Shown one piece after another: positions 1 through 64,000 of a stretch of DNA of 64,000 nucleotides. Each line of letters starts with the position of its first letter. The stretch's first letter is position 1. Source of the stretch: an uncultured Lachnospiraceae bacterium. Lineage in GTDB: Bacteria; Bacillota; Clostridia; Lachnospirales; Lachnospiraceae. The DNA is taken from assembly GCA_950097145.1 (NCBI GenBank), contig CATNCF010000001.1, positions 1-64,000 on the forward strand. The letters run 5' to 3'. Below the pieces are notes generated by a model. The model had not been told where the DNA came from. It saw only the letters and a program-made list of their open reading frames with translations, and made no database searches. The translations under genes and the position numbers were made by a program.

Positions 1-115
1 AACCATTCGGCAACAAGAATAATCGCACTCAAACGACTGTTATCAATTTGTTATCAAAAGACCTTTCCAAAGTCCGCAAACCCGCATAAACGCTGGATTT
101 ACTAAGCATTTTTGT
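1..115. other. chromosomal or neighbouring-element flank left of attL
   Basis: These bases lie outside the left att core and should be what originally followed guaA, or the end of a second element inserted in tandem at the same site. The complement strand reads open for about 20 codons before a stop, but no gene can be supported. I see no promoter or terminator here. Confidence 0.4.
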
Positions 116-127
116 TTATTCGAACTC
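116..127. repeat. attL core, copy of guaA 3' end
   Basis: TTATTCGAACTC is identical to the sequence spanning the guaA stop codon at 62940-62951; the reverse complement reads GAGTTCGAATAA. With one mismatch the match extends to 15 bases (AT[C/T]GAGTTCGAATAA). Direct orientation at the two ends of a phage gene set with an integrase beside one copy supports att sites. Confidence 0.75.
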
Positions 128-201
128 GATTTCCTATTAGCATTTTAATGTACGTTCAATACTAAAAAATCTTTGAAAAACGTGTCCTTTTTGAATGTGT
201 C

Positions 202-250
202 CGCACTTTCCATACATTCCACATAGTTATAAATCTCACGACAATCTCAC
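202..250. repeat. left integrase arm-type sites
   Basis: Two motifs here recur in the same orientation inside the right end. CGCACTTTCCA at 202-212 matches 62916-62926. AATCTCACGACAATCTCAC at 232-250 matches 62862-62880 at 17 of 19 positions. In the circular phage they would flank the core on both sides, as arm-type sites of tyrosine integrases do. The second motif overlaps the stop codon of the adjacent XRE gene. Confidence 0.5.
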
Positions 251-444
251 AGCTTTATCTCCACAACATCCTCAATACCGCACTGCAGAGCCTGGCAGAT
301 ACTCTCTATAATTTTCAGATTAACAGGTTCGTTCTTGCCCAGTTTCGCCAAAGTAGCGTTGCTGATTCCGATTCTGTCCCGAAGTTCTGTTTTATTCATG
401 TGATTGTCAATAAGTGTTTTCCATAGTCTATCATAACAAATCAT
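247..444 (-). CDS. XRE-family (YozG-like) HTH regulator
   Basis: A 65-residue protein that is almost only a Cro/CI-type helix-turn-helix; the segment LRDRIGISNATLAKL is the DNA-reading part and the C-terminal half (SICQALQCGIEDVVEI) is typical of the small YozG-like group. It is transcribed away from the amidoligase cassette from a near-consensus promoter (469-497), with an AAAGGAGG ribosome site before ATG. It shares the intergenic region with the amidoligase promoter, so I infer that it represses itself and the cassette. It is the first gene inside attL. Confidence 0.85.
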   Translation of the reverse strand: MICYDRLWKTLIDNHMNKTELRDRIGISNATLAKLGKNEPVNLKIIESICQALQCGIEDVVEIKL

Positions 445-468
445 ATTCTGTCTACCTCCTTTTCTCCT

Positions 469-497
469 ATTATATAGTTATAGTTCTGTTTTGTCAA
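469..497 (-). promoter_or_regulatory. sigma-A promoter for the left XRE gene
   Basis: On the minus strand TTGACA (492-497), a 17-base spacer and TATAAT (469-474): a perfect consensus promoter 25 bases upstream of the XRE start codon. It faces away from the amidoligase promoter. Confidence 0.8.
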
Positions 498-614
498 CTT
501 TTTATTCTGCTTTTGCAGAAATTATTTTCATTTTTTCAGAAAAAAAGTATTGACACTCGCTGTGCATATGGTAATATATTCATAGAAACAGAATAAAAGT
601 TCAAAATAACAGAA
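484..614. promoter_or_regulatory. candidate operator cluster between divergent promoters
   Basis: The hexamer ACAGAA or its complement occurs at 484-489, 588-593 and 609-614, and a perfect palindrome TTCTGC-TTTT-GCAGAA lies at 505-520 between the two divergent promoters. This is what one expects for binding sites of the small XRE protein next door. Assignment is by position and repetition only. Confidence 0.45.
550..577 (+). promoter_or_regulatory. promoter for the amidoligase cassette
   Basis: TTGACA (550-555), 16-base spacer, TAATAT (572-577) on the plus strand, about 60 bases before the amidoligase start. The ACAGAA-type repeats overlap its downstream side, so repression by the adjacent XRE protein is plausible. 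Confidence 0.7.
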
Positions 615-637
615 ATTAATTTTAGGAGGACAAGCAA

Positions 638-1561
638 ATGTTAAAAAATCAGTTATTCGGAGTAGAAGTAGAAATGACAGGTATTACAAGAGAAAAGGCA
701 GCCGCCATTGTTGCAGAAGTTCTTGGAACCACAGCATCCGAGCCAGACCACACATGCTATGAAACCCGCACTATTGCAGACCAGGCAGCACGCAAGTGGA
801 AAGTAATGAGAGATTCCTCAATTACTGCAATCAGGAATGACGGTGGCAATGCCTCAATAGATGAATACAAAGTAGAGTTTGTTACACCACCGCTTAAATA
901 TGAGGATATCGAGTTGTTGCAAAGTATTATCAGAAAGTTACGTGAGAACGGCGCAAAATCCCATAACAGCTGCGGCATACACATTCATGTAGATGGTGCA
1001 AACCACAATGCAAATTCTCTTCGCAGATTGGTAAACTTTATGACTTCCCGGCAGGATCTGATTTATGACGCACTTGAGATTGGAAATCGTGCAGACCGTT
1101 GGTGCCATAAATTAAATTCCGCTCTTCTTGTTGAAATGAAAAAAGACAAAAATCTCTCAAAAGAAAAGGCAGAACAGATTTGGTATAGCAGTGCAAACGA
1201 CGGATATACCGGCGGCATCAGCCACGAGCACTATAATCACACTCGGTATCATGGAGTAAATCTTCACAGCTATTTTTCCAAGGGTACTGTAGAATTCAGA
1301 CTTTTCAACAGCACTTTACACGCCGGGAAAATCAAAGCATACATTCAGTTTTGCTTGGCAATATCTGCATGGGCCATCACCTCACAGGATAAAATCGTAT
1401 TCCGTTCAATGAATGGATACACCGCAGAGCAAAAAGTTACCATTATGAGAAACATCCTCACCAACCGCCTGGGACTTTATGGTGATGAATTCAAAACTTG
1501 TCGCCTGCACCTTATGACACCATTAAAGAAAGCCGCAGGAATGACCTGCAGAGCTGCTTAA
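638..1561 (+). CDS. amidoligase family enzyme (Amidoligase_2-like)
   Basis: A 307-residue protein with the hallmarks of the glutamine-synthetase-fold COOH-NH2 ligases grouped as Amidoligase_2: an N-terminal FGVEVEMTG strand with acidic metal-binding residues, CGIHIHVDG near residue 115, and EFRLFNSTLHAGK near residue 220. Family members are predicted to join a carboxyl group to an amino group using ATP, forming amide or peptide bonds; substrates are mostly unknown. A clear AGGAGGA ribosome site precedes ATG. It heads a rightward cassette with a small basic protein and a gamma-glutamylcyclotransferase-like enzyme, a pairing known for this family. Transcribed against the phage late genes, so likely cargo. 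Confidence 0.85.
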   Translation: MLKNQLFGVEVEMTGITREKAAAIVAEVLGTTASEPDHTCYETRTIADQAARKWKVMRDSSITAIRNDGGNASIDEYKVEFVTPPLKYEDIELLQSIIRKLRENGAKSHNSCGIHIHVDGANHNANSLRRLVNFMTSRQDLIYDALEIGNRADRWCHKLNSALLVEMKKDKNLSKEKAEQIWYSSANDGYTGGISHEHYNHTRYHGVNLHSYFSKGTVEFRLFNSTLHAGKIKAYIQFCLAISAWAITSQDKIVFRSMNGYTAEQKVTIMRNILTNRLGLYGDEFKTCRLHLMTPLKKAAGMTCRAA

Positions 1562-1609
1562 TAAATCACATGCTGACCTATCGGCACAACGGGGAGAAAG
1601 GATAATATT

Positions 1610-1807
1610 ATGCAAGGTTCCAAAAGAAGCGCAAAGCGCAGCTGGCTTCGTGGAAGAGGCCCCGGATCGCAACGGGCAGAGTGCAAGTATTCAATTAAGC
1701 AATACAAGAAATATCTGAACAGAAAGGTCCGCCATAACAAAGGTCTGCCGAGCGGATGCGCCTACAAAAAGCTGGCGAAAGAAAAAGTATGGGAATATGT
1801 TTCATAG
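1610..1807 (+). CDS. small basic protein of the amidoligase cassette
   Basis: A 65-residue, strongly Lys/Arg-rich protein with an N-terminal SKRSAKRSWLRGRGPGSQR stretch and two cysteines; I do not recognise a family. It sits 48 bases after the amidoligase and 12 before the cyclotransferase-like gene, has a GAAAGGAT ribosome site and is co-directional, so it is probably translated. Its basic, lysine-rich make-up and its place between a predicted amide-forming and a gamma-glutamyl-cleaving enzyme make it a possible modification substrate or nucleic-acid-binding partner. That is inference only. Confidence 0.6.
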   Translation: MQGSKRSAKRSWLRGRGPGSQRAECKYSIKQYKKYLNRKVRHNKGLPSGCAYKKLAKEKVWEYVS

Positions 1808-1819
1808 AAAGGAGATATC

Positions 1820-2263
1820 ATGGGGAAATTATACATAGCATATGGAAGTAATCTTAACCTGGCACAGATGGCCGCTAGATGTCCCTCTGCCAGAGTTTAT
1901 GCAAAAGGAGTATTAAATAACTGGGAGCTGGTCTATAGAGGCGCAAAAAGGAACTCACACGCAACAATCGAAAGGAAATCCGGCTCAACTGTTCCTGTTC
2001 TTGTATGGGAAATTCAGCCAATCGATGAATATCGACTGGACATATACGAGGGGTACCCACGCTACTACTTCAAGAAAAATATCATGGTGGATATTGGAGG
2101 AAGAAAAAAGAAAGCAATGGTGTATATCATGGATGAACGACAGCTTCCCGGAAAACCATCTGTCGGCTATATAGAAACCATCCGTCAAGGATACACTGAT
2201 AATAATATGGATATATCAATTTTTGAGAAATCTTTGGAAGTAAATTCCATTGAATGTGCATAA
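1820..2263 (+). CDS. gamma-glutamylcyclotransferase-like (AIG2/GGCT fold) enzyme
   Basis: A 147-residue protein with the GGCT signature: an N-terminal strand-loop YIAYGSNL (residues 5-12) forming the substrate-binding loop and a conserved acidic residue in DIYEGYP near residue 75, matching the catalytic glutamate of the family. GGCT enzymes cleave gamma-glutamyl amides by cyclising the glutamyl group to 5-oxoproline. An AAAGGAGATATC ribosome site precedes ATG. As the last gene of the cassette before a terminator it could remove or edit what the amidoligase adds. The substrate is not visible from sequence. Confidence 0.85.
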   Translation: MGKLYIAYGSNLNLAQMAARCPSARVYAKGVLNNWELVYRGAKRNSHATIERKSGSTVPVLVWEIQPIDEYRLDIYEGYPRYYFKKNIMVDIGGRKKKAMVYIMDERQLPGKPSVGYIETIRQGYTDNNMDISIFEKSLEVNSIECA

Positions 2264-2278
2264 GATTTGTGGTATAAA

Positions 2279-2307
2279 AAAAGACGTTCGATCCTTGAAC
2301 GTCTTTT
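2279..2307. terminator. bidirectional rho-independent terminator
   Basis: AAAAGACGTTC (2279-2289), loop of seven, GAACGTCTTTT (2297-2307): a perfect 11-base-pair stem with A- and T-runs on both sides. It can end the rightward amidoligase transcript and the leftward transcript of the XRE gene at 2332-2589. Confidence 0.85.
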
Positions 2308-2331
2308 CCTATGACAGTCAGTGTTGCAGCA

Positions 2332-2589
2332 CTATCTGTCTGACGAAACCAAGGAGCCTGTTCTGGTGTGGGTAACCTTAGCATAATCATTCGGTACCCG
2401 TACAATCAGTTCATCGAGTTCACAATGCAGAGCTTCACATATAAGGTCCAGATGCTCCAGGTTTATCCTGTCTGTGTACTCGTGGTACAATTCACTGATG
2501 GTATTTGGTCTGATACCGGTTGCCCTAGCCAGATCAGCCTGGCTCCATTTGAGTTCGCCGAGCTTTGTTGATAGTAAAATTCTTATCAT
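2332..2589 (-). CDS. XRE-family HTH regulator
   Basis: An 85-residue helix-turn-helix protein; KWSQADLARATGIRPNTISEL is the HTH core, and the tail DLICEALHCELDELI resembles the XRE protein at 247-444, so the cargo cassette is bracketed by two related small repressors. It faces the cargo genes across a shared terminator. A 13-base inverted repeat lies immediately upstream and suggests autoregulation. It lies downstream of the endolysin in the same direction, separated by about 120 non-coding bases. Confidence 0.85.
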   Translation of the reverse strand: MIRILLSTKLGELKWSQADLARATGIRPNTISELYHEYTDRINLEHLDLICEALHCELDELIVRVPNDYAKVTHTRTGSLVSSDR

Positions 2590-2604
2590 ACATCGTCGCT
2601 CCTT

Positions 2605-2661
2605 CCGCTATAAAATATCATTTTTCGACACGCTTTTGTGCCATTTGTTATTTTATAGCGG
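2605..2661. promoter_or_regulatory. long inverted repeat upstream of XRE gene
   Basis: CCGCTATAAAATA (2605-2617) and its exact complement TATTTTATAGCGG (2649-2661) lie 44 bases apart centre to centre, about four helical turns, directly before the XRE start. Two inverted sites on one helix face suggest a dimer or tetramer operator. The AT-rich arms could also serve as -10 elements. A second small hairpin (2674-2692) lies just upstream. Confidence 0.5.
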
Positions 2662-2708
2662 ATTGTGTTATATCCTATCACATTCCGATAGGTGGAGCTC
2701 CCGACTAC

Positions 2709-4511
2709 TTATTTTTCAACTTTGCCATAATCATCATCAAGGGCAATCCATCCATTTTCCTTATCGCTGTATGCTTTTAGCAATCCCCACATTTTTGCAC
2801 CCGGACCCTCTTTTGTTCTCACAATGGTAAAGATGTTCTTTCCGGTATATACGGCTTTCCCATTTTTCTTGTGATAATCGTAAGTGGTTCCTGGACCTTT
2901 CCTGATTCGCAAATCTGGAACTGTTACCCGAAACTTAAATGATTTATCAGCAGGAGAAGCAAGCGGATAAACTTCATTGCCCGAATTATCAAAAACCTTA
3001 TATCCACTATTTTGCTTGCACAGTTCAATGGCATTTTTCTTATCCTTGAAAGCGCCAATCTGACTGCCTGCATCGGCCCACTTCTTACGCACACGATAAT
3101 ATCCTGTTCCAGAGGTGCTGGCTTTCTGCTCTGCAGTCGCTTTGAAAGAAACATAATCCGGTATAGTGGTGATGAACAATCCACTTTTAAGTTTGTACCA
3201 CTTCTCGTCTGCCGAAATACCTACAACAGTAAATGTGCCATTATGGACAATATAATCAACATCTGCGGTAATGCTCGGAGCTTTTCTGATATTCAAGCCA
3301 TCATCACCCTTATAAACAACTGTGACTGTACCGCTAAGAGCTTTGATTTCCTGTTTACTTGTATCATCACTGCTATTATCCACCGGAACAATAGGCACAG
3401 TTGATACTACAGCACCACTCATTGCCTCTTTAACGTCCTTTCGGAACTGATTCATAGTAAGACCGAACTTATTCCAAATATGTTCCACATCGCCATGATT
3501 AGAAGCGATTCCTTTAGAATTTCCCTCGTGGTGACTCATAAGCACATTGCTATCTTCCGGATTAAATCCGTACTTACTGCAGATATACGCAAAGAACTGT
3601 ACTGCATTTGCATAAGTAGCAAGCACATGGGCCTTGGTATTTGAGCCATTACCAGTTTCAATCCAGCTGGCGCCGCCAGTATATTTGATGGATGCAGGTT
3701 CTGTCATTTCAATGCTAATAAGAGAATTGTTTCCACTCCCTTTCGGACCACTTCCGCAATGCCAGCCCTTCATGTTCCAAGGGAGCAACTGATGATAGAT
3801 CGCTTCTTTTCCGACAACAGCATGAACACATACTGAGGCGCCACTATTCTGCCAGGTTTTTACGAACACCAACGGATCCGGTTGTGGGCATCCTACGCTA
3901 TGGAGCATACCGCCTTTCGGTGTGATCTTTGCCCCCGATTTATAACAGGGATTTTGTGTTGCAAACTTCTCCACAAATTTAATATTACTCATAGATTCCT
4001 CCTTCTCGGTGATGCGAACATCGTATTGTGTCAAATCGTACTTTTCAATGATGCTGCACACTTTTGAAACATACTGCGTGTCTGTCGCATATCCACCGTC
4101 TTTAATAATTTGGATTGCCTTCCTATAATCTGTTTCTCCGACCAGTCCGGCATATCTCAACTTCGAGCCATTCATCGCACCATTGAGATAACAAGAATGG
4201 TCTCTTACGCTCGTTTCCATATCGGGATACTTTCTAAAATCAGCTGTAACAGTATATTCCGATCCGCTTGATTTCTGCTCTTTCGTTTGTTTAGTGTATT
4301 TTGAAACACCATCCCACACAGAATCCCATGTGTTTCCACTGAGAGAGCACTTCATACCAAAATAATTATTGGCTTTCATAGCCAGCTCCGTAGAGCCATA
4401 ACCCGATTCTAATATTGCCTGTGCAATAGAAACGGAGGCGAGTATTCCGCTCGCCTCCATATCCTTGACCGCACATTCTCCAACTTTTCGGATAAATTCC
4501 TTCTGTGTCAT
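2709..4511 (-). CDS. two-domain endolysin: glucosaminidase plus amidase with SH3 repeats
   Basis: A 600-residue lysin. Residues 1-155 are a GH73/FlgJ-type N-acetylglucosaminidase domain (QAILESGYG with catalytic Glu35, then YFGMK). Residues 174-370 are an Amidase_2-type N-acetylmuramoyl-L-alanine amidase (MLHSVGCPQ, later HHEGNSKG). Residues about 390-455 and 524-600 are SH3-like cell-wall-binding segments (LNIRKAP, LRIRKGPGT), with a repeat-like WADAGSQIGAF segment between. It would cut both sugar and peptide links of peptidoglycan at lysis. Methionine 174 has its own strong ribosome site, so a shorter amidase-only product is likely. The holin lies immediately upstream. Confidence 0.9.
   Translation of the reverse strand: MTQKEFIRKVGECAVKDMEASGILASVSIAQAILESGYGSTELAMKANNYFGMKCSLSGNTWDSVWDGVSKYTKQTKEQKSSGSEYTVTADFRKYPDMETSVRDHSCYLNGAMNGSKLRYAGLVGETDYRKAIQIIKDGGYATDTQYVSKVCSIIEKYDLTQYDVRITEKEESMSNIKFVEKFATQNPCYKSGAKITPKGGMLHSVGCPQPDPLVFVKTWQNSGASVCVHAVVGKEAIYHQLLPWNMKGWHCGSGPKGSGNNSLISIEMTEPASIKYTGGASWIETGNGSNTKAHVLATYANAVQFFAYICSKYGFNPEDSNVLMSHHEGNSKGIASNHGDVEHIWNKFGLTMNQFRKDVKEAMSGAVVSTVPIVPVDNSSDDTSKQEIKALSGTVTVVYKGDDGLNIRKAPSITADVDYIVHNGTFTVVGISADEKWYKLKSGLFITTIPDYVSFKATAEQKASTSGTGYYRVRKKWADAGSQIGAFKDKKNAIELCKQNSGYKVFDNSGNEVYPLASPADKSFKFRVTVPDLRIRKGPGTTYDYHKKNGKAVYTGKNIFTIVRTKEGPGAKMWGLLKAYSDKENGWIALDDDYGKVEK
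3990..4004 (-). promoter_or_regulatory. internal ribosome-binding site within endolysin gene
   Basis: On the minus strand AAGGAGGA (3997-4004) lies four bases before an in-frame ATG (3990-3992) that encodes Met174, exactly at the start of the amidase domain. Translation from here would give a 427-residue amidase plus SH3 protein. In-frame internal starts that add a cell-wall-binding or shorter lysin subunit are known in other phage lysins; here it could also be a scar of gene fusion. Confidence 0.6.
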
Positions 4512-4519
4512 GTAATCAC

Positions 4520-4843
4520 CTATTCCTTTGTTCTGTAAAACCGTTTCCAGATCTCAATGAGATAATCCCATCCTTTGCAGCACACAATAGCCACAATAAA
4601 AGCCGCAAAAATAACCGCCACAAGGTAGTACCACACAAATGCAATGCCTACACATGAGATATATGCAAAAAATGCGATTACGCAGATCGTAATGGACAGT
4701 ACGAGAACCTGGAGAGCTGTGGGAATTTTGTTGAGAAATCCGATTTCTTTTGTAAATTCTGTAATTACAGAAATGAGTGTGCAGATAACTGCCACAATAA
4801 CAAGCAACTGTGATGCGTGAGTGATGATAAATTCCATGTTCAT
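4520..4843 (-). CDS. phage holin family protein
   Basis: A 107-residue hydrophobic protein with three predicted membrane segments (roughly 9-30, 42-64 and 68-90) and a short charged C-terminus (KRFYRTKE). Position directly before the endolysin and size fit a holin that permeabilises the inner membrane and times lysis. No sequence motif beyond hydrophobicity is needed or seen. ATG preceded by AGGAGG. Confidence 0.75.
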   Translation of the reverse strand: MNMEFIITHASQLLVIVAVICTLISVITEFTKEIGFLNKIPTALQVLVLSITICVIAFFAYISCVGIAFVWYYLVAVIFAAFIVAIVCCKGWDYLIEIWKRFYRTKE

Positions 4844-4872
4844 AATAAAACCTCCTGGTAATGTGATTGTTT

Positions 4873-5196
4873 TTAATAAATTGCGTCAACTCCCTGCTCT
4901 GTGAGAAAATCCTTTTGCTCATGCTTGATTCTTTCAGCATATTCCAATGCTGAATGCATGTCGCCATTGCAGTGTGCATCAGGAATCCTCTGGACCGCTC
5001 TGGCGGTAGCCTCTCCCAATGCAATAGCTGCATTTACTCCTCTGATTACAATAATCTCATTCTGTTTCCTTGCCTCATCCTTTTTGTCCTGGATTTTCTC
5101 TCTGCGTTCTATCCTTCTTTCGATAGCCCAAAAAGCAAATCCCGTAATGGCCGAAGGAATGCTCATTGCAATCACAAGTGTCGTTACTATATCCAT
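4873..5196 (-). CDS. small membrane-anchored protein of the lysis module
   Basis: A 107-residue protein with one N-terminal membrane segment (IVTTLVIAMSIPSAITGFAF) followed by a charged helical region with RRIERREKIQDKK and a conserved-looking tail ending KDFLTEQGVDAIY. I chose the ATG at 5196 because GGAGG lies ten bases upstream; a longer frame would need a TTG start. Proteins of this type are common beside holins in Firmicute phages but have no firm function; antiholin or spanin-like roles are guesses. Confidence 0.65.
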   Translation of the reverse strand: MDIVTTLVIAMSIPSAITGFAFWAIERRIERREKIQDKKDEARKQNEIIVIRGVNAAIALGEATARAVQRIPDAHCNGDMHSALEYAERIKHEQKDFLTEQGVDAIY

Positions 5197-5224
5197 ACCT
5201 ATATCACCTCCTTCCAAATGGCAT

Positions 5225-5246
5225 AAAAAAAGAGCCTTACGGCTCT
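5225..5246 (-). terminator. rho-independent terminator between DGR and lysis modules
   Basis: On the minus strand AGAGCC-GTAA-GGCTCT followed by seven T. The stop codon of the gene at 5237-5464 lies in the loop. It separates the DGR region from holin and endolysin, and would limit read-through into lysis genes unless antitermination operates. Confidence 0.75.
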
Positions 5247-5464
5247 AATTCGCTTTTTATATCCTTATATTGTCCTATGACCTCATTTGCAATCGCCATA
5301 TCTTCATCCAGTTTCTGATCTGAAAACTCCTTATCATTTTTAAGGAGCTGCAGGTCGGTAGCCTGCCTTGCGACAATCTTTCCTAATCTGTATATAATTT
5401 CATCCTGCTTTTCCACCATGTCCATATAAAGCTCCAGCAGTTCCATCCAATTTTCCTCATCCAT
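5237..5464 (-). CDS. small acidic coiled-coil protein
   Basis: A 75-residue acidic, helical protein (start MDEENWMELLELYMDMVE) with no recognised domain. The ATG at 5464 is preferred over an upstream start because it avoids overlap with the reverse transcriptase gene and has GGAGG upstream. It lies between the DGR and the lysis module and ends inside a terminator hairpin. It could belong to either module. Confidence 0.55.
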   Translation of the reverse strand: MDEENWMELLELYMDMVEKQDEIIYRLGKIVARQATDLQLLKNDKEFSDQKLDEDMAIANEVIGQYKDIKSELEP

Positions 5465-5468
5465 TTTT

Positions 5469-6563
5469 CTATATCGCCTCCTTTGGGTTATGAGTAAGCA
5501 CAAACTCAGAAAAAATTTTCCTTTCCAACGCCCGACAATCGCAGTGTTTCATCAATGCCTTATAACTCATAACCGTTTCATTTACTTTACTGAATGATAT
5601 TTCATATTGCTGGTATTTCTCCTGCATTTCCTTTAAGTGACGTTTCATATGCAGACTGGTACTTTTTCTCAACCGGACATAACCCGGCCATATCCGAAAA
5701 CCCACAAATTCAATTCCCTGTGAAACTGGTCTGATTGCTGTTTTATTATTTAAACGTAGCCGCAATTCATCCCCCAGAAAATCAGAAAATTCCTTTTTGT
5801 ATCTGTTCAAATCCTCTTTGCTGTCGGAAAGAATTATCACATCATCCATATATCGAATGTAATATTTTATCCCATAGGTTCTTTTCGCCAACTGATCCAG
5901 CGGATCCAAATACATATTCCCATGCATATGTGATAACCCGCCACCTATTGTAATTCCAACCTCCCAAAGCATTTCATCATCCGAAATATCCATAGGATTT
6001 TTAACTCCAAGAGGCAATCCGAAAGGCTTGGATGCTTCGCAAATATAATGTTCCATGATTCTTACTACTTTTTTATCTCCAATTTTCTTTCGGATTATTT
6101 TCATCAAAATTTCATGGTCTATTCTATAAAAGAATTTTTCCACATCTGCTTTTAGATAGTACCAGGTTTTCCCCGAATTTGTAACAAAGTTTACCCATTC
6201 TGACAAACGGAGCATAGCATTGAGCTGCCCCCTATCCTTTACACAGGAATAAGTATCTGTTATGAATCCCTTGCATACTCTGGGATTGAGGACATTATAG
6301 ACTGCCCTCTGTATCACTTTGGTAGTATAATCAGCACAAACAATTTTCCTCAATTTAGGCTCATATACATAAAATGAACGATACAGGTCTGGAGGGAAAT
6401 TAAGAGTTTGTACTGCCTCAGTTATCACATGAAGATTATCCTCATACCTACCCCAAAAAGTAAGTTCTTCGCTGTCATAACGACCGCCAGCTCGAACATC
6501 CTTTTCTGCAATTAGGATATTCTCAAATGAGGATATTTTTCCAAACAGATTTTTAATGGACAT
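5469..6563 (-). CDS. DGR reverse transcriptase
   Basis: A 364-residue group-II-intron-like reverse transcriptase. Fingers motif KADVEKFFYRIDH holds the first catalytic Asp; YMDD near residues 237-240 holds the other two. Motif 4 reads IGGGLSHMHGN, where DGR enzymes usually have a GxxxSQ pattern, so SH replaces SQ. The start at 6563 is chosen for its AAAGGAGATAAT ribosome site; the open frame continues upstream to 6650. There is no maturase or endonuclease domain, as expected for a DGR enzyme. Together with Avd and the template repeat upstream it would copy template RNA with errors at adenines and write the cDNA into the variable repeat of the gene at 7339. Confidence 0.93.
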   Translation of the reverse strand: MSIKNLFGKISSFENILIAEKDVRAGGRYDSEELTFWGRYEDNLHVITEAVQTLNFPPDLYRSFYVYEPKLRKIVCADYTTKVIQRAVYNVLNPRVCKGFITDTYSCVKDRGQLNAMLRLSEWVNFVTNSGKTWYYLKADVEKFFYRIDHEILMKIIRKKIGDKKVVRIMEHYICEASKPFGLPLGVKNPMDISDDEMLWEVGITIGGGLSHMHGNMYLDPLDQLAKRTYGIKYYIRYMDDVIILSDSKEDLNRYKKEFSDFLGDELRLRLNNKTAIRPVSQGIEFVGFRIWPGYVRLRKSTSLHMKRHLKEMQEKYQQYEISFSKVNETVMSYKALMKHCDCRALERKIFSEFVLTHNPKEAI

Positions 6564-6724
6564 ATTATCTCCTTTCAGAGCATTGCGGGGTTCGTGCAAA
6601 TTTACCCTACTGCCGGCATTCATGCCCATAACATTTTTTTGCTTACGCAAAGGAAATAGGATCCTTTACACCTCGGTACTGACTACGCACCTCGTAGGTA
6701 TGTAGCATCTGACTTGGAAGGTAG

Positions 6725-6839
6725 AGCGGAGCGGAAACCGATGTTCCAGTTCACGTTCGAGCGGGGATTGTTCAGATTGACGTTGAAAACGCCCGCGTTA
6801 GAAGTGTTGTTCCACCTGCCGCCGCAAATCGGCAACCGC
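6725..6839 (-). repeat. DGR template repeat (TR)
   Basis: This 115-base non-coding segment aligns without gaps to 7354-7468 with 97 identities. Of 18 differences, 16 lie at adenines of the template (coding sense); the two others are a G-to-T at 6752 and a T-to-G at 6835 near the repeat edge. Read in the frame of the target gene, the TR is full of AAC/AAT codons (ICGGRWNNTSNAG...), the classic DGR design that lets Asn codons change widely without creating stops. It lies between Avd and the reverse transcriptase. Confidence 0.95.
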
Positions 6840-6852
6840 AATATCCTATTCC

Positions 6853-7188
6853 CTACTTGGCTGTACTTTTAATCCAGCCTCCAACCATCCTCCCGATTTC
6901 CACTACCAGACCGGACCAGATTTCATACTTTTTAGGCGGAAGAAAACCGAGATTATATGACAGGCGGACATATGCTTTCAGCTTTTCCACTTCTACATCC
7001 AATTCCTGCAGAGTAGTTTTTTTATAATATTTCTTATTGGCTTCAATAATTCTCTCCAGAATCAAATCCATGCACCGCTTGATATCTACAACCAATGCGA
7101 ATTTTTCTCCTTTGGGATACTGGGCCAGTGCTTTATATGCATAGTTCATCATATCAAAAGTCTTCTGTAATATCTTTAATTCTTCCAT
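6853..7188 (-). CDS. avd: DGR accessory variability determinant (Avd)
   Basis: A 111-residue helical, basic protein with the Avd / 23S-intervening-sequence four-helix-bundle pattern (LKILQKTFDMMNYAYKAL, then YPKGEKFALVVDIKRCM and LGFLPPKKYEIWSG). Avd forms a positively charged pentamer that binds the reverse transcriptase and template RNA and is required for mutagenic retrohoming in studied systems. I prefer the ATG at 7188 with GAGGGAG upstream; ATG 7218 is possible. Gene order target-Avd-TR-RT is the same as in the Bordetella phage system. Confidence 0.88.
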   Translation of the reverse strand: MEELKILQKTFDMMNYAYKALAQYPKGEKFALVVDIKRCMDLILERIIEANKKYYKKTTLQELDVEVEKLKAYVRLSYNLGFLPPKKYEIWSGLVVEIGRMVGGWIKSTAK

Positions 7189-7295
7189 CTGCTCCCTCTG
7201 TATCGCATTTTGTTTCATTCTACCACATTTCGTGTCATCTCAGATTTCTTTGTTATAAAATATCGCTTCTCGTTATTCTGTGCCTATAAAAATAT

Positions 7296-7317
7296 AGAGC
7301 CTGCTATCGCAGTCTCT
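7296..7317 (-). other. hairpin/cruciform downstream of DGR variable repeat
   Basis: On the coding (minus) strand AGAGACTGC, tetraloop GATA, GCAGGCTCT: a nine-pair stem with one mismatch, 37 bases past the end of the variable repeat. Characterised DGRs have a hairpin with a GRNA tetraloop just downstream of VR that boosts target recognition; GATA fits that pattern. Confidence 0.75.
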
Positions 7318-7338
7318 TTCAGAACACAGCGCAACAGA

Positions 7339-8403
7339 TTACAGATCGACAAAAGCGGAGCGGAAACCGATGTACCAGTAAACGCGCGAGCGGGGATTGT
7401 CCAGATCGACGCGGAAAACGCCCGCGCCAGAAGTGAAGCCCCACCCGCCGCCGCAAAGCGGCACCCGCTCTCCGACAGCGTTAAACCAGTGATAATCACC
7501 GCCATAATCACCACCCGGCTCATCTGGATAAAGCAGTAAAATCTTTGCCAGCTCCGGAACTGTCAGACCGCTTGCCAATGTCATATCTTTGTACTGAATA
7601 CCCTGCCCGGCATCTGTCTTGTATGTAACGGCGCCACTTGTAAGCTGAATTTTCCCAGAAACCCAATCCCACTTCAAAGTTCCAGCTGTACCGGGAGCAA
7701 CCAGTGTTCCATCCGCTTTGATTGCTTTCCACAGGGTAGATGTCGGGGACATATCGCATTCACTGCCCATAGCTGCATTATTGTATGGAATAATCTGGAT
7801 TTCCCCATCCACCAGTCGCATTCCTGCATTCCATTCCCATACATTACCGTTCAAATCACAGATACCATCACTCTGCCAGTTATGATTCCATGTATTAGGA
7901 CCGGAACCAGTAAAGCATCTTCCAGTCCGTCCACTGTCTTTTGCGGATTCTTCCCCCTTTTCGTAAGTATATGAAGAATCGCAGCCATAGTTATTGTTGC
8001 CATGTGGCATAGTTCCATTTCTGCGGCACCACAAAGCAAGGTAGGCCCATTCAGACAATGTGGCAAGATGAAAACCAGGTCCTTTTGCTTCGCACGCCTG
8101 TCTCGCAGCATCAAAATTCAGAGAGTTTGCCGGGTCTCTGTGTGCCAGCGAATATGCCCTTCCATTCTCAATTATATTCTGATACTTGGAGTAATAGAAA
8201 GCGGTTTTTTCCACTACTGCACCATTACTCTCCACGTTAAAAGCTGGATGAATGTTCTGGCTAAGACCGCTCACCAAATCAGAATTCTTTCCCTTCGGAA
8301 TCCTCACATAAATAGACGGCAACCCAATATCATCAAGTAACACAACACTTTTCCCACCGGACAGCTCACTTACCGCAGCCGCCATCTGATCATAATTTCC
8401 CAT
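7339..8403 (-). CDS. DGR target protein with C-type-lectin/FGE-like fold; probable tail tip receptor-binding protein
   Basis: A 354-residue protein ending in the variable repeat. The middle holds formylglycine-generating-enzyme-like motifs (LATLSEWAYLALW, CDLNGNVWEWNAGM), typical of C-type-lectin-fold DGR targets. Residues about 313-350 are encoded by the variable repeat: GGGWGFTSGAG through YWYIGFRSA. Residues that differ from the template are nearly all Asn in the template and Gly, Phe, Arg, Asp or Tyr here, clustered as a binding surface. Position right after baseplate and fibre genes suggests a receptor-binding protein at the tail end. AAGGAGG precedes ATG. Confidence 0.9.
   Translation of the reverse strand: MGNYDQMAAAVSELSGGKSVVLLDDIGLPSIYVRIPKGKNSDLVSGLSQNIHPAFNVESNGAVVEKTAFYYSKYQNIIENGRAYSLAHRDPANSLNFDAARQACEAKGPGFHLATLSEWAYLALWCRRNGTMPHGNNNYGCDSSYTYEKGEESAKDSGRTGRCFTGSGPNTWNHNWQSDGICDLNGNVWEWNAGMRLVDGEIQIIPYNNAAMGSECDMSPTSTLWKAIKADGTLVAPGTAGTLKWDWVSGKIQLTSGAVTYKTDAGQGIQYKDMTLASGLTVPELAKILLLYPDEPGGDYGGDYHWFNAVGERVPLCGGGWGFTSGAGVFRVDLDNPRSRVYWYIGFRSAFVDL
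7354..7468 (-). repeat. DGR variable repeat (VR)
   Basis: Mutated copy of the template repeat at 6725-6839, ending 13 bases before the stop codon region of the target gene. Identity to TR resumes in the GC-rich 3' stretch GGTTTCCGCTCCGCT, the place of the IMH element where homing starts, and then the two copies diverge, as IMH and IMH* do in other DGRs. Replacements alter codons for about a dozen surface residues. Confidence 0.95.
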
Positions 8404-8418
8404 ATTCGTATATCCTCC

Positions 8419-8775
8419 TTATTCGATTGCATATAATTTAAGCGTTACATTCGCCATACTGAAAGCTACTGGTTTTTTCTCGGTAATATATTCCTGCACA
8501 ACAGTGTTATCCGTTTCGGATTCCGGATCATAATCAGGATTCGGAACCTCCCTCTCTGTGTACTGTCTAGCCGGGATTTCAATCTGTGCTGCATACTTCT
8601 CGCCTAACTGCCCGGCGGTAACCATCCCATTTTTATCAATGCAGATATCCACACACACATCATAGTCTCTTTCCAGCTTTTCACAATTAAGCATCAATTC
8701 ATCCGCAAAGGTTATCTTGCTCTTGGATACACTGTACTCAATTTTCTTTCCAACGCTTACCTCGACAACTTTCAT
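8419..8775 (-). CDS. phage tail-region protein, unknown function
   Basis: A 118-residue protein starting MKVVEVSVGKK with AAGGAGGTAGGACAG upstream; a longer upstream frame lacks a ribosome site. No domain recognised. It contains a proline/acidic stretch (VPNPDYDPESETD). It lies directly before the DGR target, so it may be a tail fibre accessory or attachment partner. Confidence 0.6.
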   Translation of the reverse strand: MKVVEVSVGKKIEYSVSKSKITFADELMLNCEKLERDYDVCVDICIDKNGMVTAGQLGEKYAAQIEIPARQYTEREVPNPDYDPESETDNTVVQEYITEKKPVAFSMANVTLKLYAIE

Positions 8776-8780
8776 CTGTC

Positions 8781-8942
8781 CTACCTCCTTAATTCTTTGT
8801 ATGCTTCTCCGGTTTTCTGAGCCACGCAATCAGCCATATCTCGCTGCTCCTTCGTTGCTCTTTCCGGATTGATACCATAATCTCTTAGTGTCCGATTAGC
8901 CTCAGCCTTTCTTTCATCGCTATGGATAATTATATTTGCCAT
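8781..8942 (-). CDS. small protein between tail fibre genes
   Basis: A 53-residue open frame starting MANIIIHSDERKAEANR and ending AYKELRR. Its ATG overlaps the stop codon of the preceding gene by one base (TAATG), and its end provides the ribosome site for the next gene, so translation is probably coupled. Function unknown. Confidence 0.65.
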   Translation of the reverse strand: MANIIIHSDERKAEANRTLRDYGINPERATKEQRDMADCVAQKTGEAYKELRR

Positions 8943-9424
8943 TACGCAGCACCTCCGCCCTGTACAAAACAGCGGACGGTCACGCTTTTGGCACTGCCAG
9001 TAAAGGCAATCTTAAAACCGTTGGCCTGCTTATCGTACACAACAACATTCCCCACATTGACCGGATTCCCCTGGACTTCTGTAATTACCCTATAATTTGT
9101 GCTGCTTCTCATATTTGCAAGCGCAACCGTCTTTACAGAATTATTGAAATAAAAACCTCTGGTATTTGTTAGAGAGACTTCTATTTCCTCGCCATCCACA
9201 GATTCAAGGCTTTGTTTGGTATGCTTCAACTGTTCCAACATAACCGCCAACATCAGCGAATTATTATGGATGCCCTGCTCCATATAACTAAAATGTGCAG
9301 CATCCATCTCTGTACCCTTTTGAATAATTTCTCCGCTATCCTTGTCTTTTACCTCGTCAAGCCACTCCTGCGGTGTATATGCGCTGGTTCCGTTTCCTTC
9401 AAGGTAACTTGGTAATACATTCAT
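8942..9424 (-). CDS. tail fibre/baseplate-associated protein
   Basis: A 160-residue protein. The N-terminal half has YTPQEWLDEVKDKDSGEIIQKGT and AHFSYMEQGI, a pattern seen in short phage fibre proteins, followed by a coiled-coil-like stretch and a beta-rich C-terminal half. The place after the baseplate genes supports a fibre or fibre-hinge role. I do not recognise a named domain with certainty. Confidence 0.6.
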   Translation of the reverse strand: MNVLPSYLEGNGTSAYTPQEWLDEVKDKDSGEIIQKGTEMDAAHFSYMEQGIHNNSLMLAVMLEQLKHTKQSLESVDGEEIEVSLTNTRGFYFNNSVKTVALANMRSSTNYRVITEVQGNPVNVGNVVVYDKQANGFKIAFTGSAKSVTVRCFVQGGGAA

Positions 9425-9426
9425 CC

Positions 9427-9741
9427 CTATTCATCTCCTTTCTCGTAAATCGGGAATTCAAATTTTGCCAACACTCCCTGACTTGCAGTCCTTTTTACCG
9501 TAACTGCCTGCTCCGCACATATAACACCGGTTACATCATACAGACGAATGCCGATAATTGTGTGGGCCGTCTTTGGAACAGTTGGCAAACTCACGATAAA
9601 AACAATTGTGTTGCCTGTAATTTTCTTGCTATTGACTTTTGCATCGTACCATGCACCATCCACCTGGTACTGGAACTTATGAATAGCTTCCATCCACTGG
9701 CGACGCCTTTTATCAAGAAAATCTTTTTTCCAGAAAGCCAT
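9427..9741 (-). CDS. small baseplate/tail protein
   Basis: A 104-residue protein starting MAFWKKDFLDKRRRQWMEAI with AGGAGGTATCAGG upstream; an upstream frame to 9786 lacks such a site. Beta-rich C-terminal part (IVFIVSLPTVPKTAHTI). Likely structural, between the DUF2612-like and fibre proteins. No family assigned. Confidence 0.6.
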   Translation of the reverse strand: MAFWKKDFLDKRRRQWMEAIHKFQYQVDGAWYDAKVNSKKITGNTIVFIVSLPTVPKTAHTIIGIRLYDVTGVICAEQAVTVKRTASQGVLAKFEFPIYEKGDE

Positions 9742-9752
9742 CCTGATACCTC

Positions 9753-10910
9753 CTATTCTATATTTCCACAGCTGCCTGTTCCACATCTCCTAATGGTTGC
9801 AGCAGCAATGCAGACCTTTGCTTTGGATTCCATACCTTTAGATGATATAGAAACCGTCTTGTACTCCCCGCCAGCTTTTCGCTCGGGTGAGGATGCTATT
9901 TCTGTCGGTGTTCCAAGGAGCTCTTTATCAGATATCTCAATTCCACCTTCAATTTCTACCGACAATGTTTCAGCCAGCGCACTGCCTCCTATGGTTTGGA
10001 GGCCAGCTGCTGGCATGGTAACTTTTGACGTATATGTGTTCCCATCAACAAGAATGTCTTTTGGAATAATTACTCCCTGAGTAGAAACAGACGGTTTCAA
10101 TCCCGAAACACTCTGACCGGATTGCAGAAAATCTACAATATGCAGATTACTGTCAACCTCTATTTCAACATCCTCTCCGAATATCTCTCCGAGAGTGGCA
10201 TTATATGCCCGTCCGCCAATTCGGATAGTTCCAGTTGGACTTGCCTCAAATGCCGCAATCAAAGTATTGATATCCTGCTCACAGCGTATTTCAATAATTG
10301 TTCCAAGCGTAGACCTACGAGGATATGTGCCACATACAAGCGTGTTGCATCTCGGCACATCATACTCTGAAATCCAAAAATTAAAGGCTACCTCCACGAT
10401 AGCCTTAATAAAATACTCAAATTCAATTCTTACCCCATCAGCCTTTACCATTGGAACTTCTCCCAGTGTTACTACTTTTCCGCCAGGAGTAAGAAATGGC
10501 ATTGTCAGAATAATTACGGCCGGTAATGCAGGATCCTCTCTGTAATAAATTGGGGAAACATCCCAAAGCAGAGCCAATCCATCCATTAAGTCATAATACG
10601 TACATTCATTTGTGTTTACCAGCATTTGATATTTTAGAAACTGCCTATACCTTTCATCACTTATTACCGGATCCTCAACGTCAATGCCTGCAAGTATGCC
10701 AGCTTCCTTTCTGGTAAGGGTTATAATGTCCCCCACCATATCCAGATTCATACCTACAGCACTTTCTAAATCTGTCTCTGAGTCCAATTGTTTGAATACC
10801 CTATGCAATTCCTCTATCTGCTTTGCAAATGCTGAAATTAGGGCTTCTATGCGTTCCTTTCCTTGAAACTGCTGTGGCATATCCTCAATCCAATCATCAA
10901 GAATGCCCAC
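9753..10910 (-). CDS. tail protein, DUF2612/gpI-like baseplate component
   Basis: A 385-residue protein. The N-terminal 200 residues (WIEDMPQQFQGKERIEALI, then LDMVGDIITLTRKEAG) follow the pattern of baseplate proteins that come right after gpJ, like P2 gpI or DUF2612. The C-terminal part is beta-rich and may carry fibre attachment. I start it at GTG 10910 because GAGGTGG lies just upstream and this gives a 14-base overlap with the J gene; the frame extends to 11030 without a ribosome site. Confidence 0.75.
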   Translation of the reverse strand: MGILDDWIEDMPQQFQGKERIEALISAFAKQIEELHRVFKQLDSETDLESAVGMNLDMVGDIITLTRKEAGILAGIDVEDPVISDERYRQFLKYQMLVNTNECTYYDLMDGLALLWDVSPIYYREDPALPAVIILTMPFLTPGGKVVTLGEVPMVKADGVRIEFEYFIKAIVEVAFNFWISEYDVPRCNTLVCGTYPRRSTLGTIIEIRCEQDINTLIAAFEASPTGTIRIGGRAYNATLGEIFGEDVEIEVDSNLHIVDFLQSGQSVSGLKPSVSTQGVIIPKDILVDGNTYTSKVTMPAAGLQTIGGSALAETLSVEIEGGIEISDKELLGTPTEIASSPERKAGGEYKTVSISSKGMESKAKVCIAAATIRRCGTGSCGNIE

Positions 10911-12357
10911 TATACACCACCTCGATTCTTGTATCGCTGATAACCGCTTTTTGTCTGCTCGTAATGGGGACATTGACCTTAGTATATTCATTGTCTGCAG
11001 GAATATGGTCCTTACTCGTAGTCGCAGCACATTTGATATCTATGTACGTTACTCCTCCCACAGTTGAATATATACCGTCATTGAATGTTTGAGATAACAT
11101 ATTATCCCCCGCCTGTAATTTCAATGCGTCCTTGACAATGGAATCCACTGCCAGATTTGCGTAATTAGTAGGAAGATATGACTGTTCGGCATCCAGCGTT
11201 ACTTTCATCCACACATACACATACTCTGGTCTATTAAAACTTATAGGTACGGAATCCCCGTACTCTGTTGCAACGCTGACTGTGATTTTTCCAAACGTCT
11301 GAATACCGGCAGCTTTTTTATCAAGTATAATACTGGCGATGGCGGTTTCATCTCCGCCATCTACAATGATTTCCACGCTGTGAGGCGGTCTCCCCTCTTC
11401 ATCTGTATCATCCGTATTATTTTCATATCCTGTGGCACTCTCTACATTCGGCACATTATTTATCAACTGGGAACAAATGCTGTCAATCATTCTTGTGGAA
11501 CGGATAGCAGACTTTGCCAGATAGGAATGCCGAAGCTCTATATCCGTTTCCTGTATTCTTCCATATGTTGGAATAATAAGATTTTCCACCTTGTCAAATC
11601 CGCTGATATTTGTAATCATTACCGTAACCGTTCCATTTGGAAATATCAATTTTCCATAATCTACGGTAGCAAAGTCAGCAAGCACCGTTACGCTTGATGT
11701 GGTCAGATTGTCAGACAGCACCATTACACCACTTCTTGATACAACCTCGTCTACAATATCCAATGTAATATCGCTTTCATTTACCGATACCTTATATCCA
11801 TCTGGATTCACAGCACGGCATAAACCTTGTATGATATTCAATTCATCATCTGATGTACTGGTATAACTGTACTGCACACCGTTTATGGATACAGAATAAA
11901 TTTCCCCTTTTACCGGAGCCGCCACTCTTACAGAAACCCTATTAAACTTATCTCTGGTAATTTCAAATTCTGCCACCGCCGCAAGTTTTCGCTGCGGAGC
12001 TGTATTCGTTGCCACTGTGGCTCCCTGTCTCACAACCGTACCATCATCACCAGTACAATGCAGTGTGTAAAAACTGTATTTATTCGGACTTCTCCGAATA
12101 CCGCCATACTGAACCGCATTGTCAAGGCTTACACCCTCCGCTGTAGACGGATACTTTGCATAATAACTGCTTTGCGCCACTTCCCACAGCTCCGCAATTT
12201 TTCCTCCATAAGTTGTGATAAGGACATTTAAAAAAGACTGATCATCCAGCCTTGTGTTGAAACCAAATTTTTCTGATAACTCTGAATGCAGTTCCTCCAA
12301 AATTTCATCCAATCTTTTAATAGCAAACCCTTTTTCGGTAATGCCATAATCAGCCAT
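10897..12357 (-). CDS. baseplate J-like protein
   Basis: A 486-residue protein matching baseplate J family layout: YGITEKGFAIKRLDEIL at the N-terminus, SLDNAVQYGGIRR near residue 80, and the C-terminal half with EIIVDGGD followed by repeated beta segments. gpJ proteins are wedge components that build the baseplate periphery of contractile tails. The start overlaps the gp25-like gene by eight bases. Neighbours are gp25-like and gpI-like, the usual order. Confidence 0.88.
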   Translation of the reverse strand: MADYGITEKGFAIKRLDEILEELHSELSEKFGFNTRLDDQSFLNVLITTYGGKIAELWEVAQSSYYAKYPSTAEGVSLDNAVQYGGIRRSPNKYSFYTLHCTGDDGTVVRQGATVATNTAPQRKLAAVAEFEITRDKFNRVSVRVAAPVKGEIYSVSINGVQYSYTSTSDDELNIIQGLCRAVNPDGYKVSVNESDITLDIVDEVVSRSGVMVLSDNLTTSSVTVLADFATVDYGKLIFPNGTVTVMITNISGFDKVENLIIPTYGRIQETDIELRHSYLAKSAIRSTRMIDSICSQLINNVPNVESATGYENNTDDTDEEGRPPHSVEIIVDGGDETAIASIILDKKAAGIQTFGKITVSVATEYGDSVPISFNRPEYVYVWMKVTLDAEQSYLPTNYANLAVDSIVKDALKLQAGDNMLSQTFNDGIYSTVGGVTYIDIKCAATTSKDHIPADNEYTKVNVPITSRQKAVISDTRIEVVYSGHS

Positions 12358-12697
12358 AGATAATCACCTCTTCCCTAAAAGTTTCTTCATCAGTTGCAAC
12401 TTCGTATGTGATAGCCGCCCCTCTGCTCTTATTGTCGATTTCTATGGACACATCATTAACTTCCGTTACCTCATCGACATTAAATATCTGTTCTTCTATA
12501 ATTTCTTTTATCTGATCCAAGTCTGGATTTTTTATAAACATATATTCGAAATACGGAATACCTGCTTCATCATCCCATCTCCATTCCTGGAAAAACCATT
12601 GTAATCTTATATTTATTTTTTGACGGACAGAATTGGCAAGGACAATGTCTGCTCCCTCAAAATACAAATCACCATTTTTATCAAGCAATATATCCAC
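12350..12697 (-). CDS. baseplate wedge protein, gp25/GPW-like (DUF2634 type)
   Basis: A 115-residue protein starting at GTG 12697 with AGGAGG seven bases before it; the frame extends upstream into the preceding gene, so the internal GTG is preferred. LANSVRQKINIRLQWFFQEW and GIPYFEYMF match the gp25-like pattern of a short wedge protein that starts sheath polymerisation. It sits between the Gp138-like spike and gpJ. Confidence 0.78.
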   Translation of the reverse strand: MDILLDKNGDLYFEGADIVLANSVRQKINIRLQWFFQEWRWDDEAGIPYFEYMFIKNPDLDQIKEIIEEQIFNVDEVTEVNDVSIEIDNKSRGAAITYEVATDEETFREEVIIYG

Positions 12698-12713
12698 ATC
12701 CTCGCCTCCTCTC

Positions 12714-13238
12714 TTAACCCGGATAGCTGCCTGTGCATGAAATATTTCCTTTAACATCAAGATTTCCTGTTATCTCTATGCCGCTCTTTGATACACAAAG
12801 TTTTGTGCCGCTATTACTGACTATAATACTTTCAGTAGCACAAGCCTCTTGTAATGCGGTACTCCCTTTATTTGAAAGTCCGGGGAGTGCAATAGCATTT
12901 GTCAAATCAAACCGCATATCATTTTCCGATTCTCCGCCTCCAAGCCATGCATCCAGTTCCTGCTCTGACACAATTATAAGGCAATCCATACCCGGCATTA
13001 TCGGAAAAGCTATTTGAACATTCGCCGATGGACACTGAGGAATAATAACCGGCACCCCTGTAACCGTCGGATATGCCATTTTCTTTCCTGCTCCTGTCGT
13101 GAACGTTCCATAAGGTTTTACAGTTGCCTGGCCGGTTCCTGGATTAAATGCTGTTATTTTTCCCGGAATAGCTGTGTGCATTTCTTCCATAACGGAACGT
13201 GCCGCTTTTTCTACCTGATCCACAAATTCTTGCAGCAT
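12714..13238 (-). CDS. Gp138-like spike/puncturing protein
   Basis: A 174-residue protein beginning MLQEFVDQVEKAARSVMEEM. The ITAFNPGTGQATVKPYG segment is the OB-like strand pair of Gp138 N-terminal domains, and the C-terminus (SGIEITGNLDVKGNISCTG) is a short beta-helix-like spike tip. Such proteins form the membrane-puncturing needle under the baseplate. ATG overlaps the stop of the hub gene (TGATG). Confidence 0.78.
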   Translation of the reverse strand: MLQEFVDQVEKAARSVMEEMHTAIPGKITAFNPGTGQATVKPYGTFTTGAGKKMAYPTVTGVPVIIPQCPSANVQIAFPIMPGMDCLIIVSEQELDAWLGGGESENDMRFDLTNAIALPGLSNKGSTALQEACATESIIVSNSGTKLCVSKSGIEITGNLDVKGNISCTGSYPG

Positions 13239-14122
13239 CACTTCACCTCCAACAACTGGGCGGTACAAGTCCATTCGCCCTCAAGATTATCCCCATCAAT
13301 ATTCAATTTATATACTCTGAAATATCCTCTTACAGAATTACTTTCCAATCTGACATAATCATTTACACCGATTGCACCATTCAAGAAATATCTAACCTCA
13401 TAACCTATTTGGGAAGTAGTACTGCTCCCTCCGCCACTGGAATCATCACTCTCAGCCGATATTGTTATCCTCTTAGGCACGTCTAATAGTCCCGTATCGG
13501 CACTTAAAAGATATGCCCTGGTTGTAATAGGCTCATTTGGTTTCCTGACCTGTAAGACGGAATTTTGAATAGACCATGCAAGTCTGCAAGTCTTGCATAG
13601 TTTTTTCAAAGCATTTTTTGCGGCGCCAACAAAGCTGAATCCATTTGGCAGTGTCTTGAATTTACATCCCTTTGAATAAATCACAGATACCCCCATAGCT
13701 CCGACAATGTAATCGAATACATCCTTACTGTTAACCTTGCCGGAAAACGATACCGAAATGTATGTATCCCGAAGAGCTACCCTGCCATCTACAACCTCCA
13801 GTTCTGTAAGTCGGTCTGCTCCATCCATCTCTGTAGTTACGGTGACAACATTTCCTGCAAGCACTAATGCAATGTGTTCCGTATATCCAGCCTGCAGTTC
13901 TATCACACAATCTTTTGTGTCAAGTACCTTTAGATTTTTGGGGGACAAATTCCAAATTTGAACCTTTGCTGTATTGGCAGTTTCAGATGTAGATTTTTCT
14001 ATACTGAAACTAACATGCAAAGCATGAGGATTGGATTCGGATGTTTTGCCTATCTGAAATCCTTTCCTCCCCATGACACCAGCTTTTAGCAAATAACGTC
14101 TGATAAAATTTTTCTGTGCCAT
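13238..14122 (-). CDS. baseplate hub protein (gpD/gp27-like)
   Basis: A 294-residue protein with FSIEKSTSETANTAKVQIWNL (residues about 38-58), the typical N-terminal strand set of phage hub proteins, and a C-terminal OB-like segment (NDYVRLESNSVRGYFRV). It would connect the tail tube end to the spike. It overlaps its neighbours by one base on either side, consistent with coupled translation in the baseplate operon. Confidence 0.72.
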   Translation of the reverse strand: MAQKNFIRRYLLKAGVMGRKGFQIGKTSESNPHALHVSFSIEKSTSETANTAKVQIWNLSPKNLKVLDTKDCVIELQAGYTEHIALVLAGNVVTVTTEMDGADRLTELEVVDGRVALRDTYISVSFSGKVNSKDVFDYIVGAMGVSVIYSKGCKFKTLPNGFSFVGAAKNALKKLCKTCRLAWSIQNSVLQVRKPNEPITTRAYLLSADTGLLDVPKRITISAESDDSSGGGSSTTSQIGYEVRYFLNGAIGVNDYVRLESNSVRGYFRVYKLNIDGDNLEGEWTCTAQLLEVK

Positions 14123-14445
14123 TACTCTTCCTCCTCTACCTCATTCCAAGGAATGAAAACAAATTCTGCCTTACCTTCATTAAATGATTCCCTCGTAAGA
14201 CGCTTTTCCTCGGTCAACACTCCGAAAATACCGTCCGGAAGGTCTGTGAAATTATAAAAATGTGTCAGTGGGAAACATGGCACAATCTTGGTAGCTGCCA
14301 CAATAGGCTGATCATCATTGTCTGATACTCCAAAACTCCAAAAATCACCTGTTCCGTTATAAGTAAAGCGAATTAAATATTGCTTTTCTGCGATGGTTAT
14401 GGATGATATGCTATCATTCATATCCGGAACCGTTATATATATCAT
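14122..14445 (-). CDS. baseplate plug-like protein
   Basis: A 107-residue protein with LIRFTYNGTGDFWSFGV and a PDGIFGVL segment, the pattern of the small plug proteins found between the Dit-like and hub genes in simple contractile phages. Its acidic tail ends VEEEE. One-base overlap with the hub gene. Confidence 0.65.
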   Translation of the reverse strand: MIYITVPDMNDSISSITIAEKQYLIRFTYNGTGDFWSFGVSDNDDQPIVAATKIVPCFPLTHFYNFTDLPDGIFGVLTEEKRLTRESFNEGKAEFVFIPWNEVEEEE

Positions 14446-14456
14446 TTGACCGCCTC

Positions 14457-15152
14457 CTATAGAAATCCTGCTTTCTTTCCTATTCCGTACAATATAGAAC
14501 TCTTTTTCCCACTGGAATTTCCAGAAGATGATCCGCCGGAACTGCCACTGGAGCCATTGCCAGAACCCCTACCGGAAGAACTGGTTGATTTAGAGCTGCT
14601 GGAAGATGTTGTCGCTGCACCTGCATTAGCCTTTGTTTCTCCGCTCTGTAAAATGTATTTTGGTATATAAACAGTTCTCCTTTTTGTTATATATACCTTT
14701 TTCAATGTCATTTGAACCTGCCTTGCATAACCAATCTCCGAACTGTGGGAAATTGTCATAGAGGTAATTCCCATACTCGTATATATTTTATCTGTCGTAA
14801 CAACCTTAACCAATTTCCTTTTAAAGTATAGCTTTTCTAACTTTTTGCATATTTTCTTAGTCCGGCCAATTGATGGTTCATGCCCCTTTCTGCTGCTCCA
14901 CGTCGCAGGACAATCACTGATATAAAGAGTAATGCTGAGTTGTAAAGGTTTCAATATGATGGTATCCGACACGTTAAAACCTTTTTCCACCGGATACTCA
15001 GGAATGTCAGCAGTGTAACTAATATCCTCGCTAATAAGAGCATCCCCTTCAATACCGGCAACGCTTACTGGTTTTAGCTTTCTCGTTTTATTTTTTTGAG
15101 TTTTCGTCTTGTTGACCGAAACCAATTTAGATTTAATAACTTTTTTTGCCAT
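14457..15152 (-). CDS. Dit-like baseplate protein with Ser/Gly-rich tail
   Basis: A 231-residue protein. Residues about 30-170 include ISYTADIPEYPVEKGFNVSDTI and SITLYISD, typical of the Dit-like N-terminal domain of phage baseplate proteins. Residues about 178-220 are a low-complexity Ser/Gly run, then a short hydrophobic end. The domain contacts the tail tube end; the linker may tether another baseplate part. Basic N-terminus (KKVIKSKLVSVNKTKTQKNK). Confidence 0.72.
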   Translation of the reverse strand: MAKKVIKSKLVSVNKTKTQKNKTRKLKPVSVAGIEGDALISEDISYTADIPEYPVEKGFNVSDTIILKPLQLSITLYISDCPATWSSRKGHEPSIGRTKKICKKLEKLYFKRKLVKVVTTDKIYTSMGITSMTISHSSEIGYARQVQMTLKKVYITKRRTVYIPKYILQSGETKANAGAATTSSSSSKSTSSSGRGSGNGSSGSSGGSSSGNSSGKKSSILYGIGKKAGFL

Positions 15153-15162
15153 TCCCTTTCAC

Positions 15163-17838
15163 CTACCTTGCATATGCCAGTCCCTTTGCCATATAAGAAG
15201 TGGCATCCTTGGCCGACTTATTCATTCCCTTTGAAACATTCTGCTGTGCCTGCGTATCACTGCCAGAATATGAATTATTAAATGTATTATTTTGTGTTAC
15301 ATTGGTTGTATTGCTTGTATTGTTTACTGCTCCGTTTGCTACTGTAGCTGCAGAGGCTGTAGCTCCTTTCATCAAGGTGGAAATACCGCTCGCAAGACCT
15401 TTGACTTTATCCATGACAGTATCTTCATTTGAGCCAATTCCCTCTGCCAGACCACTCATAAAATCCGGCATCCAGCTTTCGTAATCAGTCAACGGACCTT
15501 CATCTGGCACAGAGAAATGAAGAAATGATCTAATTTTATCTCCAATTCCTTTTACTGCGTCAACAATGCCCTGCACTCCGGACATAATACCGTCTTTTAA
15601 ACCTCCAATGAAATCGGAACCCCATTGAATTGCTTGTGATGGAAGACCTTTTATAAAATCCACTGCCGCAGTGATACCATTTACAATAGTATCTTTGATA
15701 TTCCCGATTGTTCCGGTAATGCCACTTAAAATATTAGAGAAAGTGGAACTTACAAAAGAAGCAATGCTTGTAAATATACTGCTGAAAAAGTTATATATTG
15801 CCTGTAAAACAGATACTATTGTATTATAAGCTCCGTTAATTGCCCCCGAAATGACACCAGTAATCGTGTTCCAAATTCCTTGCAGAAACGATACTATTCC
15901 ATTCCAAATTCCCTGGAAGAAACCACTGATTGCTCCCCACACAGCTTCCCATATAGCTTGAATTGCTCCAAGTGCCATTTCAAACAACATTTTAATGGTA
16001 TCCCATACTGCCGCAATGAAATTCTTAATAACCTCCCAGATTCCTATGAATATCTGTTTTATTGCCTCCCATGCACCCTGCCAATCGCCAGTAAAAACGG
16101 AAGCAATAAAATTTGCAACACCTTTGATAATATCAAGGAAACCATTCAAAATTCCGCCTAAACTATCCCATAACACTTTAAACCAACTGAGAATCCTCGA
16201 TCCCCATGCATTCCAGAAAGTTTGTATCCATCCAAAAACAGTTTCAATCACAGTGGCGATGGCATTAAAAATAGCGCTCCCCACTTCATACAAAGCATCC
16301 CACACAGCAGAAAGTGCATCTAAAATAGCCTGCCATACTGCCAATAGCTTTTCTTTTGTACTCATTGTGGAACCATCAATGCTATCTTCGGTACTACCAA
16401 ATAAGGTAGCTGCCAGCTGGGATATAAAAGTCCATACTCCATTTAGAAATGTCTTTACAATCCCCCATGCCCTTTCAAAATTCTGCCGAATGCTATCAGA
16501 ATGCCGGATAAAGAAATCCCGGATTGCACCAAAATACATCCCTACCGCTTGTTTGAGAAAATCCCAAACATTCAGAAGAAACTCCTTAACTTTCTGCCAG
16601 GCTTTAAAAATAGCAGCCCTTGCATTGTCAGCGCCTATTCCGGCTTTATCAAATATCGTGCCGATTACAGAATCATTCCCCATAAGGAAATTGATAAAAT
16701 CCTCAACTATCAGCGCCAAGAGAACGACAGCAGCAACAATAAGCATTATTTTCAAATTTGCAATGCTAAACATTCCTTTCATCATGGTTAAAAGCTTCAG
16801 AAATGCTTTTGCCCCAGAAATAATTTTGCTCCAATTCATCACAATAAAAAAAGCCCCAGCTATAATCGCTAAGAGCTTCAATGTCTTTTCAACTCCACCA
16901 AGTCTGTCTACTACGCCTCTAACCATTCCAATCCCTTTTGACGCTCCTATGGATAATGTCTGCATCATCCGGTCTATGGATGGTTTTAGCTTTTTCACAA
17001 GGGAAAACAAACTGTTAAACGCCCTCGTAAGTAAACCTGTTTCTGATGTTAACTTGCCTATTCCAACGGTTGCTTTCTGAACCAGGGAACTCAGCATTTT
17101 AAGAACCATAACGGCCGGCTGCAATAAACCTTTTCCAGCTGCTGCTTTTAGATCTTGCAAATTCTGTTTTAAATTTCCAAGCTGATTCGTCCAAGTATCA
17201 GATTCTCTTGCCGCCTGCCCCAGTGCCCCAGAAGCCTTATTTGCATCCTCAACCATCTGCAGTAATGTAAGCTGTTTTTCCGCCTCAGACAAATCTTTAA
17301 ATGATTTACCATATAAAGCATTGGCAGCTGTATTTCTAGTCGTCTCAGTACACGAAAGACCGAGAGCGGCGTCATTTTCAAAATTACCTTTTAGGAAAGA
17401 CTGGAGGGATTCTGTCATATTTTCAATACTCTTGTCATAAAAAGCTGCGGAATCGGCTACTGCTTTCATTGACCGGTTTGCAATATCCAAGGCTTCTGCT
17501 TCTTCCATGCCGGTAGTCTTTGAAAAAGCTGCAATCTGCGTAAAACTGCCTTTCATTCGGTTTGCTAATATGCCAGTATCATCGGCAATTTTATTCAATT
17601 TATCAGCAGCATCCTGCTCCATATCTCCAAAGACTTGTGAAAATTGTGATTCCAAAGCCTCTACATCCGCTGCGGCTTCTGCCAAATTTGCTATTCCTGC
17701 AATAGAAAAACCAATTCCAATCGCTCCAAGCAGTTTAGTAGCCATACTTTTTACTCCCTTTATGGCATTTTCAGCAGTGCTCACACTCCTTTGGTCAACT
17801 TCAATACCGAACGCAACCGCTATATCTCTTAATGTCAA
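15163..17838 (-). CDS. tail tape measure protein
   Basis: An 891-residue protein with an N-terminal domain, hydrophobic membrane-like segments near residues 330-385, and a long run of Trp/Phe-spaced amphipathic repeats (residues about 420-760), then a C-terminal domain with a Thr/Asn-rich linker. This is the tape measure layout; it sets tail length and is expelled on infection. It follows the frameshifted tail chaperone, the normal order. At about 1.5 angstrom per residue its length would predict a tail near 130 nm. Confidence 0.92.
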   Translation of the reverse strand: MTLRDIAVAFGIEVDQRSVSTAENAIKGVKSMATKLLGAIGIGFSIAGIANLAEAAADVEALESQFSQVFGDMEQDAADKLNKIADDTGILANRMKGSFTQIAAFSKTTGMEEAEALDIANRSMKAVADSAAFYDKSIENMTESLQSFLKGNFENDAALGLSCTETTRNTAANALYGKSFKDLSEAEKQLTLLQMVEDANKASGALGQAARESDTWTNQLGNLKQNLQDLKAAAGKGLLQPAVMVLKMLSSLVQKATVGIGKLTSETGLLTRAFNSLFSLVKKLKPSIDRMMQTLSIGASKGIGMVRGVVDRLGGVEKTLKLLAIIAGAFFIVMNWSKIISGAKAFLKLLTMMKGMFSIANLKIMLIVAAVVLLALIVEDFINFLMGNDSVIGTIFDKAGIGADNARAAIFKAWQKVKEFLLNVWDFLKQAVGMYFGAIRDFFIRHSDSIRQNFERAWGIVKTFLNGVWTFISQLAATLFGSTEDSIDGSTMSTKEKLLAVWQAILDALSAVWDALYEVGSAIFNAIATVIETVFGWIQTFWNAWGSRILSWFKVLWDSLGGILNGFLDIIKGVANFIASVFTGDWQGAWEAIKQIFIGIWEVIKNFIAAVWDTIKMLFEMALGAIQAIWEAVWGAISGFFQGIWNGIVSFLQGIWNTITGVISGAINGAYNTIVSVLQAIYNFFSSIFTSIASFVSSTFSNILSGITGTIGNIKDTIVNGITAAVDFIKGLPSQAIQWGSDFIGGLKDGIMSGVQGIVDAVKGIGDKIRSFLHFSVPDEGPLTDYESWMPDFMSGLAEGIGSNEDTVMDKVKGLASGISTLMKGATASAATVANGAVNNTSNTTNVTQNNTFNNSYSGSDTQAQQNVSKGMNKSAKDATSYMAKGLAYAR

Positions 17839-17840
17839 TC

Positions 17841-18110
17841 TTAATCCCTCCTTTCTCTTATTTCATCCGCCTTTCCGTTCTGAATATCCATATCCATCCG
17901 ATATAACGCATATAGCTTCAAAGCCTCGTCTAAGGTGTAATACTCCTCTAACTCGAACTTTGAAGCTATTTTTGCTTTAATCAATATATACATTCGAAGT
18001 TCCAACTCCGAAAACTGCGACGTATCCAGTGTACCGTACTTTACAATATCTGCCTCGTCTTCTTCACTAATGCCTCGCCGGCTTTGCCAAATCGGCCGAC
18101 GAGTTTCTTG
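17841..18110 (-). CDS. -1 frameshift extension of tail assembly chaperone
   Basis: This frame continues the upstream chaperone gene after a -1 shift at 18110-18116, adding 89 residues (starting QETRRPIWQSRRG) to residue 159, for a predicted 248-residue fusion. It has no good start of its own, overlaps the first frame by 139 bases and ends just before the tape measure gene, as lambda GT does. The longer form is expected in a minority of ribosomes and binds the tape measure. Confidence 0.82.
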   Translation of the reverse strand, partial: QETRRPIWQSRRGISEEDEADIVKYGTLDTSQFSELELRMYILIKAKIASKFELEEYYTLDEALKLYALYRMDMDIQNGKADEIRERRD

Positions 18111-18586
18111 AAAAAACCATTGAAATTCAGCCGAATTACATAGAATGCAAGAACGAACATATCCTGCACTTCTCCGCAAAAAAGCTCGTTTACCAGGTCC
18201 ATATCAAGAATTTCCTGCTCAAACTCGCCAGTTTCCACATCATCTTCATCCAACTGCGGCAGCTCCACAACCACATTCTTATGCGCTACAAGCAACTTTT
18301 TCATCATAGATTCTACTCTTTGCCCTGAGAATCCTTCCATGCTCTTCGCCATAGATGCCGCTGCCTGATCTACATCAATATCCATCAGACCGCTATCTGC
18401 ATTATCGTCTTCCTGATTCTCGTTTCCATTCCCAACAAGAGGCAAGAGAGCCGCAAGAACAGGTGTCAGCAATGAAGCCAAATCCCCTGTCAAATTAGCA
18501 GCCACCATTGCCGGAAACGGTTTAATGTAAAAATTGTAATCTCCAATAGTTTCTTTCTTCGGTTCTGTCTGTCTTAATCGTGCCAT
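18041..18586 (-). CDS. tail assembly chaperone (short form)
   Basis: A 181-residue protein starting MARLRQTEPKKETIGDYNFY, with an acidic linker (GNENQEDDNADSG) and a C-terminus LNFNGFFKKLVGRF. Position between tail tube and tape measure and an overlapping -1 frame mark it as the G-type tail assembly chaperone. It keeps the tape measure soluble while the tube is built. Confidence 0.8.
   Translation of the reverse strand: MARLRQTEPKKETIGDYNFYIKPFPAMVAANLTGDLASLLTPVLAALLPLVGNGNENQEDDNADSGLMDIDVDQAAASMAKSMEGFSGQRVESMMKKLLVAHKNVVVELPQLDEDDVETGEFEQEILDMDLVNELFCGEVQDMFVLAFYVIRLNFNGFFKKLVGRFGKAGEALVKKTRQIL
18110..18116 (-). promoter_or_regulatory. programmed -1 frameshift slippery site T-TTT-TTC
   Basis: The zero frame reads GGT TTT TTC AAG. 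The heptamer T TTT TTC allows both the P-site and A-site tRNAs to re-pair one base back on TTT TTT, after which the frame reads CAA GAA ACT and stays open to 17841. This is a canonical X-XXY-YYZ site in the expected place. Confidence 0.85.
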
Positions 18587-18598
18587 GTGTCAACCCTC

Positions 18599-19012
18599 CT
18601 AACTTTCTTTGCCGTCTGCCACGACAATTTCCCATTCTCTGTTATTCTGTGCTTTTCCATATGTCTTCGAAGACAGCTTTGTTACCCAGCCCGTAGAAGC
18701 ACTAAACTTCTCATTTCCGACCAAATCCTTTACAGTAACGGCAAAGAAACCTTTTCCGGAAGACTTCATTTTTTCATACATCTTCCTCAGATACGAATTG
18801 GTTCTGGAATTCTGGAGAAGGGAAACCTTTACAGTATATATAGAAGACGGATCTATGCTTACGCATACTTCTCCATCTGCACCTGCCACATAACTATTTC
18901 CATCACCGGCAGGCTCAATTGTGATAAAGCTATCGTCTGCAAAACCACTTGCAATATGATTTCCCAATGCAAGCGAAACCTTTTTGGGGTTATAAGTTGT
19001 TACTCTCGGCAT
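18599..19012 (-). CDS. tail tube protein (DUF3277-like)
   Basis: A 137-residue beta-rich protein starting MPRVTTYNPKKVSLALGNH. Its size and place between the sheath and the tail chaperone fit the tube protein of contractile tails, and IEPAGDGNSYVAGADGE resembles the DUF3277 group. It stacks in hexamer rings inside the sheath. Confidence 0.78.
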   Translation of the reverse strand: MPRVTTYNPKKVSLALGNHIASGFADDSFITIEPAGDGNSYVAGADGEVCVSIDPSSIYTVKVSLLQNSRTNSYLRKMYEKMKSSGKGFFAVTVKDLVGNEKFSASTGWVTKLSSKTYGKAQNNREWEIVVADGKES

Positions 19013-19028
19013 TTATTTTCACCTCCCA

Positions 19029-20153
19029 TTATGCATAGACAAGACTGCCGCTGATATCCACTGCCTGGATTGCTCCCGCCAGCTTTGCCTTAAACTTGCA
19101 GCCCGTTAATTGTCTGGATGCCTTCTGCGCATCGCTCAAACTTGCGGAACTTGGTACAGTAATGGTATATCCCGGAATCTCGTTATCATCATCATCATAC
19201 TCTGTTGGGGCAATACCGCCTACTTTCTGACCTTCTTTTAATGATTCCTCCATCTTGCCCTCAATGCCAGTGATTCCATCATCTGTATAAGGCAATTTCT
19301 GATTCAATACCAATAAATTAAATACACGTTCCTGCATATCGTTCTTCAGCCAATCTCTGAAACGAATGGTATCAATCCACTCATTTCCAAGCACTTTTCC
19401 GCCCATAGAACTTGTGATGTTTTTCTTTGCATAAGTCGTAAAGTAAGTGACATTATTGTCATCACAATACTTTTTCATGTTGGTAGAAAGCTTGCATGGA
19501 GATACAGCAGCCAACGCTTTTAACGCCCATGTTTCACTGCCCGGATCATACCCGAAGCATTTTGCCATCATAGCGAGGGAGATATAATAATTCTCCACTG
19601 GCTGAGTTTCCACATCAGGAACACCGCCGCCATATACCGCAAAGCTGCGGAAATAATTGGTTGTTGTTATTGGAAGTTGCTGATCCATAAAAGTGAATCC
19701 GAACAGTTTTTTGTTGCTCTCTGTCCACTTGATTGTTTCTTCCAAATCTGGCACATTAAGAAATGTTTTGGAAAGACTTATCCCATACCATCCTCCGGCC
19801 TCCTGCGCCCGATCAAGCACAACGCTCATTTTCTCATAAATAATATTTTCATCATCTTCATCATTTGAAATCTGTCTTACAACTATATAAATTGTATCCG
19901 GCTCCGGTGACTGCGAATATGCTACCGTTGCCATCATATAAGCCTGGTGCTCGGTAGAAAATCCGTAATCTGCCAATTCTGCCGCCTGTGAAATGCCAAT
20001 AACCTTTGTTCCAATGCTTTCCTTAGCATCTGCGGCTTTATCCGGTGCCTCCACAACCATAAGAATGTTGCTGAAGCTCTCGTCGCTGGAGCCAGGAGTA
20101 GCAATCTCAATGTCCACATTGACAATTTCATCAAGATTATTTCTAATTGCCAT
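19029..20153 (-). CDS. tail sheath protein (DUF3383-like)
   Basis: A 374-residue protein with IEIATPGSSDESFSNILMVV at the N-terminus, WYGISLS near residue 120, GNEWIDTIRFRDWLKNDMQ near residue 260 and a C-terminal beta segment, the layout of DUF3383 sheath proteins. Its presence makes this a contractile-tailed phage. It overlaps the neck terminator gene by 11 bases. Confidence 0.85.
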   Translation of the reverse strand: MAIRNNLDEIVNVDIEIATPGSSDESFSNILMVVEAPDKAADAKESIGTKVIGISQAAELADYGFSTEHQAYMMATVAYSQSPEPDTIYIVVRQISNDEDDENIIYEKMSVVLDRAQEAGGWYGISLSKTFLNVPDLEETIKWTESNKKLFGFTFMDQQLPITTTNYFRSFAVYGGGVPDVETQPVENYYISLAMMAKCFGYDPGSETWALKALAAVSPCKLSTNMKKYCDDNNVTYFTTYAKKNITSSMGGKVLGNEWIDTIRFRDWLKNDMQERVFNLLVLNQKLPYTDDGITGIEGKMEESLKEGQKVGGIAPTEYDDDDNEIPGYTITVPSSASLSDAQKASRQLTGCKFKAKLAGAIQAVDISGSLVYA

Positions 20154-20733
20154 CGTCTGATTCCTCCTGTATTATTACTTCTTCTATCACAGAGACTTTT
20201 GCCTCTGTAAATTCCTGCAATCCACCTCCACTGGCATTCGGTACTAATTCATTTCCAGATACGCCATATTCCCCATCTGCTGTTCCGACAAATGATACTA
20301 CGAATTCGCACATGGACCGATAATTAAACTTTGTATCTCCTATTAGTTCCGATAAATCCCTTATAGGAGGATTGCAAACAATAGTTACGTTTTTTTGCGC
20401 CAATTCCCCTGTAATCCCCTCTGAATCAAGAAACCTCACAAATTCTTCCAAATCTTCCACTGCAGTATTTTCAAAATAGCTGGCATTTCCTGCCCTCACT
20501 TCTTTTCCGACAGTATATAGATTGATTTCAAAAATAAAATCATAGTTGTAATACTTGTGTTCTCCTTCATCATCAGACAGAGGAAACGAGGAACGGTTTA
20601 AATTGCGATATCCAAGGGTGATATATGGCGGCTTGGGTGTTACCCCTTTTGTCTTCTCCCACACAATCATGGCTCCCGGATGATACCTTGCAACCACTTC
20701 ATAAAGCAGTTGCTTTATTTCCTTTAAGGTCAT
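20143..20733 (-). CDS. neck/tail terminator protein (gp12-like)
   Basis: A 196-residue protein with KPPYITLGYRNLNR and YNYDFIFEINLYTVGKE, a strand pattern seen in tail terminator proteins of the gp12-like neck family. It lies between the head-tail connector genes and the sheath, the normal spot. It would cap the tube and join tail to neck. The start overlaps the upstream stop by four bases. Confidence 0.68.
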   Translation of the reverse strand: MTLKEIKQLLYEVVARYHPGAMIVWEKTKGVTPKPPYITLGYRNLNRSSFPLSDDEGEHKYYNYDFIFEINLYTVGKEVRAGNASYFENTAVEDLEEFVRFLDSEGITGELAQKNVTIVCNPPIRDLSELIGDTKFNYRSMCEFVVSFVGTADGEYGVSGNELVPNASGGGLQEFTEAKVSVIEEVIIQEESDDGN

Positions 20734-21107
20734 GTTGATCCCTCCGTTTCCGGATTCGCTGTTTCCTGATTTGTGCTGTTTGGTATCAATTCAAAAGTTG
20801 AAGTCCAGTGCTTTAAAACTGTATTCCGACTTAATCGCGAAGACATACACTCAAACCATCTTCCCTCATATAAGAGCTGGTCTGACCGAACGCCATCTTC
20901 CTGCTTTGAAGTGCGGATAGGAAAATCTCCAAATGCTTTTAACATCATCTTATCCCTGCTACCGCCAGCTTCAATCACTTCCTGATCAGACATTTCCTGC
21001 ACATCAAGCGATACTGTGCTATCCTTATAACCAGCCGTTGGATAACCATTCACAATCAAATCTTTTTCATACCTTCTCAAGGTGTAATTTGCTGCGAAAA
21101 ATGGCAT
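20730..21107 (-). CDS. head closure-like connector protein
   Basis: A 125-residue beta-rich protein (YTLRRYEKDLIVNGYPT, LLYEGRWFECMSSR). Position between an HK97 gp10-like protein and the tail terminator suggests a head-closure or stopper protein. No firm family match from sequence alone. Confidence 0.55.
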   Translation of the reverse strand: MPFFAANYTLRRYEKDLIVNGYPTAGYKDSTVSLDVQEMSDQEVIEAGGSRDKMMLKAFGDFPIRTSKQEDGVRSDQLLYEGRWFECMSSRLSRNTVLKHWTSTFELIPNSTNQETANPETEGST

Positions 21108-21571
21108 TAGTCAGAACCCCCTTTCTCTTTTATTACATAATTGACGGATTGCCTCATGCGGCCAGTATCAATCAACGGTGTATCAGAGCCTTTACGTTTA
21201 ATTGTAGCCTCTGAATTGGGAACAAAATTGCCTTTTGTAATTTCCTCCTGGACAAGACCCTTCTGAAACACTCCAATTTTCTTCAATACATTCTCTGCGG
21301 AACCGCCCTTGAGAATTTCTTTTTTCATTGACTGCAAAAAAGCATTTATTTGAGCTGCGTTTGCATCCACGCTATCACGAAGAAATGGCCTCGACGGAAT
21401 ATGAACGGTTCCAAGCTCATTAAACATAGCTATGTCCACCAAATCAACCCCATCTTCACTGCTTTCTCCTTGCTGAATACCAATTCTTACCTCTAACTTT
21501 TTAAAGTCTTCTAGCATTTTTTCAAATTTCCTGCCCTCTGCAGTCGTAGTTTCCGTAATTCTAACCGCCAT
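21107..21571 (-). CDS. HK97 gp10-like tail completion protein
   Basis: A 154-residue protein with VRIGIQQGESSEDG, MFNELGTVHIPSRPFLRDSV and PLIDTGRMRQSVNYVI, the strong gp10-type signature (PxRPFLR and DTGRMRQS). These proteins act in head-tail joining. One-base overlap with the next gene. Confidence 0.82.
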   Translation of the reverse strand: MAVRITETTTAEGRKFEKMLEDFKKLEVRIGIQQGESSEDGVDLVDIAMFNELGTVHIPSRPFLRDSVDANAAQINAFLQSMKKEILKGGSAENVLKKIGVFQKGLVQEEITKGNFVPNSEATIKRKGSDTPLIDTGRMRQSVNYVIKEKGGSD

Positions 21572-21950
21572 GCTCTATCCCTGCAGACACAATCGTTACA
21601 ATACAGCGCTTCCTGAGCTGGAGATACTGCATTCCATATACAGTTCTGCCAAACTCTGAATCTGTAGCTGTATTCCCTGCCTGATTATTAAAAAAAGACA
21701 CCGATGTTTCGCCTTCTGAAACAGAGGCTAATCCAATGGTGTCCCCTATCGAGCCAATACCACCCGATACTCCAAAACCAGACAATTTCATTTTATGCGC
21801 TGCCAAATAAGCACGAGCCTGCTGATACATTTTTCCGAATCTCTTTTTACTGATAAGCGGCTCCGTAAGAGATAAGAACATATTCACAGTATCATCCGGC
21901 ACTTCATTAAATTCATTCATTGTCGCTCTGATGATTTCAAAAGCTTCCAT
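21561..21950 (-). CDS. head-tail connector protein (DUF4054-like)
   Basis: A 129-residue protein starting at ATG 21950 with AGGAGG upstream. The helical N-terminal half (FLSLTEPLISKKRFG, QARAYLAAHKMKL) and the short sequence FGRTVYGMQYLQLRKR match DUF4054 adaptor proteins that dock under the portal. Confidence 0.72.
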   Translation of the reverse strand: MEAFEIIRATMNEFNEVPDDTVNMFLSLTEPLISKKRFGKMYQQARAYLAAHKMKLSGFGVSGGIGSIGDTIGLASVSEGETSVSFFNNQAGNTATDSEFGRTVYGMQYLQLRKRCIVTIVSAGIEHGG

Positions 21951-21962
21951 GATGACCACCTC

Positions 21963-22370
21963 CTATTTATCGAGAGCAGCCAAAATCTTCTCCTTCAAAA
22001 TCTCAACGGTATCATCATCTTTCACTTCAAGCCCCATTCCGGCAGCCTTCGTCAAAAGTTCCGGTTTTTTCATTGACTGAACCGCTTTGATTTCCGCCTC
22101 TTTTTCTGCCTGTGCTGCTGCAATGGCAGCCTGTTCCTCTTTATATCTGGAAACGGCTTCTTCAGCAATTTTGGCTCTCTCAAAATCACTGATACCATTA
22201 CCAGCAGATGAAGCAGCCGCTTTTTCGGAATCTACAAGAATCCCCTTTTTCAAATAATCAATAATTGACGGATGATCCTGAAAACTCTCCGGCAATTCCA
22301 TATCTGTACCCGGGAGAAGAGGTTCTCCGTTAATTGCAATAATCTTTCTTGATTTATTGGTAACTTTCAT
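21963..22370 (-). CDS. head-region protein with C-terminal HeH/SAP-like helix pair
   Basis: A 135-residue protein: a beta N-terminus (IIAINGEPLLPGTDMELP), an Ala/Glu-rich helix, and a C-terminal MKKPELLTKAAGMGLEV plus TVEILKEKILAAL that looks like a HeH or Rho-N/SAP-type helix-extended-helix, often nucleic-acid binding. It follows the major capsid gene. Function in the head is unknown. Confidence 0.6.
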   Translation of the reverse strand: MKVTNKSRKIIAINGEPLLPGTDMELPESFQDHPSIIDYLKKGILVDSEKAAASSAGNGISDFERAKIAEEAVSRYKEEQAAIAAAQAEKEAEIKAVQSMKKPELLTKAAGMGLEVKDDDTVEILKEKILAALDK

Positions 22371-22382
22371 CTCTTTACCTCC

Positions 22383-23414
22383 TTAAATTCCGTATGCCAA
22401 AATCATTGATAACGGATAATAGATAATGAGGCCTGCTGTTCTGGTTTCGCAAGGCACCTCTGTTTCCAGTTTCTGAACCTGTAAAGGATACTGATAAAAC
22501 GGAAGCGGAATCTCCAAGCTGAATTTTTCCGCATCTTTCGTGTACATAAATGCAACATTCTTTCCGCTGGGATTAACATCAGTAGCCGAATCCTGCAATT
22601 CTGCCATGCTCTCAAAATTCTTCAAATAAGGCGCATGTTCCTTTATAAAACTGAGAATCGTGGTTTCAGTATCAGGAATTCTCCTTGTAGCCAAATCCAT
22701 ATAGATGTACGATGGCAGCGCAAGGGTATCCGGCTTTTCAATCGACATGGTAATCTTGTCAATAAACTTCTGTATGCCGTTAATATCCTCCAAAATCTGG
22801 TCTGCATTTTTATACTTCCACTCCGTATGTGCTTTTGCCTCTGTGTCCCCATCTCCCTTAACCATGACAGTGGACAGGGTAAAAATCGGAATATCGTTTC
22901 CGTCAGAAAAAATTCCAACAAGATTATGTTTCTTATCGCCGGCAAACGCAATCTTATTAACCATATAATCAGAGGCTCTTCTTGCCGCTGCCCCCTTTCT
23001 TGCATCCAGAGACTTGCCTGCCATGCGGGATGCCCTCATTTCCTGCACATTATATCCATAACTGTCGCCGATGGACTTAATGGAGGCTGTGTGGGATTCT
23101 CCCTGCACGTCAACTCTCGGAAGGTCAGTTGCATAGTTATTGATAATCGCAGCCATGCCGGTAATATCATAGCTGTAGTAAGTAGTAGTTTCTGCTCCCT
23201 CATTTACCTCAGAAGTGATCGGGAAATATGCAAGGGCAGAAAGTTCCGGATACTGCTTATCATAGGTCTTTGTCTTTACCTGATCCAGCTCCCTGGCAAA
23301 AAATACAGTTGCAGATTCAACGCTGTCAAAGCGGAGCTGCTCACTCCCTGCCAGACCTTTTACAAGGGTTGATCCCTTTAATGCACTGTAATCATCCATG
23401 TTAAAATCCTTCAT
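22383..23414 (-). CDS. major capsid protein (DUF2184-like)
   Basis: A 343-residue protein starting MKDFNMDDYSALKGS with AAGGAGGTATTTACA before ATG 23414. VDVQGESHTASIKSIGDSYGYNVQE near residue 90 and a C-terminal IPLPFYQYPLQVQ match the DUF2184 group of HK97-fold capsid proteins. It follows a cement-like protein and a protease/scaffold gene, the standard order. Confidence 0.83.
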   Translation of the reverse strand: MKDFNMDDYSALKGSTLVKGLAGSEQLRFDSVESATVFFARELDQVKTKTYDKQYPELSALAYFPITSEVNEGAETTTYYSYDITGMAAIINNYATDLPRVDVQGESHTASIKSIGDSYGYNVQEMRASRMAGKSLDARKGAAARRASDYMVNKIAFAGDKKHNLVGIFSDGNDIPIFTLSTVMVKGDGDTEAKAHTEWKYKNADQILEDINGIQKFIDKITMSIEKPDTLALPSYIYMDLATRRIPDTETTILSFIKEHAPYLKNFESMAELQDSATDVNPSGKNVAFMYTKDAEKFSLEIPLPFYQYPLQVQKLETEVPCETRTAGLIIYYPLSMILAYGI

Positions 23415-23427
23415 TGTAAATACCTCC

Positions 23428-23943
23428 TTATTCTGCTTTTCCTGCGGCGGGTACAGAACCCGGAAGGAATTCTGCATTTGCAATGCCATTGTCTGTCTCT
23501 CCAAGGAAAATAGCATTGACTTCTACCTTGGTTGCAGTATCTGTTGATGTGGTAAACAGACCTGCTTCATCGCCGGATGTAATCATATATACTTTTTCCC
23601 TGTACTTCGGTACGGCATCTTTTCCAGTCTTTATCCACACTTTTCCATAGTGCAGACAACCAACAGTACGCTTATCGCCAATTTTTACACTATTATCCAT
23701 ATCCATCTCAACCATAACAGAATTGTGAACAACAACGCCTTCAAATTCTGCAGAGGTCGTAGCAGAAGTAGGGATTTTTACATCTGTTCCGGCATTCGTT
23801 CCAGTAACAACACCTATTCCAAAAGAAATATTCTCACCCTCTGTCTGTCTTGTAGATACTTCATGGGCCGATAAATCAAAGAGCCCCCCGGCTACCCCTT
23901 TGGGAAAGCCAAAACCATAACTCGTCTGTGCAGCCATACTCAT
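23428..23943 (-). CDS. capsid cement/decoration protein
   Basis: A 171-residue beta-rich protein starting MSMAAQTSYGFGFPKGVAGG. The order protease/scaffold, this gene, major capsid is where phage cement (Gp24-like, DUF2190-like) genes lie. It probably binds the outside of the shell and stabilises it. Confidence 0.68.
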   Translation of the reverse strand: MSMAAQTSYGFGFPKGVAGGLFDLSAHEVSTRQTEGENISFGIGVVTGTNAGTDVKIPTSATTSAEFEGVVVHNSVMVEMDMDNSVKIGDKRTVGCLHYGKVWIKTGKDAVPKYREKVYMITSGDEAGLFTTSTDTATKVEVNAIFLGETDNGIANAEFLPGSVPAAGKAE

Positions 23944-25292
23944 TACTTCTTACCTCCTGTCATTCTTGAAATCATGTTCTTGCGGGCAGAGTTAGAATTG
24001 CTTTCCTCTCTTGCATCCCGGCGAACTTTATCAGTTACCATCTTCTGACGCTGATCGTCTGTACTCTTTCTCTCGCTGTAAGTCTGCTTTGCAATATCAT
24101 AAGCCGCATTGATATAACTGTCGCTCTTTCCGTCAAGATTAATCTTTGGATTGACCGCCTTAATAATTTTCTTTCGGCCATCTCTTACTGAGAGTTTTTC
24201 AACACCATCCAAATGCAGCTTGTCAGCCATGCGGCATACATCCAGACGCTCCTGGATAACTTTATCAATAGAATCCATGTTTACTCCTTTCTCCTTTTCT
24301 TCTCCATTGCCGCATGGTTCATCAGAATCAGTGTTTTCCTCTTCCGCAAGAGCCTTTCCATCAGCCGGAGCAGGCTCTTCTTTCTTTTCTTCCTCGTCAC
24401 CGTTCATATCGCTTGCAGCCTGCAGCTTATCAATTTCTGCAAGAAGCGTGTCGAGGTCTGCTTTCTGTTCAGCAATAATTTCCTCCGGCGCCATTCCTTC
24501 ACCTTCTGAATCCCTGCGGTCAATATTCTCTCTTACCTGATCTACAGCGCTCTTTTCCTCTTCCGATTCTTCTGCTGATACTTCTCCAGCCTCGCCGCCG
24601 TCTGTTCCTTCGCCAGTTGCCTGGCTTGCCGCCTGCTGAGCCTTGAACAATGCAATAGCAGCCTCCATCTCTTCCGGAGAAAGTTCTGCTCCCTCGTCAG
24701 CTCTGCGACCTTTTGAATTAGGTTTACCCATAATTGCCTTGCCTCCTTTTAAGATTTGTTCATCATCATCTTTTCCATCGATATTGAGCCGGGCGGTTTC
24801 CCCTGCCCTTGCCTCAGCAACCAAGGCAAGATGATTGATTTCAATGTTTTTCTGTATGCAATCATACTTCTCTCCCTCATATATTCCGGGAGTATCATCC
24901 GTATCAAGACTGTAGCCAAGTGATAATTCCTTTAATCCGCAGTTTTTTAGAGCGTTGGTATCGTGAATAATTATCTCGCAGCGTACATTATCTCCGTCAC
25001 GATATCCTTTACTCATAATGGTTCCAATCTGTTCCCTGCGAACATTCTCCTTATCCACCTCACCAGCGTCATGCGTGATGATAATTGGCTTGCCTTTGTA
25101 ACTCTCCAACGATTTCTCGTCAAAGACATACTCCGGCAATCGGAGTTCCCTCCGGGTACTTCCATCATCATTCTTATACTCAAATATGCCACAGGTAGTC
25201 ACAATCGGGTGATCAACCAAATAGCCTTCTTCTGTGTAATAAGTCCGATCAACTGAAATACTGTCAATTCGTTTGAGTTTCACTTCTTGCAC
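23943..25292 (-). CDS. DUF2213 prohead protease-scaffold protein
   Basis: A 449-residue protein. Residues 1-180 are DUF2213-like (YLVDHPIVTTCGIFEYKN, YKGKPIIITHDA, LKELSLGYSL, INHLALVAEARAG), a likely S78-related prohead protease fold. Residues 188-449 are acidic, Glu/Ala-rich and coiled, like a scaffold. Met188 has its own ribosome site, suggesting that free scaffold is also made, as in lambda C/Nu3. Catalytic residues are not confidently assigned. Confidence 0.78.
   Translation of the reverse strand: MQEVKLKRIDSISVDRTYYTEEGYLVDHPIVTTCGIFEYKNDDGSTRRELRLPEYVFDEKSLESYKGKPIIITHDAGEVDKENVRREQIGTIMSKGYRDGDNVRCEIIIHDTNALKNCGLKELSLGYSLDTDDTPGIYEGEKYDCIQKNIEINHLALVAEARAGETARLNIDGKDDDEQILKGGKAIMGKPNSKGRRADEGAELSPEEMEAAIALFKAQQAASQATGEGTDGGEAGEVSAEESEEEKSAVDQVRENIDRRDSEGEGMAPEEIIAEQKADLDTLLAEIDKLQAASDMNGDEEEKKEEPAPADGKALAEEENTDSDEPCGNGEEKEKGVNMDSIDKVIQERLDVCRMADKLHLDGVEKLSVRDGRKKIIKAVNPKINLDGKSDSYINAAYDIAKQTYSERKSTDDQRQKMVTDKVRRDAREESNSNSARKNMISRMTGGKK
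24729..24748 (-). promoter_or_regulatory. internal start for nested scaffold protein
   Basis: Within the DUF2213 gene the minus strand reads AAAAGGAGGCAAGGCAATT then ATG (24729-24731), in frame at residue 188. A product from here would be a 262-residue acidic scaffold protein. The position between the protease-like domain and the acidic region supports use. Confidence 0.55.
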
Positions 25293-25332
25293 CTCCTGTT
25301 TACTTCCACTTTTTCAATGCAACCACTTCCTT

Positions 25333-26274
25333 TCATACTGGTAAATCCAGTGTATCTATATCAAACACCGGAATAGCACAACACCGGCATTGATAATCCT
25401 GTCCAGGATGACAGCATCTGCCTCCGCCAACATCCGGCGGATTGTCCCAGCTGATTATCCTACCTTCCAGTTCTCTATGACTTCTCCGCTCTCTTTGATC
25501 CATAACCCCGGACCATTTGTACCTTGAAACACCTGCATCTCTCTGCTGGCTCTCTGTAATGTCGGCATTAAGTTTTGCTGTCTGGTCCCTTGCAATCAGC
25601 TTTGCATGGCGCTTACTCATTCCATATTGCCGCTGAATTTCCTTTACAATATCTGTCGTAGTAGAACCTTTCATATAGTTCTGATAAACCAGCTCTTTCA
25701 TCTTTTCAAGAGACTGACCTGGTACCGTCTTAATCAGTTCCACATTATCAGATACCCATTTCTCTAACATTTCTCCGTAATAATCTCCGGAATAATAATC
25801 ATCAAGCAAATTGATACCCAGTGTCTTGCCTACTGCTTTCTTCCACTCTCGAATCGTGAGTTTGTGATCAAGATTGGCAATCTTGTTTATCTGTCGTTTC
25901 AAATCGTAAAGACCAAAGGCGGCATCCAGCTCCCTCTTAATTGTTTTAAAAAGAATTGTGAGCCGTACAATCGTATTGTCTATTACAGAGAACCTTGCAA
26001 TTTTTCGCTTTTCCTCATTTTCCTTCTTGGAATCCACATGATACCTAGTGCCTTCATTGAGAATCTGCTTTATTTCCGGAATATATTTCATCAGGATTTC
26101 TCTCTCAATAGCCATATATTCATTAACCATTCGCAAATACTCACGCTCTGCACTGACTGGATACTTAGGCCGATATTTACAGGAAACTGATTTCTTTCCT
26201 TTATTTTTCTTTCTCAATTCTTCCCGGAACAGTTCTTTGCGAAATTCATCATCCAAACTACCACCTTCTCTCAT
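25333..26274 (-). CDS. minor head protein, SPP1 gp7/Mu gpF-like
   Basis: A 313-residue protein. The C-terminal domain (LIARDQTAKLNADIT, then RRSHRELEGRI and HPGQDYQCRCC) is the Mu F/SPP1 gp7 head morphogenesis domain with its His and Cys residues. The N-terminus is a basic helix. A few copies are packaged in the head and help DNA delivery. Two terminator-like hairpins lie just upstream. Confidence 0.85.
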   Translation of the reverse strand: MREGGSLDDEFRKELFREELRKKNKGKKSVSCKYRPKYPVSAEREYLRMVNEYMAIEREILMKYIPEIKQILNEGTRYHVDSKKENEEKRKIARFSVIDNTIVRLTILFKTIKRELDAAFGLYDLKRQINKIANLDHKLTIREWKKAVGKTLGINLLDDYYSGDYYGEMLEKWVSDNVELIKTVPGQSLEKMKELVYQNYMKGSTTTDIVKEIQRQYGMSKRHAKLIARDQTAKLNADITESQQRDAGVSRYKWSGVMDQRERRSHRELEGRIISWDNPPDVGGGRCCHPGQDYQCRCCAIPVFDIDTLDLPV

Positions 26275-26326
26275 TGCCTCTTATTCGGTATTTACAATCC
26301 CAATCGTCTATTTAACTGTTTGCAAC

Positions 26327-26400
26327 AAAAAAGCCCCGCATTGCCACGATTAGCGGCACCACAGGGCAAAAGAAAAGAGCCTTGCACACTCGCAAGCCTC
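26327..26400 (-). terminator. two tandem terminator-like hairpins
   Basis: On the minus strand, first GAGGCTTGC / GCAAGGCTC (26377-26400) followed by TTTTCTTTT, then a longer imperfect GC-rich hairpin beginning GCCC and ending GGGC (26333-26367) followed by TTTTTT (26327-26332). They lie inside the head operon between the gene at 26407 and the minor head gene, so they may tune expression or be crossed by antitermination. Confidence 0.7.
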
Positions 26401-26406
26401 TGTATC

Positions 26407-26589
26407 TTATATTCCAAGTTCGTCCAGATACTCAATTATATCATCGCTGTGTCTGGTGGGATCCTCTTTGATGAAATCTATAACCTTTCGCATGTTTTCT
26501 TCATCATCCTTAACCGCACACTTTACACCGGCAACAAAATCCTCATATGTATCGGGCACCTGGTTTAACAGCTTAATCAATTCCTCCAT
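26407..26589 (-). CDS. small acidic protein after portal
   Basis: A 60-residue acidic helical protein (MEELIKLLNQVPDTYEDF, ending YLDELGI). Its ATG overlaps the portal stop codon (TGATG), so the two are translationally coupled. No family recognised. Confidence 0.6.
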   Translation of the reverse strand: MEELIKLLNQVPDTYEDFVAGVKCAVKDDEENMRKVIDFIKEDPTRHSDDIIEYLDELGI

Positions 26590-28736
26590 CAGTCGTCCTC
26601 CTTGATTTTCATATAGATATCGTAATTATCAAATCCATGATTTCTGAATCGATACAAGTACGATGGGCTATCAGGCTCATTGGAGTGCGTTCTAATGAAG
26701 CAGCTCCTTTTTCCTTTGTATTTAGCATGGTACACATTGTTAATGTCATGCGTTACCTTTGCTTTTTCCTTTTCTGTCATTGGAAGGGATTCCTTTTTCT
26801 TTTTCCCGGTCTTTCCCTCATCCCCACTTCCTTTTGGGTATCTCCCGGAACCAGGACCTCCATCACCTTCTACTGAAATATTACTTGTAGTTCCGCCTGA
26901 TGTCAACTGAATTTGCGACAGTTGATTAAGCAGTTCCCTCACCGAAAGTTCAAAAGGCAGGAACATATTATATTTGAGGACATCTGACGCTGGTTCAAAC
27001 CTCGCATTCTTCATCTCTGTATTGAATGCTATGGGCGTTCCGTAAAATTCAGTGCAGACAAACACCTGTGATGTGCAATACTCTGTCGGCATTCCAGAAA
27101 TAATTGTCAATGGTATAGTTTCCGCAATATTAATTCCAAATTCCTCCCTTGTTTCCCTGATTGCCGCCTCCTCCGGTGTTTCCCCTACCTCAATATGACC
27201 GCCCGGACCACAAACCAATCCATTATCTTTACGTTCACCAATCAGAATTTTTCCATCCTTAATGACAAGCACTCCGCACCCCGTAGGTGTTACCGCATCC
27301 ATTTCCATATTCTCCTGCGGCTTACCATTTTCCATAGCCGACAAAGCAGTATTCATTGTTTCTGCAGATTCGTTTTTATCTGTCGGTGCCGCTTCTTCCA
27401 TAGCGCCCCAATCATCTTCTTCATCCAGAATGTCATTTACCGTAAACTCACCATTCTCCGCCAGCCTTTTCCTTACCTCTGAAGCGTCAAGCGCCTGCAT
27501 ATCTACATAGGCTTGTGCTGTCTGTGCTTTTGTGAGTTCTGTTGCTGCTTTCGTCTGATCCACGCTTGCCTGCTCTGTTTCACTTAGATTCCATAACGGT
27601 TTAAATCCAAGCGCATACTTAGGCACTTCTTCAAATTCTCCTTTGTATTTTCCAACAATTAAGATAATATCTATCAGTACACCAAGATTTCTTTTGAGAT
27701 TCAGCTTTTGGATTTTATTCACATAGGAATAATAATTTTCCATATCTCCTTCGCCTGTAGCATTTTCTCCAGCAGGAGAACGTCCAAACAACTTCGTCTG
27801 TGGTATATTTGAAACGGCCGATAACATATTACAAGTGGCATCTATAATATCCTTCACGCCAGAAAATGTAACTGTCTTGTAATCATAGTCCTCTCCATTG
27901 GCGTCTATCGCTATGCTGTTGATAATTCCTTTTGCCATATCAATAATACGAAGCCTTCGTAAAACAATATCCTCTCCTTCCTCTGTTTCCAGAAGATTTG
28001 CAAGGTCATTCATTTTATATATTGCCTGCACCGCCCGATCCAACAGTTTCACTCCATTTCCATGTGATGTAACCGTCTCCTGTAATGCTTTATGAATTTT
28101 TGTATATTCCGGCATTCCAAAGAACCTATACTCTGTCCGGGAGCTGGATTGTGGCAATGTTCCATTCTTAAAGAGAAGGCACCTGCTCTCATGTACCCGA
28201 AATGGTTTTCCATATATCGGCGATATGTCGTAAAACTCTGGCATTCCAAATTTAGACCACTTTCCATCTTTAGGATCATGGTTATATATACTGTTATAAT
28301 CAGGAGTTATGAGCGGCCGTTCAAACACAAGCAATTCATCAATCCCTCTGATATTATCCCAATCAACAGGTTCCTCTATATCCCTGCCATCATCAATAAT
28401 CATAACCATTAAGGCTCCGCCATACAATCTTGACCACTTAATGGCTGTGGCAGCCTTTTCTTCAAAATCCAGTTCATCAAGAGAATCATTGATAAAAGCC
28501 TCCAGGTCCAAATCATTTACTCCATATGAAAATCCGCTGCTAACAGCATCATCCGCCGGTATGTCTATGATTTTTGAGAAAAGACCATTTTCCTCATAAT
28601 TCAGAGTGAGCTCCACATCCGTTACCGGCGCTTCACTTTCAAAACGGTACTGCTCCGACACATCATCCTGTGTGCCATATTTGTTCATTAAATTTTTATA
28701 TCCGTCCACTCTCTGTTCTTTCTCATTCCCTTGCAT
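26589..28736 (-). CDS. portal protein (DUF1073-like) fused to a Nudix hydrolase domain
   Basis: A 715-residue protein. Residues about 1-430 are a DUF1073-type portal (YRFESEAPVTDVELTL, IDIPADDAVSSGFSY, SNIPQTKLFGRSPAG). Residues about 483-600 are a Nudix domain with an intact box, GHIEVGETPEEAAIRETREE then FGI, i.e. the Gx5Ex7REUxEExGU pattern. A Gly-rich linker (GGPGSGRYPKGSG, about residue 625) leads to a 70-residue basic C-terminal domain. The portal forms the DNA gate; a Nudix domain would hydrolyse nucleoside diphosphate-linked compounds. The reading frame is continuous. Confidence 0.88.
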   Translation of the reverse strand: MQGNEKEQRVDGYKNLMNKYGTQDDVSEQYRFESEAPVTDVELTLNYEENGLFSKIIDIPADDAVSSGFSYGVNDLDLEAFINDSLDELDFEEKAATAIKWSRLYGGALMVMIIDDGRDIEEPVDWDNIRGIDELLVFERPLITPDYNSIYNHDPKDGKWSKFGMPEFYDISPIYGKPFRVHESRCLLFKNGTLPQSSSRTEYRFFGMPEYTKIHKALQETVTSHGNGVKLLDRAVQAIYKMNDLANLLETEEGEDIVLRRLRIIDMAKGIINSIAIDANGEDYDYKTVTFSGVKDIIDATCNMLSAVSNIPQTKLFGRSPAGENATGEGDMENYYSYVNKIQKLNLKRNLGVLIDIILIVGKYKGEFEEVPKYALGFKPLWNLSETEQASVDQTKAATELTKAQTAQAYVDMQALDASEVRKRLAENGEFTVNDILDEEDDWGAMEEAAPTDKNESAETMNTALSAMENGKPQENMEMDAVTPTGCGVLVIKDGKILIGERKDNGLVCGPGGHIEVGETPEEAAIRETREEFGINIAETIPLTIISGMPTEYCTSQVFVCTEFYGTPIAFNTEMKNARFEPASDVLKYNMFLPFELSVRELLNQLSQIQLTSGGTTSNISVEGDGGPGSGRYPKGSGDEGKTGKKKKESLPMTEKEKAKVTHDINNVYHAKYKGKRSCFIRTHSNEPDSPSYLYRFRNHGFDNYDIYMKIKEDD

Positions 28737-28747
28737 TCCATCACCTC

Positions 28748-30181
28748 CTAATCAACCAGACTTCCGATATTAAATGTTTTTCTTTCATAACATGACAGAG
28801 CAACCGCATCTGCTCTGTCCGGGGAACTTATTCCTCTTTTCTTCATTTCCTCTTTACTTTCCAGCTGCATCTTTCCTCTGCTTGTTAACCTGTATTTTCT
28901 GCATGAAAACTGTGCAACCAGTTCATTATCATTCTGCAAACTAATTCCCTCTGCAATCAGCAGTTCTTTTACAGTTCCCCAGAGATAAGTTGTCATATTG
29001 TCGTAAATATCAGCAGCTTTAACCTTTCCTCCATCCACAACAACTTCATCTGGCACCCTGGCCGCAGCATTTACGGGAACAATTACCATACGATTCAACT
29101 TTTCTTCCCGTTTTACTTCTTCCAGTCGATCCGTCACTCCGCCACCAAGACCGCAATCATCAATATTTACATATATCTTCCCATGATACGTTGGATATGT
29201 TGCGATAATATGCCTATACTGCTGAACCACCTTCCCAACCGTTGTCATAAGACTTTGCCCTCTGAACATAACAGGCAATGTGATATTTCCGCCTACATTC
29301 AGCGCTATAACTGTTTCATCATCCCCATATCTAGCCACATCCACTCCAAGCGATATCCGTTTAATCGGCATATCTTCTGGCAGGTCCAACATGCAGCAAT
29401 GCTCAATAAGAGAAAGCATGATGAATACATCATCTTCCTGCTTTGGAAATTCACCAAAAACTCTTACAAGGACTACATTGCTATTTCTCCCATACTTCCG
29501 TATGAGAGATTCGATATTCTGCTTATTCGTCCTTGGACTATCTGCAGATGATACTGTATGGCATCTATAAAGAGCCCTGTCAGCATTGAAGGCATCGTAA
29601 AATGTGCCAGAAGTCCTTGTTGGGTTTCCACACATCAACAACTTATTGTTTTCGCCGGATAGCGTACCAAGTACCGCCTCCATAATCGGATCAGCGACGC
29701 CAGAGGCTTCATCTACTATGAATAGCATATTATCCTCGTGGAATCCCTGCATATTTTCTGGCTTTGTAGCAGTCCTGGCTACCGCAAACCAACGCTTTTC
29801 ATTGCCGACCATGTAAATATATGTCTTGGTCCATTTAAGGATTTCTGAGAGCAAAGGAGACTTACTCATCCATTTACTCACTTCGGACCACAAAACATCA
29901 TGTAACTGCTGTTTGGTTGGCGCAGTCGCTACAATCCTTGGATAAGGGTGGCAGCATAAAAACCACAACAATGCCGCAGCTTCTAAACCAGTTTTCCCAA
30001 CACCCTGCCCAGATTTAATCGCAACTTTCGGATTCTCTGCCAAATCCATCAGTGCCGCCCTTTGCCACTCATCCGGCTCAAATAACAATACCTCCTTTGC
30101 GAATATGACCGGATTTTTCCTATATACCGGAATTCTTTTCTGGAAGAACTGTTTCCTTAACGCTCGTGAGTTCTTATTCAT
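28748..30181 (-). CDS. terL: terminase large subunit
   Basis: A 477-residue packaging motor: Walker A SGQGVGKT near residue 59, Walker B MLFIVDEAS near residue 150, and nuclease-domain acidic residues in LGVDVARYGDDETV and VNIDDCGLGGG. It cleaves concatemers and pumps DNA through the portal. ATG 30181 overlaps the small-subunit stop by eight bases; a GTG-start extension of two codons is possible. Confidence 0.92.
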   Translation of the reverse strand: MNKNSRALRKQFFQKRIPVYRKNPVIFAKEVLLFEPDEWQRAALMDLAENPKVAIKSGQGVGKTGLEAAALLWFLCCHPYPRIVATAPTKQQLHDVLWSEVSKWMSKSPLLSEILKWTKTYIYMVGNEKRWFAVARTATKPENMQGFHEDNMLFIVDEASGVADPIMEAVLGTLSGENNKLLMCGNPTRTSGTFYDAFNADRALYRCHTVSSADSPRTNKQNIESLIRKYGRNSNVVLVRVFGEFPKQEDDVFIMLSLIEHCCMLDLPEDMPIKRISLGVDVARYGDDETVIALNVGGNITLPVMFRGQSLMTTVGKVVQQYRHIIATYPTYHGKIYVNIDDCGLGGGVTDRLEEVKREEKLNRMVIVPVNAAARVPDEVVVDGGKVKAADIYDNMTTYLWGTVKELLIAEGISLQNDNELVAQFSCRKYRLTSRGKMQLESKEEMKKRGISSPDRADAVALSCYERKTFNIGSLVD

Positions 30182-30995
30182 CACCACTCACATCCTCTCC
30201 CTCGTCTTCCTCAAGAACCGCTGCAATCCAATCGTCAACAGCATCATTTCCAGCACTTTCACTTTCCAATTTTGCTTTTTCTAAGCGGTATTTTGACAAT
30301 GCTTCAATAGCTTTTGTCTTTTTACTCTGAACGGTGGAAAGCTCCTGTTCCAGCCTTGCTATTACCATATCCTTGTTTGAGGTATGTGTCTGTATGCTGT
30401 AGGACTTACCCGGAAGAATATCTCCTTTATCAACCTTTATCTTCTGGCGCCTATCATATTCAGCCTCTTCCTCCTTATTCTTGAAGATTCTCTTATCCTC
30501 AAATCTGGTGACATCAGCAACCGCTACATCTCCTTTTTGTTCCCGATACTTATTGATTGCTTTTAGTATTCTGCGCTCCCGAATAGAGAAAAGCTGTATT
30601 TGTTCCATGAGCTGCAGCTCGGTATCTTTGGGAACCGTTGCAACGAGCTCCTGTTCATCATCATCAAGAGCATCCATAAATACCGGAACATATCCACCAT
30701 GCTTTGTCGCATCCGGAGGCGGTTTGGGGTTCGGATTGCCGGAGCCGCCTTTTGCGTTCTTATTCCCTGGCTGCCCGCCTTTTTTTCGCTTTTGCAACGT
30801 TGCACTTTTTTTATCTCCTTTTTTCGCAACGTTGCGTTTGTTTTTTTTTGACTTATCGCCCCATCCGTACCTATTCTTCCAGCTGCGAACCGTTCCGTCA
30901 GAAACTCCCAATTTTTTCGCAATTTCCACCATTGCCATTCCATCATTAAACAGCTTTTCGGCTTCAATCATTTTTTCGCTCGGCGCCCTTGGCAT
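30174..30995 (-). CDS. terS: terminase small subunit
   Basis: A 273-residue protein. The N-terminal 45 residues are a helix-turn-helix (MVEIAKKLGVSDGTVRSWKNR), then a basic linker with GGQPGNKNAKGG, which is typical of PBSX-type small terminases, then a coiled region. It recognises the packaging site and feeds DNA to TerL. Two 10-base palindromes in its own gene (30794-30836) are candidate binding sites. Confidence 0.85.
   Translation of the reverse strand: MPRAPSEKMIEAEKLFNDGMAMVEIAKKLGVSDGTVRSWKNRYGWGDKSKKNKRNVAKKGDKKSATLQKRKKGGQPGNKNAKGGSGNPNPKPPPDATKHGGYVPVFMDALDDDEQELVATVPKDTELQLMEQIQLFSIRERRILKAINKYREQKGDVAVADVTRFEDKRIFKNKEEEAEYDRRQKIKVDKGDILPGKSYSIQTHTSNKDMVIARLEQELSTVQSKKTKAIEALSKYRLEKAKLESESAGNDAVDDWIAAVLEEDEGEDVSGDE
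30794..30836. promoter_or_regulatory. paired palindromes inside terS, candidate packaging site
   Basis: GCAACGTTGC occurs at 30794-30803 and again at 30826-30835 (extended to the 12-base palindrome CGCAACGTTGCG at 30825-30836). Centres are 32 bases apart, about three helical turns, in AT-rich surroundings. Pac sites are often inside the small terminase gene, so TerS binding is a reasonable guess. Confidence 0.4.
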
Positions 30996-31037
30996 ATCAC
31001 CACCTCTCTCCTATTCGTTTTGCAATCGTGGGAACGC

Positions 31038-31060
31038 AAAAAGGGGAGCATACACTCCCC
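31038..31060 (-). terminator. terminator between ParB-like gene and terS
   Basis: On the minus strand GGGGAG, six-base loop, CTCCCC, then TTTTT. It separates the symporter/PAPS-reductase cassette from the packaging genes, so the late operon may begin downstream of it or depend on read-through. Confidence 0.75.
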
Positions 31061-31096
31061 TGTGTGTGGCTCTCACGCATATTTATTGATTTATCG

Positions 31097-31618
31097 TTAA
31101 ATCTTCGTTATAAACTCCGCTTTTGAATAGCCCTCATTCGGCTTAATCATCATTCTCAGGAAGTCTTCTTTTGAAAACTCCGAGAGACGGAATATTTCTT
31201 CGGGCCTCATGCCGAGCTGCTTTCCAATCTCCTCTACCGTCTTACCTTCGTTCATCAGCTCCTTTACAATCGCTTTCATTGGTTCCAGCAGATGCGTACC
31301 TCTTGCCCTGTTATGAGTAACGGTGCCATAGATATTTCCAGCTTTATCCTTATGCTCTACAATGACAACTGGCACCTTTCCTTCCAGCATTGATACCAAC
31401 GGTTCTTCTCCTGCAACGGTCCAACGGTGGAACCCGTCAATAATCGTAAAATCTGGTCTTACCACAATCGGCAACGTCCATCCGTTCGTTAGAATGGACT
31501 GCTTCAGCAATTCCAGATTTTGTTTTGATACTTTGTTTGGGTTGTAATCATTTGGCTTTACCCTGCCTCTGTCTACCCATTGAAGAGTGTCAAGAGGGCT
31601 TATCATCTTACTATCCAT
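31097..31618 (-). CDS. ParB/Srx-like protein, IbrB type
   Basis: A 173-residue ParB-like protein: VKPNDYNPNKVSKQNLELL, then IIDGFHRWTVA (the ParB-N/sulfiredoxin-fold box) and HNRARGTH, and a C-terminal helical part with GKQLGMRPEEIFRL. This is the IbrB arrangement, usually paired with an IbrA PAPS-reductase-like protein; here that partner is the overlapping upstream gene. The fold can bind nucleotides and some members cleave DNA. The start at 31618 follows AAGGAGG. Biochemical role unknown. Confidence 0.82.
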   Translation of the reverse strand: MDSKMISPLDTLQWVDRGRVKPNDYNPNKVSKQNLELLKQSILTNGWTLPIVVRPDFTIIDGFHRWTVAGEEPLVSMLEGKVPVVIVEHKDKAGNIYGTVTHNRARGTHLLEPMKAIVKELMNEGKTVEEIGKQLGMRPEEIFRLSEFSKEDFLRMMIKPNEGYSKAEFITKI

Positions 31619-32759
31619 TTCGCATTCCCTCCTTCTTCTTGGCTTCTGTAATATATTTACCATATATTCGCTGATACAATGCCCGGAACGACCGCAGTTT
31701 TGGATCTCCGGAAACGAGCCCTTCATAAATTGCCTTGCAGTCCTTATTGTCTGCAATGGCAGAAACGCTCATAAAAAAATTCCTATACCGCCCAGCCACA
31801 TATCTTTTATGTTTTGTTTGAAAATTACCATCCATATCAGAAAATAGTTCCAAAAGAGCAGCTTTATAATCCTTTTCCGCTTTTCCTTTCTCATTCTGCT
31901 TTCTGGCAGTTGTGCTTCTCCCAAACATTTCACTGTCCCAATATAAGGCGGCAAGATATGCGTTAGGCTCCCGGCGGACTATCCTTTCCATAAGGTCGGG
32001 ATAATACTCATTCATTTTCACAAGGCTTTTTGCAGTATCAATTGAAAAGAACTGTGATACTCTGAGCTGCCCCTTTCGTGTGCCGGACTGCCATAGAAAT
32101 AAATAAATCTCTGGTATGTCTACCTTTTCTCGAAGGAGGTAAAGCCACACATCATTATTGGTCCAGTCATACAGAGGAAATACCTGGTGCTTATTCGTTG
32201 CGGTCTTCCCTGCTTTCAGCATGGTAGCCACATTCTGTAATCTCTGAACCGATTCCGCTGTTCTGATTCCGGTAATTGTTACCCCATCCGAACATACCCT
32301 CGGAAGGAAATCCTGATATGCGTCTGTCCGAGGTTTCAGCAATGGGTGATTCCGAATTGCGAAAGATGGCGGTTGTCTTACCCAAACATCTTTTTTATAT
32401 CTGTCCCAGCAAATAAAGGTTTCATCGTTGGACAGTTCATTAAAGCAATTGTAGTGTTTCACCTCAAGGCAGAACCACTCAAACTTTGCTCCAACTAACA
32501 TAAATTTCTTTCGCCACTCCCTTACCTTTTCATCCATGCATGGGAATATGGCTTCTTCATCAATAAATTGCACAGTCAGCTGTGCCGGGTTGATTTCTCC
32601 TGCCTGTATCAGATTCATTACGAGCTGTGACAGGCACAGGCTGTCTTTTCCACCGCTAAAGGACATATATACCGGCAGGCCATTCCGAAATACGTTCCGG
32701 ATTCTGATTTTTGCTGCCTCTACAACATCAATGCTGGCCGGACATCGTTTTATAGCCAT
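31611..32759 (-). CDS. PAPS-reductase-like PP-loop protein, IbrA type (DUF3440-like)
   Basis: A 382-residue adenine-nucleotide alpha-hydrolase. The PP-loop is SFSGGKDSL near residue 40; TVQFIDEEAIFPCMDEKV and VTITGIRTAESVQRLQ follow the PAPS-reductase fold, and a C-terminal extension matches DUF3440/IbrA length. Family members activate a substrate by adenylation or reduce PAPS; IbrA/IbrB substrates are not established. It is coupled by overlap to the IbrB-like gene and to the upstream ParB-like gene. Confidence 0.83.
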   Translation of the reverse strand: MAIKRCPASIDVVEAAKIRIRNVFRNGLPVYMSFSGGKDSLCLSQLVMNLIQAGEINPAQLTVQFIDEEAIFPCMDEKVREWRKKFMLVGAKFEWFCLEVKHYNCFNELSNDETFICWDRYKKDVWVRQPPSFAIRNHPLLKPRTDAYQDFLPRVCSDGVTITGIRTAESVQRLQNVATMLKAGKTATNKHQVFPLYDWTNNDVWLYLLREKVDIPEIYLFLWQSGTRKGQLRVSQFFSIDTAKSLVKMNEYYPDLMERIVRREPNAYLAALYWDSEMFGRSTTARKQNEKGKAEKDYKAALLELFSDMDGNFQTKHKRYVAGRYRNFFMSVSAIADNKDCKAIYEGLVSGDPKLRSFRALYQRIYGKYITEAKKKEGMRNG

Positions 32760-33376
32760 ATCTTTTCTCCGCAATTTGGGCAGGTAACGAATTTTCTTAC
32801 TTCGGTGGTTTCCTCACTGCCTCCTTCTGAATCCTGCTGTGACGGAACCGCCGATTGTGGCACCAGCTCCTGTCCTGATTCAATTTTCTGTATCTGCTGC
32901 TCTTTCCTTTCAGCATTTTCCTTGATACTCTGAATTTCTTCATCATCAAGTGTTCCATACTCGGAGAGCTTATCTGTAATATCCTCAGCCTCGGAGACCA
33001 TCTGCTTTAAGATTTCTTCATCAAAGCCAGGGATATCCAAATCTCCCTGCAGGTCCTCCAAAAAGCTGTTCAGTGTTTCCAAGTTCTCAATACCCAAGCT
33101 GAAAATCTTATTGTCGGCAATCATCAGCTTCTTTTTCTGATTTTCAGTGAGATTATCATACCGATATACATCTGCTGTTTCTTTCCCCATAGCAATGAGT
33201 GTATCGTACAGACCATTTCCCGCCAGAATGATGTTGTTCTCGTCAACAACGATAGGTCGGATCTGCCCGAACATCTTTACGCTGCGCTGAAACTCCTTCA
33301 ACTGTTGTTCGGTATGGATTCTGACATTCTTTTCCGGCTTAACAAGGTCAGCCAGTTTCATTTTGGTTATTTCCAT
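32750..33376 (-). CDS. ParB-like protein with C-terminal zinc ribbon
   Basis: A 208-residue protein starting MEITKMKLADLVKPEKNVR with AGGAGG upstream. The ParB-N fold is visible in FGQIRPIVVDENNIILAGNG. A long acidic coiled linker leads to a terminal CPNCGEKIW half zinc ribbon. It pairs with the second PAPS-reductase-like gene upstream, separated by a terminator-like hairpin. Some phage ParB-N proteins act in DNA modification or as nucleases; which applies here is unknown. Confidence 0.78.
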   Translation of the reverse strand: MEITKMKLADLVKPEKNVRIHTEQQLKEFQRSVKMFGQIRPIVVDENNIILAGNGLYDTLIAMGKETADVYRYDNLTENQKKKLMIADNKIFSLGIENLETLNSFLEDLQGDLDIPGFDEEILKQMVSEAEDITDKLSEYGTLDDEEIQSIKENAERKEQQIQKIESGQELVPQSAVPSQQDSEGGSEETTEVRKFVTCPNCGEKIWL

Positions 33377-33444
33377 GTTCGTGTCCTCCTGTAATTTATT
33401 GGAGGAACGATTGATGTATGATATATGCGCTATCTGCAAATAGC

Positions 33445-33483
33445 AAAAAGACAGCCTGCGAACAACCGCCCGCAAATGCTGTC
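33445..33483 (-). terminator. terminator between the two PAPS-reductase/ParB groups
   Basis: On the minus strand GACAGC ... GCTGTC with an inner TGCG/CGCA pairing, followed by TTTTT. A second small hairpin GCTAT/ATAGC (33429-33444) follows. It divides the cassette into symporter plus PAPS-reductase 2, and ParB 2 plus IbrA/IbrB. Confidence 0.65.
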
Positions 33484-33497
33484 AAATGTCAGCGTAT

Positions 33498-34283
33498 TTA
33501 TTTAAGGCTTTTCAGAAAATCCTTTGCACTCTGGATATGCTCTGCAGCCCCGGTTACAATAGAGCTGTCAATCTCATAGATTTCTGCCCAGGCATTTTCC
33601 ACACTCCCGGTCCACTGCCTTGCCGGCCAAGGATGTGTGCCACAAAGATATCCGTTTTTCCAGTCATAAATCGGCGGCATTTCCAAATTGTAATAATGTA
33701 TATATGCCAACACCTGCTCATGCGTCCAGTCAGACATGGGGCTGTATCTTGTTACCCCCTGCCCGTTGGTATAAATGTTATCTCCCTTTCCAACATAATT
33801 CCCATCAGCTCTCCGCCTTCCAAGCAGCAGCATATCCAATTCCTGCTCCTTATAATATTTTGCCTGGCCTCTATGCTGGACAATCTGAAACCACCTTGCC
33901 GCAAATTTGCTGTCCTGTGGAAAAAGCATCTGCAGATGGTTTGCCAGCCATTTTATATCCTGACCTGTGTTAATTATGGACAATTCCGGAGGCTTATGCC
34001 CCTCTACCCATTCTGTAAATGCTTTATACTCCAAATTACTGATTACGAGGACACAGGGGGTTATCCCTGCCCGCCGGCAAATTTCACCAAGTACCAGGGA
34101 ATCCTTTCCACCGCTCCATGCATAGGCAGCTTTCTTCCCTTTGGTTTTCTTCTTAATCTCCTTTACTGTCTTTTCGACCAGCTGATCCAGTTCTTTTTTT
34201 GTTACCAGCTGCTCTATTTTTCCAAATGTATCTATCCAATCAGAGTTTTTTATCCTCTGCTTTCTGCCAAGTACATCACCCAT
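33498..34283 (-). CDS. second PAPS-reductase-like PP-loop protein
   Basis: A 261-residue PP-loop protein: AWSGGKDSLVL near residue 58, LSIINTGQDIKWL, MLLLGRRRADGN, and YSPMSDWTHEQVLAYI. It is shorter than the IbrA-like paralogue and only distantly similar. The start overlaps the symporter stop by eight bases, so it is translationally coupled to a transporter. This suggests that the transported compound may be its substrate or cofactor source; inference only. Confidence 0.82.
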   Translation of the reverse strand: MGDVLGRKQRIKNSDWIDTFGKIEQLVTKKELDQLVEKTVKEIKKKTKGKKAAYAWSGGKDSLVLGEICRRAGITPCVLVISNLEYKAFTEWVEGHKPPELSIINTGQDIKWLANHLQMLFPQDSKFAARWFQIVQHRGQAKYYKEQELDMLLLGRRRADGNYVGKGDNIYTNGQGVTRYSPMSDWTHEQVLAYIHYYNLEMPPIYDWKNGYLCGTHPWPARQWTGSVENAWAEIYEIDSSIVTGAAEHIQSAKDFLKSLK

Positions 34284-35661
34284 TCCGCACACCTCGCTTT
34301 CCGCTTATTGCCAAGGCAACCGCCCCAGAAAGAATAACCGTCAAAAGACTGCCGACAGTCTTATAAGCCGCAATTCCCTGTATATTCCCATATCCAAATA
34401 TCGGCAAACCGATAATCAGAGCCGAGATAATTCCTGCAACTACTCCCTGTGGTGTCAGTTTTATTCCTTTAAGGGTAAATACCGTTGGAAGCAACGTAGC
34501 AGCTCTTAGCGTTCCATACATTAGGAACAGGTGTGTTACCGTCAATCCTGGTATGTTGGCTACGGCAATTCCGACAGCCAACAGTAAAATCATAGCGAAC
34601 TTTGTTTTTCCAAGTGTCTTTTTCTCAAAAATGTCTGTTGTGAGGGATGATACTGCGCACAGATTGCTATCTATCGTAGACAGCAAACCCGATACAATCA
34701 TAAACAAGAATGGGATAATCGCCCATGCCGGGAATAGTGTGCTTATCAGTTCAAAATTGATGATTCCGGTATCCACTGCGACATATCCCATGCCAGAACC
34801 GATAAACCCAAGCACACCCATTGACAAAGGCACAATCCCAAACAGTAGAGCTCCCACAAGAAAAGCTCTGCCTATTCTGTCTTTCCTAACACAGAATGCC
34901 CTTTGCCAAAAGCACTGGTCTCCAAACGGTCCTGAGATAAGCCCTATCGTTGTTGGAAGTCCAAACCCTAAAAAGATTTCCCATCCTCTCTTGGAGAACA
35001 GTGATCCGGCATCTCCTGCGGCTCCTCCTAAACCCGTAACCAGCGTTTCCATGCCTCCGCCATTCTTTACACCAAAAGCAACAAAACCAATGCTGGCGGC
35101 TAACATAAAAACCATCTGAACCGCATCCGTCAGTATTGAAGCTTTAATTCCTGAGAACTGCGAATACGAAAAGGCAATTACCGCCATAATAACCGTCATG
35201 GCCGCAAAAGGTATTCCAGTAAGCATACTTAATATCTTGCTGCCTGCCAACAGCTGCACTCCCGTCGATAATGCCGACAATGCGCCGAGCTGGAACAGAT
35301 ATATATTTTTCACAGCTTTGGAATGATATTTCCCATACATATAGCCGGACAATGTAATTCCCTCCGGCATTTCTTCCCTAATCCTCTTTGCAAAGGGAAT
35401 GAACAGTATCAGACACAGCACGTTCGGAACCAGAAACCAAAAGAGCCCTGCAAAGCCCTTTGTGTAAGCATTCTCGGTTGATGTGAATAGAGCCGGTGCC
35501 CATATCCATGTAGCAGCTATGCTCAAAGCCGACACCATCCAGCCAGTTTTCCTATTTCCGACACAGAACTGTTCAATATTGTTCTCTTTTTTTGTCATAA
35601 GTACCGTAACCCCAAGCATCATTGCAGCATAGGTCAACAGTACAATCAAAGTATAATCCAT
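34276..35661 (-). CDS. sodium:solute symporter (SSS family)
   Basis: A 461-residue membrane protein with about 12-13 hydrophobic helices. FCVGNRKTGWMVSALSIAATW near the N-terminus is the typical SSS start, and helix 8-9 has LLSTIDSNLCAVSSL, matching the SSS sodium-binding region. SSS proteins import sugars, amino acids, vitamins or anions with sodium. A full-length transporter coupled to PAPS-reductase genes inside a phage is unusual. GGAGGAAAAGC precedes ATG 35661. Confidence 0.88.
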   Translation of the reverse strand: MDYTLIVLLTYAAMMLGVTVLMTKKENNIEQFCVGNRKTGWMVSALSIAATWIWAPALFTSTENAYTKGFAGLFWFLVPNVLCLILFIPFAKRIREEMPEGITLSGYMYGKYHSKAVKNIYLFQLGALSALSTGVQLLAGSKILSMLTGIPFAAMTVIMAVIAFSYSQFSGIKASILTDAVQMVFMLAASIGFVAFGVKNGGGMETLVTGLGGAAGDAGSLFSKRGWEIFLGFGLPTTIGLISGPFGDQCFWQRAFCVRKDRIGRAFLVGALLFGIVPLSMGVLGFIGSGMGYVAVDTGIINFELISTLFPAWAIIPFLFMIVSGLLSTIDSNLCAVSSLTTDIFEKKTLGKTKFAMILLLAVGIAVANIPGLTVTHLFLMYGTLRAATLLPTVFTLKGIKLTPQGVVAGIISALIIGLPIFGYGNIQGIAAYKTVGSLLTVILSGAVALAISGKRGVRNG

Positions 35662-35741
35662 GCTTTTCCTCCATCTTTTATTTTGGAGGAGCTTCATGCT
35701 TCCCTGCGTCTGATTCTCTCCTTTCCCGGAAAAACTGCACG

Positions 35742-35772
35742 AAAAAAGGAAGTCCAATAGCCTCAGACTTCC
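35742..35772 (-). terminator. terminator downstream of the ArpU-like gene
   Basis: On the minus strand GGAAGTC, 11-base loop, GACTTCC, then TTTTTT. It ends the early/middle transcript after the ArpU-like gene and before the symporter. The 80 bases between the ArpU stop and this hairpin are AT-rich and may hold a late promoter, but no consensus -35/-10 pair is clear. Confidence 0.8.
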
Positions 35773-35858
35773 TCCGATGTTCGATTCAGAATTTTACGAG
35801 TACAATTTTCCCACTTTTATATTGAAAAATCAAGGAAGAATTTTTGCAGACGGTGGAT

Positions 35859-36449
35859 TTAATGAACTTTCAATCCATCCACCCCAAAAATAAGAGCCGA
35901 TAATCTTTCTGTCGCAACTTTGATGTCCTCATATACATTTCTAGTAGATATGTTCTGCTTATCTGCAATCTCCTTTGCTGATAAAGTAGTATCTGCCATA
36001 TACATATCCCATACAACCTCATACCGCCTCATTTCAATTTCCCGGTTTGGGGCATTGCCGCAATACGCCTCATACAACCCAAACATTGTTTCTATATGAG
36101 AAACAATAACTGCGGTTCTGGTGGCGCTCCGCTTTATGCTTTCAATAATAACCTCATTATCATACATTGACATCATTGATTCCAGAACATCTATTGCAGA
36201 TTCCTCCATCTGAGTTCTTCCAAACACTGAATTTTCTGCATGTTCTTTCAGCATATGATAATTGCGAAGCAGTAGCTTGGTATTCCTCAGCCTCCGATCT
36301 GCTCTCTTCCCCTGCTCTTTTTTCCGTTCCTGCTCGAACATTTTCAGAGCCTCTTTCGCTCCAATAGTAGCCGCATTCTCATAAATCTCCTTTAGTTGTT
36401 CATGTGTCAGAACCACTAAAGTCTTATTGTCTGTTGTCTGGCTATCCAT
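35859..36449 (-). CDS. ArpU-like late transcription regulator
   Basis: A 196-residue protein with a long N-terminal helical region and a C-terminal helix-turn-helix (TLSAKEIADKQNISTRNVYEDI) of the sigma-like ArpU/DUF1492 type. In Firmicute phages such proteins sit between early and late genes and switch on packaging and structural genes. It is last before a terminator and the late region. AAGGAGG precedes ATG. Confidence 0.8.
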   Translation of the reverse strand: MDSQTTDNKTLVVLTHEQLKEIYENAATIGAKEALKMFEQERKKEQGKRADRRLRNTKLLLRNYHMLKEHAENSVFGRTQMEESAIDVLESMMSMYDNEVIIESIKRSATRTAVIVSHIETMFGLYEAYCGNAPNREIEMRRYEVVWDMYMADTTLSAKEIADKQNISTRNVYEDIKVATERLSALIFGVDGLKVH

Positions 36450-36517
36450 GCTTCCGCACCTCCTTGAAATTTATTTCTAATTCATATCGAATTATGATAT
36501 AATGTAACTGTCTGTTG

Positions 36518-36545
36518 GGAGGGTTGCGAAAGCACTCTCCTTTTT
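36518..36545. other. hairpin with T-run on plus strand
   Basis: GGAGGGTTGC and GCACTCTCC form an imperfect stem (36518-36540), followed on the plus strand by TTTTT. A TATAAT lies 25 bases upstream on the plus strand. On the minus strand it is just an intergenic hairpin downstream of the gene at 36551. It could be an attenuator or the end of a very short RNA. Confidence 0.4.
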
Positions 36546-36550
36546 CCCTT

Positions 36551-36754
36551 TCATTCTGAAACCGTCTGCAGATATTCATCCATCGTCATTTGACCAGGGA
36601 TATTGTAGTAGGGGGTATCAGTTGTCTCTGAAATACTGTCTTTGCGACTGCTTCGCAGGCTGGTACCGAACATCTTTCGGTAGCAGACAGGTCCATACCC
36701 CGCCTCTCTGCTTGCTATGCTTTTCAGTTTTCTTCCGCAGTTTAAACAAATCAT
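36551..36754 (-). CDS. DUF6011-like zinc-finger protein
   Basis: A 67-residue protein with ICLNCGRKLKSIASREAGYG and GPVCYRK, the Cys-x2-Cys/Cys pattern of the DUF6011 treble-clef-like finger common in Firmicute phages. ATG 36754 is preferred, with GGAGG upstream and a four-base overlap with the previous gene. Function unknown; probably nucleic-acid binding. Confidence 0.72.
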   Translation of the reverse strand: MICLNCGRKLKSIASREAGYGPVCYRKMFGTSLRSSRKDSISETTDTPYYNIPGQMTMDEYLQTVSE

Positions 36755-37401
36755 ACACACCACCCCTCCGGTTTTTCACATCTTTCAAATGCAATCACCC
36801 ACACCCAAGGATTGGCATCCCATCTATACAAAGTGAGCTGCTGAGTATTTATTGTGGAATCCCATAAGTCAACAAACAAACTTTTTGCCTGCATATATGC
36901 ATTTTCTGGATCATTAAATGCTTCTGGTCTGAGTACCACTCCTTCCGTCAAGAAATCATCCAATGTCATATTTTTTAGACGCTCTACCTGGACATCCGTC
37001 ACCCTTAGGAAGATTCTAGCAGCTTCTTTCGGCATATGTATTGATGGATGCCATTTCATCATTTTATCTGAACATCTTCCTGGCTGCGGAAATGGTGATG
37101 TCCATGCTTTATATACATATCCGTCTGTCCATTCACTCCATGTCTCTCTTACCCATAAAATATCTCCAACCAATGCTGGCGGTTTCACATAAAGTACATG
37201 ACCGCCGCACTCATGACTACCAAATCCAAATTTTCCAATATCCTTTTTATCGCCATCCACACAATAACCCAACTTGTATTTCATATCCTTTTTAGGCTGT
37301 GGCTTTACTATCCGTCTTGTGTTGAGCTTTCTGTATTCCAAAATGCCTTCTACCATTTCTGTATTAAACAAAATAGGTCTTATCACTTTACATTCCCCCA
37401 T
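36751..37401 (-). CDS. ASCH-like domain phage protein
   Basis: A 216-residue protein with PILFNTEMVEGILEYRKLNTRR near the N-terminus and DILWVRETWSEW near residue 80, features of the phage ASCH/PUA-like family, which is predicted to bind RNA or modified bases. C-terminal WDANPWVWVIAFERC fits the family end. It lies in the block of early nucleic-acid genes. Confidence 0.75.
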   Translation of the reverse strand: MGECKVIRPILFNTEMVEGILEYRKLNTRRIVKPQPKKDMKYKLGYCVDGDKKDIGKFGFGSHECGGHVLYVKPPALVGDILWVRETWSEWTDGYVYKAWTSPFPQPGRCSDKMMKWHPSIHMPKEAARIFLRVTDVQVERLKNMTLDDFLTEGVVLRPEAFNDPENAYMQAKSLFVDLWDSTINTQQLTLYRWDANPWVWVIAFERCEKPEGWCV

Positions 37402-37404
37402 TCT

Positions 37405-37962
37405 TTAATGCCCACTTCTCAGCATACAAAACAACAGCTCTGTCATTGGTCTTTTTCTTAGTCCCGGTACACATTGTTGTATAACTGCCAGCTTCCACCT
37501 CCCACTCTCGCAATCAACCTCTGATGGATTTTCAAATTCATCTGTTAATTCAGACATAAAAGGTATTGCTACCATTATTCCAAAATGCGAAGACGATTCT
37601 GGTGCTACTTCATGTAAATGTCTTGCAAATGTTCCATCTCGAAAATCCTGCAACAAATCTTTGTAACATTCCATCGTTGTCACTATGTAATTCTTCTCTC
37701 CAAGAAAATTTAATCCGTTTCCACTGTAAACATCCTGTTTGCAGCTCTTGATTTCATAGCAGACAAATATACCTTTTTCTATATCTGACACAGAACATTG
37801 TCCGGCAGGAACGAATTGCATATAGTCAACCCTCTTAGGTTTTCCTTTGGCCGCCCATGGATCTATGCTGACTTCCTTCGCCCAATATTTTCCCATGCCT
37901 CCAAACCTATCTGAAACGAGCAAGTTCCCAAGGAACTCCGTTGTCTTTTTTCTATCCATCAC
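37405..37962 (-). CDS. putative PD-(D/E)xK-type nuclease
   Basis: A 185-residue protein with VDYMQFVP near residue 46 and CYEIKSCKQDV near residue 70, i.e. an Asp followed by Glu-x-Lys as in restriction-endonuclease-like folds. It may be a DNA nuclease in recombination or host takeover. The motif is visible; the family is not certain. Overlaps the upstream gene by four bases. Confidence 0.6.
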   Translation of the reverse strand: MMDRKKTTEFLGNLLVSDRFGGMGKYWAKEVSIDPWAAKGKPKRVDYMQFVPAGQCSVSDIEKGIFVCYEIKSCKQDVYSGNGLNFLGEKNYIVTTMECYKDLLQDFRDGTFARHLHEVAPESSSHFGIMVAIPFMSELTDEFENPSEVDCESGRWKLAVIQQCVPGLRKRPMTELLFCMLRSGH

Positions 37963-38264
37963 AACCCCCTCTCTTTCAGCTTCCGGCTTATAATCGGTAT
38001 CAGCATTTTTGCCGACATTTTCATGTGAATTGCCGTCGGTGCCTCCACAATCTTAACCAGCATATCCATATATACCTGCTCTGCAGATAACCCCTCTGCG
38101 TAGCCTTCCGCCTGCTTTTTTGTCTTCTGCACAATAGGAATCTCATTACACATTTCTGCAATTTCATGTATCAGCTCTACGCTTCTGCTTGTGAACTCTA
38201 TGCCATTATCCTCTTGTGTCACAGGCTCTTCTAAAAGTTCACAAATCAAATCATTAATCTCCAC
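37959..38264 (-). CDS. hypothetical early protein
   Basis: A 101-residue helical protein (DLICELLEEPVTQEDN, EGLSAEQVYMDMLVKIVEAP). No recognised domain. Part of the overlapping early gene string; codon use and ribosome site look normal. Confidence 0.6.
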   Translation of the reverse strand: MEINDLICELLEEPVTQEDNGIEFTSRSVELIHEIAEMCNEIPIVQKTKKQAEGYAEGLSAEQVYMDMLVKIVEAPTAIHMKMSAKMLIPIISRKLKERGL

Positions 38265-38269
38265 ACAGA

Positions 38270-38779
38270 CTACCTCCTGTCCACGATTCCATAACTTCTA
38301 TCATCTGTTATTCTTGCATTTTCCGGATAACGAGAGGCGGCTGTTATAATTTTTGCTATCCCTCTCATTGGATCTCTGAAATCAATAATTGCTTTGTCTG
38401 CTCTCAGTCCCAAATAATTTATATCATCTTTGCAGTCCACAAATTTGAATATTAGATTTTTTGTTTCAAATCCACCATCAGTTACTTTCACTATTCTTCC
38501 TTGATACTCTCCCATAAAATAGTCTTTGGCGTTAAGAATTCGTGTCTGAATATCTGATAAATAGCAGATACAGAATTTATCCGGTGTCCGTTTTATTTCA
38601 GAAAATTCGACGCTGCCTCCTCGCATCCTAATAAGTCCAAAAAAACGATACGTTACCGTATGTGTGACGTTATCAATGATATACTCCTTATCATTAATCC
38701 TCACTATCGTATGTTCCTTCATATCTTTTTCCGGATCCCTTCCAAATTCTCTTTCATAGTCTTTAATGCTTATTATCAT
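38270..38779 (-). CDS. hypothetical early protein
   Basis: A 169-residue protein with a mixed strand/helix pattern (YIIDNVTHTVTYRFFGLIRM, CICYLSDIQTRIL). No family recognised. Its ATG overlaps the stop of the small zinc protein upstream. Likely middle or early function. Confidence 0.6.
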   Translation of the reverse strand: MIISIKDYEREFGRDPEKDMKEHTIVRINDKEYIIDNVTHTVTYRFFGLIRMRGGSVEFSEIKRTPDKFCICYLSDIQTRILNAKDYFMGEYQGRIVKVTDGGFETKNLIFKFVDCKDDINYLGLRADKAIIDFRDPMRGIAKIITAASRYPENARITDDRSYGIVDRR

Positions 38780-38958
38780 GTTTGCACCTCCTCGTTTTTT
38801 GTATGTTTATATCCTTCATATTCACCGGTCTCGAAGTCCTCACACTTTCCATCATTTGAAATATTTAATGTATTTTCTTCAAAAAACTTCATACAGTTAT
38901 CTTCAAAATAATGTTTACAATCTGTATTTAAACAAAATATCCCAGGAACTTTATTCAT
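38776..38958 (-). CDS. small cysteine-rich protein
   Basis: A 60-residue protein from ATG 38958, with GAAGGAGGCAGG upstream; a longer frame to 39180 is only the shadow of the neighbour. It has four cysteines (FCLNTDCKHY, DNCMK, GKCED) that could bind a metal. Function unknown. Overlaps the upstream stop by eight bases. Confidence 0.62.
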   Translation of the reverse strand: MNKVPGIFCLNTDCKHYFEDNCMKFFEENTLNISNDGKCEDFETGEYEGYKHTKNEEVQT

Positions 38959-39376
38959 TTTTTCCTGCCTCCTTCTTTTTTCCTGTACTTCGCTTAATCG
39001 CCAAAGCCGTAGCCTCTTCACCAACATCACTAGAGCTTTCTTTTTGCCATAATTTCTTTCTGCATTTTTCCAATGCCGCATCGTAATCATATTCAATCTG
39101 TTCTGACAGCCTATCTGCCATTTTGATGAATTTATCTCTGTAGTAAGCTTCCCATTGAATGTCACTCCTGACTTCATCAAGCATTTTCACATAATCACGC
39201 AGCATACAGATAATCAGAACAATATCACCATAGGAACAGCTGACAACATAATCACACATGAGCTTCAAATTGATAGCTTTTTCGATCATCACCTGCTTTT
39301 CCTCTTCTTTGGATAATTCCTTTTCTACCTCCTGGAGAAACTGGAAGAAAAACCATAATTGATTTTGTTTATCCAT
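38951..39376 (-). CDS. hypothetical helical protein
   Basis: A 141-residue, charged helical protein (FLQEVEKELSKEEEKQVMIEKAI) ending in a basic tail (KRSTGKKKEAGKNE). No family recognised. A run of nine G (39386-39394, minus strand) lies ten bases before the start and serves as or replaces the ribosome site; such runs can slip. Confidence 0.6.
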   Translation of the reverse strand: MDKQNQLWFFFQFLQEVEKELSKEEEKQVMIEKAINLKLMCDYVVSCSYGDIVLIICMLRDYVKMLDEVRSDIQWEAYYRDKFIKMADRLSEQIEYDYDAALEKCRKKLWQKESSSDVGEEATALAIKRSTGKKKEAGKNE

Positions 39377-39399
39377 TACAATTCACCCCCCCCCTCACT

Positions 39400-39993
39400 T
39401 CACTTTCTGTTTTTCGCCCTAGAAGTAGCTGCTTTCAGTTCTGCAATGCAAATAGCTGTTTCCTTAAACTCTCCGCTGTACTCACAAAGACCTGTATGAT
39501 TTAATACTGCATGTGTCCCCCGCTTGATAAGTAACAAATTATCTATATCTGTATTGGATTTATCATTATCACGAAAAATAATGATGTAGCCTTTTGGTAT
39601 TTTCCCGTTTACAGATTCCCACACAACCCTGTGTTTTAATTTTCATTTGTTTGGATCTGCCACTTTAACTTCAATGTATCCATCAGCATTTACACGTTCA
39701 CTGCCTACCGGTCTATAATTTGCTGGTATATGCCCCTTTTTAAACCATGTTCTTTCACATCCGTCAGCGCAGATACCTTTCTTTCCCTTATTGGGCGGCT
39801 CCTGTCCCTTTTGAAACCGCCCTGTCCTTCCTGTGCTTAAATGATGATTTCCTATATAGGCATTGACCTGTCCAAGAGAAATCTCCCACCCAAATTTCTC
39901 CGTAAATGCTTTTTGGATTTCTTTATAACTGTGCCCTGGAACATATTCCTTCATAAATTTTTGTTCTTCTACTGTATATTGATGTCCATACAT
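39400..39993 (-). pseudogene. HNH endonuclease interrupted by in-frame TGA
   Basis: One open frame split by a single TGA at 39643-39645. The first 116 residues (from MYGHQYTVEEQKF) are the N-terminal HTH-like and linker region of phage HNH proteins (YIGNHHLSTGRTGRFQKGQEP, KKGHIPANYRPVGSERV). After the TGA the same frame continues KLKHRVVWESVNG, the HNH core, to KNRK. Homologues usually have Trp at that spot (NK-W-K), so TGG to TGA is likely. It would be inactive unless read through. I start it at ATG 39993 with GGAGG upstream. Confidence 0.75.
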
Positions 39994-40070
39994 CAGCCCC
40001 AATCCTCCAATTTCTTAATTCTTTTCTGCAAATTCCGTACAGTTTCACGCAGCGCCTCATTTTCCTCCAT
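39993..40070 (-). CDS. possible 25-residue leader peptide
   Basis: A tiny frame, MEENEALRETVRNLQKRIKK and a short end, whose stop overlaps the HNH start (TGATG). It looks like a coiled-coil heptad and provides the HNH ribosome site, so it may be a coupling leader. Too short to be sure. Confidence 0.35.
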   Translation of the reverse strand: MEENEALRETVRNLQKRIKKLEDWG

Positions 40071-40073
40071 CAG

Positions 40074-40319
40074 TCATTTATCTGTGACACCAATCAAAGG
40101 AAGTTCCACCTTATCACCTTCCCCATATTCATCAAGGTATTTCTTTGCCTGCAATGCAAGAGCCCCATTATCAATTACCGTTTTGGCAATCTTCTGTAAA
40201 GCGTCACTACGTTTAATTTCTTTGTCCAGCTCATCTGCAGATAAATCCTCATTTGTGAGCCGATCCATCTCTTGGAACAGATACTCATTCAAATCATTTA
40301 GTGTAGTCCTGGTTCCCAT
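40074..40319 (-). CDS. hypothetical early protein
   Basis: An 81-residue helical, acidic protein starting MGTRTTLNDLNEYLFQEMDR with GGAGGTAAGAACG upstream. It resembles small phage proteins with the pattern IAKTVIDNGALALQAKKY, which are common beside replication genes but have no known role. Confidence 0.65.
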   Translation of the reverse strand: MGTRTTLNDLNEYLFQEMDRLTNEDLSADELDKEIKRSDALQKIAKTVIDNGALALQAKKYLDEYGEGDKVELPLIGVTDK

Positions 40320-40659
40320 CGTTCTTACCTCCATCTCTAATCAATTTTATATGTTTTCTGTTTCTGGCAGCTCCATAGTCTGATAGGGCAAACTTATCGC
40401 AATAATCTTTTAACATTCTTCGATGCCTACAATCTCCGGTGAACTCATAGCATTCATCGCAGTTGAAACAAGGCTCAATCACTTCATTCGGCCGCACCTT
40501 ATCCCATACTTCCTCCTGATTATTTACGCAATACTGACATACACAATTCACACATTGTATTACCGGATTATCAACTATGTACATAAGCTGCCCATGAATA
40601 TTTTTTGATTTTTCTATTGTCTGTTCTTCCAACTTCTCAATGAAATCAAATAAATTCAT
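40294..40659 (-). CDS. cysteine-rich phage protein
   Basis: A 121-residue protein with IQCVNCVCQYCVNNQEE and PCFNCDECYEFTGDCRHR: about nine cysteines in two clusters that suggest metal sites. ATG 40659 is preferred (AAAGGGCAG upstream); a TTG twelve bases earlier is possible. Function unknown, perhaps DNA binding. Confidence 0.65.
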   Translation of the reverse strand: MNLFDFIEKLEEQTIEKSKNIHGQLMYIVDNPVIQCVNCVCQYCVNNQEEVWDKVRPNEVIEPCFNCDECYEFTGDCRHRRMLKDYCDKFALSDYGAARNRKHIKLIRDGGKNDGNQDYTK

Positions 40660-40683
40660 CTGCCCTTTCAAAGCAACCAACTC

Positions 40684-40899
40684 CTAATTGTGTGTAGCAT
40701 TAAAGTTTTCCATCGCCCATTTATTTCCTGTCGCTGCTACAGCAATCCTTGCGCGCTCCTGTGGCGATAAAACCCCTTGCGGAAGACTGTCCAGCGCCTC
40801 CTTTGTACCGCATTCATCACAAATCATTGTTTTATTATCGATTCTTGATAATGCCAGAAGCCTTTCAAAACTCCTGCCGCATTTAGGACATATTTTCAT
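40684..40899 (-). CDS. zinc-ribbon protein
   Basis: A 71-residue protein with KICPKCGRSFERL and MICDECGTKEAL: two CxxC pairs forming a zinc ribbon. It ends GNKWAMENFNATHN. Common small phage protein, role unknown. Overlaps the upstream zinc-ribbon gene by 17 bases. Confidence 0.68.
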   Translation of the reverse strand: MKICPKCGRSFERLLALSRIDNKTMICDECGTKEALDSLPQGVLSPQERARIAVAATGNKWAMENFNATHN

Positions 40900-41119
40900 T
40901 TTCACTCTCACCATCACTTTCTTTTACTTTCCATCCGAAAATGCCTCGTTTGGCAATTACTTTCTCGCACTTTTTGGTAAGTGTAACCTCTCCCTGTCCA
41001 AGCATTTGCAGAAGAGCTGGCGTCGTTGTACCTATCTCTGTTCCGCATTTTCTGCAAATGAGAGGAATTCCATTGGGGTATATTCCCCCACATTCCTTGC
41101 ATCTGCAAACTTTTTCCAA
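40883..41119 (-). CDS. zinc-ribbon protein with unusual start
   Basis: About 78 residues with CRCKECGGIYPNGIPLICRKC, a double CxxC ribbon, then a basic segment. The only start in frame is TTG at 41119, right after an in-frame stop, while an ATG (41125-41127) lies in another frame. Either TTG is used or the start region contains an error. Function unknown. Confidence 0.55.
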   Translation of the reverse strand: MEKVCRCKECGGIYPNGIPLICRKCGTEIGTTTPALLQMLGQGEVTLTKKCEKVIAKRGIFGWKVKESDGESENENMS

Positions 41120-41126
41120 TTACCCA

Positions 41127-41297
41127 TTATCCTAACCTCCCAATACATCTAATTGTCGTTGCCAGTTTCTTTTCCTCTGGCCCTACGCTTTGCACCATCC
41201 GATTAAATTCTTCGTCACTCAAACCCTGGATGCGTTTTGCAATTTCCATTACTCTATTCCAAACAATACATCCCAACAATGTGTAAAATTCTTTCAT
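41127..41297 (-). CDS. small protein after Dam methylase
   Basis: A 56-residue frame: MKEFYTLLGCIVWNRVMEIA, then LSDEEFNRMVQSVGPEEKK. Its ATG overlaps the methylase stop by four bases (ATGA), indicating coupled translation. No family recognised. Confidence 0.6.
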   Translation of the reverse strand: MKEFYTLLGCIVWNRVMEIAKRIQGLSDEEFNRMVQSVGPEEKKLATTIRCIGRLG

Positions 41298-42109
41298 CCA
41301 AGTCCTCCTAAATCCTCAAACGTTAGCTGTTTCCCTGGCGGCTCATAATTCATCCAAAGAATTTCCCTCTTTTTAGAACATGTCTGGGAATATGCTGTCA
41401 TTTCGTATCTGTTCCATCCTGCCAACATTGAATTGTAAAGCTCCGTTTCATAACCGCTGATAACTACATATCCCTTATGCTTTAATAAAATATCCAGAAG
41501 TGCCTCATGGTCTTCATCATCCATTTCGCACCTATACTGTTTCCCATGCCGGGTTCTCAACATATACGGCGGATCGCAATATATCAACACATTTTTAAAA
41601 TCAAAGCGTGGTATTAGCTCCAATGCTGGTCTGTTGTCTATCTGTACCCCTCTAAGCCTTTCCGCTGCCTGCATGATTTTTTCCGGAAGATTACACCAAT
41701 CCTGTGATGCATAGGAACGTTCCCTGCCCTGCACATCATTTTTCCATCCGACCTTTTCGCCGGTTGTCCGAAAACCATGCCCCATATTTAAACGAATATA
41801 GAAATATAAAGCTGCTTCAAACTTATCCTTCGGAATCGCTTGATAAGCTTTTTCATATACTTCTCTGGAGTATGGTGTCATGTAAATGCTTCTGGCTAAT
41901 CTTTCTGGATCTGTTCTTATGCATTCGAACAAATTCACAACATTTCCATCCAAATCATTTACTGTTTCTATGTTCGACCTTGGCTTATTAAATAATATGG
42001 CTCCACTCCCAAAAAACGGCTCAAGATAACTGTGGTGTTCCGGAAAAAGGTTTATAATCCGATCCGAAAGCGACCATTTGCTCCCTGGGTACTTTGCTAT
42101 AGCCTTCAT
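41294..42109 (-). CDS. Dam-type DNA adenine N6-methyltransferase
   Basis: A 271-residue enzyme: YPGSKWSLSDRI and EPFFGSGAILFNKP (SAM-binding), NDLDGNVVNLF, and the catalytic motif YCDPPYM near residue 180. The D12/Dam class methylates adenine, often in GATC; the target is not readable from sequence. It could shield phage DNA from restriction or regulate replication. Confidence 0.88.
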   Translation of the reverse strand: MKAIAKYPGSKWSLSDRIINLFPEHHSYLEPFFGSGAILFNKPRSNIETVNDLDGNVVNLFECIRTDPERLARSIYMTPYSREVYEKAYQAIPKDKFEAALYFYIRLNMGHGFRTTGEKVGWKNDVQGRERSYASQDWCNLPEKIMQAAERLRGVQIDNRPALELIPRFDFKNVLIYCDPPYMLRTRHGKQYRCEMDDEDHEALLDILLKHKGYVVISGYETELYNSMLAGWNRYEMTAYSQTCSKKREILWMNYEPPGKQLTFEDLGGLG

Positions 42110-42258
42110 ATCAATTTATCTGCGACCTCTATAGCTGCAACCGCCACCACGCAGGCAATGAATCCAAAGCAATAGGTCCGTTTATTTAATTTATCATTAT
42201 CGCCCATCATTCCTAAAAACAAAATCACTGCAATAACCATTAAAATTATAGTTATCAT
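42106..42258 (-). CDS. 50-residue membrane protein
   Basis: A small frame with two hydrophobic segments (ITIILMVIAVILFLGMM and CFGFIACVVAVAAIEVA) around a short charged turn DNDKLNKR. AAAGGAG precedes ATG and the stop overlaps the Dam start by four bases. Probably an inner-membrane peptide; function unknown. Confidence 0.62.
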   Translation of the reverse strand: MITIILMVIAVILFLGMMGDNDKLNKRTYCFGFIACVVAVAAIEVADKLI

Positions 42259-42272
42259 AACTGCTCCTTTCC

Positions 42273-42293
42273 GGGCGGCAGCACCTACCGCCC
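42273..42293. other. GC-rich hairpin before the small membrane protein
   Basis: GGGCGG, nine-base loop, CCGCCC. On the minus strand it ends eight bases before the AAAGGAG ribosome site of the 50-residue membrane protein, so it may limit or attenuate expression; on the plus strand it is followed by TGTTTTATTT. Confidence 0.45.
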
Positions 42294-42353
42294 TGTTTTA
42301 TTTCGTGATATATTTTCCTTGCCAGACCAAAGTTCTGTACTGTTACATGGTGC

Positions 42354-43403
42354 TTAATTTATTGCTACAGGAAGAACGATTGTCTTGAAATCGCTATCCT
42401 CAGCTTCAACTATCATAGGCATTTTGGGACCCTCCAAAGAGATACCCACATTGTCACAGCCAAACGCCTTTAATGTTTCCAGTACCAATCTTGCGTCAAA
42501 TCCGATTGTAAGAGGCTTTGAAAGTTTTTCCTGCAAATCAACCGTTTCATGGTAATCGGTAGTCTTATCCTTAATGCTCAAATTCAGCTTATCCTCCTGT
42601 ATTTCAAATCTAACCGGACACCTTTCCTCGGTACACATTTTTGCCCTTGTCATTGCATCCAACAGGTCTTCCCTTGACACGACAGTATGTATGGGCAGCT
42701 CTTTGAACATAGTCTGATACTTAAAATACTCTCCTTCAACCAACCGGGTATAGACCTCAAAATCTTCTGTGATAAATACCGCCCCTGTCTTGCTATGCGT
42801 TATCTGAACATCCCCGGTCAATCCAAGCGATTTCAGCTTATCTACTGTATTCTTTGGTATCAGCAGTTCAAAATCTCCGTCATAGTCCACCTTATCCCAT
42901 GCCAGAACATGACCGTCCAATCCCACAAAATTCAGCTGACCGTCTGCCGCCTGCAGACACATGGAGGACATCACCGCATTATTTCCCTGAGCCGGCACCG
43001 CATAGGACACACGTTTCATGGATTCCAAAAGTATATTTGCTTTGATTGTCAGCTGGTTTTCAGCATTTTGTGCTGCTGTGTCCGGAAACTGTTCTGGATC
43101 CATTGTCTGATACTTATTCTTAATTTTATCCGCCTTAATTGTTATGGTATTTTGAGCCGTAACAGAAATCTCTACTTCCCCATCCGGAAGATTGCTGATA
43201 AGGTCAAAGGCTCTCTCCGGAATGATAAAACATTCGTCCTCTATGCCCTCTAACTTCGCCTTAACGGTCATTTCCATATTGTTGGCGATTAAATACCCTT
43301 CCTTGACTAAAATGCCCTGTAAGACTGGCATTGTGGTTTTCTTGGGAACCACACCTTTAATTTTGTTAAGCTTTGTCGCAAGCTCTGTTTTCTGTACTTT
43401 CAT
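42354..43403 (-). CDS. DNA polymerase III beta sliding clamp (DnaN-like)
   Basis: A 349-residue protein with the three-domain clamp layout: MKVQKTELATKLNKIKGVV, TTMPVLQGILV near residue 25, KTTDYHETVDL, and a C-terminal PMIVEAEDSDFKTIVLPV that ends like bacterial clamps. It would tether a DNA polymerase to phage DNA. No phage replicative polymerase is present, so it probably recruits the host enzyme. The start lies 38 bases inside the RecU frame. Confidence 0.88.
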   Translation of the reverse strand: MKVQKTELATKLNKIKGVVPKKTTMPVLQGILVKEGYLIANNMEMTVKAKLEGIEDECFIIPERAFDLISNLPDGEVEISVTAQNTITIKADKIKNKYQTMDPEQFPDTAAQNAENQLTIKANILLESMKRVSYAVPAQGNNAVMSSMCLQAADGQLNFVGLDGHVLAWDKVDYDGDFELLIPKNTVDKLKSLGLTGDVQITHSKTGAVFITEDFEVYTRLVEGEYFKYQTMFKELPIHTVVSREDLLDAMTRAKMCTEERCPVRFEIQEDKLNLSIKDKTTDYHETVDLQEKLSKPLTIGFDARLVLETLKAFGCDNVGISLEGPKMPMIVEAEDSDFKTIVLPVAIN

Positions 43404-43917
43404 CTTTCAATTCCACTCCTTCCAAAATGAGTATAGTGCATTGTTTTTCCTGCAATTTATAAGGTTCCAGCTCCTGCTCCGTCATAAATTTGTGACCGAA
43501 CAACTCTTTCATCTTTTTCCAGACATCCCAGGGAACTCTATAAAATTTCATCAGTCCCATAGACACCATCACATAACAGTGCGCTCCAAACCGCTCATAA
43601 ATATCAAGGCTCTCCCACTGCTTATCTGTGACTACGCTCTGGGTTATTCTGTCGGAATCCGTATGTTTTGCCTCAAACATAATCCCAGTTCCGTCACAGA
43701 GGATTCCTTTGTAATCCGGCTGTCCTTTCTTCTCGTAATATCCCCGGACCACTCCATTTGCGTCTTTACCTGTAATATGGAATGGTTCCGGTGTCTTCTC
43801 TATGTGAGCCCATCCCTCTTTCAGATAAAATTCGCAGGCATTTGTCAGCCAACGTTCAAAGGCATCCCCGGAGGCCTTGCTTCTTCTCCCGATAATCTGC
43901 CGCCTTAGATCAGGCAT
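43366..43917 (-). CDS. RecU-like Holliday junction resolvase
   Basis: A 183-residue protein from ATG 43917. GDAFERWLTNACEFY, then GQPDYKGILCDG and MFEAKHTDS give the E, D and ExK residues of the RecU nuclease fold. It cuts branched DNA during recombination or before packaging. An upstream frame to 44067 is a shadow of the neighbour. Confidence 0.8.
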   Translation of the reverse strand: MPDLRRQIIGRRSKASGDAFERWLTNACEFYLKEGWAHIEKTPEPFHITGKDANGVVRGYYEKKGQPDYKGILCDGTGIMFEAKHTDSDRITQSVVTDKQWESLDIYERFGAHCYVMVSMGLMKFYRVPWDVWKKMKELFGHKFMTEQELEPYKLQEKQCTILILEGVELKDESTENRACDKA

Positions 43918-44098
43918 CCTTATCACCAACCTTTGACAGTCCATCCTCTGCATAACAACCTTTATATTCATTAATCCATACACACATTGTCCCACCGACT
44001 TTCTGCGGTCCTGCTGTAACAATAAACTCTTTACCACGGTACCGCTCTGGAACATGGTACTTATCATTCATTACAACTCTATCTCCCTTGGCCAGCAT
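43910..44098 (-). CDS. small KOW/SH3-like protein
   Basis: A 62-residue protein: GDRVVMNDKYHVPERYRGKE then FIVTAGPQKVGGTMCVW, a beta-barrel-like pattern seen in small phage proteins. Overlaps RecU by eight bases. Function unknown. Confidence 0.6.
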   Translation of the reverse strand: MLAKGDRVVMNDKYHVPERYRGKEFIVTAGPQKVGGTMCVWINEYKGCYAEDGLSKVGDKDA

Positions 44099-44474
44099 TC
44101 TTTAATCCCTCCAATCGTTTGTCTGTTAATTCCCTAATTTTGCCCATTGTTACCATCCCAATCCCCTTTATTTTGCCAATTTCCTCAGCAAAATCAGTGA
44201 TAGTAAACTGTAATGTTTCTGCTTTTACCTCCTTACCCCGATTAAAGCCCTCACTCCTTGCCTTTTCCACCCTGTCCTCAACATAATGCACCAGTTGTTC
44301 ATCCGTCATTTTCCGCATTTTCACAGCTTTTTCATGGATAATACTTTCATCTGTTGTCCGTCTGCAACTTTTCTTTCCCATAGCAATCTTCCTTTCCTCT
44401 CTTGATACTTTCTGTATAGCTATGCCAGCTGTACTATCCGCATAGCCTTCTCCGTTCCTGTTCCACTTAGCCAT
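44079..44474 (-). CDS. hypothetical helical protein
   Basis: A 131-residue charged protein starting MAKWNRNGEGYADSTAG with the core MTDEQLVHYVEDRVEKARSE. The start overlaps the DUF5131 stop. A C-terminal helix-hairpin-like part (IGKIKGIGMVTMGKI) may bind DNA. No family assigned. Confidence 0.6.
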   Translation of the reverse strand: MAKWNRNGEGYADSTAGIAIQKVSREERKIAMGKKSCRRTTDESIIHEKAVKMRKMTDEQLVHYVEDRVEKARSEGFNRGKEVKAETLQFTITDFAEEIGKIKGIGMVTMGKIRELTDKRLEGLKNAGQGR

Positions 44475-45540
44475 CATCATCACCCGGACCAATCGTAATG
44501 CTTTCTGCCAGCTCCGCAAGTTCTGGTATATCCAAACCTAAGTTTTTGCAGAATTGTTTAAAACAATCTTTGCACATGAAGCCGAACTGCTTTGGCTGTT
44601 CCCCACGTTTAGACCTGGCAAGCAGGGTAATCATATCGCTTTTTTTCAAGTGAGCCTTACACTCGGCGCATGTATCATACAACTTCTTTTTCATCTTAGG
44701 GCTTATTTCGGAGTGTTGGAGCTGCTTCAGAAAATCTCTTCGCATATTCGGCTCCCCCATGATTGGAATAAGGCTGTTTTTCATAAATACCGGCACACCA
44801 TATGCCGCATCCGCACTTTCCACAATTTTCTCTATCCAATCCATTTCCGGTACCACTTTATCTTTACTCCGGCCTGTCTGTGCCCCTATGATTATCCAAT
44901 CTGTTTGAAGAACCGCCTCCTGCCAGATTTCTTTTGCTGCTATATCCTCAAGAATAGGTTCTATGCTGAAAAATGTATGAAACCTATCTGGCAAATCTGT
45001 AAATACTTTGGTGGCTCTTTCTAACTGCATGCCTTGTGTTACGGTTGCCCCATAAAACAGATTATCTGTTCCCGGAAGCTTCCCTGCTGAATATAATTCC
45101 AGGTATCTTTCCGGATTCTTCGTGAGGAACATATAATTGTGTTGTGACTGCTTCGTACATACATTAAAAATATCTATAATCCATTTTTCCGGTACCCATG
45201 CTCCGAAAACATCTGCCATTGCCCCAACAAAAATGTTGTTTCCCATTTTTAACTTGTCGAGCGTATCCATACGGTATCTGTGATATGTAGGCTCAAATCC
45301 AAACGGATATACCAATGCTTTTTCTGTTTCATTCAACATAGGCTTTTCCAAATAATAGACCGCCTCTGAACCGTCCTCTGCATTTACCAGCTGATAATCT
45401 GCCTTAGCCATTTTATTCAGCCTCACATCACCGGCAAATCTGGCAGTCATGGTTCTCGCATAACAGTACGGACATTCATGCCGGCATCCTGTAATGGGAT
45501 TCCATGTATGGTCGCACCATTCAATTTTAGACCGGTTCAT
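44467..45540 (-). CDS. DUF5131/Gp37-Gp68 family radical-SAM-like protein
   Basis: A 357-residue protein starting MNRSKIEWCDHTWNPITG. Cysteines 19, 23 and 26 (CRHECPYC) form a CxxxCxxC iron-sulphur cluster motif as in radical SAM enzymes. TGCRHECPYCYAR is the hallmark of the phage Gp37/Gp68 group. A C-terminal CAECKAHLKK and CKDCFKQFC add a zinc site. Substrate unknown; nucleic-acid or base modification is plausible. Confidence 0.85.
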   Translation of the reverse strand: MNRSKIEWCDHTWNPITGCRHECPYCYARTMTARFAGDVRLNKMAKADYQLVNAEDGSEAVYYLEKPMLNETEKALVYPFGFEPTYHRYRMDTLDKLKMGNNIFVGAMADVFGAWVPEKWIIDIFNVCTKQSQHNYMFLTKNPERYLELYSAGKLPGTDNLFYGATVTQGMQLERATKVFTDLPDRFHTFFSIEPILEDIAAKEIWQEAVLQTDWIIIGAQTGRSKDKVVPEMDWIEKIVESADAAYGVPVFMKNSLIPIMGEPNMRRDFLKQLQHSEISPKMKKKLYDTCAECKAHLKKSDMITLLARSKRGEQPKQFGFMCKDCFKQFCKNLGLDIPELAELAESITIGPGDDDG

Positions 45541-45775
45541 AAGTTTCACCTCTTTTCTTAAATCCCAATTCCTTGTCTTCCTTCCATATGATTCCTGCAA
45601 AACTAACTTTCTGTCCGCATTGATCACAGTATTTCGGCTGGTAATTCGGTCCGGCATTTAAAACATGGTTGCACCTTGGACAATAATGGTTCTCGTGCTC
45701 CGTTATAACAAATCCAAATTTCAAATAAGTAATTTTTCTTGCTATCGGCTTTCTTGCCTTTTTCTTTTTATTCAT
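45527..45775 (-). CDS. small zinc-ribbon protein
   Basis: An 82-residue basic protein starting MNKKKKARKPIARK with a CPRCNHVLN and CDQCGQKV zinc ribbon. ATG 45775 has GGAGG upstream. Overlaps both neighbours. Function unknown; probably nucleic-acid binding. Confidence 0.65.
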   Translation of the reverse strand: MNKKKKARKPIARKITYLKFGFVITEHENHYCPRCNHVLNAGPNYQPKYCDQCGQKVSFAGIIWKEDKELGFKKRGETYEPV

Positions 45776-45959
45776 CCGCAGCCTCCTCCCAAAATTCCAC
45801 GAAATACTGTGTCTGACCTCTGCCCTCCGGACGTTCCTTTCCAATTCTGACGGAATACCCTGCCTTTGCAATCAGGCATACCAGTGTATTTCTGTCTTCA
45901 TCATTCAGTTTAAAAAGTAAATTCTTTATCCTTTGCCTACCCGGTTTAATATTGCTCAT
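45768..45959 (-). CDS. hypothetical small protein
   Basis: A 63-residue protein (RIKNLLFKLNDEDRNTLVCL, ending FWEEAADE). Four-base overlap with PcfJ upstream. No family recognised. Confidence 0.6.
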   Translation of the reverse strand: MSNIKPGRQRIKNLLFKLNDEDRNTLVCLIAKAGYSVRIGKERPEGRGQTQYFVEFWEEAADE

Positions 45960-48043
45960 GCCGACACCGCCTCTCTCTTTAGTTCATATGTTTTCATTTG
46001 TTCCGCAAACAATGTAGTAAATGCTTTAACCTCCGGCGTCATATCGCAATTATGGGATCCTCTGCACTGGACAATCTTATGGTCTTTCCATTCAAGGGTG
46101 TAGAACGGCTCTTCGGGCTTCTCAATCCGCCTGACAAAGAATATGGCTGTTTCGCCTTTCATTACCCTGTCAATGTATGTTCCCACGCAGTGATGAAGTA
46201 TTTCGCCCTCTGTTTTCAGTTCCGCTGCTTGATATGGAAGTCGGATAAACAACCCTTGAAGCTGCAGATTGAGCGGATTGTCTTCTTTCAAATCCTTTCT
46301 CATTTGCTTCAGCAGACGATTGAACTTCTTGATATCCTCCCTGTGCTGCTTATCTTTGAACTTCTGATATGCCTTTGCCATTTCATCATGCTTATCCACA
46401 AAATTTCTTGGATAAATATTGAATTCATTCCTCATATCATACCCCATTTCCAGAAGCCATCCGATATAGTCAAAATAATCCTGCGTGTGCCTGATCTTCT
46501 GTTTTTCGAGATACTTTTTCAGCTTATGGAGTGTGGTGTATTTCATGGCATCCAAGAATTTGTCAAAATAATCGTAGTGACCTTCATCATGTGTAAGTCG
46601 GAGAATTTTCAAATCATCCACTGTCAATCTTATCTCCCTCTGTTCTGCATGTTTGACAATTCTTAAATCCCGCGCCTCTGGATCGCCGTGTGTTGCTTCC
46701 CGAAGGAGCAGGAACTGCGTCCTTGTGATTCCACAGGTTTCCAAGATATTCCTGCCATTTTTGAAGTCTTCTCTCTCAGCTTCACCATCTTTTTCAAAAA
46801 GCTCTTTGACAAGCGTGTACCATCCAATCTTCATCATCTGTTCCACAAATGGATATCTGTGGTAAAAATTAAAGTAGTTATCAACAATCCATGCTGACGT
46901 ATGTCTCATAGTCTGTATAATCTTTTCAAAGAACATTTCAATACAGCTGTATCTCATGCATGTACCTTTCAGAAAACCGAAATCCGTATTGTAAAGAACC
47001 GTCTGCCTCGGCACCTGGAACTCCGACGGATTCCATCCCCACCCATGTCCCCGCGGATAACACCATCTGACTTCTTGGCTGTATGTGTATGTCTCCCATT
47101 CATAATCCTCAACGCTTGTCGAAGTGTGTATGGTTCGGAACATTTCCCTGCTCTCAATCTTCGGGTGTCTGAAATCATTGCGGAAATCTTTACTATGGCA
47201 AAAATAACGAACCAATACATTGTTTCCGCTCGGCTGGATCAAGACGCTCCAATTTACTTCTAACAGCCCCCCTCTGCCGTATCCCTCGCTTTTGGCCGTA
47301 ATCGGTTTTGAACAGTGCGGACAGATATAATCTGTATTGTGCTTTAAATGCCCAATGTTGTTCCACACAGCAATCTTCCTGTGATAAACTCCATCTTTTC
47401 TGATTTCATACTCATGTCCGCATCTGGTGCAGTATGCCCGTTTTGCTTTCTTCGAGTAGAAAAAGTAATTGTAGTCATCAAACACCGTCTTTTCAACAAA
47501 CTGCTGATAATCCTCCGGCAGTTCTCCGAACAACTCCATCCTTTTATCTATCTTTTCGCATATCTTTCTGTGCTTTTCTGCCAGCTTCCTGTCCCGGATA
47601 TCTGCCTGATAGGAATCAATATAATCCTCAAACTCATAGCCTGCATCGCACCGGTTCGTGTGATTTCGTTCCCGCCACTCTTTCATAAATCCGATAATCG
47701 TGTCCCCATCCTGCGGTGAGGCTAGCACCAGATTACTTTTTGTTCGGTACTCGTCAGAGATATAAAATCCCACGATATAGTCAAATGCCGCTGTCCTCCA
47801 TTTTGTTTTCTTCTCCGTCAAATCCTGAGTGATATATTCCGCCTCTTGGCAAAAGGTACGAAACCATGGTATAACTGTCTTCCCCTTTGGCTTGAAGCAG
47901 TTAATTACCAGCGTGTCTTCGCCATTTATTTCAATTCTCTCTGCTGCAACTATACCCTTCATTCCAGAAACCATTTTACGCAATTCGCGGTATTGCTTTT
48001 TCACCTTCGGTCTTGGCGTAGCAGATAAAGCTCTTTTATCCAT
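45956..48043 (-). CDS. PcfJ-like protein
   Basis: A 695-residue protein. The C-terminal part holds the PcfJ signature LHHCVGTYIDRVMKGETA then FYTLEWKDHKIVQCRG. The middle has a zinc ribbon (CTRCGHEY, CPHCSKPI). PcfJ proteins are widespread on Firmicute plasmids and phages, usually beside PcfK as here, but their function is not established. Likely cytoplasmic and DNA-associated. Confidence 0.82.
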   Translation of the reverse strand: MDKRALSATPRPKVKKQYRELRKMVSGMKGIVAAERIEINGEDTLVINCFKPKGKTVIPWFRTFCQEAEYITQDLTEKKTKWRTAAFDYIVGFYISDEYRTKSNLVLASPQDGDTIIGFMKEWRERNHTNRCDAGYEFEDYIDSYQADIRDRKLAEKHRKICEKIDKRMELFGELPEDYQQFVEKTVFDDYNYFFYSKKAKRAYCTRCGHEYEIRKDGVYHRKIAVWNNIGHLKHNTDYICPHCSKPITAKSEGYGRGGLLEVNWSVLIQPSGNNVLVRYFCHSKDFRNDFRHPKIESREMFRTIHTSTSVEDYEWETYTYSQEVRWCYPRGHGWGWNPSEFQVPRQTVLYNTDFGFLKGTCMRYSCIEMFFEKIIQTMRHTSAWIVDNYFNFYHRYPFVEQMMKIGWYTLVKELFEKDGEAEREDFKNGRNILETCGITRTQFLLLREATHGDPEARDLRIVKHAEQREIRLTVDDLKILRLTHDEGHYDYFDKFLDAMKYTTLHKLKKYLEKQKIRHTQDYFDYIGWLLEMGYDMRNEFNIYPRNFVDKHDEMAKAYQKFKDKQHREDIKKFNRLLKQMRKDLKEDNPLNLQLQGLFIRLPYQAAELKTEGEILHHCVGTYIDRVMKGETAIFFVRRIEKPEEPFYTLEWKDHKIVQCRGSHNCDMTPEVKAFTTLFAEQMKTYELKREAVSA

Positions 48044-48057
48044 CCATGCCGCCCCCT

Positions 48058-49119
48058 TTACATACCCATCATCGAGAACAAATCCATTTGACCGTCCATC
48101 TCTTTCGGGTTTTTCTTGGGCTTCGGTGGCTCTGTAGGCTTTTCTTCTGCCTTCCCCTCTTTCTTTGCGTCCTGTTTCGGATTCTTCTTGTCCGCCTTTT
48201 TCTGCTCGGCCGCTTTCTTTTTGCGTTCCTCCTCTTTTTTCTTACGCTCAGCGGCTTCTTTGGCTTTCTTTTCCTCCTCAGCCTTATCATCTTTGTGGTA
48301 ATAATCCTCGGCCCATTCATATACCACATCATTACGAACAACAGCTCTGTTCTCCGTCGCCTGTTTGCGTGCCTGTCCGTATATATAATCAAGGCATTTT
48401 TTCCATGTCTTATGCTCCTGCACCACATCCTGGGCAAGCCCCAAATCATCTTCACAGCGTTTCAACAAATACCCAATAACAGGCTCTGCAAAGGTCTTAT
48501 CCTTATCCGCTTTCATTTCTTTTTCCAGTTTTTCCTTCGCCATCTGCTTTACGGATACCGGATCAGGAACTTCTATATCGTCAGCCGGTACATCACTTTC
48601 GAATTTCCCTTCTGATTTTTCTTCCTGAGTTTCTCCAGTTTCCTTATCCGCATCTTTCTTTTCCAAATCTGCACTTTTCTCCTCAGCTTCAGCTGCATTG
48701 ACAATTCCCTCCTCTAATCCGACAGTTGCTTTATCTTCCTGCATGACATACTCATATTCCTTTTCAAGCCGCCCATTCGCCACATCAAAAAGCGTATTAC
48801 CATCCGCATCATAGAAAGCTGTCACCTCTTCACGCTTCAAGACCTTATATGTAATGCCATCTGATATAACATCCGCTTGTGCTTTTTCCCCGGAATATGC
48901 CGTTTTGAGATATTCCCTAACTACATTCCCCCAAACAACTCCGTAGACATTATCATTTTTGCTTACTTTTACCGTTGCAAAATGCTGAATCTCCGGTGCC
49001 TCTGTGAAATGCTGAATCTCTGTTTTCATTATTTTCCTTACCTCCTGCCATGTTTCAGACTGTAAAGCTTCTTTGTTCTTTTCGGAAATCTCACTTCCGT
49101 TAAATCCTTTTGTCTCCAT
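48058..49119 (-). CDS. PcfK/AcrIIA9-like protein
   Basis: A 353-residue protein with a beta-rich N-terminal third, an acidic linker and a C-terminal PcfK-like domain (MAKEKLEKEMKADKDKTFAEP, then KTWKKCLDYIYGQARKQATE and VVYEWAEDYYH) followed by a Lys/Glu repeat tail. The PcfK family includes AcrIIA9, a Cas9 inhibitor, so an anti-CRISPR role is possible but not implied. ATG 49119 has AAGGAGG upstream. Pairs with PcfJ 15 bases downstream. Confidence 0.72.
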   Translation of the reverse strand: METKGFNGSEISEKNKEALQSETWQEVRKIMKTEIQHFTEAPEIQHFATVKVSKNDNVYGVVWGNVVREYLKTAYSGEKAQADVISDGITYKVLKREEVTAFYDADGNTLFDVANGRLEKEYEYVMQEDKATVGLEEGIVNAAEAEEKSADLEKKDADKETGETQEEKSEGKFESDVPADDIEVPDPVSVKQMAKEKLEKEMKADKDKTFAEPVIGYLLKRCEDDLGLAQDVVQEHKTWKKCLDYIYGQARKQATENRAVVRNDVVYEWAEDYYHKDDKAEEEKKAKEAAERKKKEEERKKKAAEQKKADKKNPKQDAKKEGKAEEKPTEPPKPKKNPKEMDGQMDLFSMMGM

Positions 49120-49951
49120 AGTTGCCCTCCTTTTCATCGAAATAGAAAAACATATAAAAGTGCTCTTTTTCCACTGTTTTTAACGTGGTTGCGGTTCCAC
49201 CAAATAATCCCAACAGCAATTCCTTTGTCCGGCGCATTTCCCAAATATCATGCATGAAAAGCGGTGTTATCCATACTTCCTGCTCTTCTGTATCTTGGGG
49301 AAATAACACATGACCTGTCGGTGGATTTGTTAAGCTGTTCCCAATAATAATGTACCCAGGGCATCCAATGAGCGAAATCTGAATGTATGCCATCATTGCA
49401 ACTATCCGGTCAATATCCTGCCCAACAAATACTGCATTGGTCTGGTAATTGAGCTTTGTCCTTCTCATTGCATTAGCGGCAGCTATAAGCATCGCTCCGG
49501 CGCCAACACATGGGTCACAAACAGATATATATCCTTTCCTTTCAACCTCGGCTTGTACTCCATCACCAAAATTTATTTCCGCCATCATCCGGCAGACATT
49601 ATATGGTGTGAAAAACTGACCTTTCCAATGATTTCCAAGATTTAAGCTCATATACAGCTTCCCCAAAAAGTCCTGGTCCGGATTCTGTTCCAATGCCATT
49701 GTGATTATTCCAAGCATCTGTGCTGGAATCTCCACGCCTCCAAGATTTTTAATGGAACGTTCGTACTGTTCCTCCCGCCTTTGAAATTTATCTGGTGTCC
49801 TATCAACTGCATTGCTGATACTGCATGCCATAACGGTCATAAGATCTTCCCACACTTGCCAAGCACTCCGCGAATAAGTGAGCTTATCGAACAATTTTAA
49901 GAATTCTTTTTCACTGTCCTGCAAATGACCGACATGCTTTACTTTAGCCAC
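49100..49951 (-). CDS. N-6 DNA methylase-like protein, atypical catalytic motif
   Basis: A 283-residue protein with an HsdM-like core: GQFFTPYNVCRMMAEI and VCDPCVGAGAML (SAM-binding). Where N-6 methylases have NPPY or NPPF, it reads GNSLTNPPTGH, lacking the aromatic residue. It may be inactive or use another residue. GTG start with AAGGAGG upstream. Overlaps the helicase-loader gene. Confidence 0.72.
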   Translation of the reverse strand: MAKVKHVGHLQDSEKEFLKLFDKLTYSRSAWQVWEDLMTVMACSISNAVDRTPDKFQRREEQYERSIKNLGGVEIPAQMLGIITMALEQNPDQDFLGKLYMSLNLGNHWKGQFFTPYNVCRMMAEINFGDGVQAEVERKGYISVCDPCVGAGAMLIAAANAMRRTKLNYQTNAVFVGQDIDRIVAMMAYIQISLIGCPGYIIIGNSLTNPPTGHVLFPQDTEEQEVWITPLFMHDIWEMRRTKELLLGLFGGTATTLKTVEKEHFYMFFYFDEKEGNYGDKRI

Positions 49952-50585
49952 CTAAAATCCTCCTTTTCGTTTCTTCAATCATCTTTGCCCGTTCTGCCAG
50001 CTGTTCTTCTGTAAGACTATCCCTTACATCATGCACTGGCTCATTCTGCTCTATTTTCTGCACCTCCTTAGTTTCTATAGCCGGAACATATTGCTCCTGC
50101 AATAATGCTTTATTATGTGCTACAAACTTCGGTAACTGATAACTATTCTGTGCTGCTTTTGCCTTTGCCTCATATGCCTCTCTAAAATTCGCCCTGTCAG
50201 CTGTCGGATTTTCACTTTGGCATAAGCGGCTCCATCCAAGGTTTTTTACAACAGACAATGTAAGTTCGTCCATTGTTTCAAAAGCCTCCTGCGGATGATA
50301 CCAGCCGTATGTAGACATTGCCCTTTGCACCACGCCCCATGCCTCGTCAAAGCTAAGTACCGGCCGTTGACACCTTTCCACACATAATTTTCTGATTTCT
50401 GCTATATTCGGCGGATAAATGCTTGTGCATATATGCTCCATAACCGCATTCTCTGCTATTTCATATGGCATATCTTTCAGCATTGCATACCAAAAATCCA
50501 TCGAAGCATTGTCTTCCAGTATCTTTGATGCGGGATAGGCTGATTTGATTCCAATGGCCAGTGTCGCAAATTGCTGTTTATCCAT
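49944..50585 (-). CDS. helicase loader/inhibitor-like replication protein
   Basis: A 213-residue helical protein whose N-terminal half (YPASKILEDNASMDFWYAML, YPPNIAEIRKLC) follows the G39P-like loader pattern: a small helical domain that works with the replisome organiser to load helicase. It lies directly after the initiator gene. No phage helicase is present, so it probably acts on the host helicase. Confidence 0.7.
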   Translation of the reverse strand: MDKQQFATLAIGIKSAYPASKILEDNASMDFWYAMLKDMPYEIAENAVMEHICTSIYPPNIAEIRKLCVERCQRPVLSFDEAWGVVQRAMSTYGWYHPQEAFETMDELTLSVVKNLGWSRLCQSENPTADRANFREAYEAKAKAAQNSYQLPKFVAHNKALLQEQYVPAIETKEVQKIEQNEPVHDVRDSLTEEQLAERAKMIEETKRRILGG

Positions 50586-51378
50586 TGCTCGCCCACTCCC
50601 TTGCTCCTGCCGCAAACTGCTCTACTTTAGAGCTGCCTGCCGGCCCCTGATTGTATGGCTGTACATATCCCGGTGTACCACCCTTATCCTGTGTTTTTGA
50701 CAGCCAACTTCCCACAAATCTCTTGATTCCGTTCCTGGTTTTTCGCTTTTTGGGATTATCCATACACCATCCTTTCATCTTCCTAAGCTCCTGCATAATA
50801 TCAACAGCTGGGTAAAGTTCCGCCCACCTATCTACATCTTCCTGGGTAATGGGATATTCTTCCCCTGTGTTCAGCTGCAGGGTAATCACAGGTGGATCCG
50901 GCGGCTCTGCAGCTGCTTGCAGCTCTGAGCAAATATTATGATTGGATTCCGATTCGGTATTGGATTCGGATTGGATTGGATTACGGACGCATCCGCTGTC
51001 TGATGTTTTCGTTTGCTGTCCTCCGCTGTCAAATGACAGCAATCTGCAATCACTTGTAAATTCCGGGTATTTGCTTTTTTGATTACGGATTCTCTGATGG
51101 TCCGCCCAAGTCACCAATTGCAGGTACGGTCTTCCCTGTGTTTCATACACTCTGACCAAGCCTACCGCCGACAACTTATCAAGCGCCTCATTTATGTTCT
51201 TTTCCGTAACATCTTTCAAAGGGAAGCAGGAACCCTTGATTATTTTTGCCCTTCCGTCATATCTCCCAAAATCATCACAAACTACAATCAGCCTATAGAA
51301 CAGGACTTCTTCAAACCAGGATAAGGAATCAATCTCTTCACTTCTGCAGATACTCTCCTTAATTATCCTGTTTGGCAT
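50578..51378 (-). CDS. replication initiator/replisome organiser
   Basis: A 266-residue protein. The N-terminal winged-helix part (MPNRIIKESICRSEEID, FYRLIVVCDDFGRYDGRA) is the phage replisome organiser pattern; a Ser/Asn-rich linker (IQSESNTESESN) is encoded by the GGATT repeats; a C-terminal DnaD-like part follows (IKRFVGSWLSK). It would bind origin repeats, probably those in its own gene, and recruit the loader encoded next. Confidence 0.82.
   Translation of the reverse strand: MPNRIIKESICRSEEIDSLSWFEEVLFYRLIVVCDDFGRYDGRAKIIKGSCFPLKDVTEKNINEALDKLSAVGLVRVYETQGRPYLQLVTWADHQRIRNQKSKYPEFTSDCRLLSFDSGGQQTKTSDSGCVRNPIQSESNTESESNHNICSELQAAAEPPDPPVITLQLNTGEEYPITQEDVDRWAELYPAVDIMQELRKMKGWCMDNPKKRKTRNGIKRFVGSWLSKTQDKGGTPGYVQPYNQGPAGSSKVEQFAAGAREWASNG
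50941..51035. repeat. iteron-like GGATT repeats in initiator gene, candidate origin
   Basis: Short TGGATT/CGGATT units repeat several times between 50941 and 50982, then ATTGGATTACGGACGC (50975-50990) and, after 34 bases, GCTGTCAAATG (51025-51035) next to other GCTGTC copies. Phage origins are often inside initiator genes. A second related block lies at 58945-59024. Confidence 0.6.
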
Positions 51379-51430
51379 TCAATCACTCCTTCCAGCTGCC
51401 AGGGGATTGTTATGCCCCTGGTGCTATTTT

Positions 51431-54400
51431 TTAATAAATTACCTTGCTCCCATTCTCCGTCTTCACAACATCCAAATTCTGAGGGAATCTGGCTTTCATG
51501 GTCGGATCATGGGTAATTGCCATAATCTTAATATTGCTATACCTGCTCTGGATGGTTTCCAATGCGTCACAGTATGCCTGTATTCCATCCCCATCCAAGA
51601 ACGGGGGCTCGTCGATAAAGAGCATTCCGAGCTGGATGCCGGCAGATGATGATTTGATTTCTGCCAACGCAAGGATAACTGACAGGGAAGACTTCACTTT
51701 TTCCCCACCGGACTTCGATAAATATGGCAATACCGATTTTCCGTATTCCTCTATGAAAATATCCAGCGATACTTTTTCCTTTCCATTCTTCTGCAACCTT
51801 TCCAAGCGGAACTCCACCCCCATCTTGCCCCCGGTCATTTGTCCGAGTATGGTATTGGAGGTAGCCGTCAACTGTGGAATAATGGAACGGATAATCTGGT
51901 GCGGCACTCCGCTCTGACTGAACGCAACTTTCAGCGTGTCATAGTCTGCTGTTTCCTTTGCATACCCTGTCTGCCTCTCCTGCAATACCGTAATCTCTTT
52001 TTTCAGCTTGGCAATCTGCTCCGACTTCTGCTGTAACGCTCCAATCTTCATCTGTTTTTCTTTTACCAGGGAATTCAAAGCCTCCACGTCAGCATTCATT
52101 TTGGCAACAATCCCCGCCAGTTCTTCCATTCCGCTCATAGCAAGAATTTCTTTATCCGCCTCTGTCTGTTTTTCTGCAATATCTGTATCAATGTTCAGAA
52201 GTTCCCCTGTCAGTTCCAATACACGATTTTTCGCTGTGAGGTTTCTTTCTTCTGCCACTGGCAGCTGCTTCTCTTTTTCAAGCCATGGTTCGAGTGATAC
52301 TATCTCACTTTGAACTTTGGCATGTATAGAAAACGCATCCGCATATAAGTCACGCTCTTTTTCTGCCACCATGCCCTCTGTTTTGACCTCAGCAAGCCTT
52401 TTTTCCGCTTCGAGTATATTTGACTGCAGATGCTTAATATCAGCCTCTAACAGTGCAATTTTGCCTTCACGCTGCTTAATAACTTCAAGCTGTGACACAT
52501 ATGGAAGAAGTGCGGCACATTCTTTTTGCAGCGTGGAAAGCACTTCTGCGTCAAATTCTATTGCATTCATTGCAGACAATTTTTCATCAACTTCCAGTTT
52601 CGATTTTGCAAGCTCTGTTTCACGTCTGGCCGCAATATCCACATAGATTCCATCAAGCGCCGCCAGCTCCTCTTTCGCCCCAATGGCATCCTGCAAAAAT
52701 TTACAGTGTGCATTATCAATATCAACACATCCTGATTCGCTGAGAATTTCCACTTTCTTTTCTAGCACCCTTTTCTGCTCGTCTGCAGACTGCTTCTCCG
52801 TATCAAACTTCCTTGTTATTTCATCATGTCGGAAAACTGCCGCAGCATACTCTGTCTTTGCTTTCTGGTACACAACTGCTTTTTCCTGCATTTCATCCAG
52901 TTCCGTCTTCTTCCGGGCATATAACTCTGCTTTCTCTTTGACAACCGAATCCTGATCCGTCGGCTGTGCCAATGACAGTTCTTTCTTTTTCTGCTCTACC
53001 CTTGCTTTATATGCGTCAATGGTTTCCTGCTCTGTCACCGCCTGTTTTGCAAGGTTCTCAGCCTCCTGCTTTTTGGAGGAATAGAGCGCCGATTCCCCTG
53101 CCAGTTCCAATTCACGTTTCAGCAGAGATTTATGTTCAGCAACCTTTTCCTCAATCTCTGCCCTTCCCTCAAGAATGATTGCACTGCTGTCAATAATTGC
53201 CTGCTGAGTGGCTCTACTTTGCTCTGTCGCTGTCTTTTTGCTCTGCAGAGTAGTAATAGATGCCAGCAGTTTTGCCCGCCTCTCTGCGGCCGCCTGTTGA
53301 TTTGCAAGGATAAGCTTCTGCTGATCCCTCTCTGCGATCTTTGATTGCAGACTGCTCTCATGCCCTGCCAATTCCGTCCTGCACACTTCAAGTTCTTCAT
53401 CAGGGCTTCCAAATTCAGCAATCGTTCTGTTGTGAACTTCAACCTCCTGCTTTAGCTCCCTGCCCTTTGCACCGTTTACCTTTGCTTTATCAAAGGCAAT
53501 TTTCTCCATAATTTGGTACACGCCTAACCCAAGTAGCGTTCCGAGCACTTCCACACGTTCCTCCGGCTTTGCCTGCAAGAATAAACCGTACTGGTCCTGC
53601 ATGATAAGGGCGCATGATTTGAATGTGAAACTATCCATACCAAGAATGTTCAATATTTCCTGCTGGGTATCGTTATATCGTTCCTTGGAGCAGTCTTTCC
53701 ATTCCCCGTCTGCAAATTCCGCAATATTCAAAGTACCTTTTCCGGAACGTGCCCTTGTTCTTGTTACCCGGTATTTCTTCTCGCCTATGCGGAATGTGAA
53801 CATGATTGAGCCAGAACGTGCCTTTTCATCATTCCTGAGCCAAGGGGATTTCCCTGTATCGTCTTTGATAACCCCCTCCCTCGGTTCCTCAAAAAGACAA
53901 TCAATAATGGCATCCATAAACAGACTGCTTTTTCCGGCTCCATTCTGCCCATTGATAGTACAGAATGTAATATCCTCGAAATTAAAGGTTTCTTCCTCAT
54001 AATTGCGGTAATTCTTAACTGCAATTTCCACTGGCTCAAATGTTCCGGTATTAGCAGCTGCAGTCATACTCGCCTCTGCCTCTGCGATAATTGGTCTTGC
54101 CTTCAGCACCAGCTCCTGTACCTTTTCCGGTTCCACCTGCTTCTCTTCCAGATACTTAATGAGGTTTGCTTCTGGGTCCGTTGCCTTTGCAAGCTCTGTC
54201 CTGTTTGCAAATTCATCTATTTTATCCGGCAGAATTTCCCAAACCATAAAGGCGCCATCATCAAGCAGCGTTCTCTCCAAAACCGCTTTATTCAAAGCCT
54301 TGCTGTTATCTGCAGAGCAGGTATAATGTATTCTGACAATCTTATCCTGCACCGCCCCGTTATATCTCCAATAATTAAATGCCACCTCGTCAATGTGTCC

Positions 54401-55279
54401 AAGGTTGATAGCAGTAATGTCTGTATCCGTAAAGTCAAATGTGATAAACTCCCTGATTGGTGTCTTGTAAAATCTGCTGTCCCATCCATCAAATGGCATA
54501 TCCGTATGTATCCAGAACCCTCTTTCCTGCCCCTCGTCATTAAAATTCATGGCATTTATCGCACCGGAATAGTACCAATCCTGCGACAATATCCTCTGCG
54601 GCCTGTGGATATGCCCCAGAGCTACCAGGTCATACCCCGCCGCCATCAATGCCTCCTGCGGAATAATCGGCTCAAACTGTGTCAGCATCATTGTCTGTCC
54701 GCTCTCCGTATTACATCCGGGAACGGTATAGTGCGCCATAAGCACGCTCTTCTTATTTGGTTCACACTGTGCCTTTAATCCCGTAACAATGTTTGCAAGC
54801 TCCTGCGTAAATACCACGTTTTCTTCATCACTGGAAAGCCCCGGGAACTTCGCCCTGTAAGTTCCCCTGTCAAATCCCGGCAACACTGCAATATCCACAT
54901 CATTAAAGGAAATCACCTGCGGAGTAATCACAATATGTACATTCTGGCAGTCTGCAAACATTTCAGAGAGAACATTGAACTGTCCTGCTCCGTCATGGTT
55001 TGGTGTGCCACGCATAACAATTACCTGCTTTGATACCGCCGCCAGTTCCCGGATGTAGTGGATTGCTGTGATAATTTCCTCACAACACCTGTCGGACCAC
55101 AAGCGGCCGACATGGAACACATCTCCAGAAATAAGAGAGTAGTCCGGCTGTTCCTCCTTTGCCACCCTTACCAGTTCATTAAGGCAGCTCTTTGTATCTT
55201 CTGTTCGGAGATTTACCCCATCTTTGACCGGACTTCGGAATGTTCCAAGATGCCAGTCTGCTGTATGTAAAATCTTCAT
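51431..55279 (-). CDS. single-chain SbcD-SbcC (Mre11-Rad50-like) nuclease-ATPase
   Basis: A 1282-residue protein joining two usually separate proteins. Residues 1-400 are SbcD-like: HTADWHLG, ISGDVFH, RGTPNHD, MAHYTVPG and LGHIHRPQ hold the metal ligands. Residues about 425-1282 are SbcC-like: Walker A NGQNGAGKSS near 443, long coiled coils, a hook with two Cys (SGCVDIDNAHC), signature SKSGGEKVKSSLS and Walker B MLFIDEP near 1221. It would process DNA ends and hairpins in phage recombination or defence against host nucleases. Confidence 0.9.
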   Translation of the reverse strand: MKILHTADWHLGTFRSPVKDGVNLRTEDTKSCLNELVRVAKEEQPDYSLISGDVFHVGRLWSDRCCEEIITAIHYIRELAAVSKQVIVMRGTPNHDGAGQFNVLSEMFADCQNVHIVITPQVISFNDVDIAVLPGFDRGTYRAKFPGLSSDEENVVFTQELANIVTGLKAQCEPNKKSVLMAHYTVPGCNTESGQTMMLTQFEPIIPQEALMAAGYDLVALGHIHRPQRILSQDWYYSGAINAMNFNDEGQERGFWIHTDMPFDGWDSRFYKTPIREFITFDFTDTDITAINLGHIDEVAFNYWRYNGAVQDKIVRIHYTCSADNSKALNKAVLERTLLDDGAFMVWEILPDKIDEFANRTELAKATDPEANLIKYLEEKQVEPEKVQELVLKARPIIAEAEASMTAAANTGTFEPVEIAVKNYRNYEEETFNFEDITFCTINGQNGAGKSSLFMDAIIDCLFEEPREGVIKDDTGKSPWLRNDEKARSGSIMFTFRIGEKKYRVTRTRARSGKGTLNIAEFADGEWKDCSKERYNDTQQEILNILGMDSFTFKSCALIMQDQYGLFLQAKPEERVEVLGTLLGLGVYQIMEKIAFDKAKVNGAKGRELKQEVEVHNRTIAEFGSPDEELEVCRTELAGHESSLQSKIAERDQQKLILANQQAAAERRAKLLASITTLQSKKTATEQSRATQQAIIDSSAIILEGRAEIEEKVAEHKSLLKRELELAGESALYSSKKQEAENLAKQAVTEQETIDAYKARVEQKKKELSLAQPTDQDSVVKEKAELYARKKTELDEMQEKAVVYQKAKTEYAAAVFRHDEITRKFDTEKQSADEQKRVLEKKVEILSESGCVDIDNAHCKFLQDAIGAKEELAALDGIYVDIAARRETELAKSKLEVDEKLSAMNAIEFDAEVLSTLQKECAALLPYVSQLEVIKQREGKIALLEADIKHLQSNILEAEKRLAEVKTEGMVAEKERDLYADAFSIHAKVQSEIVSLEPWLEKEKQLPVAEERNLTAKNRVLELTGELLNIDTDIAEKQTEADKEILAMSGMEELAGIVAKMNADVEALNSLVKEKQMKIGALQQKSEQIAKLKKEITVLQERQTGYAKETADYDTLKVAFSQSGVPHQIIRSIIPQLTATSNTILGQMTGGKMGVEFRLERLQKNGKEKVSLDIFIEEYGKSVLPYLSKSGGEKVKSSLSVILALAEIKSSSAGIQLGMLFIDEPPFLDGDGIQAYCDALETIQSRYSNIKIMAITHDPTMKARFPQNLDVVKTENGSKVIY

Positions 55280-55719
55280 TTCCCTAACGCCTCCTTTGTC
55301 GCTTTCATAGTGAAAATCAGGTTATTCAGTTCCAGTTCCAACAGCTCAAATACACTGTCTTCAATACCACAGAAATCTATACCGTCTCCGCCCCATTCTT
55401 CTCCCACAAAGAGGATATTTCCCATAATCGGACATCCATGCTGCTCTGTCCTGTATAAGTAGCTGCCAATCAAATTTGGCACATTCTCTTTTAATCTGCC
55501 TTCTTCATCTATCAGCATACTTACGCACTGGCCGGGTATTTTGGACGGACGGTCAAACATATGCAATTCTGTATAAAGCCTATCCGGCATGACATGTTCA
55601 TAAATACGACAGTCATTTCCGATCAGTTCCCGCAAAAACTGGTTCTGTTCTTCATGGGTACCATCTGGAAATTCATGTACAGATAATTCAAGGTCCGTAG
55701 AAATCTTAATCAGTTTCAT
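55276..55719 (-). CDS. DUF3846-like protein
   Basis: A 147-residue protein from ATG 55719 (AAGGAGCAGG upstream). A DCRIYEHVMPDRLYTELHMF then PNLIGSYLY and GNILFVGEE segment matches DUF3846-type proteins, common on plasmids and phages and of unknown role. It overlaps the SbcDC start by four bases. Confidence 0.65.
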   Translation of the reverse strand: MKLIKISTDLELSVHEFPDGTHEEQNQFLRELIGNDCRIYEHVMPDRLYTELHMFDRPSKIPGQCVSMLIDEEGRLKENVPNLIGSYLYRTEQHGCPIMGNILFVGEEWGGDGIDFCGIEDSVFELLELELNNLIFTMKATKEALGK

Positions 55720-56873
55720 TTTCCTGCTCCTTTCTGACACTTCATGCACAACGGTTTGCCAAATTTGTTAATTGAATATTCATACGCTCTCTCCGTAATT
55801 TCCTTACCGCATTCGTCACAGAAATAGCCTGTGGATTCCTCCTGCCCCGTTTCCTGCTGTGCTGGCGGTTCTCTATGCTCCTGTTCTCTTTCCGGCTCCT
55901 CCTGCCGATAATCATCTGCATAATTTTCTTCATCTGCAGAGTGCTCAGAAACAAAAGCAGGGTTATCAAGATTTTCTTCCGGATCAAAGCTATCTGCAAA
56001 TGCCTCTGTCGCAAACGGAAGAGCTGCCGGCGGCGCGGACGTGGCTCCAAACATATTTCCCATAGAACTCATTCCCTGCTGTAACATAGCCTGCCTTACG
56101 TTCGCATCCGAATAATCCGGAGAGAATGTCACAGTCGGAACCGCAAAAGGTTTCTTCAACTCTTGCAGCTGATATGTCCCCTTAATTCCTAAAAGGGCTC
56201 TGATAACCCGAAGGATTGCCCCAGTTTGCGCCTTTTCGGATGCTGTCTTTCGGAGGAGCGTCATGTTTACCAGAATAGAACGCTCAATATATTTTTCCCG
56301 GTCGCAATCGGCAATCACATAATATTTCTCCGGCTTATTCCATTTGTTGAGCTTTTCTGGATCCTCATGCCATTCCCCTTTGAACATATCCGCTGCGGAT
56401 TTGGCAGCTTTCCAATCGCGAATGCCCATAATGGACTTATCCATAAACTCAAGGCGGTACTTTGCCTCTTCATCGTCCAGGCAGATACGTTTCGTTTCCG
56501 CATGTGTCTTAAAAGTGCCATCAGGAAGCCTTACCGCTCCGTAGGCTTTACCGACATAAGTATTTGCATTTTCTCTGGTTACTGTTGTGTATTCCGGGTG
56601 GAACTGGATGCCTGCAGCGGTAGCCAGTTTCATCAAAAGCGGCTTTGCAAGAGAAAACACATCCACATAAACAGCATTTCCGTTTCTGTCTTCTCCCACC
56701 TTCGTATTTCCAACCTTGAAAATATCGCCGGAATTATCCGAAGTATCCGGCACAACCTCCATAACAGTACATTTATAAAAAGGATTGATCTGCACCGATG
56801 TAGCTGCTGGTATCAGCAGATTGCAGTTTTGATATTTTGACTGAATTTCAGCCAAAGTAGTAGAATTGTTCAT
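55716..56873 (-). CDS. putative recombination (annealing-type) protein with C-terminal zinc ribbon
   Basis: A 385-residue protein. SKYQNCNLLIPAATSVQINP at the N-terminus and a KAQTGAILRVIRALLGIKGTY helix near residue 220 are features of a conserved phage protein that I associate, without certainty, with single-strand annealing. An acidic linker leads to a zinc ribbon (CDECGKEITERAYEYSI, CMKCQKG). The place before SbcDC supports recombination. An alternative is a chaperone-like or ssDNA-binding role. Confidence 0.55.
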   Translation of the reverse strand: MNNSTTLAEIQSKYQNCNLLIPAATSVQINPFYKCTVMEVVPDTSDNSGDIFKVGNTKVGEDRNGNAVYVDVFSLAKPLLMKLATAAGIQFHPEYTTVTRENANTYVGKAYGAVRLPDGTFKTHAETKRICLDDEEAKYRLEFMDKSIMGIRDWKAAKSAADMFKGEWHEDPEKLNKWNKPEKYYVIADCDREKYIERSILVNMTLLRKTASEKAQTGAILRVIRALLGIKGTYQLQELKKPFAVPTVTFSPDYSDANVRQAMLQQGMSSMGNMFGATSAPPAALPFATEAFADSFDPEENLDNPAFVSEHSADEENYADDYRQEEPEREQEHREPPAQQETGQEESTGYFCDECGKEITERAYEYSINKFGKPLCMKCQKGAGK

Positions 56874-56906
56874 AAAATTACCTCCATATTGTATTTTTTG
56901 CTTGAT

Positions 56907-57215
56907 TTATAAAGCAGGAACTGCTACAATATGGTTATCCGTAGGGGCGCTCTGGCAAATTGCCGAGTGCTCTTTTTCCATATCACGCAGTGCGCTGCAC
57001 AAATCCATAGTGAACTTTGAAAAAGCAAGGCTTCTGACATATTCCTCCGTCAGCTTTACGAGGTACCAGTGCTGTAACACCACCGCCCGGCGCTCTCGAT
57101 TGTATATGTACTCCTGCTTTCTTCTGGCATAGTCTAATGCCTCATTGAACTGTTCATCTGTTATCACGCATCCAAGAAGCTCCTCTACTTCTCGTTTATT
57201 TACGACTTCGCTCAT
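56907..57215 (-). CDS. hypothetical early protein
   Basis: A 102-residue helical protein starting MSEVVNKREVEELLGCVI with GGAGGATTTGG upstream. RKQEYIYNRERRAVVLQHWY resembles small proteins found in Clostridia phage early regions. Role unknown. Overlaps the membrane protein upstream by 20 bases. Confidence 0.62.
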   Translation of the reverse strand: MSEVVNKREVEELLGCVITDEQFNEALDYARRKQEYIYNRERRAVVLQHWYLVKLTEEYVRSLAFSKFTMDLCSALRDMEKEHSAICQSAPTDNHIVAVPAL

Positions 57216-57423
57216 GTTCCAAATCCTCCAATGTGTCAAATAAATAATTGATTGCTTTCCATGCCACCCAATAGGCTATGAGTATCAGACAGTATTCGCC
57301 GCCGATGGCCTCATATCCCCTTTTTAGGTATGCCGCATGGATGGACCATCTTCCGACAGCGATTGTTACCCCCAGGGCATACACAACCGCTATCAGATTT
57401 CTCACAGCCTTTCTTCTAATCAC
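57196..57423 (-). CDS. small membrane protein
   Basis: A 75-residue protein with two hydrophobic segments (LIAVVYALGVTIAVG and YCLILIAYWVAWKAI). The GTG at 57423 is favoured: GGAGGGAGAC lies upstream and overlap with the SleB-like gene is eight bases. Possibly helps the secreted hydrolase or alters the membrane; unknown. Confidence 0.58.
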   Translation of the reverse strand: MIRRKAVRNLIAVVYALGVTIAVGRWSIHAAYLKRGYEAIGGEYCLILIAYWVAWKAINYLFDTLEDLEHERSRK

Positions 57424-58045
57424 CGTCTCCCTCCTTGTCTGTGTAAAAATAATGCTTTCCATGCCGGAACAGAAACGTAAGATTTTCGCTGTGCCATGTA
57501 GATTCGCTCTTGCTTTCAAAATAAGTGGCACCATGGCTTTCATCCCATTTATCCTGCATTATTAAATCCAATGCCGCCCAACAGTCCGCATCAGGCTCAA
57601 CTCTGTCGAACCTTCCATTGCTTATAGGGCTGAACTGCCCTGGCTGATATATCACCTCCTCAATAGTGTCCGGGAATTCTTCATCATCCCAAACCCGATT
57701 GAGTACCACCAGCATTACAAGGGCTTTTCCCTCTGTGTCCTCGCTCTCTGCCTCTGCCATAGCCAATTTTGCAAGCAAATAGGATTCTTCTGCACTCCAA
57801 TCCAAACTGGCAACCGTAGACTGATAGGGTGCTTCTGTGTGGTTCTCCGTAGGGGCAATTTCCGTTATTGCCTGCCTTGGCTCGGCTGTTGTTTCTGGCT
57901 CTATGGCAACTGTAGTTTCAGATGTCGGTCTTTGCTCTGGCTTTTCATCCGCCGGCATTCCGTCCAGACTGCTTGCAAGTGCCACAGCTGATAAAGCAGC
58001 AAGCGTTATTACAATAGCAACGCTAAATACACATCTTCTTTTCAT
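57416..58045 (-). CDS. secreted SleB-like cell wall hydrolase
   Basis: A 209-residue protein: a signal peptide (MKRRCVFSVAIVITLAALSA), a Pro/Thr/Glu linker to about residue 85, and a SleB/CwlJ-type hydrolase domain (YLLAKLAMAEAESEDTEGKA, VLNRVWDDEEFPDTI, FSPISNGRF). These enzymes cleave peptidoglycan, often in spores or at the cell surface. It lies among early genes, not with the lysis genes. AGGGAGGGCAGC precedes ATG 58045. Confidence 0.8.
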   Translation of the reverse strand: MKRRCVFSVAIVITLAALSAVALASSLDGMPADEKPEQRPTSETTVAIEPETTAEPRQAITEIAPTENHTEAPYQSTVASLDWSAEESYLLAKLAMAEAESEDTEGKALVMLVVLNRVWDDEEFPDTIEEVIYQPGQFSPISNGRFDRVEPDADCWAALDLIMQDKWDESHGATYFESKSESTWHSENLTFLFRHGKHYFYTDKEGDGD

Positions 58046-58226
58046 AGCTGCCCTCCCTGTTATCGAACACAAACGTAAGCTGTCCGGCTTTGGATTCCAT
58101 TTTTAAATGCCTGTCAAAAAATTCCCGTTTCTTCTCCTGCTCTTTTGCCTTTTCATTTTCGCAATCGCACTTCTCGCCCGGATCCAGATTACAACCACAT
58201 TTCGGGCAAGTGTTGTAGTATGCCAT
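58023..58226 (-). CDS. small zinc-ribbon protein
   Basis: A 67-residue protein starting MAYYNTCPKCGCNLDPGEKC with AGGAGGTGCGAT upstream; a CxxC-C-CxC cluster suggests a zinc site, followed by a charged helix. Function unknown. Overlaps the SleB-like gene. Confidence 0.65.
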   Translation of the reverse strand: MAYYNTCPKCGCNLDPGEKCDCENEKAKEQEKKREFFDRHLKMESKAGQLTFVFDNREGSYEKKMCI

Positions 58227-58236
58227 ATCGCACCTC

Positions 58237-58485
58237 CTATTCTCCGTTGATAACCTTATCCACTTCATCCATAGGGATATCAAAAATATCCGAAAACAGA
58301 TACTTGTTTGCTTTCCCTGCCGGGAACGGATGGTTCCCTTTCTTCTTAGCCTGTTCGTTCACTTCACGAACAATGTCATATGCTTTGCTTTTTCCACATC
58401 CAAGGAGCGTAGCCACATCTTCCTGGGTAACAAATATTCGTGTACTTCTCCGTACAACTCCCGGAGCCTCTGCCAATGCCTGCAT
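58237..58485 (-). CDS. excisionase-like HTH protein
   Basis: An 82-residue protein with a MerR/excisionase-like winged HTH (RIFVTQEDVATLLGCGKSKA). Position near the integrase side and early promoter fits an excisionase or a small DNA-binding regulator. A KANKYLFSDIFDIPM segment follows. Confidence 0.68.
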   Translation of the reverse strand: MQALAEAPGVVRRSTRIFVTQEDVATLLGCGKSKAYDIVREVNEQAKKKGNHPFPAGKANKYLFSDIFDIPMDEVDKVINGE

Positions 58486-58486
58486 T

Positions 58487-58912
58487 CTATTCGCCTCCTA
58501 TCAAATCTTGTTTAACCAGCTTATCCAGCGTCACACCGAAGAAGTCAGCCAGCTTTTCTAAATTCTCAACAGATATTTCTCTTTTCCCTGCTTCAATAAG
58601 AGATAGGCTACTTTTGTTCTTTAACCCCAACAGCTCTCCCATCTGCTCCTGTGATATTTCATGGCTTAAACGGAGATACCGTATATTACCTGCATATTTG
58701 GGAATGGGCGGTTTCAAATCCCTCAATACCAAATCATCAAGGGTTACACCGAAATACTTCGCCAGTCGAATAATCATTTCTATATCTGGTTTTCTTTCTC
58801 CCGTTTCCCAATTACCAACTGTTGCACGACTTAAACCCATATCTGCTGAAAAATCTTTTTGGCTTAATCCTTTTTGTTCACGCAGATATTTCAAATTTTG
58901 TGCTAAGTACAA
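58487..58912 (-). CDS. tandem XRE-family regulator
   Basis: A 141-residue protein with two Cro/CI HTH domains: LREQKGLSQKDFSADMGLSR and LSHEISQEQMGELLGLKNKS. I start it at TTG 58912 because AGGAGG lies seven bases before it; a GTG at 59011 would read through the iteron-like block and has no ribosome site. Probably an early regulator. Confidence 0.72.
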   Translation of the reverse strand: MYLAQNLKYLREQKGLSQKDFSADMGLSRATVGNWETGERKPDIEMIIRLAKYFGVTLDDLVLRDLKPPIPKYAGNIRYLRLSHEISQEQMGELLGLKNKSSLSLIEAGKREISVENLEKLADFFGVTLDKLVKQDLIGGE

Positions 58913-58944
58913 ATTGCCACCTCCTGTCTGCTCAAAACATTTAA

Positions 58945-59024
58945 CCGAATTGGATTCATATTTGGATTTGGATTCATATTCGGATTGGATTACGGACGCT
59001 CTTGTTGTCACTTGCTGTCAAATG
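58945..59024. repeat. second GGATT iteron-like block
   Basis: TTGGATTCATA-type units repeat (58949-58991), then ATTGGATTACGGACGC (58984-58999), identical to 50975-50990, and GCTGTCAAATG (59014-59024), identical to 51025-51035. The order matches the block in the initiator gene. Probably a second initiator-binding region. Confidence 0.6.
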
Positions 59025-59048
59025 TCCGCAATGGGTATGTAAAATTTT

Positions 59049-59156
59049 TTAGCTTTTATGAGCCAATGATACCGTCGGACTGTCCTTGCCTTTTGCTCGA
59101 TCCAGTGATACCGCCAACCCTTTGAGCTTTATAATCACAGATTTTTCTTTATCCAT
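59049..59156 (-). CDS. possible 35-residue protein
   Basis: MDKEKSVIIKLKGLAVSLDR and a short end. It overlaps the end of the HTH gene upstream in another frame and lacks a clear ribosome site. Listed as doubtful. Confidence 0.3.
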   Translation of the reverse strand: MDKEKSVIIKLKGLAVSLDRAKGKDSPTVSLAHKS

Positions 59157-59608
59157 AATTTCATGTTCTGTGCAATTTGTTCTAATTCTTCTAAATTCCG
59201 AAGAACCTTTTCCATATCATCTTTTTCAGTTTCATCGATCACCCCATCTTCTGTAATGTCGAGCAGCAACTCCTTTGTTTCTCCCAACTTCCGAATTGCT
59301 GATAATGTTCTGACTGTAATTCGGTCAAGATCTGCCACCTCTGCTTGGGGTATATCCTCACCAAGAGGGCATATGTTTTTGCAAAAATAATTTTTAAGCT
59401 CTGGGGCATTATACAAATCCGCCATAAGATGTATTTCTTCTGGATATGGATTGGCTATTCCACTCTCAATTCTGTAAAGCCGGCCTCTGTCGATTGACAT
59501 TATGTCAGCCGCTCCTTCCCGACTACTCAGCTGCTCATTGTGCGTTGCTGCCTCACAACGTGCTTTATAAAAAACGTTAGAGCTGGTCTTCGCTGTTACA
59601 TTTGACAT
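59135..59608 (-). CDS. HTH regulator of the XRE type
   Basis: A 157-residue protein; residues 25-60 (LSSREGAADIMSIDRGRLYRI) are an XRE-like HTH and the rest is helical with an acidic tail. It lies directly after the Cro-like gene on the leftward early transcript. Role in early regulation is likely. Confidence 0.75.
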   Translation of the reverse strand: MSNVTAKTSSNVFYKARCEAATHNEQLSSREGAADIMSIDRGRLYRIESGIANPYPEEIHLMADLYNAPELKNYFCKNICPLGEDIPQAEVADLDRITVRTLSAIRKLGETKELLLDITEDGVIDETEKDDMEKVLRNLEELEQIAQNMKLWIKKNL

Positions 59609-59611
59609 TTT

Positions 59612-59836
59612 CTATACACCTCCTTCCGTTGTACAATTAGATTTGGAGAATGAAATATTCTCCACCTGAATATCAAATAACTTTGCTATCAAAATCGCCT
59701 TTTTGAGCGGCGGGGTTCTTTTTCCAGATTCATACATCCCGATTGTTGCGGAACTTACTCCTAATTCTTTAGCCAAATCTCGCTGAGACATATTTTTTTC
59801 AGCTCTGAGTTCTGCTAACGATTTGTTTCCATTCAT
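59612..59836 (-). CDS. Cro-like regulator
   Basis: A 74-residue XRE protein (LRAEKNMSQRDLAKELGVSSATIGMYE). First gene under the leftward early promoter and divergent from the CI-like gene, the classic Cro position. It should bind the same operators as the repressor. Confidence 0.82.
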   Translation of the reverse strand: MNGNKSLAELRAEKNMSQRDLAKELGVSSATIGMYESGKRTPPLKKAILIAKLFDIQVENISFSKSNCTTEGGV

Positions 59837-59853
59837 GGTGTATCCTCCTTTCT

Positions 59854-59969
59854 GCTCACGTTTTGTTAGCTTGCTTTTATATTACTCACATTCTGTTGAA
59901 TTGTCAAGCACTTTTTTAACATTTTGTGAGCGTTAGCGTTTTATGCTTTTTTTGCTCACAAAATGTGAT
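59854..59969. promoter_or_regulatory. CI/Cro operator array
   Basis: Four related sites lie between the divergent regulators: GCTCACGTTTTGTTAGC (59854-59870), ACTCACATTCTGTTGA (59884-59899), TAACATTTTGTGAGC (59917-59931) and GCTCACAAAATGTGAT (59954-59969). The half site is CTCACA or its complement. Site 2 is inside the leftward promoter, site 4 overlaps the -35 of the rightward one. Confidence 0.75.
59879..59907 (-). promoter_or_regulatory. leftward early promoter
   Basis: On the minus strand TTGACA (59902-59907), 17-base spacer, TAATAT (59879-59884), near perfect. It drives Cro and the early genes, and operator site 2 lies in its spacer. Confidence 0.85.
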
Positions 59970-59979
59970 AGAATATATA
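59952..59979 (+). promoter_or_regulatory. promoter for CI-like repressor
   Basis: TTGCTC (59952-59957), 16-base spacer, TATATA (59974-59979), weaker than the leftward promoter, with operator 4 overlapping the -35. It precedes the ATGGAGG ribosome site of the repressor. Confidence 0.6.
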
Positions 59980-59996
59980 AGAATGGAGGTTTTTTA

Positions 59997-60644
59997 ATGG
60001 AAATTGGTAAAATGATTTCAAGACTTAGGAATGAGAGGGGATTAAATCAACGTGATTTTGCAAAATTTTTAGGCGTGAGCAACGGTGCTATTGGTATGTG
60101 GGAAACCGGGAAGCGACAACCAGACCTAGAAACAATAAAAAAGATTGCCTCTTTTTTCAACGTTACCGTTGATTACTTAATAGGTAATCAGCAAAGCTCT
60201 ATCGATTATGCAAATTATCAGATAGATGCCCCAGAGTTTGCCCTAGATTTTAAAATGAGAATACGCGATCTAATGGCAGAACAAAAAATGTCCGAAGATG
60301 AATTTTCAAAAAAAACTGGATTTCATCCAGAGGATAAAGATGCTTACTTATATGGTAACAGAATGCCCTCAATTGAAGACCTAATAAAAATTGCCGGAGC
60401 ATTGAGTGTATCAACAGACTATCTTCTAAATATGTCTCACCGTAAACGCATCTCACAAGAAGAAGATTCGCTCCTTCAGCTCTTCAATCGTTGTGATGAT
60501 GAATGCAAAAAATATCTTTTGGCAAAGGCAGGTGTTTTGTGCGTAGAGGGTATCTCGGCAGTTGCAGCTGGCGAGTACGGAAAATACGTTGATGAAGAAA
60601 AAAAATCATTTCCTTCGAGTGGTACCGAAGGAAAAAGGGCTTAA
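59997..60644 (+). CDS. CI-like repressor with two HTH domains
   Basis: A 215-residue protein with an N-terminal XRE domain (LRNERGLNQRDFAKFLGVSN) and a second HTH-like domain near residues 85-150 (MAEQKMSEDEFSKKTGFHPE). It has no LexA-type protease domain, so induction may not go through RecA cleavage. GGAGG precedes ATG 59997. It maintains lysogeny by binding the operator array. Confidence 0.82.
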   Translation: MEIGKMISRLRNERGLNQRDFAKFLGVSNGAIGMWETGKRQPDLETIKKIASFFNVTVDYLIGNQQSSIDYANYQIDAPEFALDFKMRIRDLMAEQKMSEDEFSKKTGFHPEDKDAYLYGNRMPSIEDLIKIAGALSVSTDYLLNMSHRKRISQEEDSLLQLFNRCDDECKKYLLAKAGVLCVEGISAVAAGEYGKYVDEEKKSFPSSGTEGKRA

Positions 60645-60676
60645 AAAAAATAGCATAATGATTGGAGGAATGTTAT

Positions 60677-61324
60677 ATGGTATGGACATCAGCTTGGACC
60701 GACTTTGTAATCTGCCTACTTTTTGGATGGCTTGGAGTACATAAATTCAGAGAAAAGAAAATTGGAATGGGAATTCTCTACCTTTGCACACTGGGATTAT
60801 TTTGTATAGGATGGATGGTTGATGTTATCCGTTACCTCATAGCCGCACTCAAAGGGGAACGGATCCAGGGAAACAGACCTAAACACCTTTCTGCAGATGA
60901 TTCTCTACCGATTGTTTCATCAAATGTCATGCTTTCCAATGAAGAAATCTGTCATTACTGCGGCTCTGCCACGCATGTTAAGACAAAAAATGTTGTTGTA
61001 GGATATTCCGGCGGCAGTCGCGGTACCAGTATCAGGATAGCAAAAGAAATGTCTGTAAGGCTCGGAGCTCATAGGGCGGATCCAGTTAGAGGTGATGTGC
61101 AGGAACGCACACCCGGAGTTCTATCTATTACAAATAAGAGGGTTGTGTTCTCCGGAAACAAAGGTGCTTTTGATAAGAAGATAACGGCTTTGTCAGCTGT
61201 CACTCCTTATCAGAACGGTATTGCTTTCCAGTTCGGCGACCAACAGTATCCTTTGGAAACAAGTGAGCCGGAATATGTATATGAAATACTGGCCCGCATT
61301 GTAAATTCCTCTGAGGATATCTAA
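60677..61324 (+). CDS. TM2-domain membrane protein
   Basis: A 215-residue protein. Residues about 5-60 are a TM2 domain (LLFGWLGVHKFREKKIGMG, then GLFCIGWMVDVI); a CHYCGS zinc-like motif and a C-terminal PH-like segment (LSITNKRVVFSGNKGAF) follow. It lies between repressor and integrase, expressed in lysogeny, so it is a candidate lysogenic-conversion or superinfection-exclusion factor. GGAGG precedes ATG. Confidence 0.78.
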   Translation: MVWTSAWTDFVICLLFGWLGVHKFREKKIGMGILYLCTLGLFCIGWMVDVIRYLIAALKGERIQGNRPKHLSADDSLPIVSSNVMLSNEEICHYCGSATHVKTKNVVVGYSGGSRGTSIRIAKEMSVRLGAHRADPVRGDVQERTPGVLSITNKRVVFSGNKGAFDKKITALSAVTPYQNGIAFQFGDQQYPLETSEPEYVYEILARIVNSSEDI

Positions 61325-62424
61325 TGCCGGCATACAAATACACCCTTAAAAATGGTAAAACCATGTGGTATGCTGCCTTTAATTATACGGACTGGACCGG
61401 GCAGAATAAACATACTTGTAAAAGAGGATTCAAAACACAGCGGGAGGCAAAAGAATATGAACGGTCATTTTTAGATCAGGAGAAAAATACCAGCGACATA
61501 CTCTTTTCCTCCCTTGTAGAAAATTATCTGGAAGACATGGAACACCGTCTGAAACCTACCACAATGGAGAATAAGCGGTTTATCATCGAAGGCAAGCTGC
61601 TCCCCTACTTTGGCAGGCTGAAAGTGTGCGATATTGATACCATTAAAATCCGAAAATGGCAGAATGAGTTGATTTCATATCGGGGCGAGGACGGAAAACC
61701 ATTTTCCCAAACATATTTAAAAACGGTCAACAATCAGCTTTCGGCGCTGATGAATTATGCTGTGTCCCATTACCACCTTGCATTCAATCCCTGCAAGGCC
61801 GCCGGCAGTATGGGGAAAAGCAAAGCAGAGGAAATGCACATCTGGACACAGGAACAATATGAACAATTCTCCGGCGCCATCCAGAAATCATCCGTAAAAC
61901 TGGCTTTTGATATGCTGTTTTATACCGGGATGCGGTCAGGGGAGCTGCTGGCACTCACTCCTGCAGACATTCTTCCCTCTAAGCGGGTGGATATCAATAA
62001 GAATTATGCAAAAGTAAAGGGGGAGGAACTGTTTCTGGAACCGAAGACACCCAAAGCAAAGCGGTGTATCTCCATTCCAGATTTTCTGTATGATGATATT
62101 CACGAATATATATCGAAGCTTTATGGAATTGGAAAGGGAGACCGAATCTTCTATTTTACAAAATCTGCCCTGGAAAAGGAAATAAAGCGGGCATCTGAAA
62201 AAGCAGGACTGACGCCGATCCGAGTACATGACCTGCGGCACAGCCACGCAAGTATGCTGATAGAACTCGGCTTTACCCCATTGGAGATAGCTGACCGCCT
62301 GGGACATGAATCAGTAAAGACGACACTTGACACCTATTCCCATCTGTACCCAGACAAGGACCAGAAGCTGGCCGACAGGCTGAACCAGTTCCGCCGGACA
62401 CCACCGCCAGAAGAAAGCACTTGA
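61324..62424 (+). CDS. int: tyrosine integrase
   Basis: A 366-residue tyrosine recombinase with an N-terminal arm-binding domain (AAFNYTDWTGQNKH), a SAM-like core-binding domain, and a catalytic domain with Arg204 (YTGMRSGELLAL), His302 and Arg305 (VHDLRHSHAS), His328 and nucleophile Tyr338 (LGHESVKTTLDTYSHL). It inserts the phage at the guaA 3' end. Its ATG overlaps the TM2 gene stop (TAATG). Confidence 0.95.
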   Translation: MPAYKYTLKNGKTMWYAAFNYTDWTGQNKHTCKRGFKTQREAKEYERSFLDQEKNTSDILFSSLVENYLEDMEHRLKPTTMENKRFIIEGKLLPYFGRLKVCDIDTIKIRKWQNELISYRGEDGKPFSQTYLKTVNNQLSALMNYAVSHYHLAFNPCKAAGSMGKSKAEEMHIWTQEQYEQFSGAIQKSSVKLAFDMLFYTGMRSGELLALTPADILPSKRVDINKNYAKVKGEELFLEPKTPKAKRCISIPDFLYDDIHEYISKLYGIGKGDRIFYFTKSALEKEIKRASEKAGLTPIRVHDLRHSHASMLIELGFTPLEIADRLGHESVKTTLDTYSHLYPDKDQKLADRLNQFRRTPPPEEST

Positions 62425-62449
62425 AACTCTGCACAGATTGTGGTATATT
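62421..62449 (+). promoter_or_regulatory. promoter for the structured RNA
   Basis: TTGAAA (62421-62426), 17-base spacer ending TGTGG, TATATT (62444-62449). It starts over the integrase stop codon and points to the hairpin-rich RNA. The toxin promoter on the other strand has the same TTGAAA-17 layout and TGTGG spacer end. Confidence 0.7.
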
Positions 62450-62455
62450 GAACAT

Positions 62456-62586
62456 AAAGAAGGACACCTGCTGGTAACAGGTGCCCCATAGGAGCCCCAC
62501 TCCAAAGGTGGAGTTTCCCAAGCGAGCATTTACCTCTCAGCGAGAGGCGCCCATCCTGGTTGCAACAGGGTGGGCATTATTTTTTT
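62456..62586 (+). ncRNA. structured RNA, candidate type I antitoxin
   Basis: About 131 bases with four stem-loops: CACCTG/CAGGTG, ACTCCA/TGGAGT, CCTCTC/GAGAGG, and a ten-pair terminator GCCCATCCTG/CAGGGTGGGC (62549-62575) followed by ATTATTTTTTT. Its 3' end overlaps the last bases of the toxin-like gene on the opposite strand, the geometry of the txpA/RatA type I toxin-antitoxin pair. Confidence 0.6.
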
Positions 62587-62702
62587 CGCTTGTGTTCCTT
62601 ATCTCTGTCGAGAAAGGCAAGCAACGCTATAACAAAACTACCAAAGGCAATCAGCAAGCCGATTATCCCTATAAATATCAAAATGATATCCGCAGCAGTC
62701 AT
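62577..62702 (-). CDS. Hol-Tox-like small membrane toxin
   Basis: A 41-residue peptide from ATG 62702 with GGAGG upstream: one hydrophobic helix (IILIFIGIIGLLIAFGSFVI) and a charged tail DRDKEHKRKK. This is the pattern of the putative holin-like toxin family and of type I toxins. A longer frame to 62798 has no ribosome site. Convergent with the structured RNA. Confidence 0.65.
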   Translation of the reverse strand: MTAADIILIFIGIIGLLIAFGSFVIALLAFLDRDKEHKRKK

Positions 62703-62788
62703 TGGCGCCACCTCCCCTCCTATGTATTCCGGCAGGCCGGTCATTAAGCTTGGGAGGCTACCACCCCTGTCATGGGTTCCATATTGGA

Positions 62789-62817
62789 ATACTACCACAG
62801 TTCGACAGGAATTTCAA
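62789..62817 (-). promoter_or_regulatory. promoter for the toxin-like gene
   Basis: On the minus strand TTGAAA (62812-62817), 17-base spacer ending TGTGG, TAGTAT (62789-62794). Predicted mRNA has an 80-base leader with small hairpins before the ribosome site. Confidence 0.7.
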
Positions 62818-62861
62818 TCAGATTATCTTTTCGTGGAATATGTGGAAAGTGTTTCAAAATC

Positions 62862-62880
62862 AATCTCAAAACAATCTCAC
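62862..62880. repeat. right integrase arm-type site
   Basis: AATCTCAAAACAATCTCAC matches 232-250 at 17 of 19 positions in the same orientation and lies 60 bases from attR. Confidence 0.5.
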
Positions 62881-62929
62881 GGAAGAAAAAGAAAGACTGA
62901 AAAGCACTGATTTTACGCACTTTCCAGTC
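62881..62929 (-). terminator. prophage-supplied terminator for guaA
   Basis: On the minus strand GACTGGAAAGTGC, nine-base loop, GTGCTTTTCAGTC (62895-62929), a 13-pair stem with three wobble pairs, then TTTCTTTTTCTTCC. It lies 11 bases after the guaA stop and inside the prophage, so the prophage replaces the host terminator. Confidence 0.7.
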
Positions 62930-62939
62930 CAAATGTCCG

Positions 62940-62951
62940 TTATTCGAACTC
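62940..62951. repeat. attR core at the guaA stop codon
   Basis: TTATTCGAACTC, the complement of the last guaA codons GAG TTC GAA TAA. Same as 116-127. Because the core includes the true gene end, guaA stays intact after insertion. Confidence 0.75.
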
Positions 62952-64000
62952 AATCGTCCCCGGTGGTTTCCCTGTGCAATCATACACCACCCGGTTAACT
63001 CCCTTCACTTCATTTACAATCCTATTCGTAACCTTATTCAAAACCTCCCAAGGAATCTGCGCAGCATCTGCCGTCATAAAATCACTAGTATTGACTGCTC
63101 TAAGTGCCACAGAATAGTCATAAGTCCTGAAATCCCCCATAACACCTACAGATCGCATATTCGTCAGCGCCGCAAAATACTGACCCAGGGTCTTATCCAA
63201 CCCAGCTTTAGCAATCTCTTCCCGATAAATAAAATCTGCTTCCTGGAGAATCTTTACCTTTTCTTCTGTTACCTCACCAATAATGCGAATCCCAAGGCCC
63301 GGGCCAGGAAAAGGCTGCCGGAACACCAAATGTTCTGGGATACCAAGCTCCAATCCAGCCCTTCGTACTTCATCCTTAAACAACATCCGCAACGGCTCAA
63401 TAATTTCCTTAAAATCCACAACATCCGGAAGCCCTCCCACATTATGGTGAGATTTGATAACGGCAGACTTTCCAAGACCAGATTCGATGACATCCGGATA
63501 AATCGTTCCCTGAACCAGGTAATCCACTGCGCCAATTTTCTGCGCTTCCTCTTCAAATACACGTATAAATTCCGCGCCAATAATTTTACGCTTCTCTTCC
63601 GGTTCCGTGACACCTTTTAGCTTATCATAATACCTCTGTTGTGCATTCACCCGGATAAAATTCAGCTCATAGGCTCCATCAGGGCCAAATACTGCTTCCA
63701 CCTCATCCCCTTCGTCTTTACGCAAAAGACCATGGTCTACAAAAACACACGTGAGCTGTTTCCCGACTGCCTTTGAGAGCAGCACAGCAGCAACAGAAGA
63801 ATCCACACCACCGGACAAAGCGCATAGCACCTTGCCGCCTCCAATCTGTTCTCTAAGATTTTGGACAGTAGTCTCCACAAAAGAATCCATCTTCCAGTCA
63901 CCAGAACAGCCACAGACCTTATACACAAAATTTGAAAGCATCTTCATTCCTTCTGCGGTATGCATAACCTCAGGGTGAAATTGCGTCGCGTACAGCTTAC
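62940..64000 (-). CDS. guaA: GMP synthase (glutamine-hydrolysing), 3' part
   Basis: The C-terminal 352 residues of GuaA; the 5' part is beyond the window. At the right edge QFHPEV holds the His and Glu of the class I glutamine amidotransferase triad. The synthetase part has the PP-loop [20 protein letters not shown] and [10 protein letters not shown], and ends [10 protein letters not shown]. It makes GMP from XMP, ATP and glutamine. It is the host gene into which the prophage inserted. Confidence 0.95.

Follow-up and report, generated by a model that had tools for sequence, protein, structure and literature searches.

A phage gene cassette with a swappable importer in a Lachnospiraceae prophage suggests an unrecognised pathway of compound import and use

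Introduction

Why would a phage maintain a complete membrane symporter beside PP-loop and ParB-like genes, just ahead of its terminases? The question is raised by the window analysed here, a stretch of 64,000 nucleotides (contig CATNCF010000001.1, assembly GCA_950097145.1) from an uncultured Lachnospiraceae bacterium. The window is a prophage, encoding portal, head protease, tape measure and endolysin proteins as well as an integrase at 61324-62424. An earlier note had proposed that a precursor is imported, adenylated and transferred to nucleic acid by two parallel modules, constituting an undescribed pathway. The latter view agrees with our literature search, which found no published description of the cassette in the open-access subset covered.

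Layout of the locus

The cassette comprises five genes, all on the minus strand, and the gene set, its order and its position between an ArpU/RinA-like gene and the terminases, as first read from the letters alone, are borne out by Pfam and PHROG matches. The SSF symporter (importer type T1; 34276..35661; Pfam SSF, phrog_20720) is followed by PP1, an optional PP-loop ATP-pyrophosphatase-like protein (33498..34283; Pfam PAPS_reduct), and by PB1, a ParB-like protein with a terminal CPxCGexiWL knuckle (32750..33376; phrog_620). Next come the predicted core enzyme, an IbrA-like ATP-pyrophosphatase (31611..32759; phrog_2302, AlphaFold model), and an IbrB-like protein with a ParB domain (31097..31618; Pfam ParB_N, phrog_2159). 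Upstream on the same strand, the product of 35859..36449, which matches phrog_1558 of unknown function and shows a weak HTH, is presumably an ArpU/RinA-like late regulator; the phage record FP_Taranis has a gene annotated as RinA-like at the equivalent position upstream of the cassette. Downstream, likewise on the minus strand, lie the terminase small subunit (30174..30995; phrog_1889, E=1e-56) and large subunit (28748..30187; phrog_2, E=1e-45), the top PHROG match of the latter being phrog_5902, of unknown function (E=1e-75).

With the starts that are supported by homology (35661 for SSF, from where the frame extends open to a TTG at 35757, 34283 for PP1, 33376 for PB1, 32759 for IbrA and 31618 for IbrB), an overlap of 8-10 nt links SSF to PP1, PB1 to IbrA and IbrA to IbrB, which renders coupled translation plausible, as had been supposed for symporter and PP1; PP1 and PB1 are separated by about 120 nt. 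Scanning for operon limits yielded 18 terminator-like sites versus 6.1 expected, while the promoter scan was uninformative in this respect (18 promoter-like sites versus 15.5 expected). A terminator-like hairpin (31042..31061, minus strand) separates IbrB from the gene of the terminase small subunit, and hairpins of its kind occur 3' of IbrB in 44 of 167 loci, the shuffled expectation being 1.2. Hence, expression of the cassette as part of the late operon is not assured.

Conservation across phages

The linkage of importer and PB1 is far above chance. When the SSF protein served as query, PB1 was the next gene in 118 of 130 loci, seven of the others being incomplete and five being exceptions, and with T2, a second importer kind, PB1 was called next in 76 of 80 loci (two incomplete, two others). 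From the opposite side, 125 distinct PB1 proteins among the matches listed for the IbrA, PB1 and PP1 queries, and thus collected without a symporter query, have an importer upstream in 114 cases and an incomplete locus in 11, with none lacking it. The association of the symporter with ParB and PP-loop genes, on which the earlier note had staked its case, is thereby sustained.

The constant set consists of importer, PB1, IbrA and IbrB, whereas PP1 is optional: it is missing in 27 of 126 SSF, 16 of 28 T2 and 4 of 5 T3 cassettes, and its presence changed by at least 18 gains or losses on the IbrA tree, though where present it occupies the same position in the cassette. The five-gene order expected in other phages therefore recurs as importer-PB1-IbrA-IbrB with an optional fifth member, and the idea of two parallel modules has to be given up. 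On the same tree the importer kind switched at least six times. The tree comprised 94 proteins after exclusion of rows that lacked GKDS, fell short of 300 residues or were more than 85% alike with the same labels, and alignments left out proteins below about 80% of query length. For the PP1 and importer counts, loci identical over the last 150 PB1 residues were counted once; the loci are kin, and hence the counts are not independent.

Gene order persists even where identity falls as low as 37% for PB1 and 54% for SSF. In 35 loci, from which those less than 8% apart in SSF had been removed beforehand, pairwise distances between cassette genes correlate with r=0.60-0.85, while correlations of cassette genes with TerL amount to r=0.37-0.41 and are also above all 500 shuffles. 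The sole importer-less PB1-IbrA-IbrB record found is that of phage PJN03, which came to light by another route than the 125 PB1 proteins above and in which the order is PB1-IbrB-IbrA and no match to the SSF, T2 or T3 models appears within 44.5 kb, most of its proteins being unnamed. According to the TerS and TerL models, a terminase lies next to the cassette for 81 of 133 distinct IbrB with at least 3.5 kb downstream; for nine of the other 52, one downstream gene was tested against Pfam, which revealed a large terminase in eight and no Pfam match in the ninth (locus L323). These downstream large terminases belong to different Pfam types. Moreover, the cassette is open to experiment, since it is carried by Faecalibacterium phage Pioen (orf75-78 of PP479940), which an excerpt of PMC11792537 reports as active.

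Three kinds of importer

A single slot accommodates three importer kinds, namely SSF (T1), the LeuT-fold protein T2, and an ABC permease accompanied by a binding protein (T3); where SSF is missing, the slot is usually filled by one of the other two. The window symporter matches Pfam SSF with 68 bits (cut-off 22.8) and phrog_20720 with E=2e-229, and among PDB profiles it comes closest to DUR3 (E=7e-21), followed by a choline transporter (E=4e-18). Residues S360, T361 and D211 (numbering of the 493-aa ORF), which we take to be the Ser-Thr pair and the Asp of the Na+ site, are identical in 124 of 124 aligned SSF proteins. The protein shares its family with the urea transporter DUR3, the choline transporter CHT1, SGLT and PutP. 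Phage members found are 53-94% identical to the window symporter, whereas the 17 best-scoring cellular SSF proteins, drawn from 245 genomes of its bacterial class, reach 20-29%, for which reason the cellular relatives were set aside as a lead to the symporter's operon.

T2 has 330 residues, and the AlphaFold model of one representative (from locus L309; pLDDT 84.3, pTM 0.80) displays a 10-helix fold with helices 1 and 6 broken. In a Foldseek comparison with the PDB this model matched CHT1 best, followed by AdiC, NRAMP, CodB and other LeuT-fold proteins, with six matches at E<=0.001. T3 combines its permease with an SsuA/NMT1-like binding protein. Three such binding proteins score 95.5-102.7 bits with PF09084 (NMT1/THI5-like; cut-off 20.5) and remain under the cut-off of SsuA_fam (101-115 versus 163.5 bits) as well as under that of the taurine subfamily; the nearest PDB entry is an unnamed exported protein, followed by SsuA, THI5 and TauA. 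The top NCBIfam model for the permease is SaoP, at 119.5 versus 295 bits, and inspection of five T3 loci by eye revealed no ABC ATPase gene beside it. The substrate might differ from one importer kind to the next. Within viral contigs SSF and T2, the importers used as queries, are almost exclusively associated with the cassette.

PP-loop and ParB-like proteins

Automatic annotation names the PP-loop genes of the cassette PAPS reductases, and Pfam PAPS_reduct matches both IbrA (53.9 bits) and PP1 (41.4 bits, cut-off 22.5). The PP motif S[GFA]GKD[SA] is intact in 97 of 100 PP1 and 112 of 116 IbrA proteins, whereas the redox motif ECG[LI]H is found in 0 of 100 and 0 of 116, respectively, and GCxPC likewise in none. 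As yardstick, CysH was taken from three genomes of the window's bacterial class, and these proteins feature SSLSIEDQ, GCQPC and KKECGLH. On account of these motifs, identity as PAPS reductase was rejected for IbrA and PP1 alike. IbrA in addition matches phrog_2302 (E=5e-95), and its AlphaFold model retrieves 27 PDB matches at E<=0.001, the best being NcsA/TtuA, LarE, APS/PAPS reductase and ATP sulfurylase; we take the listed entries to be enzymes of the ATP-pyrophosphatase superfamily. The tRNA thiolases NcsA/TtuA also lead its PDB sequence profiles (E 0.0025), with a Foldseek TM of about 0.3 on the query. Judged by sequence, and for IbrA by the modelled fold as well, the two proteins look like ATP-pyrophosphatases.

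PB1 matches phrog_620 (E=1e-51) and no Pfam family. The C-terminal knuckle pattern is present in 106 of 120 PB1 proteins and the pattern G[NHV][GT]R in 0 of 120. The former description of PB1 as a zinc protein stands halfway, inasmuch as the window protein does end in a knuckle, CPNCGEKIWL, but with a single Cys pair. IbrB exceeds the ParB_N cut-off (26.8 versus 26.3 bits), matches phrog_2159 (E=1e-74) and carries DG[FY]HRW and HNRARG in 116 of 116 cases; by eye, its C-terminal part is HTH-like.

Proposed pathway and alternative readings

Conserved order, importer swaps and congruent divergence tie the importer to the ParB and PP-loop genes, and very probably import and these proteins work in one process. 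The recurring block with its swappable importer suggests an unrecognised phage pathway, one rather than two, that imports and then chemically uses a compound. Because the PP-loop proteins look like ATP-pyrophosphatases, the sequence of import and subsequent ATP-dependent activation put forward earlier is coherent, and it has good support. The importer, SSF in the window, would take up a small molecule that may serve as the substrate of IbrA, which, aided by PP1 in many phages, would use ATP at an adenylating site to activate either this molecule or its target. IbrB and PB1, both ParB-like, would hold this chemistry on a nucleic acid, for which phage DNA just ahead of packaging is the most likely candidate. 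A base or backbone modified in this way might shield the genome or mark it for packaging. This full scheme, from import through activation to a ParB-held reaction with DNA as target, is advanced as a tentative proposal. Somewhat more speculative is its generalization that Clostridia-like phages import a host-limited compound, activate it by an ATP-pyrophosphatase and write it into DNA before packaging under the guidance of ParB-like proteins, with the compound defining the importer, so that importer kinds can be exchanged, and with the 'cysH' genes of this clade standing outside sulfur metabolism.

An unlikely but arguable alternative is a regulatory circuit, in which IbrA and IbrB co-activate prophage or host genes, PB1 adds another regulator that binds DNA, and the importer delivers or detects the ligand on which the switch depends. 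Phage records annotate the family as 'co-activator of prophage gene expression', the ParB domains and the HTH-like C-terminus of IbrB suit DNA binding, and the terminator-like hairpin possibly delimits a separate transcription unit; on the other hand, the intact ATP-pyrophosphatase motifs favour chemistry over sensing alone, and a sensor fed by three kinds of importer would be odd. Quite improbable is a membrane or metabolic moron, whose importer would itself be of use, by feeding nutrients to the lysogen or keeping out a competing phage or toxin, while the ParB and PP-loop genes control or reset it. The almost always occupied slot, its repeatedly swapped occupant and the near-confinement of SSF and T2 to the cassette within viral contigs accord with it, yet it explains neither the need for two ParB-like proteins plus an ATP-pyrophosphatase nor the position beside the terminases.

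Little probability is likewise given to RNA as the target, with IbrA acting as an ATP-dependent tRNA modifier (TtuA/NcsA- or TilS-like) and import feeding late modification of tRNA or mRNA: the thiolases do top the profile and fold matches of IbrA, but these matches are weak and common to the entire superfamily, and the ParB-like partners indicate DNA. Sulfur metabolism, meaning uptake of a sulfur compound and PAPS reduction, is the usual reading of phage 'cysH' and agrees with the automatic names, with the SsuA/TauA resemblance of the T3 binding proteins and with excerpts of PMC10914622, which count phage cysH as assimilatory sulfate reduction; it is nevertheless highly improbable in view of the lacking cysteine motifs and of T3 scores below the sulfonate and taurine cut-offs. 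Least credible is a mere cargo hot spot where unrelated genes gather before the terminases and share their order by descent only, for although phage modules are often inherited blockwise, the loci are related and TerL distances correlate too, the order outlasts deep divergence, PB1-IbrA-IbrB stay constant while importers are exchanged, correlation is higher among the cassette genes than with TerL, and the truly optional PP1 comes and goes at one fixed place.

The near-constant importer, recruited from three kinds, implies that an extracellular compound feeds into phage biology; should the product be on DNA, the modification would depend on import and might help the phage to counter restriction. 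In any case, phage 'PAPS reductase' or cysH genes, often tallied as sulfur metabolism, should be treated with caution, as they can be ATP-pyrophosphatases with another job.

Comparison with known systems

The closest relatives are the IbrA/IbrB pairs of prophages, adjacent PAPS-domain and ParB-domain genes that match phrog_2302 and phrog_2159 and are said to co-activate prophage or host genes, whence their name. Unlike bare pairs, which occur without PB1 or importer in other genomes and in Streptococcus phage CHPC1230, the cassette pairs have PB1 at their side and, almost without exception, an importer, and the scores with the IbrA model are 40-141 for bare IbrA versus at least 403 for the tabulated PB1-adjacent ones. 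Since bare pairs exist, IbrAB can act without import, unless the bare forms use a host metabolite. With the phage cysH 'auxiliary metabolic genes' the cassette shares the PAPS_reduct domain and the automatic names, but its proteins are devoid of the catalytic cysteine motifs and retain the ATP-pyrophosphatase motif.

We know of no importer counterpart in the Dnd or SspD/BrxP systems. According to excerpts of PMC10853773 and PMC12839542, from which the component roles of Dnd, Ssp and BrxP are taken, these systems resemble the cassette by an ATP-pyrophosphatase and, in Dnd, also by a ParB-superfamily protein. The likeness to Dnd invoked in the earlier note proved weak: IbrA matches the NCBIfam DndC model at 24.8 versus 290.4 bits and the BrxP model weakly too, and no DndD or DndE relatives were detected among 10 neighbouring proteins scanned, for which reasons phosphorothioation of the Dnd type was rejected. 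The Dpd 7-deazaguanine system, as outlined in an excerpt of PMC12839542, likewise features a ParB-like protein, DpdB, and inserts a precursor into DNA; the five cassette genes differ from it in having no transglycosylase (DpdA), and the supply of the precursor would instead fall to the importer.

The cassette in the window prophage

The window is a prophage, carrying portal, head protease, tape measure, endolysin and integrase (61324-62424) genes. It also encodes a DNA polymerase processivity-factor-like protein, an SbcCD-like protein, a type II DNA methyltransferase-like protein (41294-42109) and, near the left end of the prophage, an amidoligase-like protein (638-1561). In the stretch 61324-63965, the protein directly past the integrase is presumably the C-terminal part of the host GMP synthetase, and this 3' part of guaA beside the integrase plausibly marks the integration site.

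On the minus strand at 31097..35661, flanked by an ArpU/RinA-like gene and the terminases, lie five genes in which the earlier note had seen a possible new modification system. They are indeed present in the order SSF symporter, PP1 (PP-loop gene with a PAPS_reduct domain), PB1 (ParB-like), IbrA (ATP-pyrophosphatase-like) and IbrB (ParB-domain). Given homology-supported starts, three of the four junctions of this cassette are overlaps of 8-10 nt. The conserved CPxCGexiWL knuckle, with one Cys pair only, forms the end of PB1. Among named genomes, the closest relatives of the cassette are found in Lachnospiraceae and other Clostridia.

Linkage of the symporter to PB1 and IbrA

Linkage was assessed with the SSF symporter, IbrA, PB1, PP1 and a second importer (T2, see below) as queries, and since the loci are related, the resulting counts are not independent samples. 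With the symporter as query, viral contigs contributed 80 loci (best 80 of 87 relatives) and bacterial genomes another 50; PB1 comes next after the symporter in 118 of these 130, while seven end too early and five are exceptions. The bias inherent in this query was avoided by searching with IbrA (best 80 of 118), PB1 (70 loci) and PP1 (18 loci), whereupon the symporter was encountered in 67 of 80 (11 too short, two without), 59 of 70 (eight too short, three without) and 16 of 18 loci (two too short), respectively. Across the phylum 398 genomes were sampled, and 42 of them match the PB1 alignment at E<=1e-10. Only two matches exceed 100 bits (genomes G000 and G473), both within an SSF cassette; 28 others fetched as loci reach at most 89 bits, almost every one being part of a longer open frame, and show no cassette in the short stretch fetched.

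Among the exceptions, locus L062 lacks PB1 and IbrA, so that PP1 leads directly into IbrB, and L098 bears a transposon-like insert within PP1, with the remaining cassette genes on its far side. This insert of about 3.5 kb in a Eubacterium plexicaudatum prophage (9632-13187 of the locus) contains, by eye, transposase-like and ATPase-like genes. In the other three, L032, L102 and L115, the symporter is broken at one common codon. The rest of the symporter is located 13.5-15 kb off, past an inserted element, in L032 and L115; for L102 (L410) the other half was not found, the break being at the same place and neighbouring genes being shared with L408 and L409.

The inserted element itself, 13.5-15 kb long and seen in two records (L408, G003:C1:3300-19400; L409, G002:C110:33900-49200), resides inside the symporter at the LLSTVDSN codons of the sodium-site helix. 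A tyrosine integrase (PF00589 in L408; by eye its L409 counterpart is alike) lies at its end, preceded by a possible excisionase, and in L408 CTGTTATCCACGGTCGA is common to both junctions. Its appearance is that of a mobile element or satellite for which the phage symporter gene serves as attachment site.

Three kinds of importer

The loci without a symporter are the most telling ones. In L305 and L309 the symporter slot is occupied by another membrane protein, some 330 residues long (T2); in L323 an ABC permease stands there, with a lipoprotein binding protein after it (T3). The search was then widened with a PB1 alignment headed by its most distant member (best 80 of 249). Together with four earlier loci, this gave 66 loci for examination, a few of which share a contig: 21 contain the SSF symporter, 16 are too short and 29 have room for it yet lack it. 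All of these 29 carry another importer, T2 in 22 and T3 in seven.

Merging PB1 proteins with identical last 150 residues over all loci, including those from the best 80 of longer lists, left 171 distinct PB1 proteins: 126 with SSF, 28 with T2, five with T3, 11 too short and one scored as having none. This last is L098, where the insert places the symporter too far off to be scored. The queries other than the symporter account for 125 distinct PB1 proteins (81 SSF, 28 T2, five T3, 11 short); apart from the short ones, none lacks an importer. With T2 as query (best 80 of 101), PB1 was called next in 76 of 80 loci and two were too short; of the two others, L471 has T2 and PP1 with PB1 not called, and in L483 PB1 was missed by the calling rule because its open frame overlaps T2. 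Within the cassette, the coupling of an importer, be it SSF, T2 or T3, to an ATP-pyrophosphatase and its ParB-like partners is nearly constant.

The symporter of the window truly belongs to the SSF family. Residues W84, W86, D211, S360 and T361 (numbering of the 493-residue ORF) are invariant in all 124 aligned phage symporters, and the Ser-Thr pair (S360, T361) and the Asp (D211) are taken by us to map onto sodium-site positions. The phage symporters found share 53-94% identity with the window protein, compared with 20-29% for the 17 best-scoring cellular symporters compared from 245 genomes of its class; hence, by sequence identity, it looks like a member of a phage-specific branch.

T2 gave no Pfam match above the cut-off (three members) and no PHROG match (two members). 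The AlphaFold model of the L309 protein (pLDDT 84.3, pTM 0.80) displays ten long helices, of which helices 1 and 6 are broken. In the PDB it matches best the choline transporter CHT1 (E 3.9e-4, TM 0.62; TM 0.67 for a second CHT1 entry), further best matches being AdiC, NRAMP and CodB, with just six matches at E<=0.001. We take these proteins to be LeuT-fold transporters. Judging by these matches, the SSF symporter and T2 may have a fold in common even though no sequence similarity is detectable; T3 is of a different kind. The T3 binding protein falls in the NMT1/SsuA group, below the sulfonate and taurine cut-offs, and by eye no ABC ATPase gene was seen in five T3 loci (L341, L342, L344, L345 and L346), so that a host ATPase would be required.

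PP-loop enzymes and ParB-like partners

The ATP-pyrophosphatase motif S[GFA]GKD[SA] is retained in 97 of 100 PP1 and 112 of 116 IbrA proteins, and the ECG[LI]H and GCxPC motifs occur in none of either set. PAPS reductase (CysH) from three genomes of the same class, serving as a yardstick, reads SSLSIEDQ, GCQPC and KKECGLH. The IbrA AlphaFold model (pLDDT 80.6, pTM 0.68) matches the tRNA thiolase NcsA/TtuA, LarE, APS/PAPS reductase, ATP sulfurylase and FAD synthase with TM-scores of only about 0.3 on the 387-residue query, which indicates that the core alone is common to them. IbrB keeps DG[FY]HRW and HNRARG in 116 of 116 proteins. None of the 120 PB1 proteins has the G[NHV][GT]R pattern, and in 107 of them G[NHV]G[LC] stands at that position; PB1 may therefore bind without nucleotide turnover.

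Exchange of importers and the terminase neighbourhood

On a tree of 94 IbrA proteins, for 81 of which the importer is known, the kind of importer changes at least six times; treating the bare outgroup as a further, fourth state raises this to seven (shuffled mean 20.2). Well-supported branches require no fewer than five changes for the SSF label. Importers have hence been exchanged repeatedly, with T3 members confined to one side of a branch with support 99. PP1 is present in 99 of 126 SSF, 12 of 28 T2 and one of five T3 cassettes, and its presence changes at least 18 times on the tree.

In the 35 loci with all six genes, pairwise distances correlate at r=0.60-0.85 among cassette genes and at r=0.37-0.41 between each of them and the large terminase TerL, all above all 500 shuffles. 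Divergence is thus more closely shared among the cassette genes than with the terminase, as though the cassette had moved as a unit. Terminase models place a small or large subunit within 3 kb of the cassette in 81 of 133 cases; of the remaining 52, nine were tested by Pfam and eight showed a large terminase (four GpA, three TerL_ATPase/nuclease, one Terminase_6 type).

Forms without an importer

Some observations speak against import-coupled modification of phage DNA. The phage record PJN03 contains PB1, IbrB and IbrA in that order, with no importer-model match in the whole record, where most proteins are unnamed. IbrA-IbrB pairs also exist bare, with neither PB1 nor importer, in other genomes and in a Streptococcus phage. 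Finally, 44 of 167 loci (1.2 expected), and likewise the window, show a terminator-like hairpin 3' of IbrB, so in this subgroup the cassette may be transcribed separately from the terminase.

Host genome G000 harbours a second, bare pair (C11:7979-9271, L190) among genes that look chromosomal by eye. In L191 (G006:C41:28000-46000; 6392-11850 of the locus), a bare pair adjoins what we take to be a second PAPS-domain-like gene, near two genes presumably resembling CRISPR RAMP proteins and one MT-A70 methyltransferase-like gene. CysH is reportedly named in parts of the type IV-B CRISPR literature.

Relation to described systems

The cassette is real and widespread. Of its conceivable uses, the likeliest is a modification of phage DNA in which the imported compound would be the one transferred. 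No publication describing it was found in the open-access part of the literature, as far as this was searched. T2-PB1-IbrA-IbrB is present in the Faecalibacterium phages FP_Taranis (gp35-gp38) and Pioen (orf75-orf78), the latter a phage whose activity is demonstrated in PMC11792537; neither 'transporter' nor 'ParB' occurs in the main texts of PMC5883640 and PMC11792537. The FP_Taranis record annotates the genes singly, as transporter membrane protein, ParB-like protein, PAPS reductase/IbrA and ParB-like/IbrB. A Clostridium clostridioforme prophage survey placed phrog_424/2302 proteins under 'host metabolism' (PMC11318856), and a metagenome study assigned 167 cysH genes of phages to assimilatory sulfate reduction (PMC10914622).
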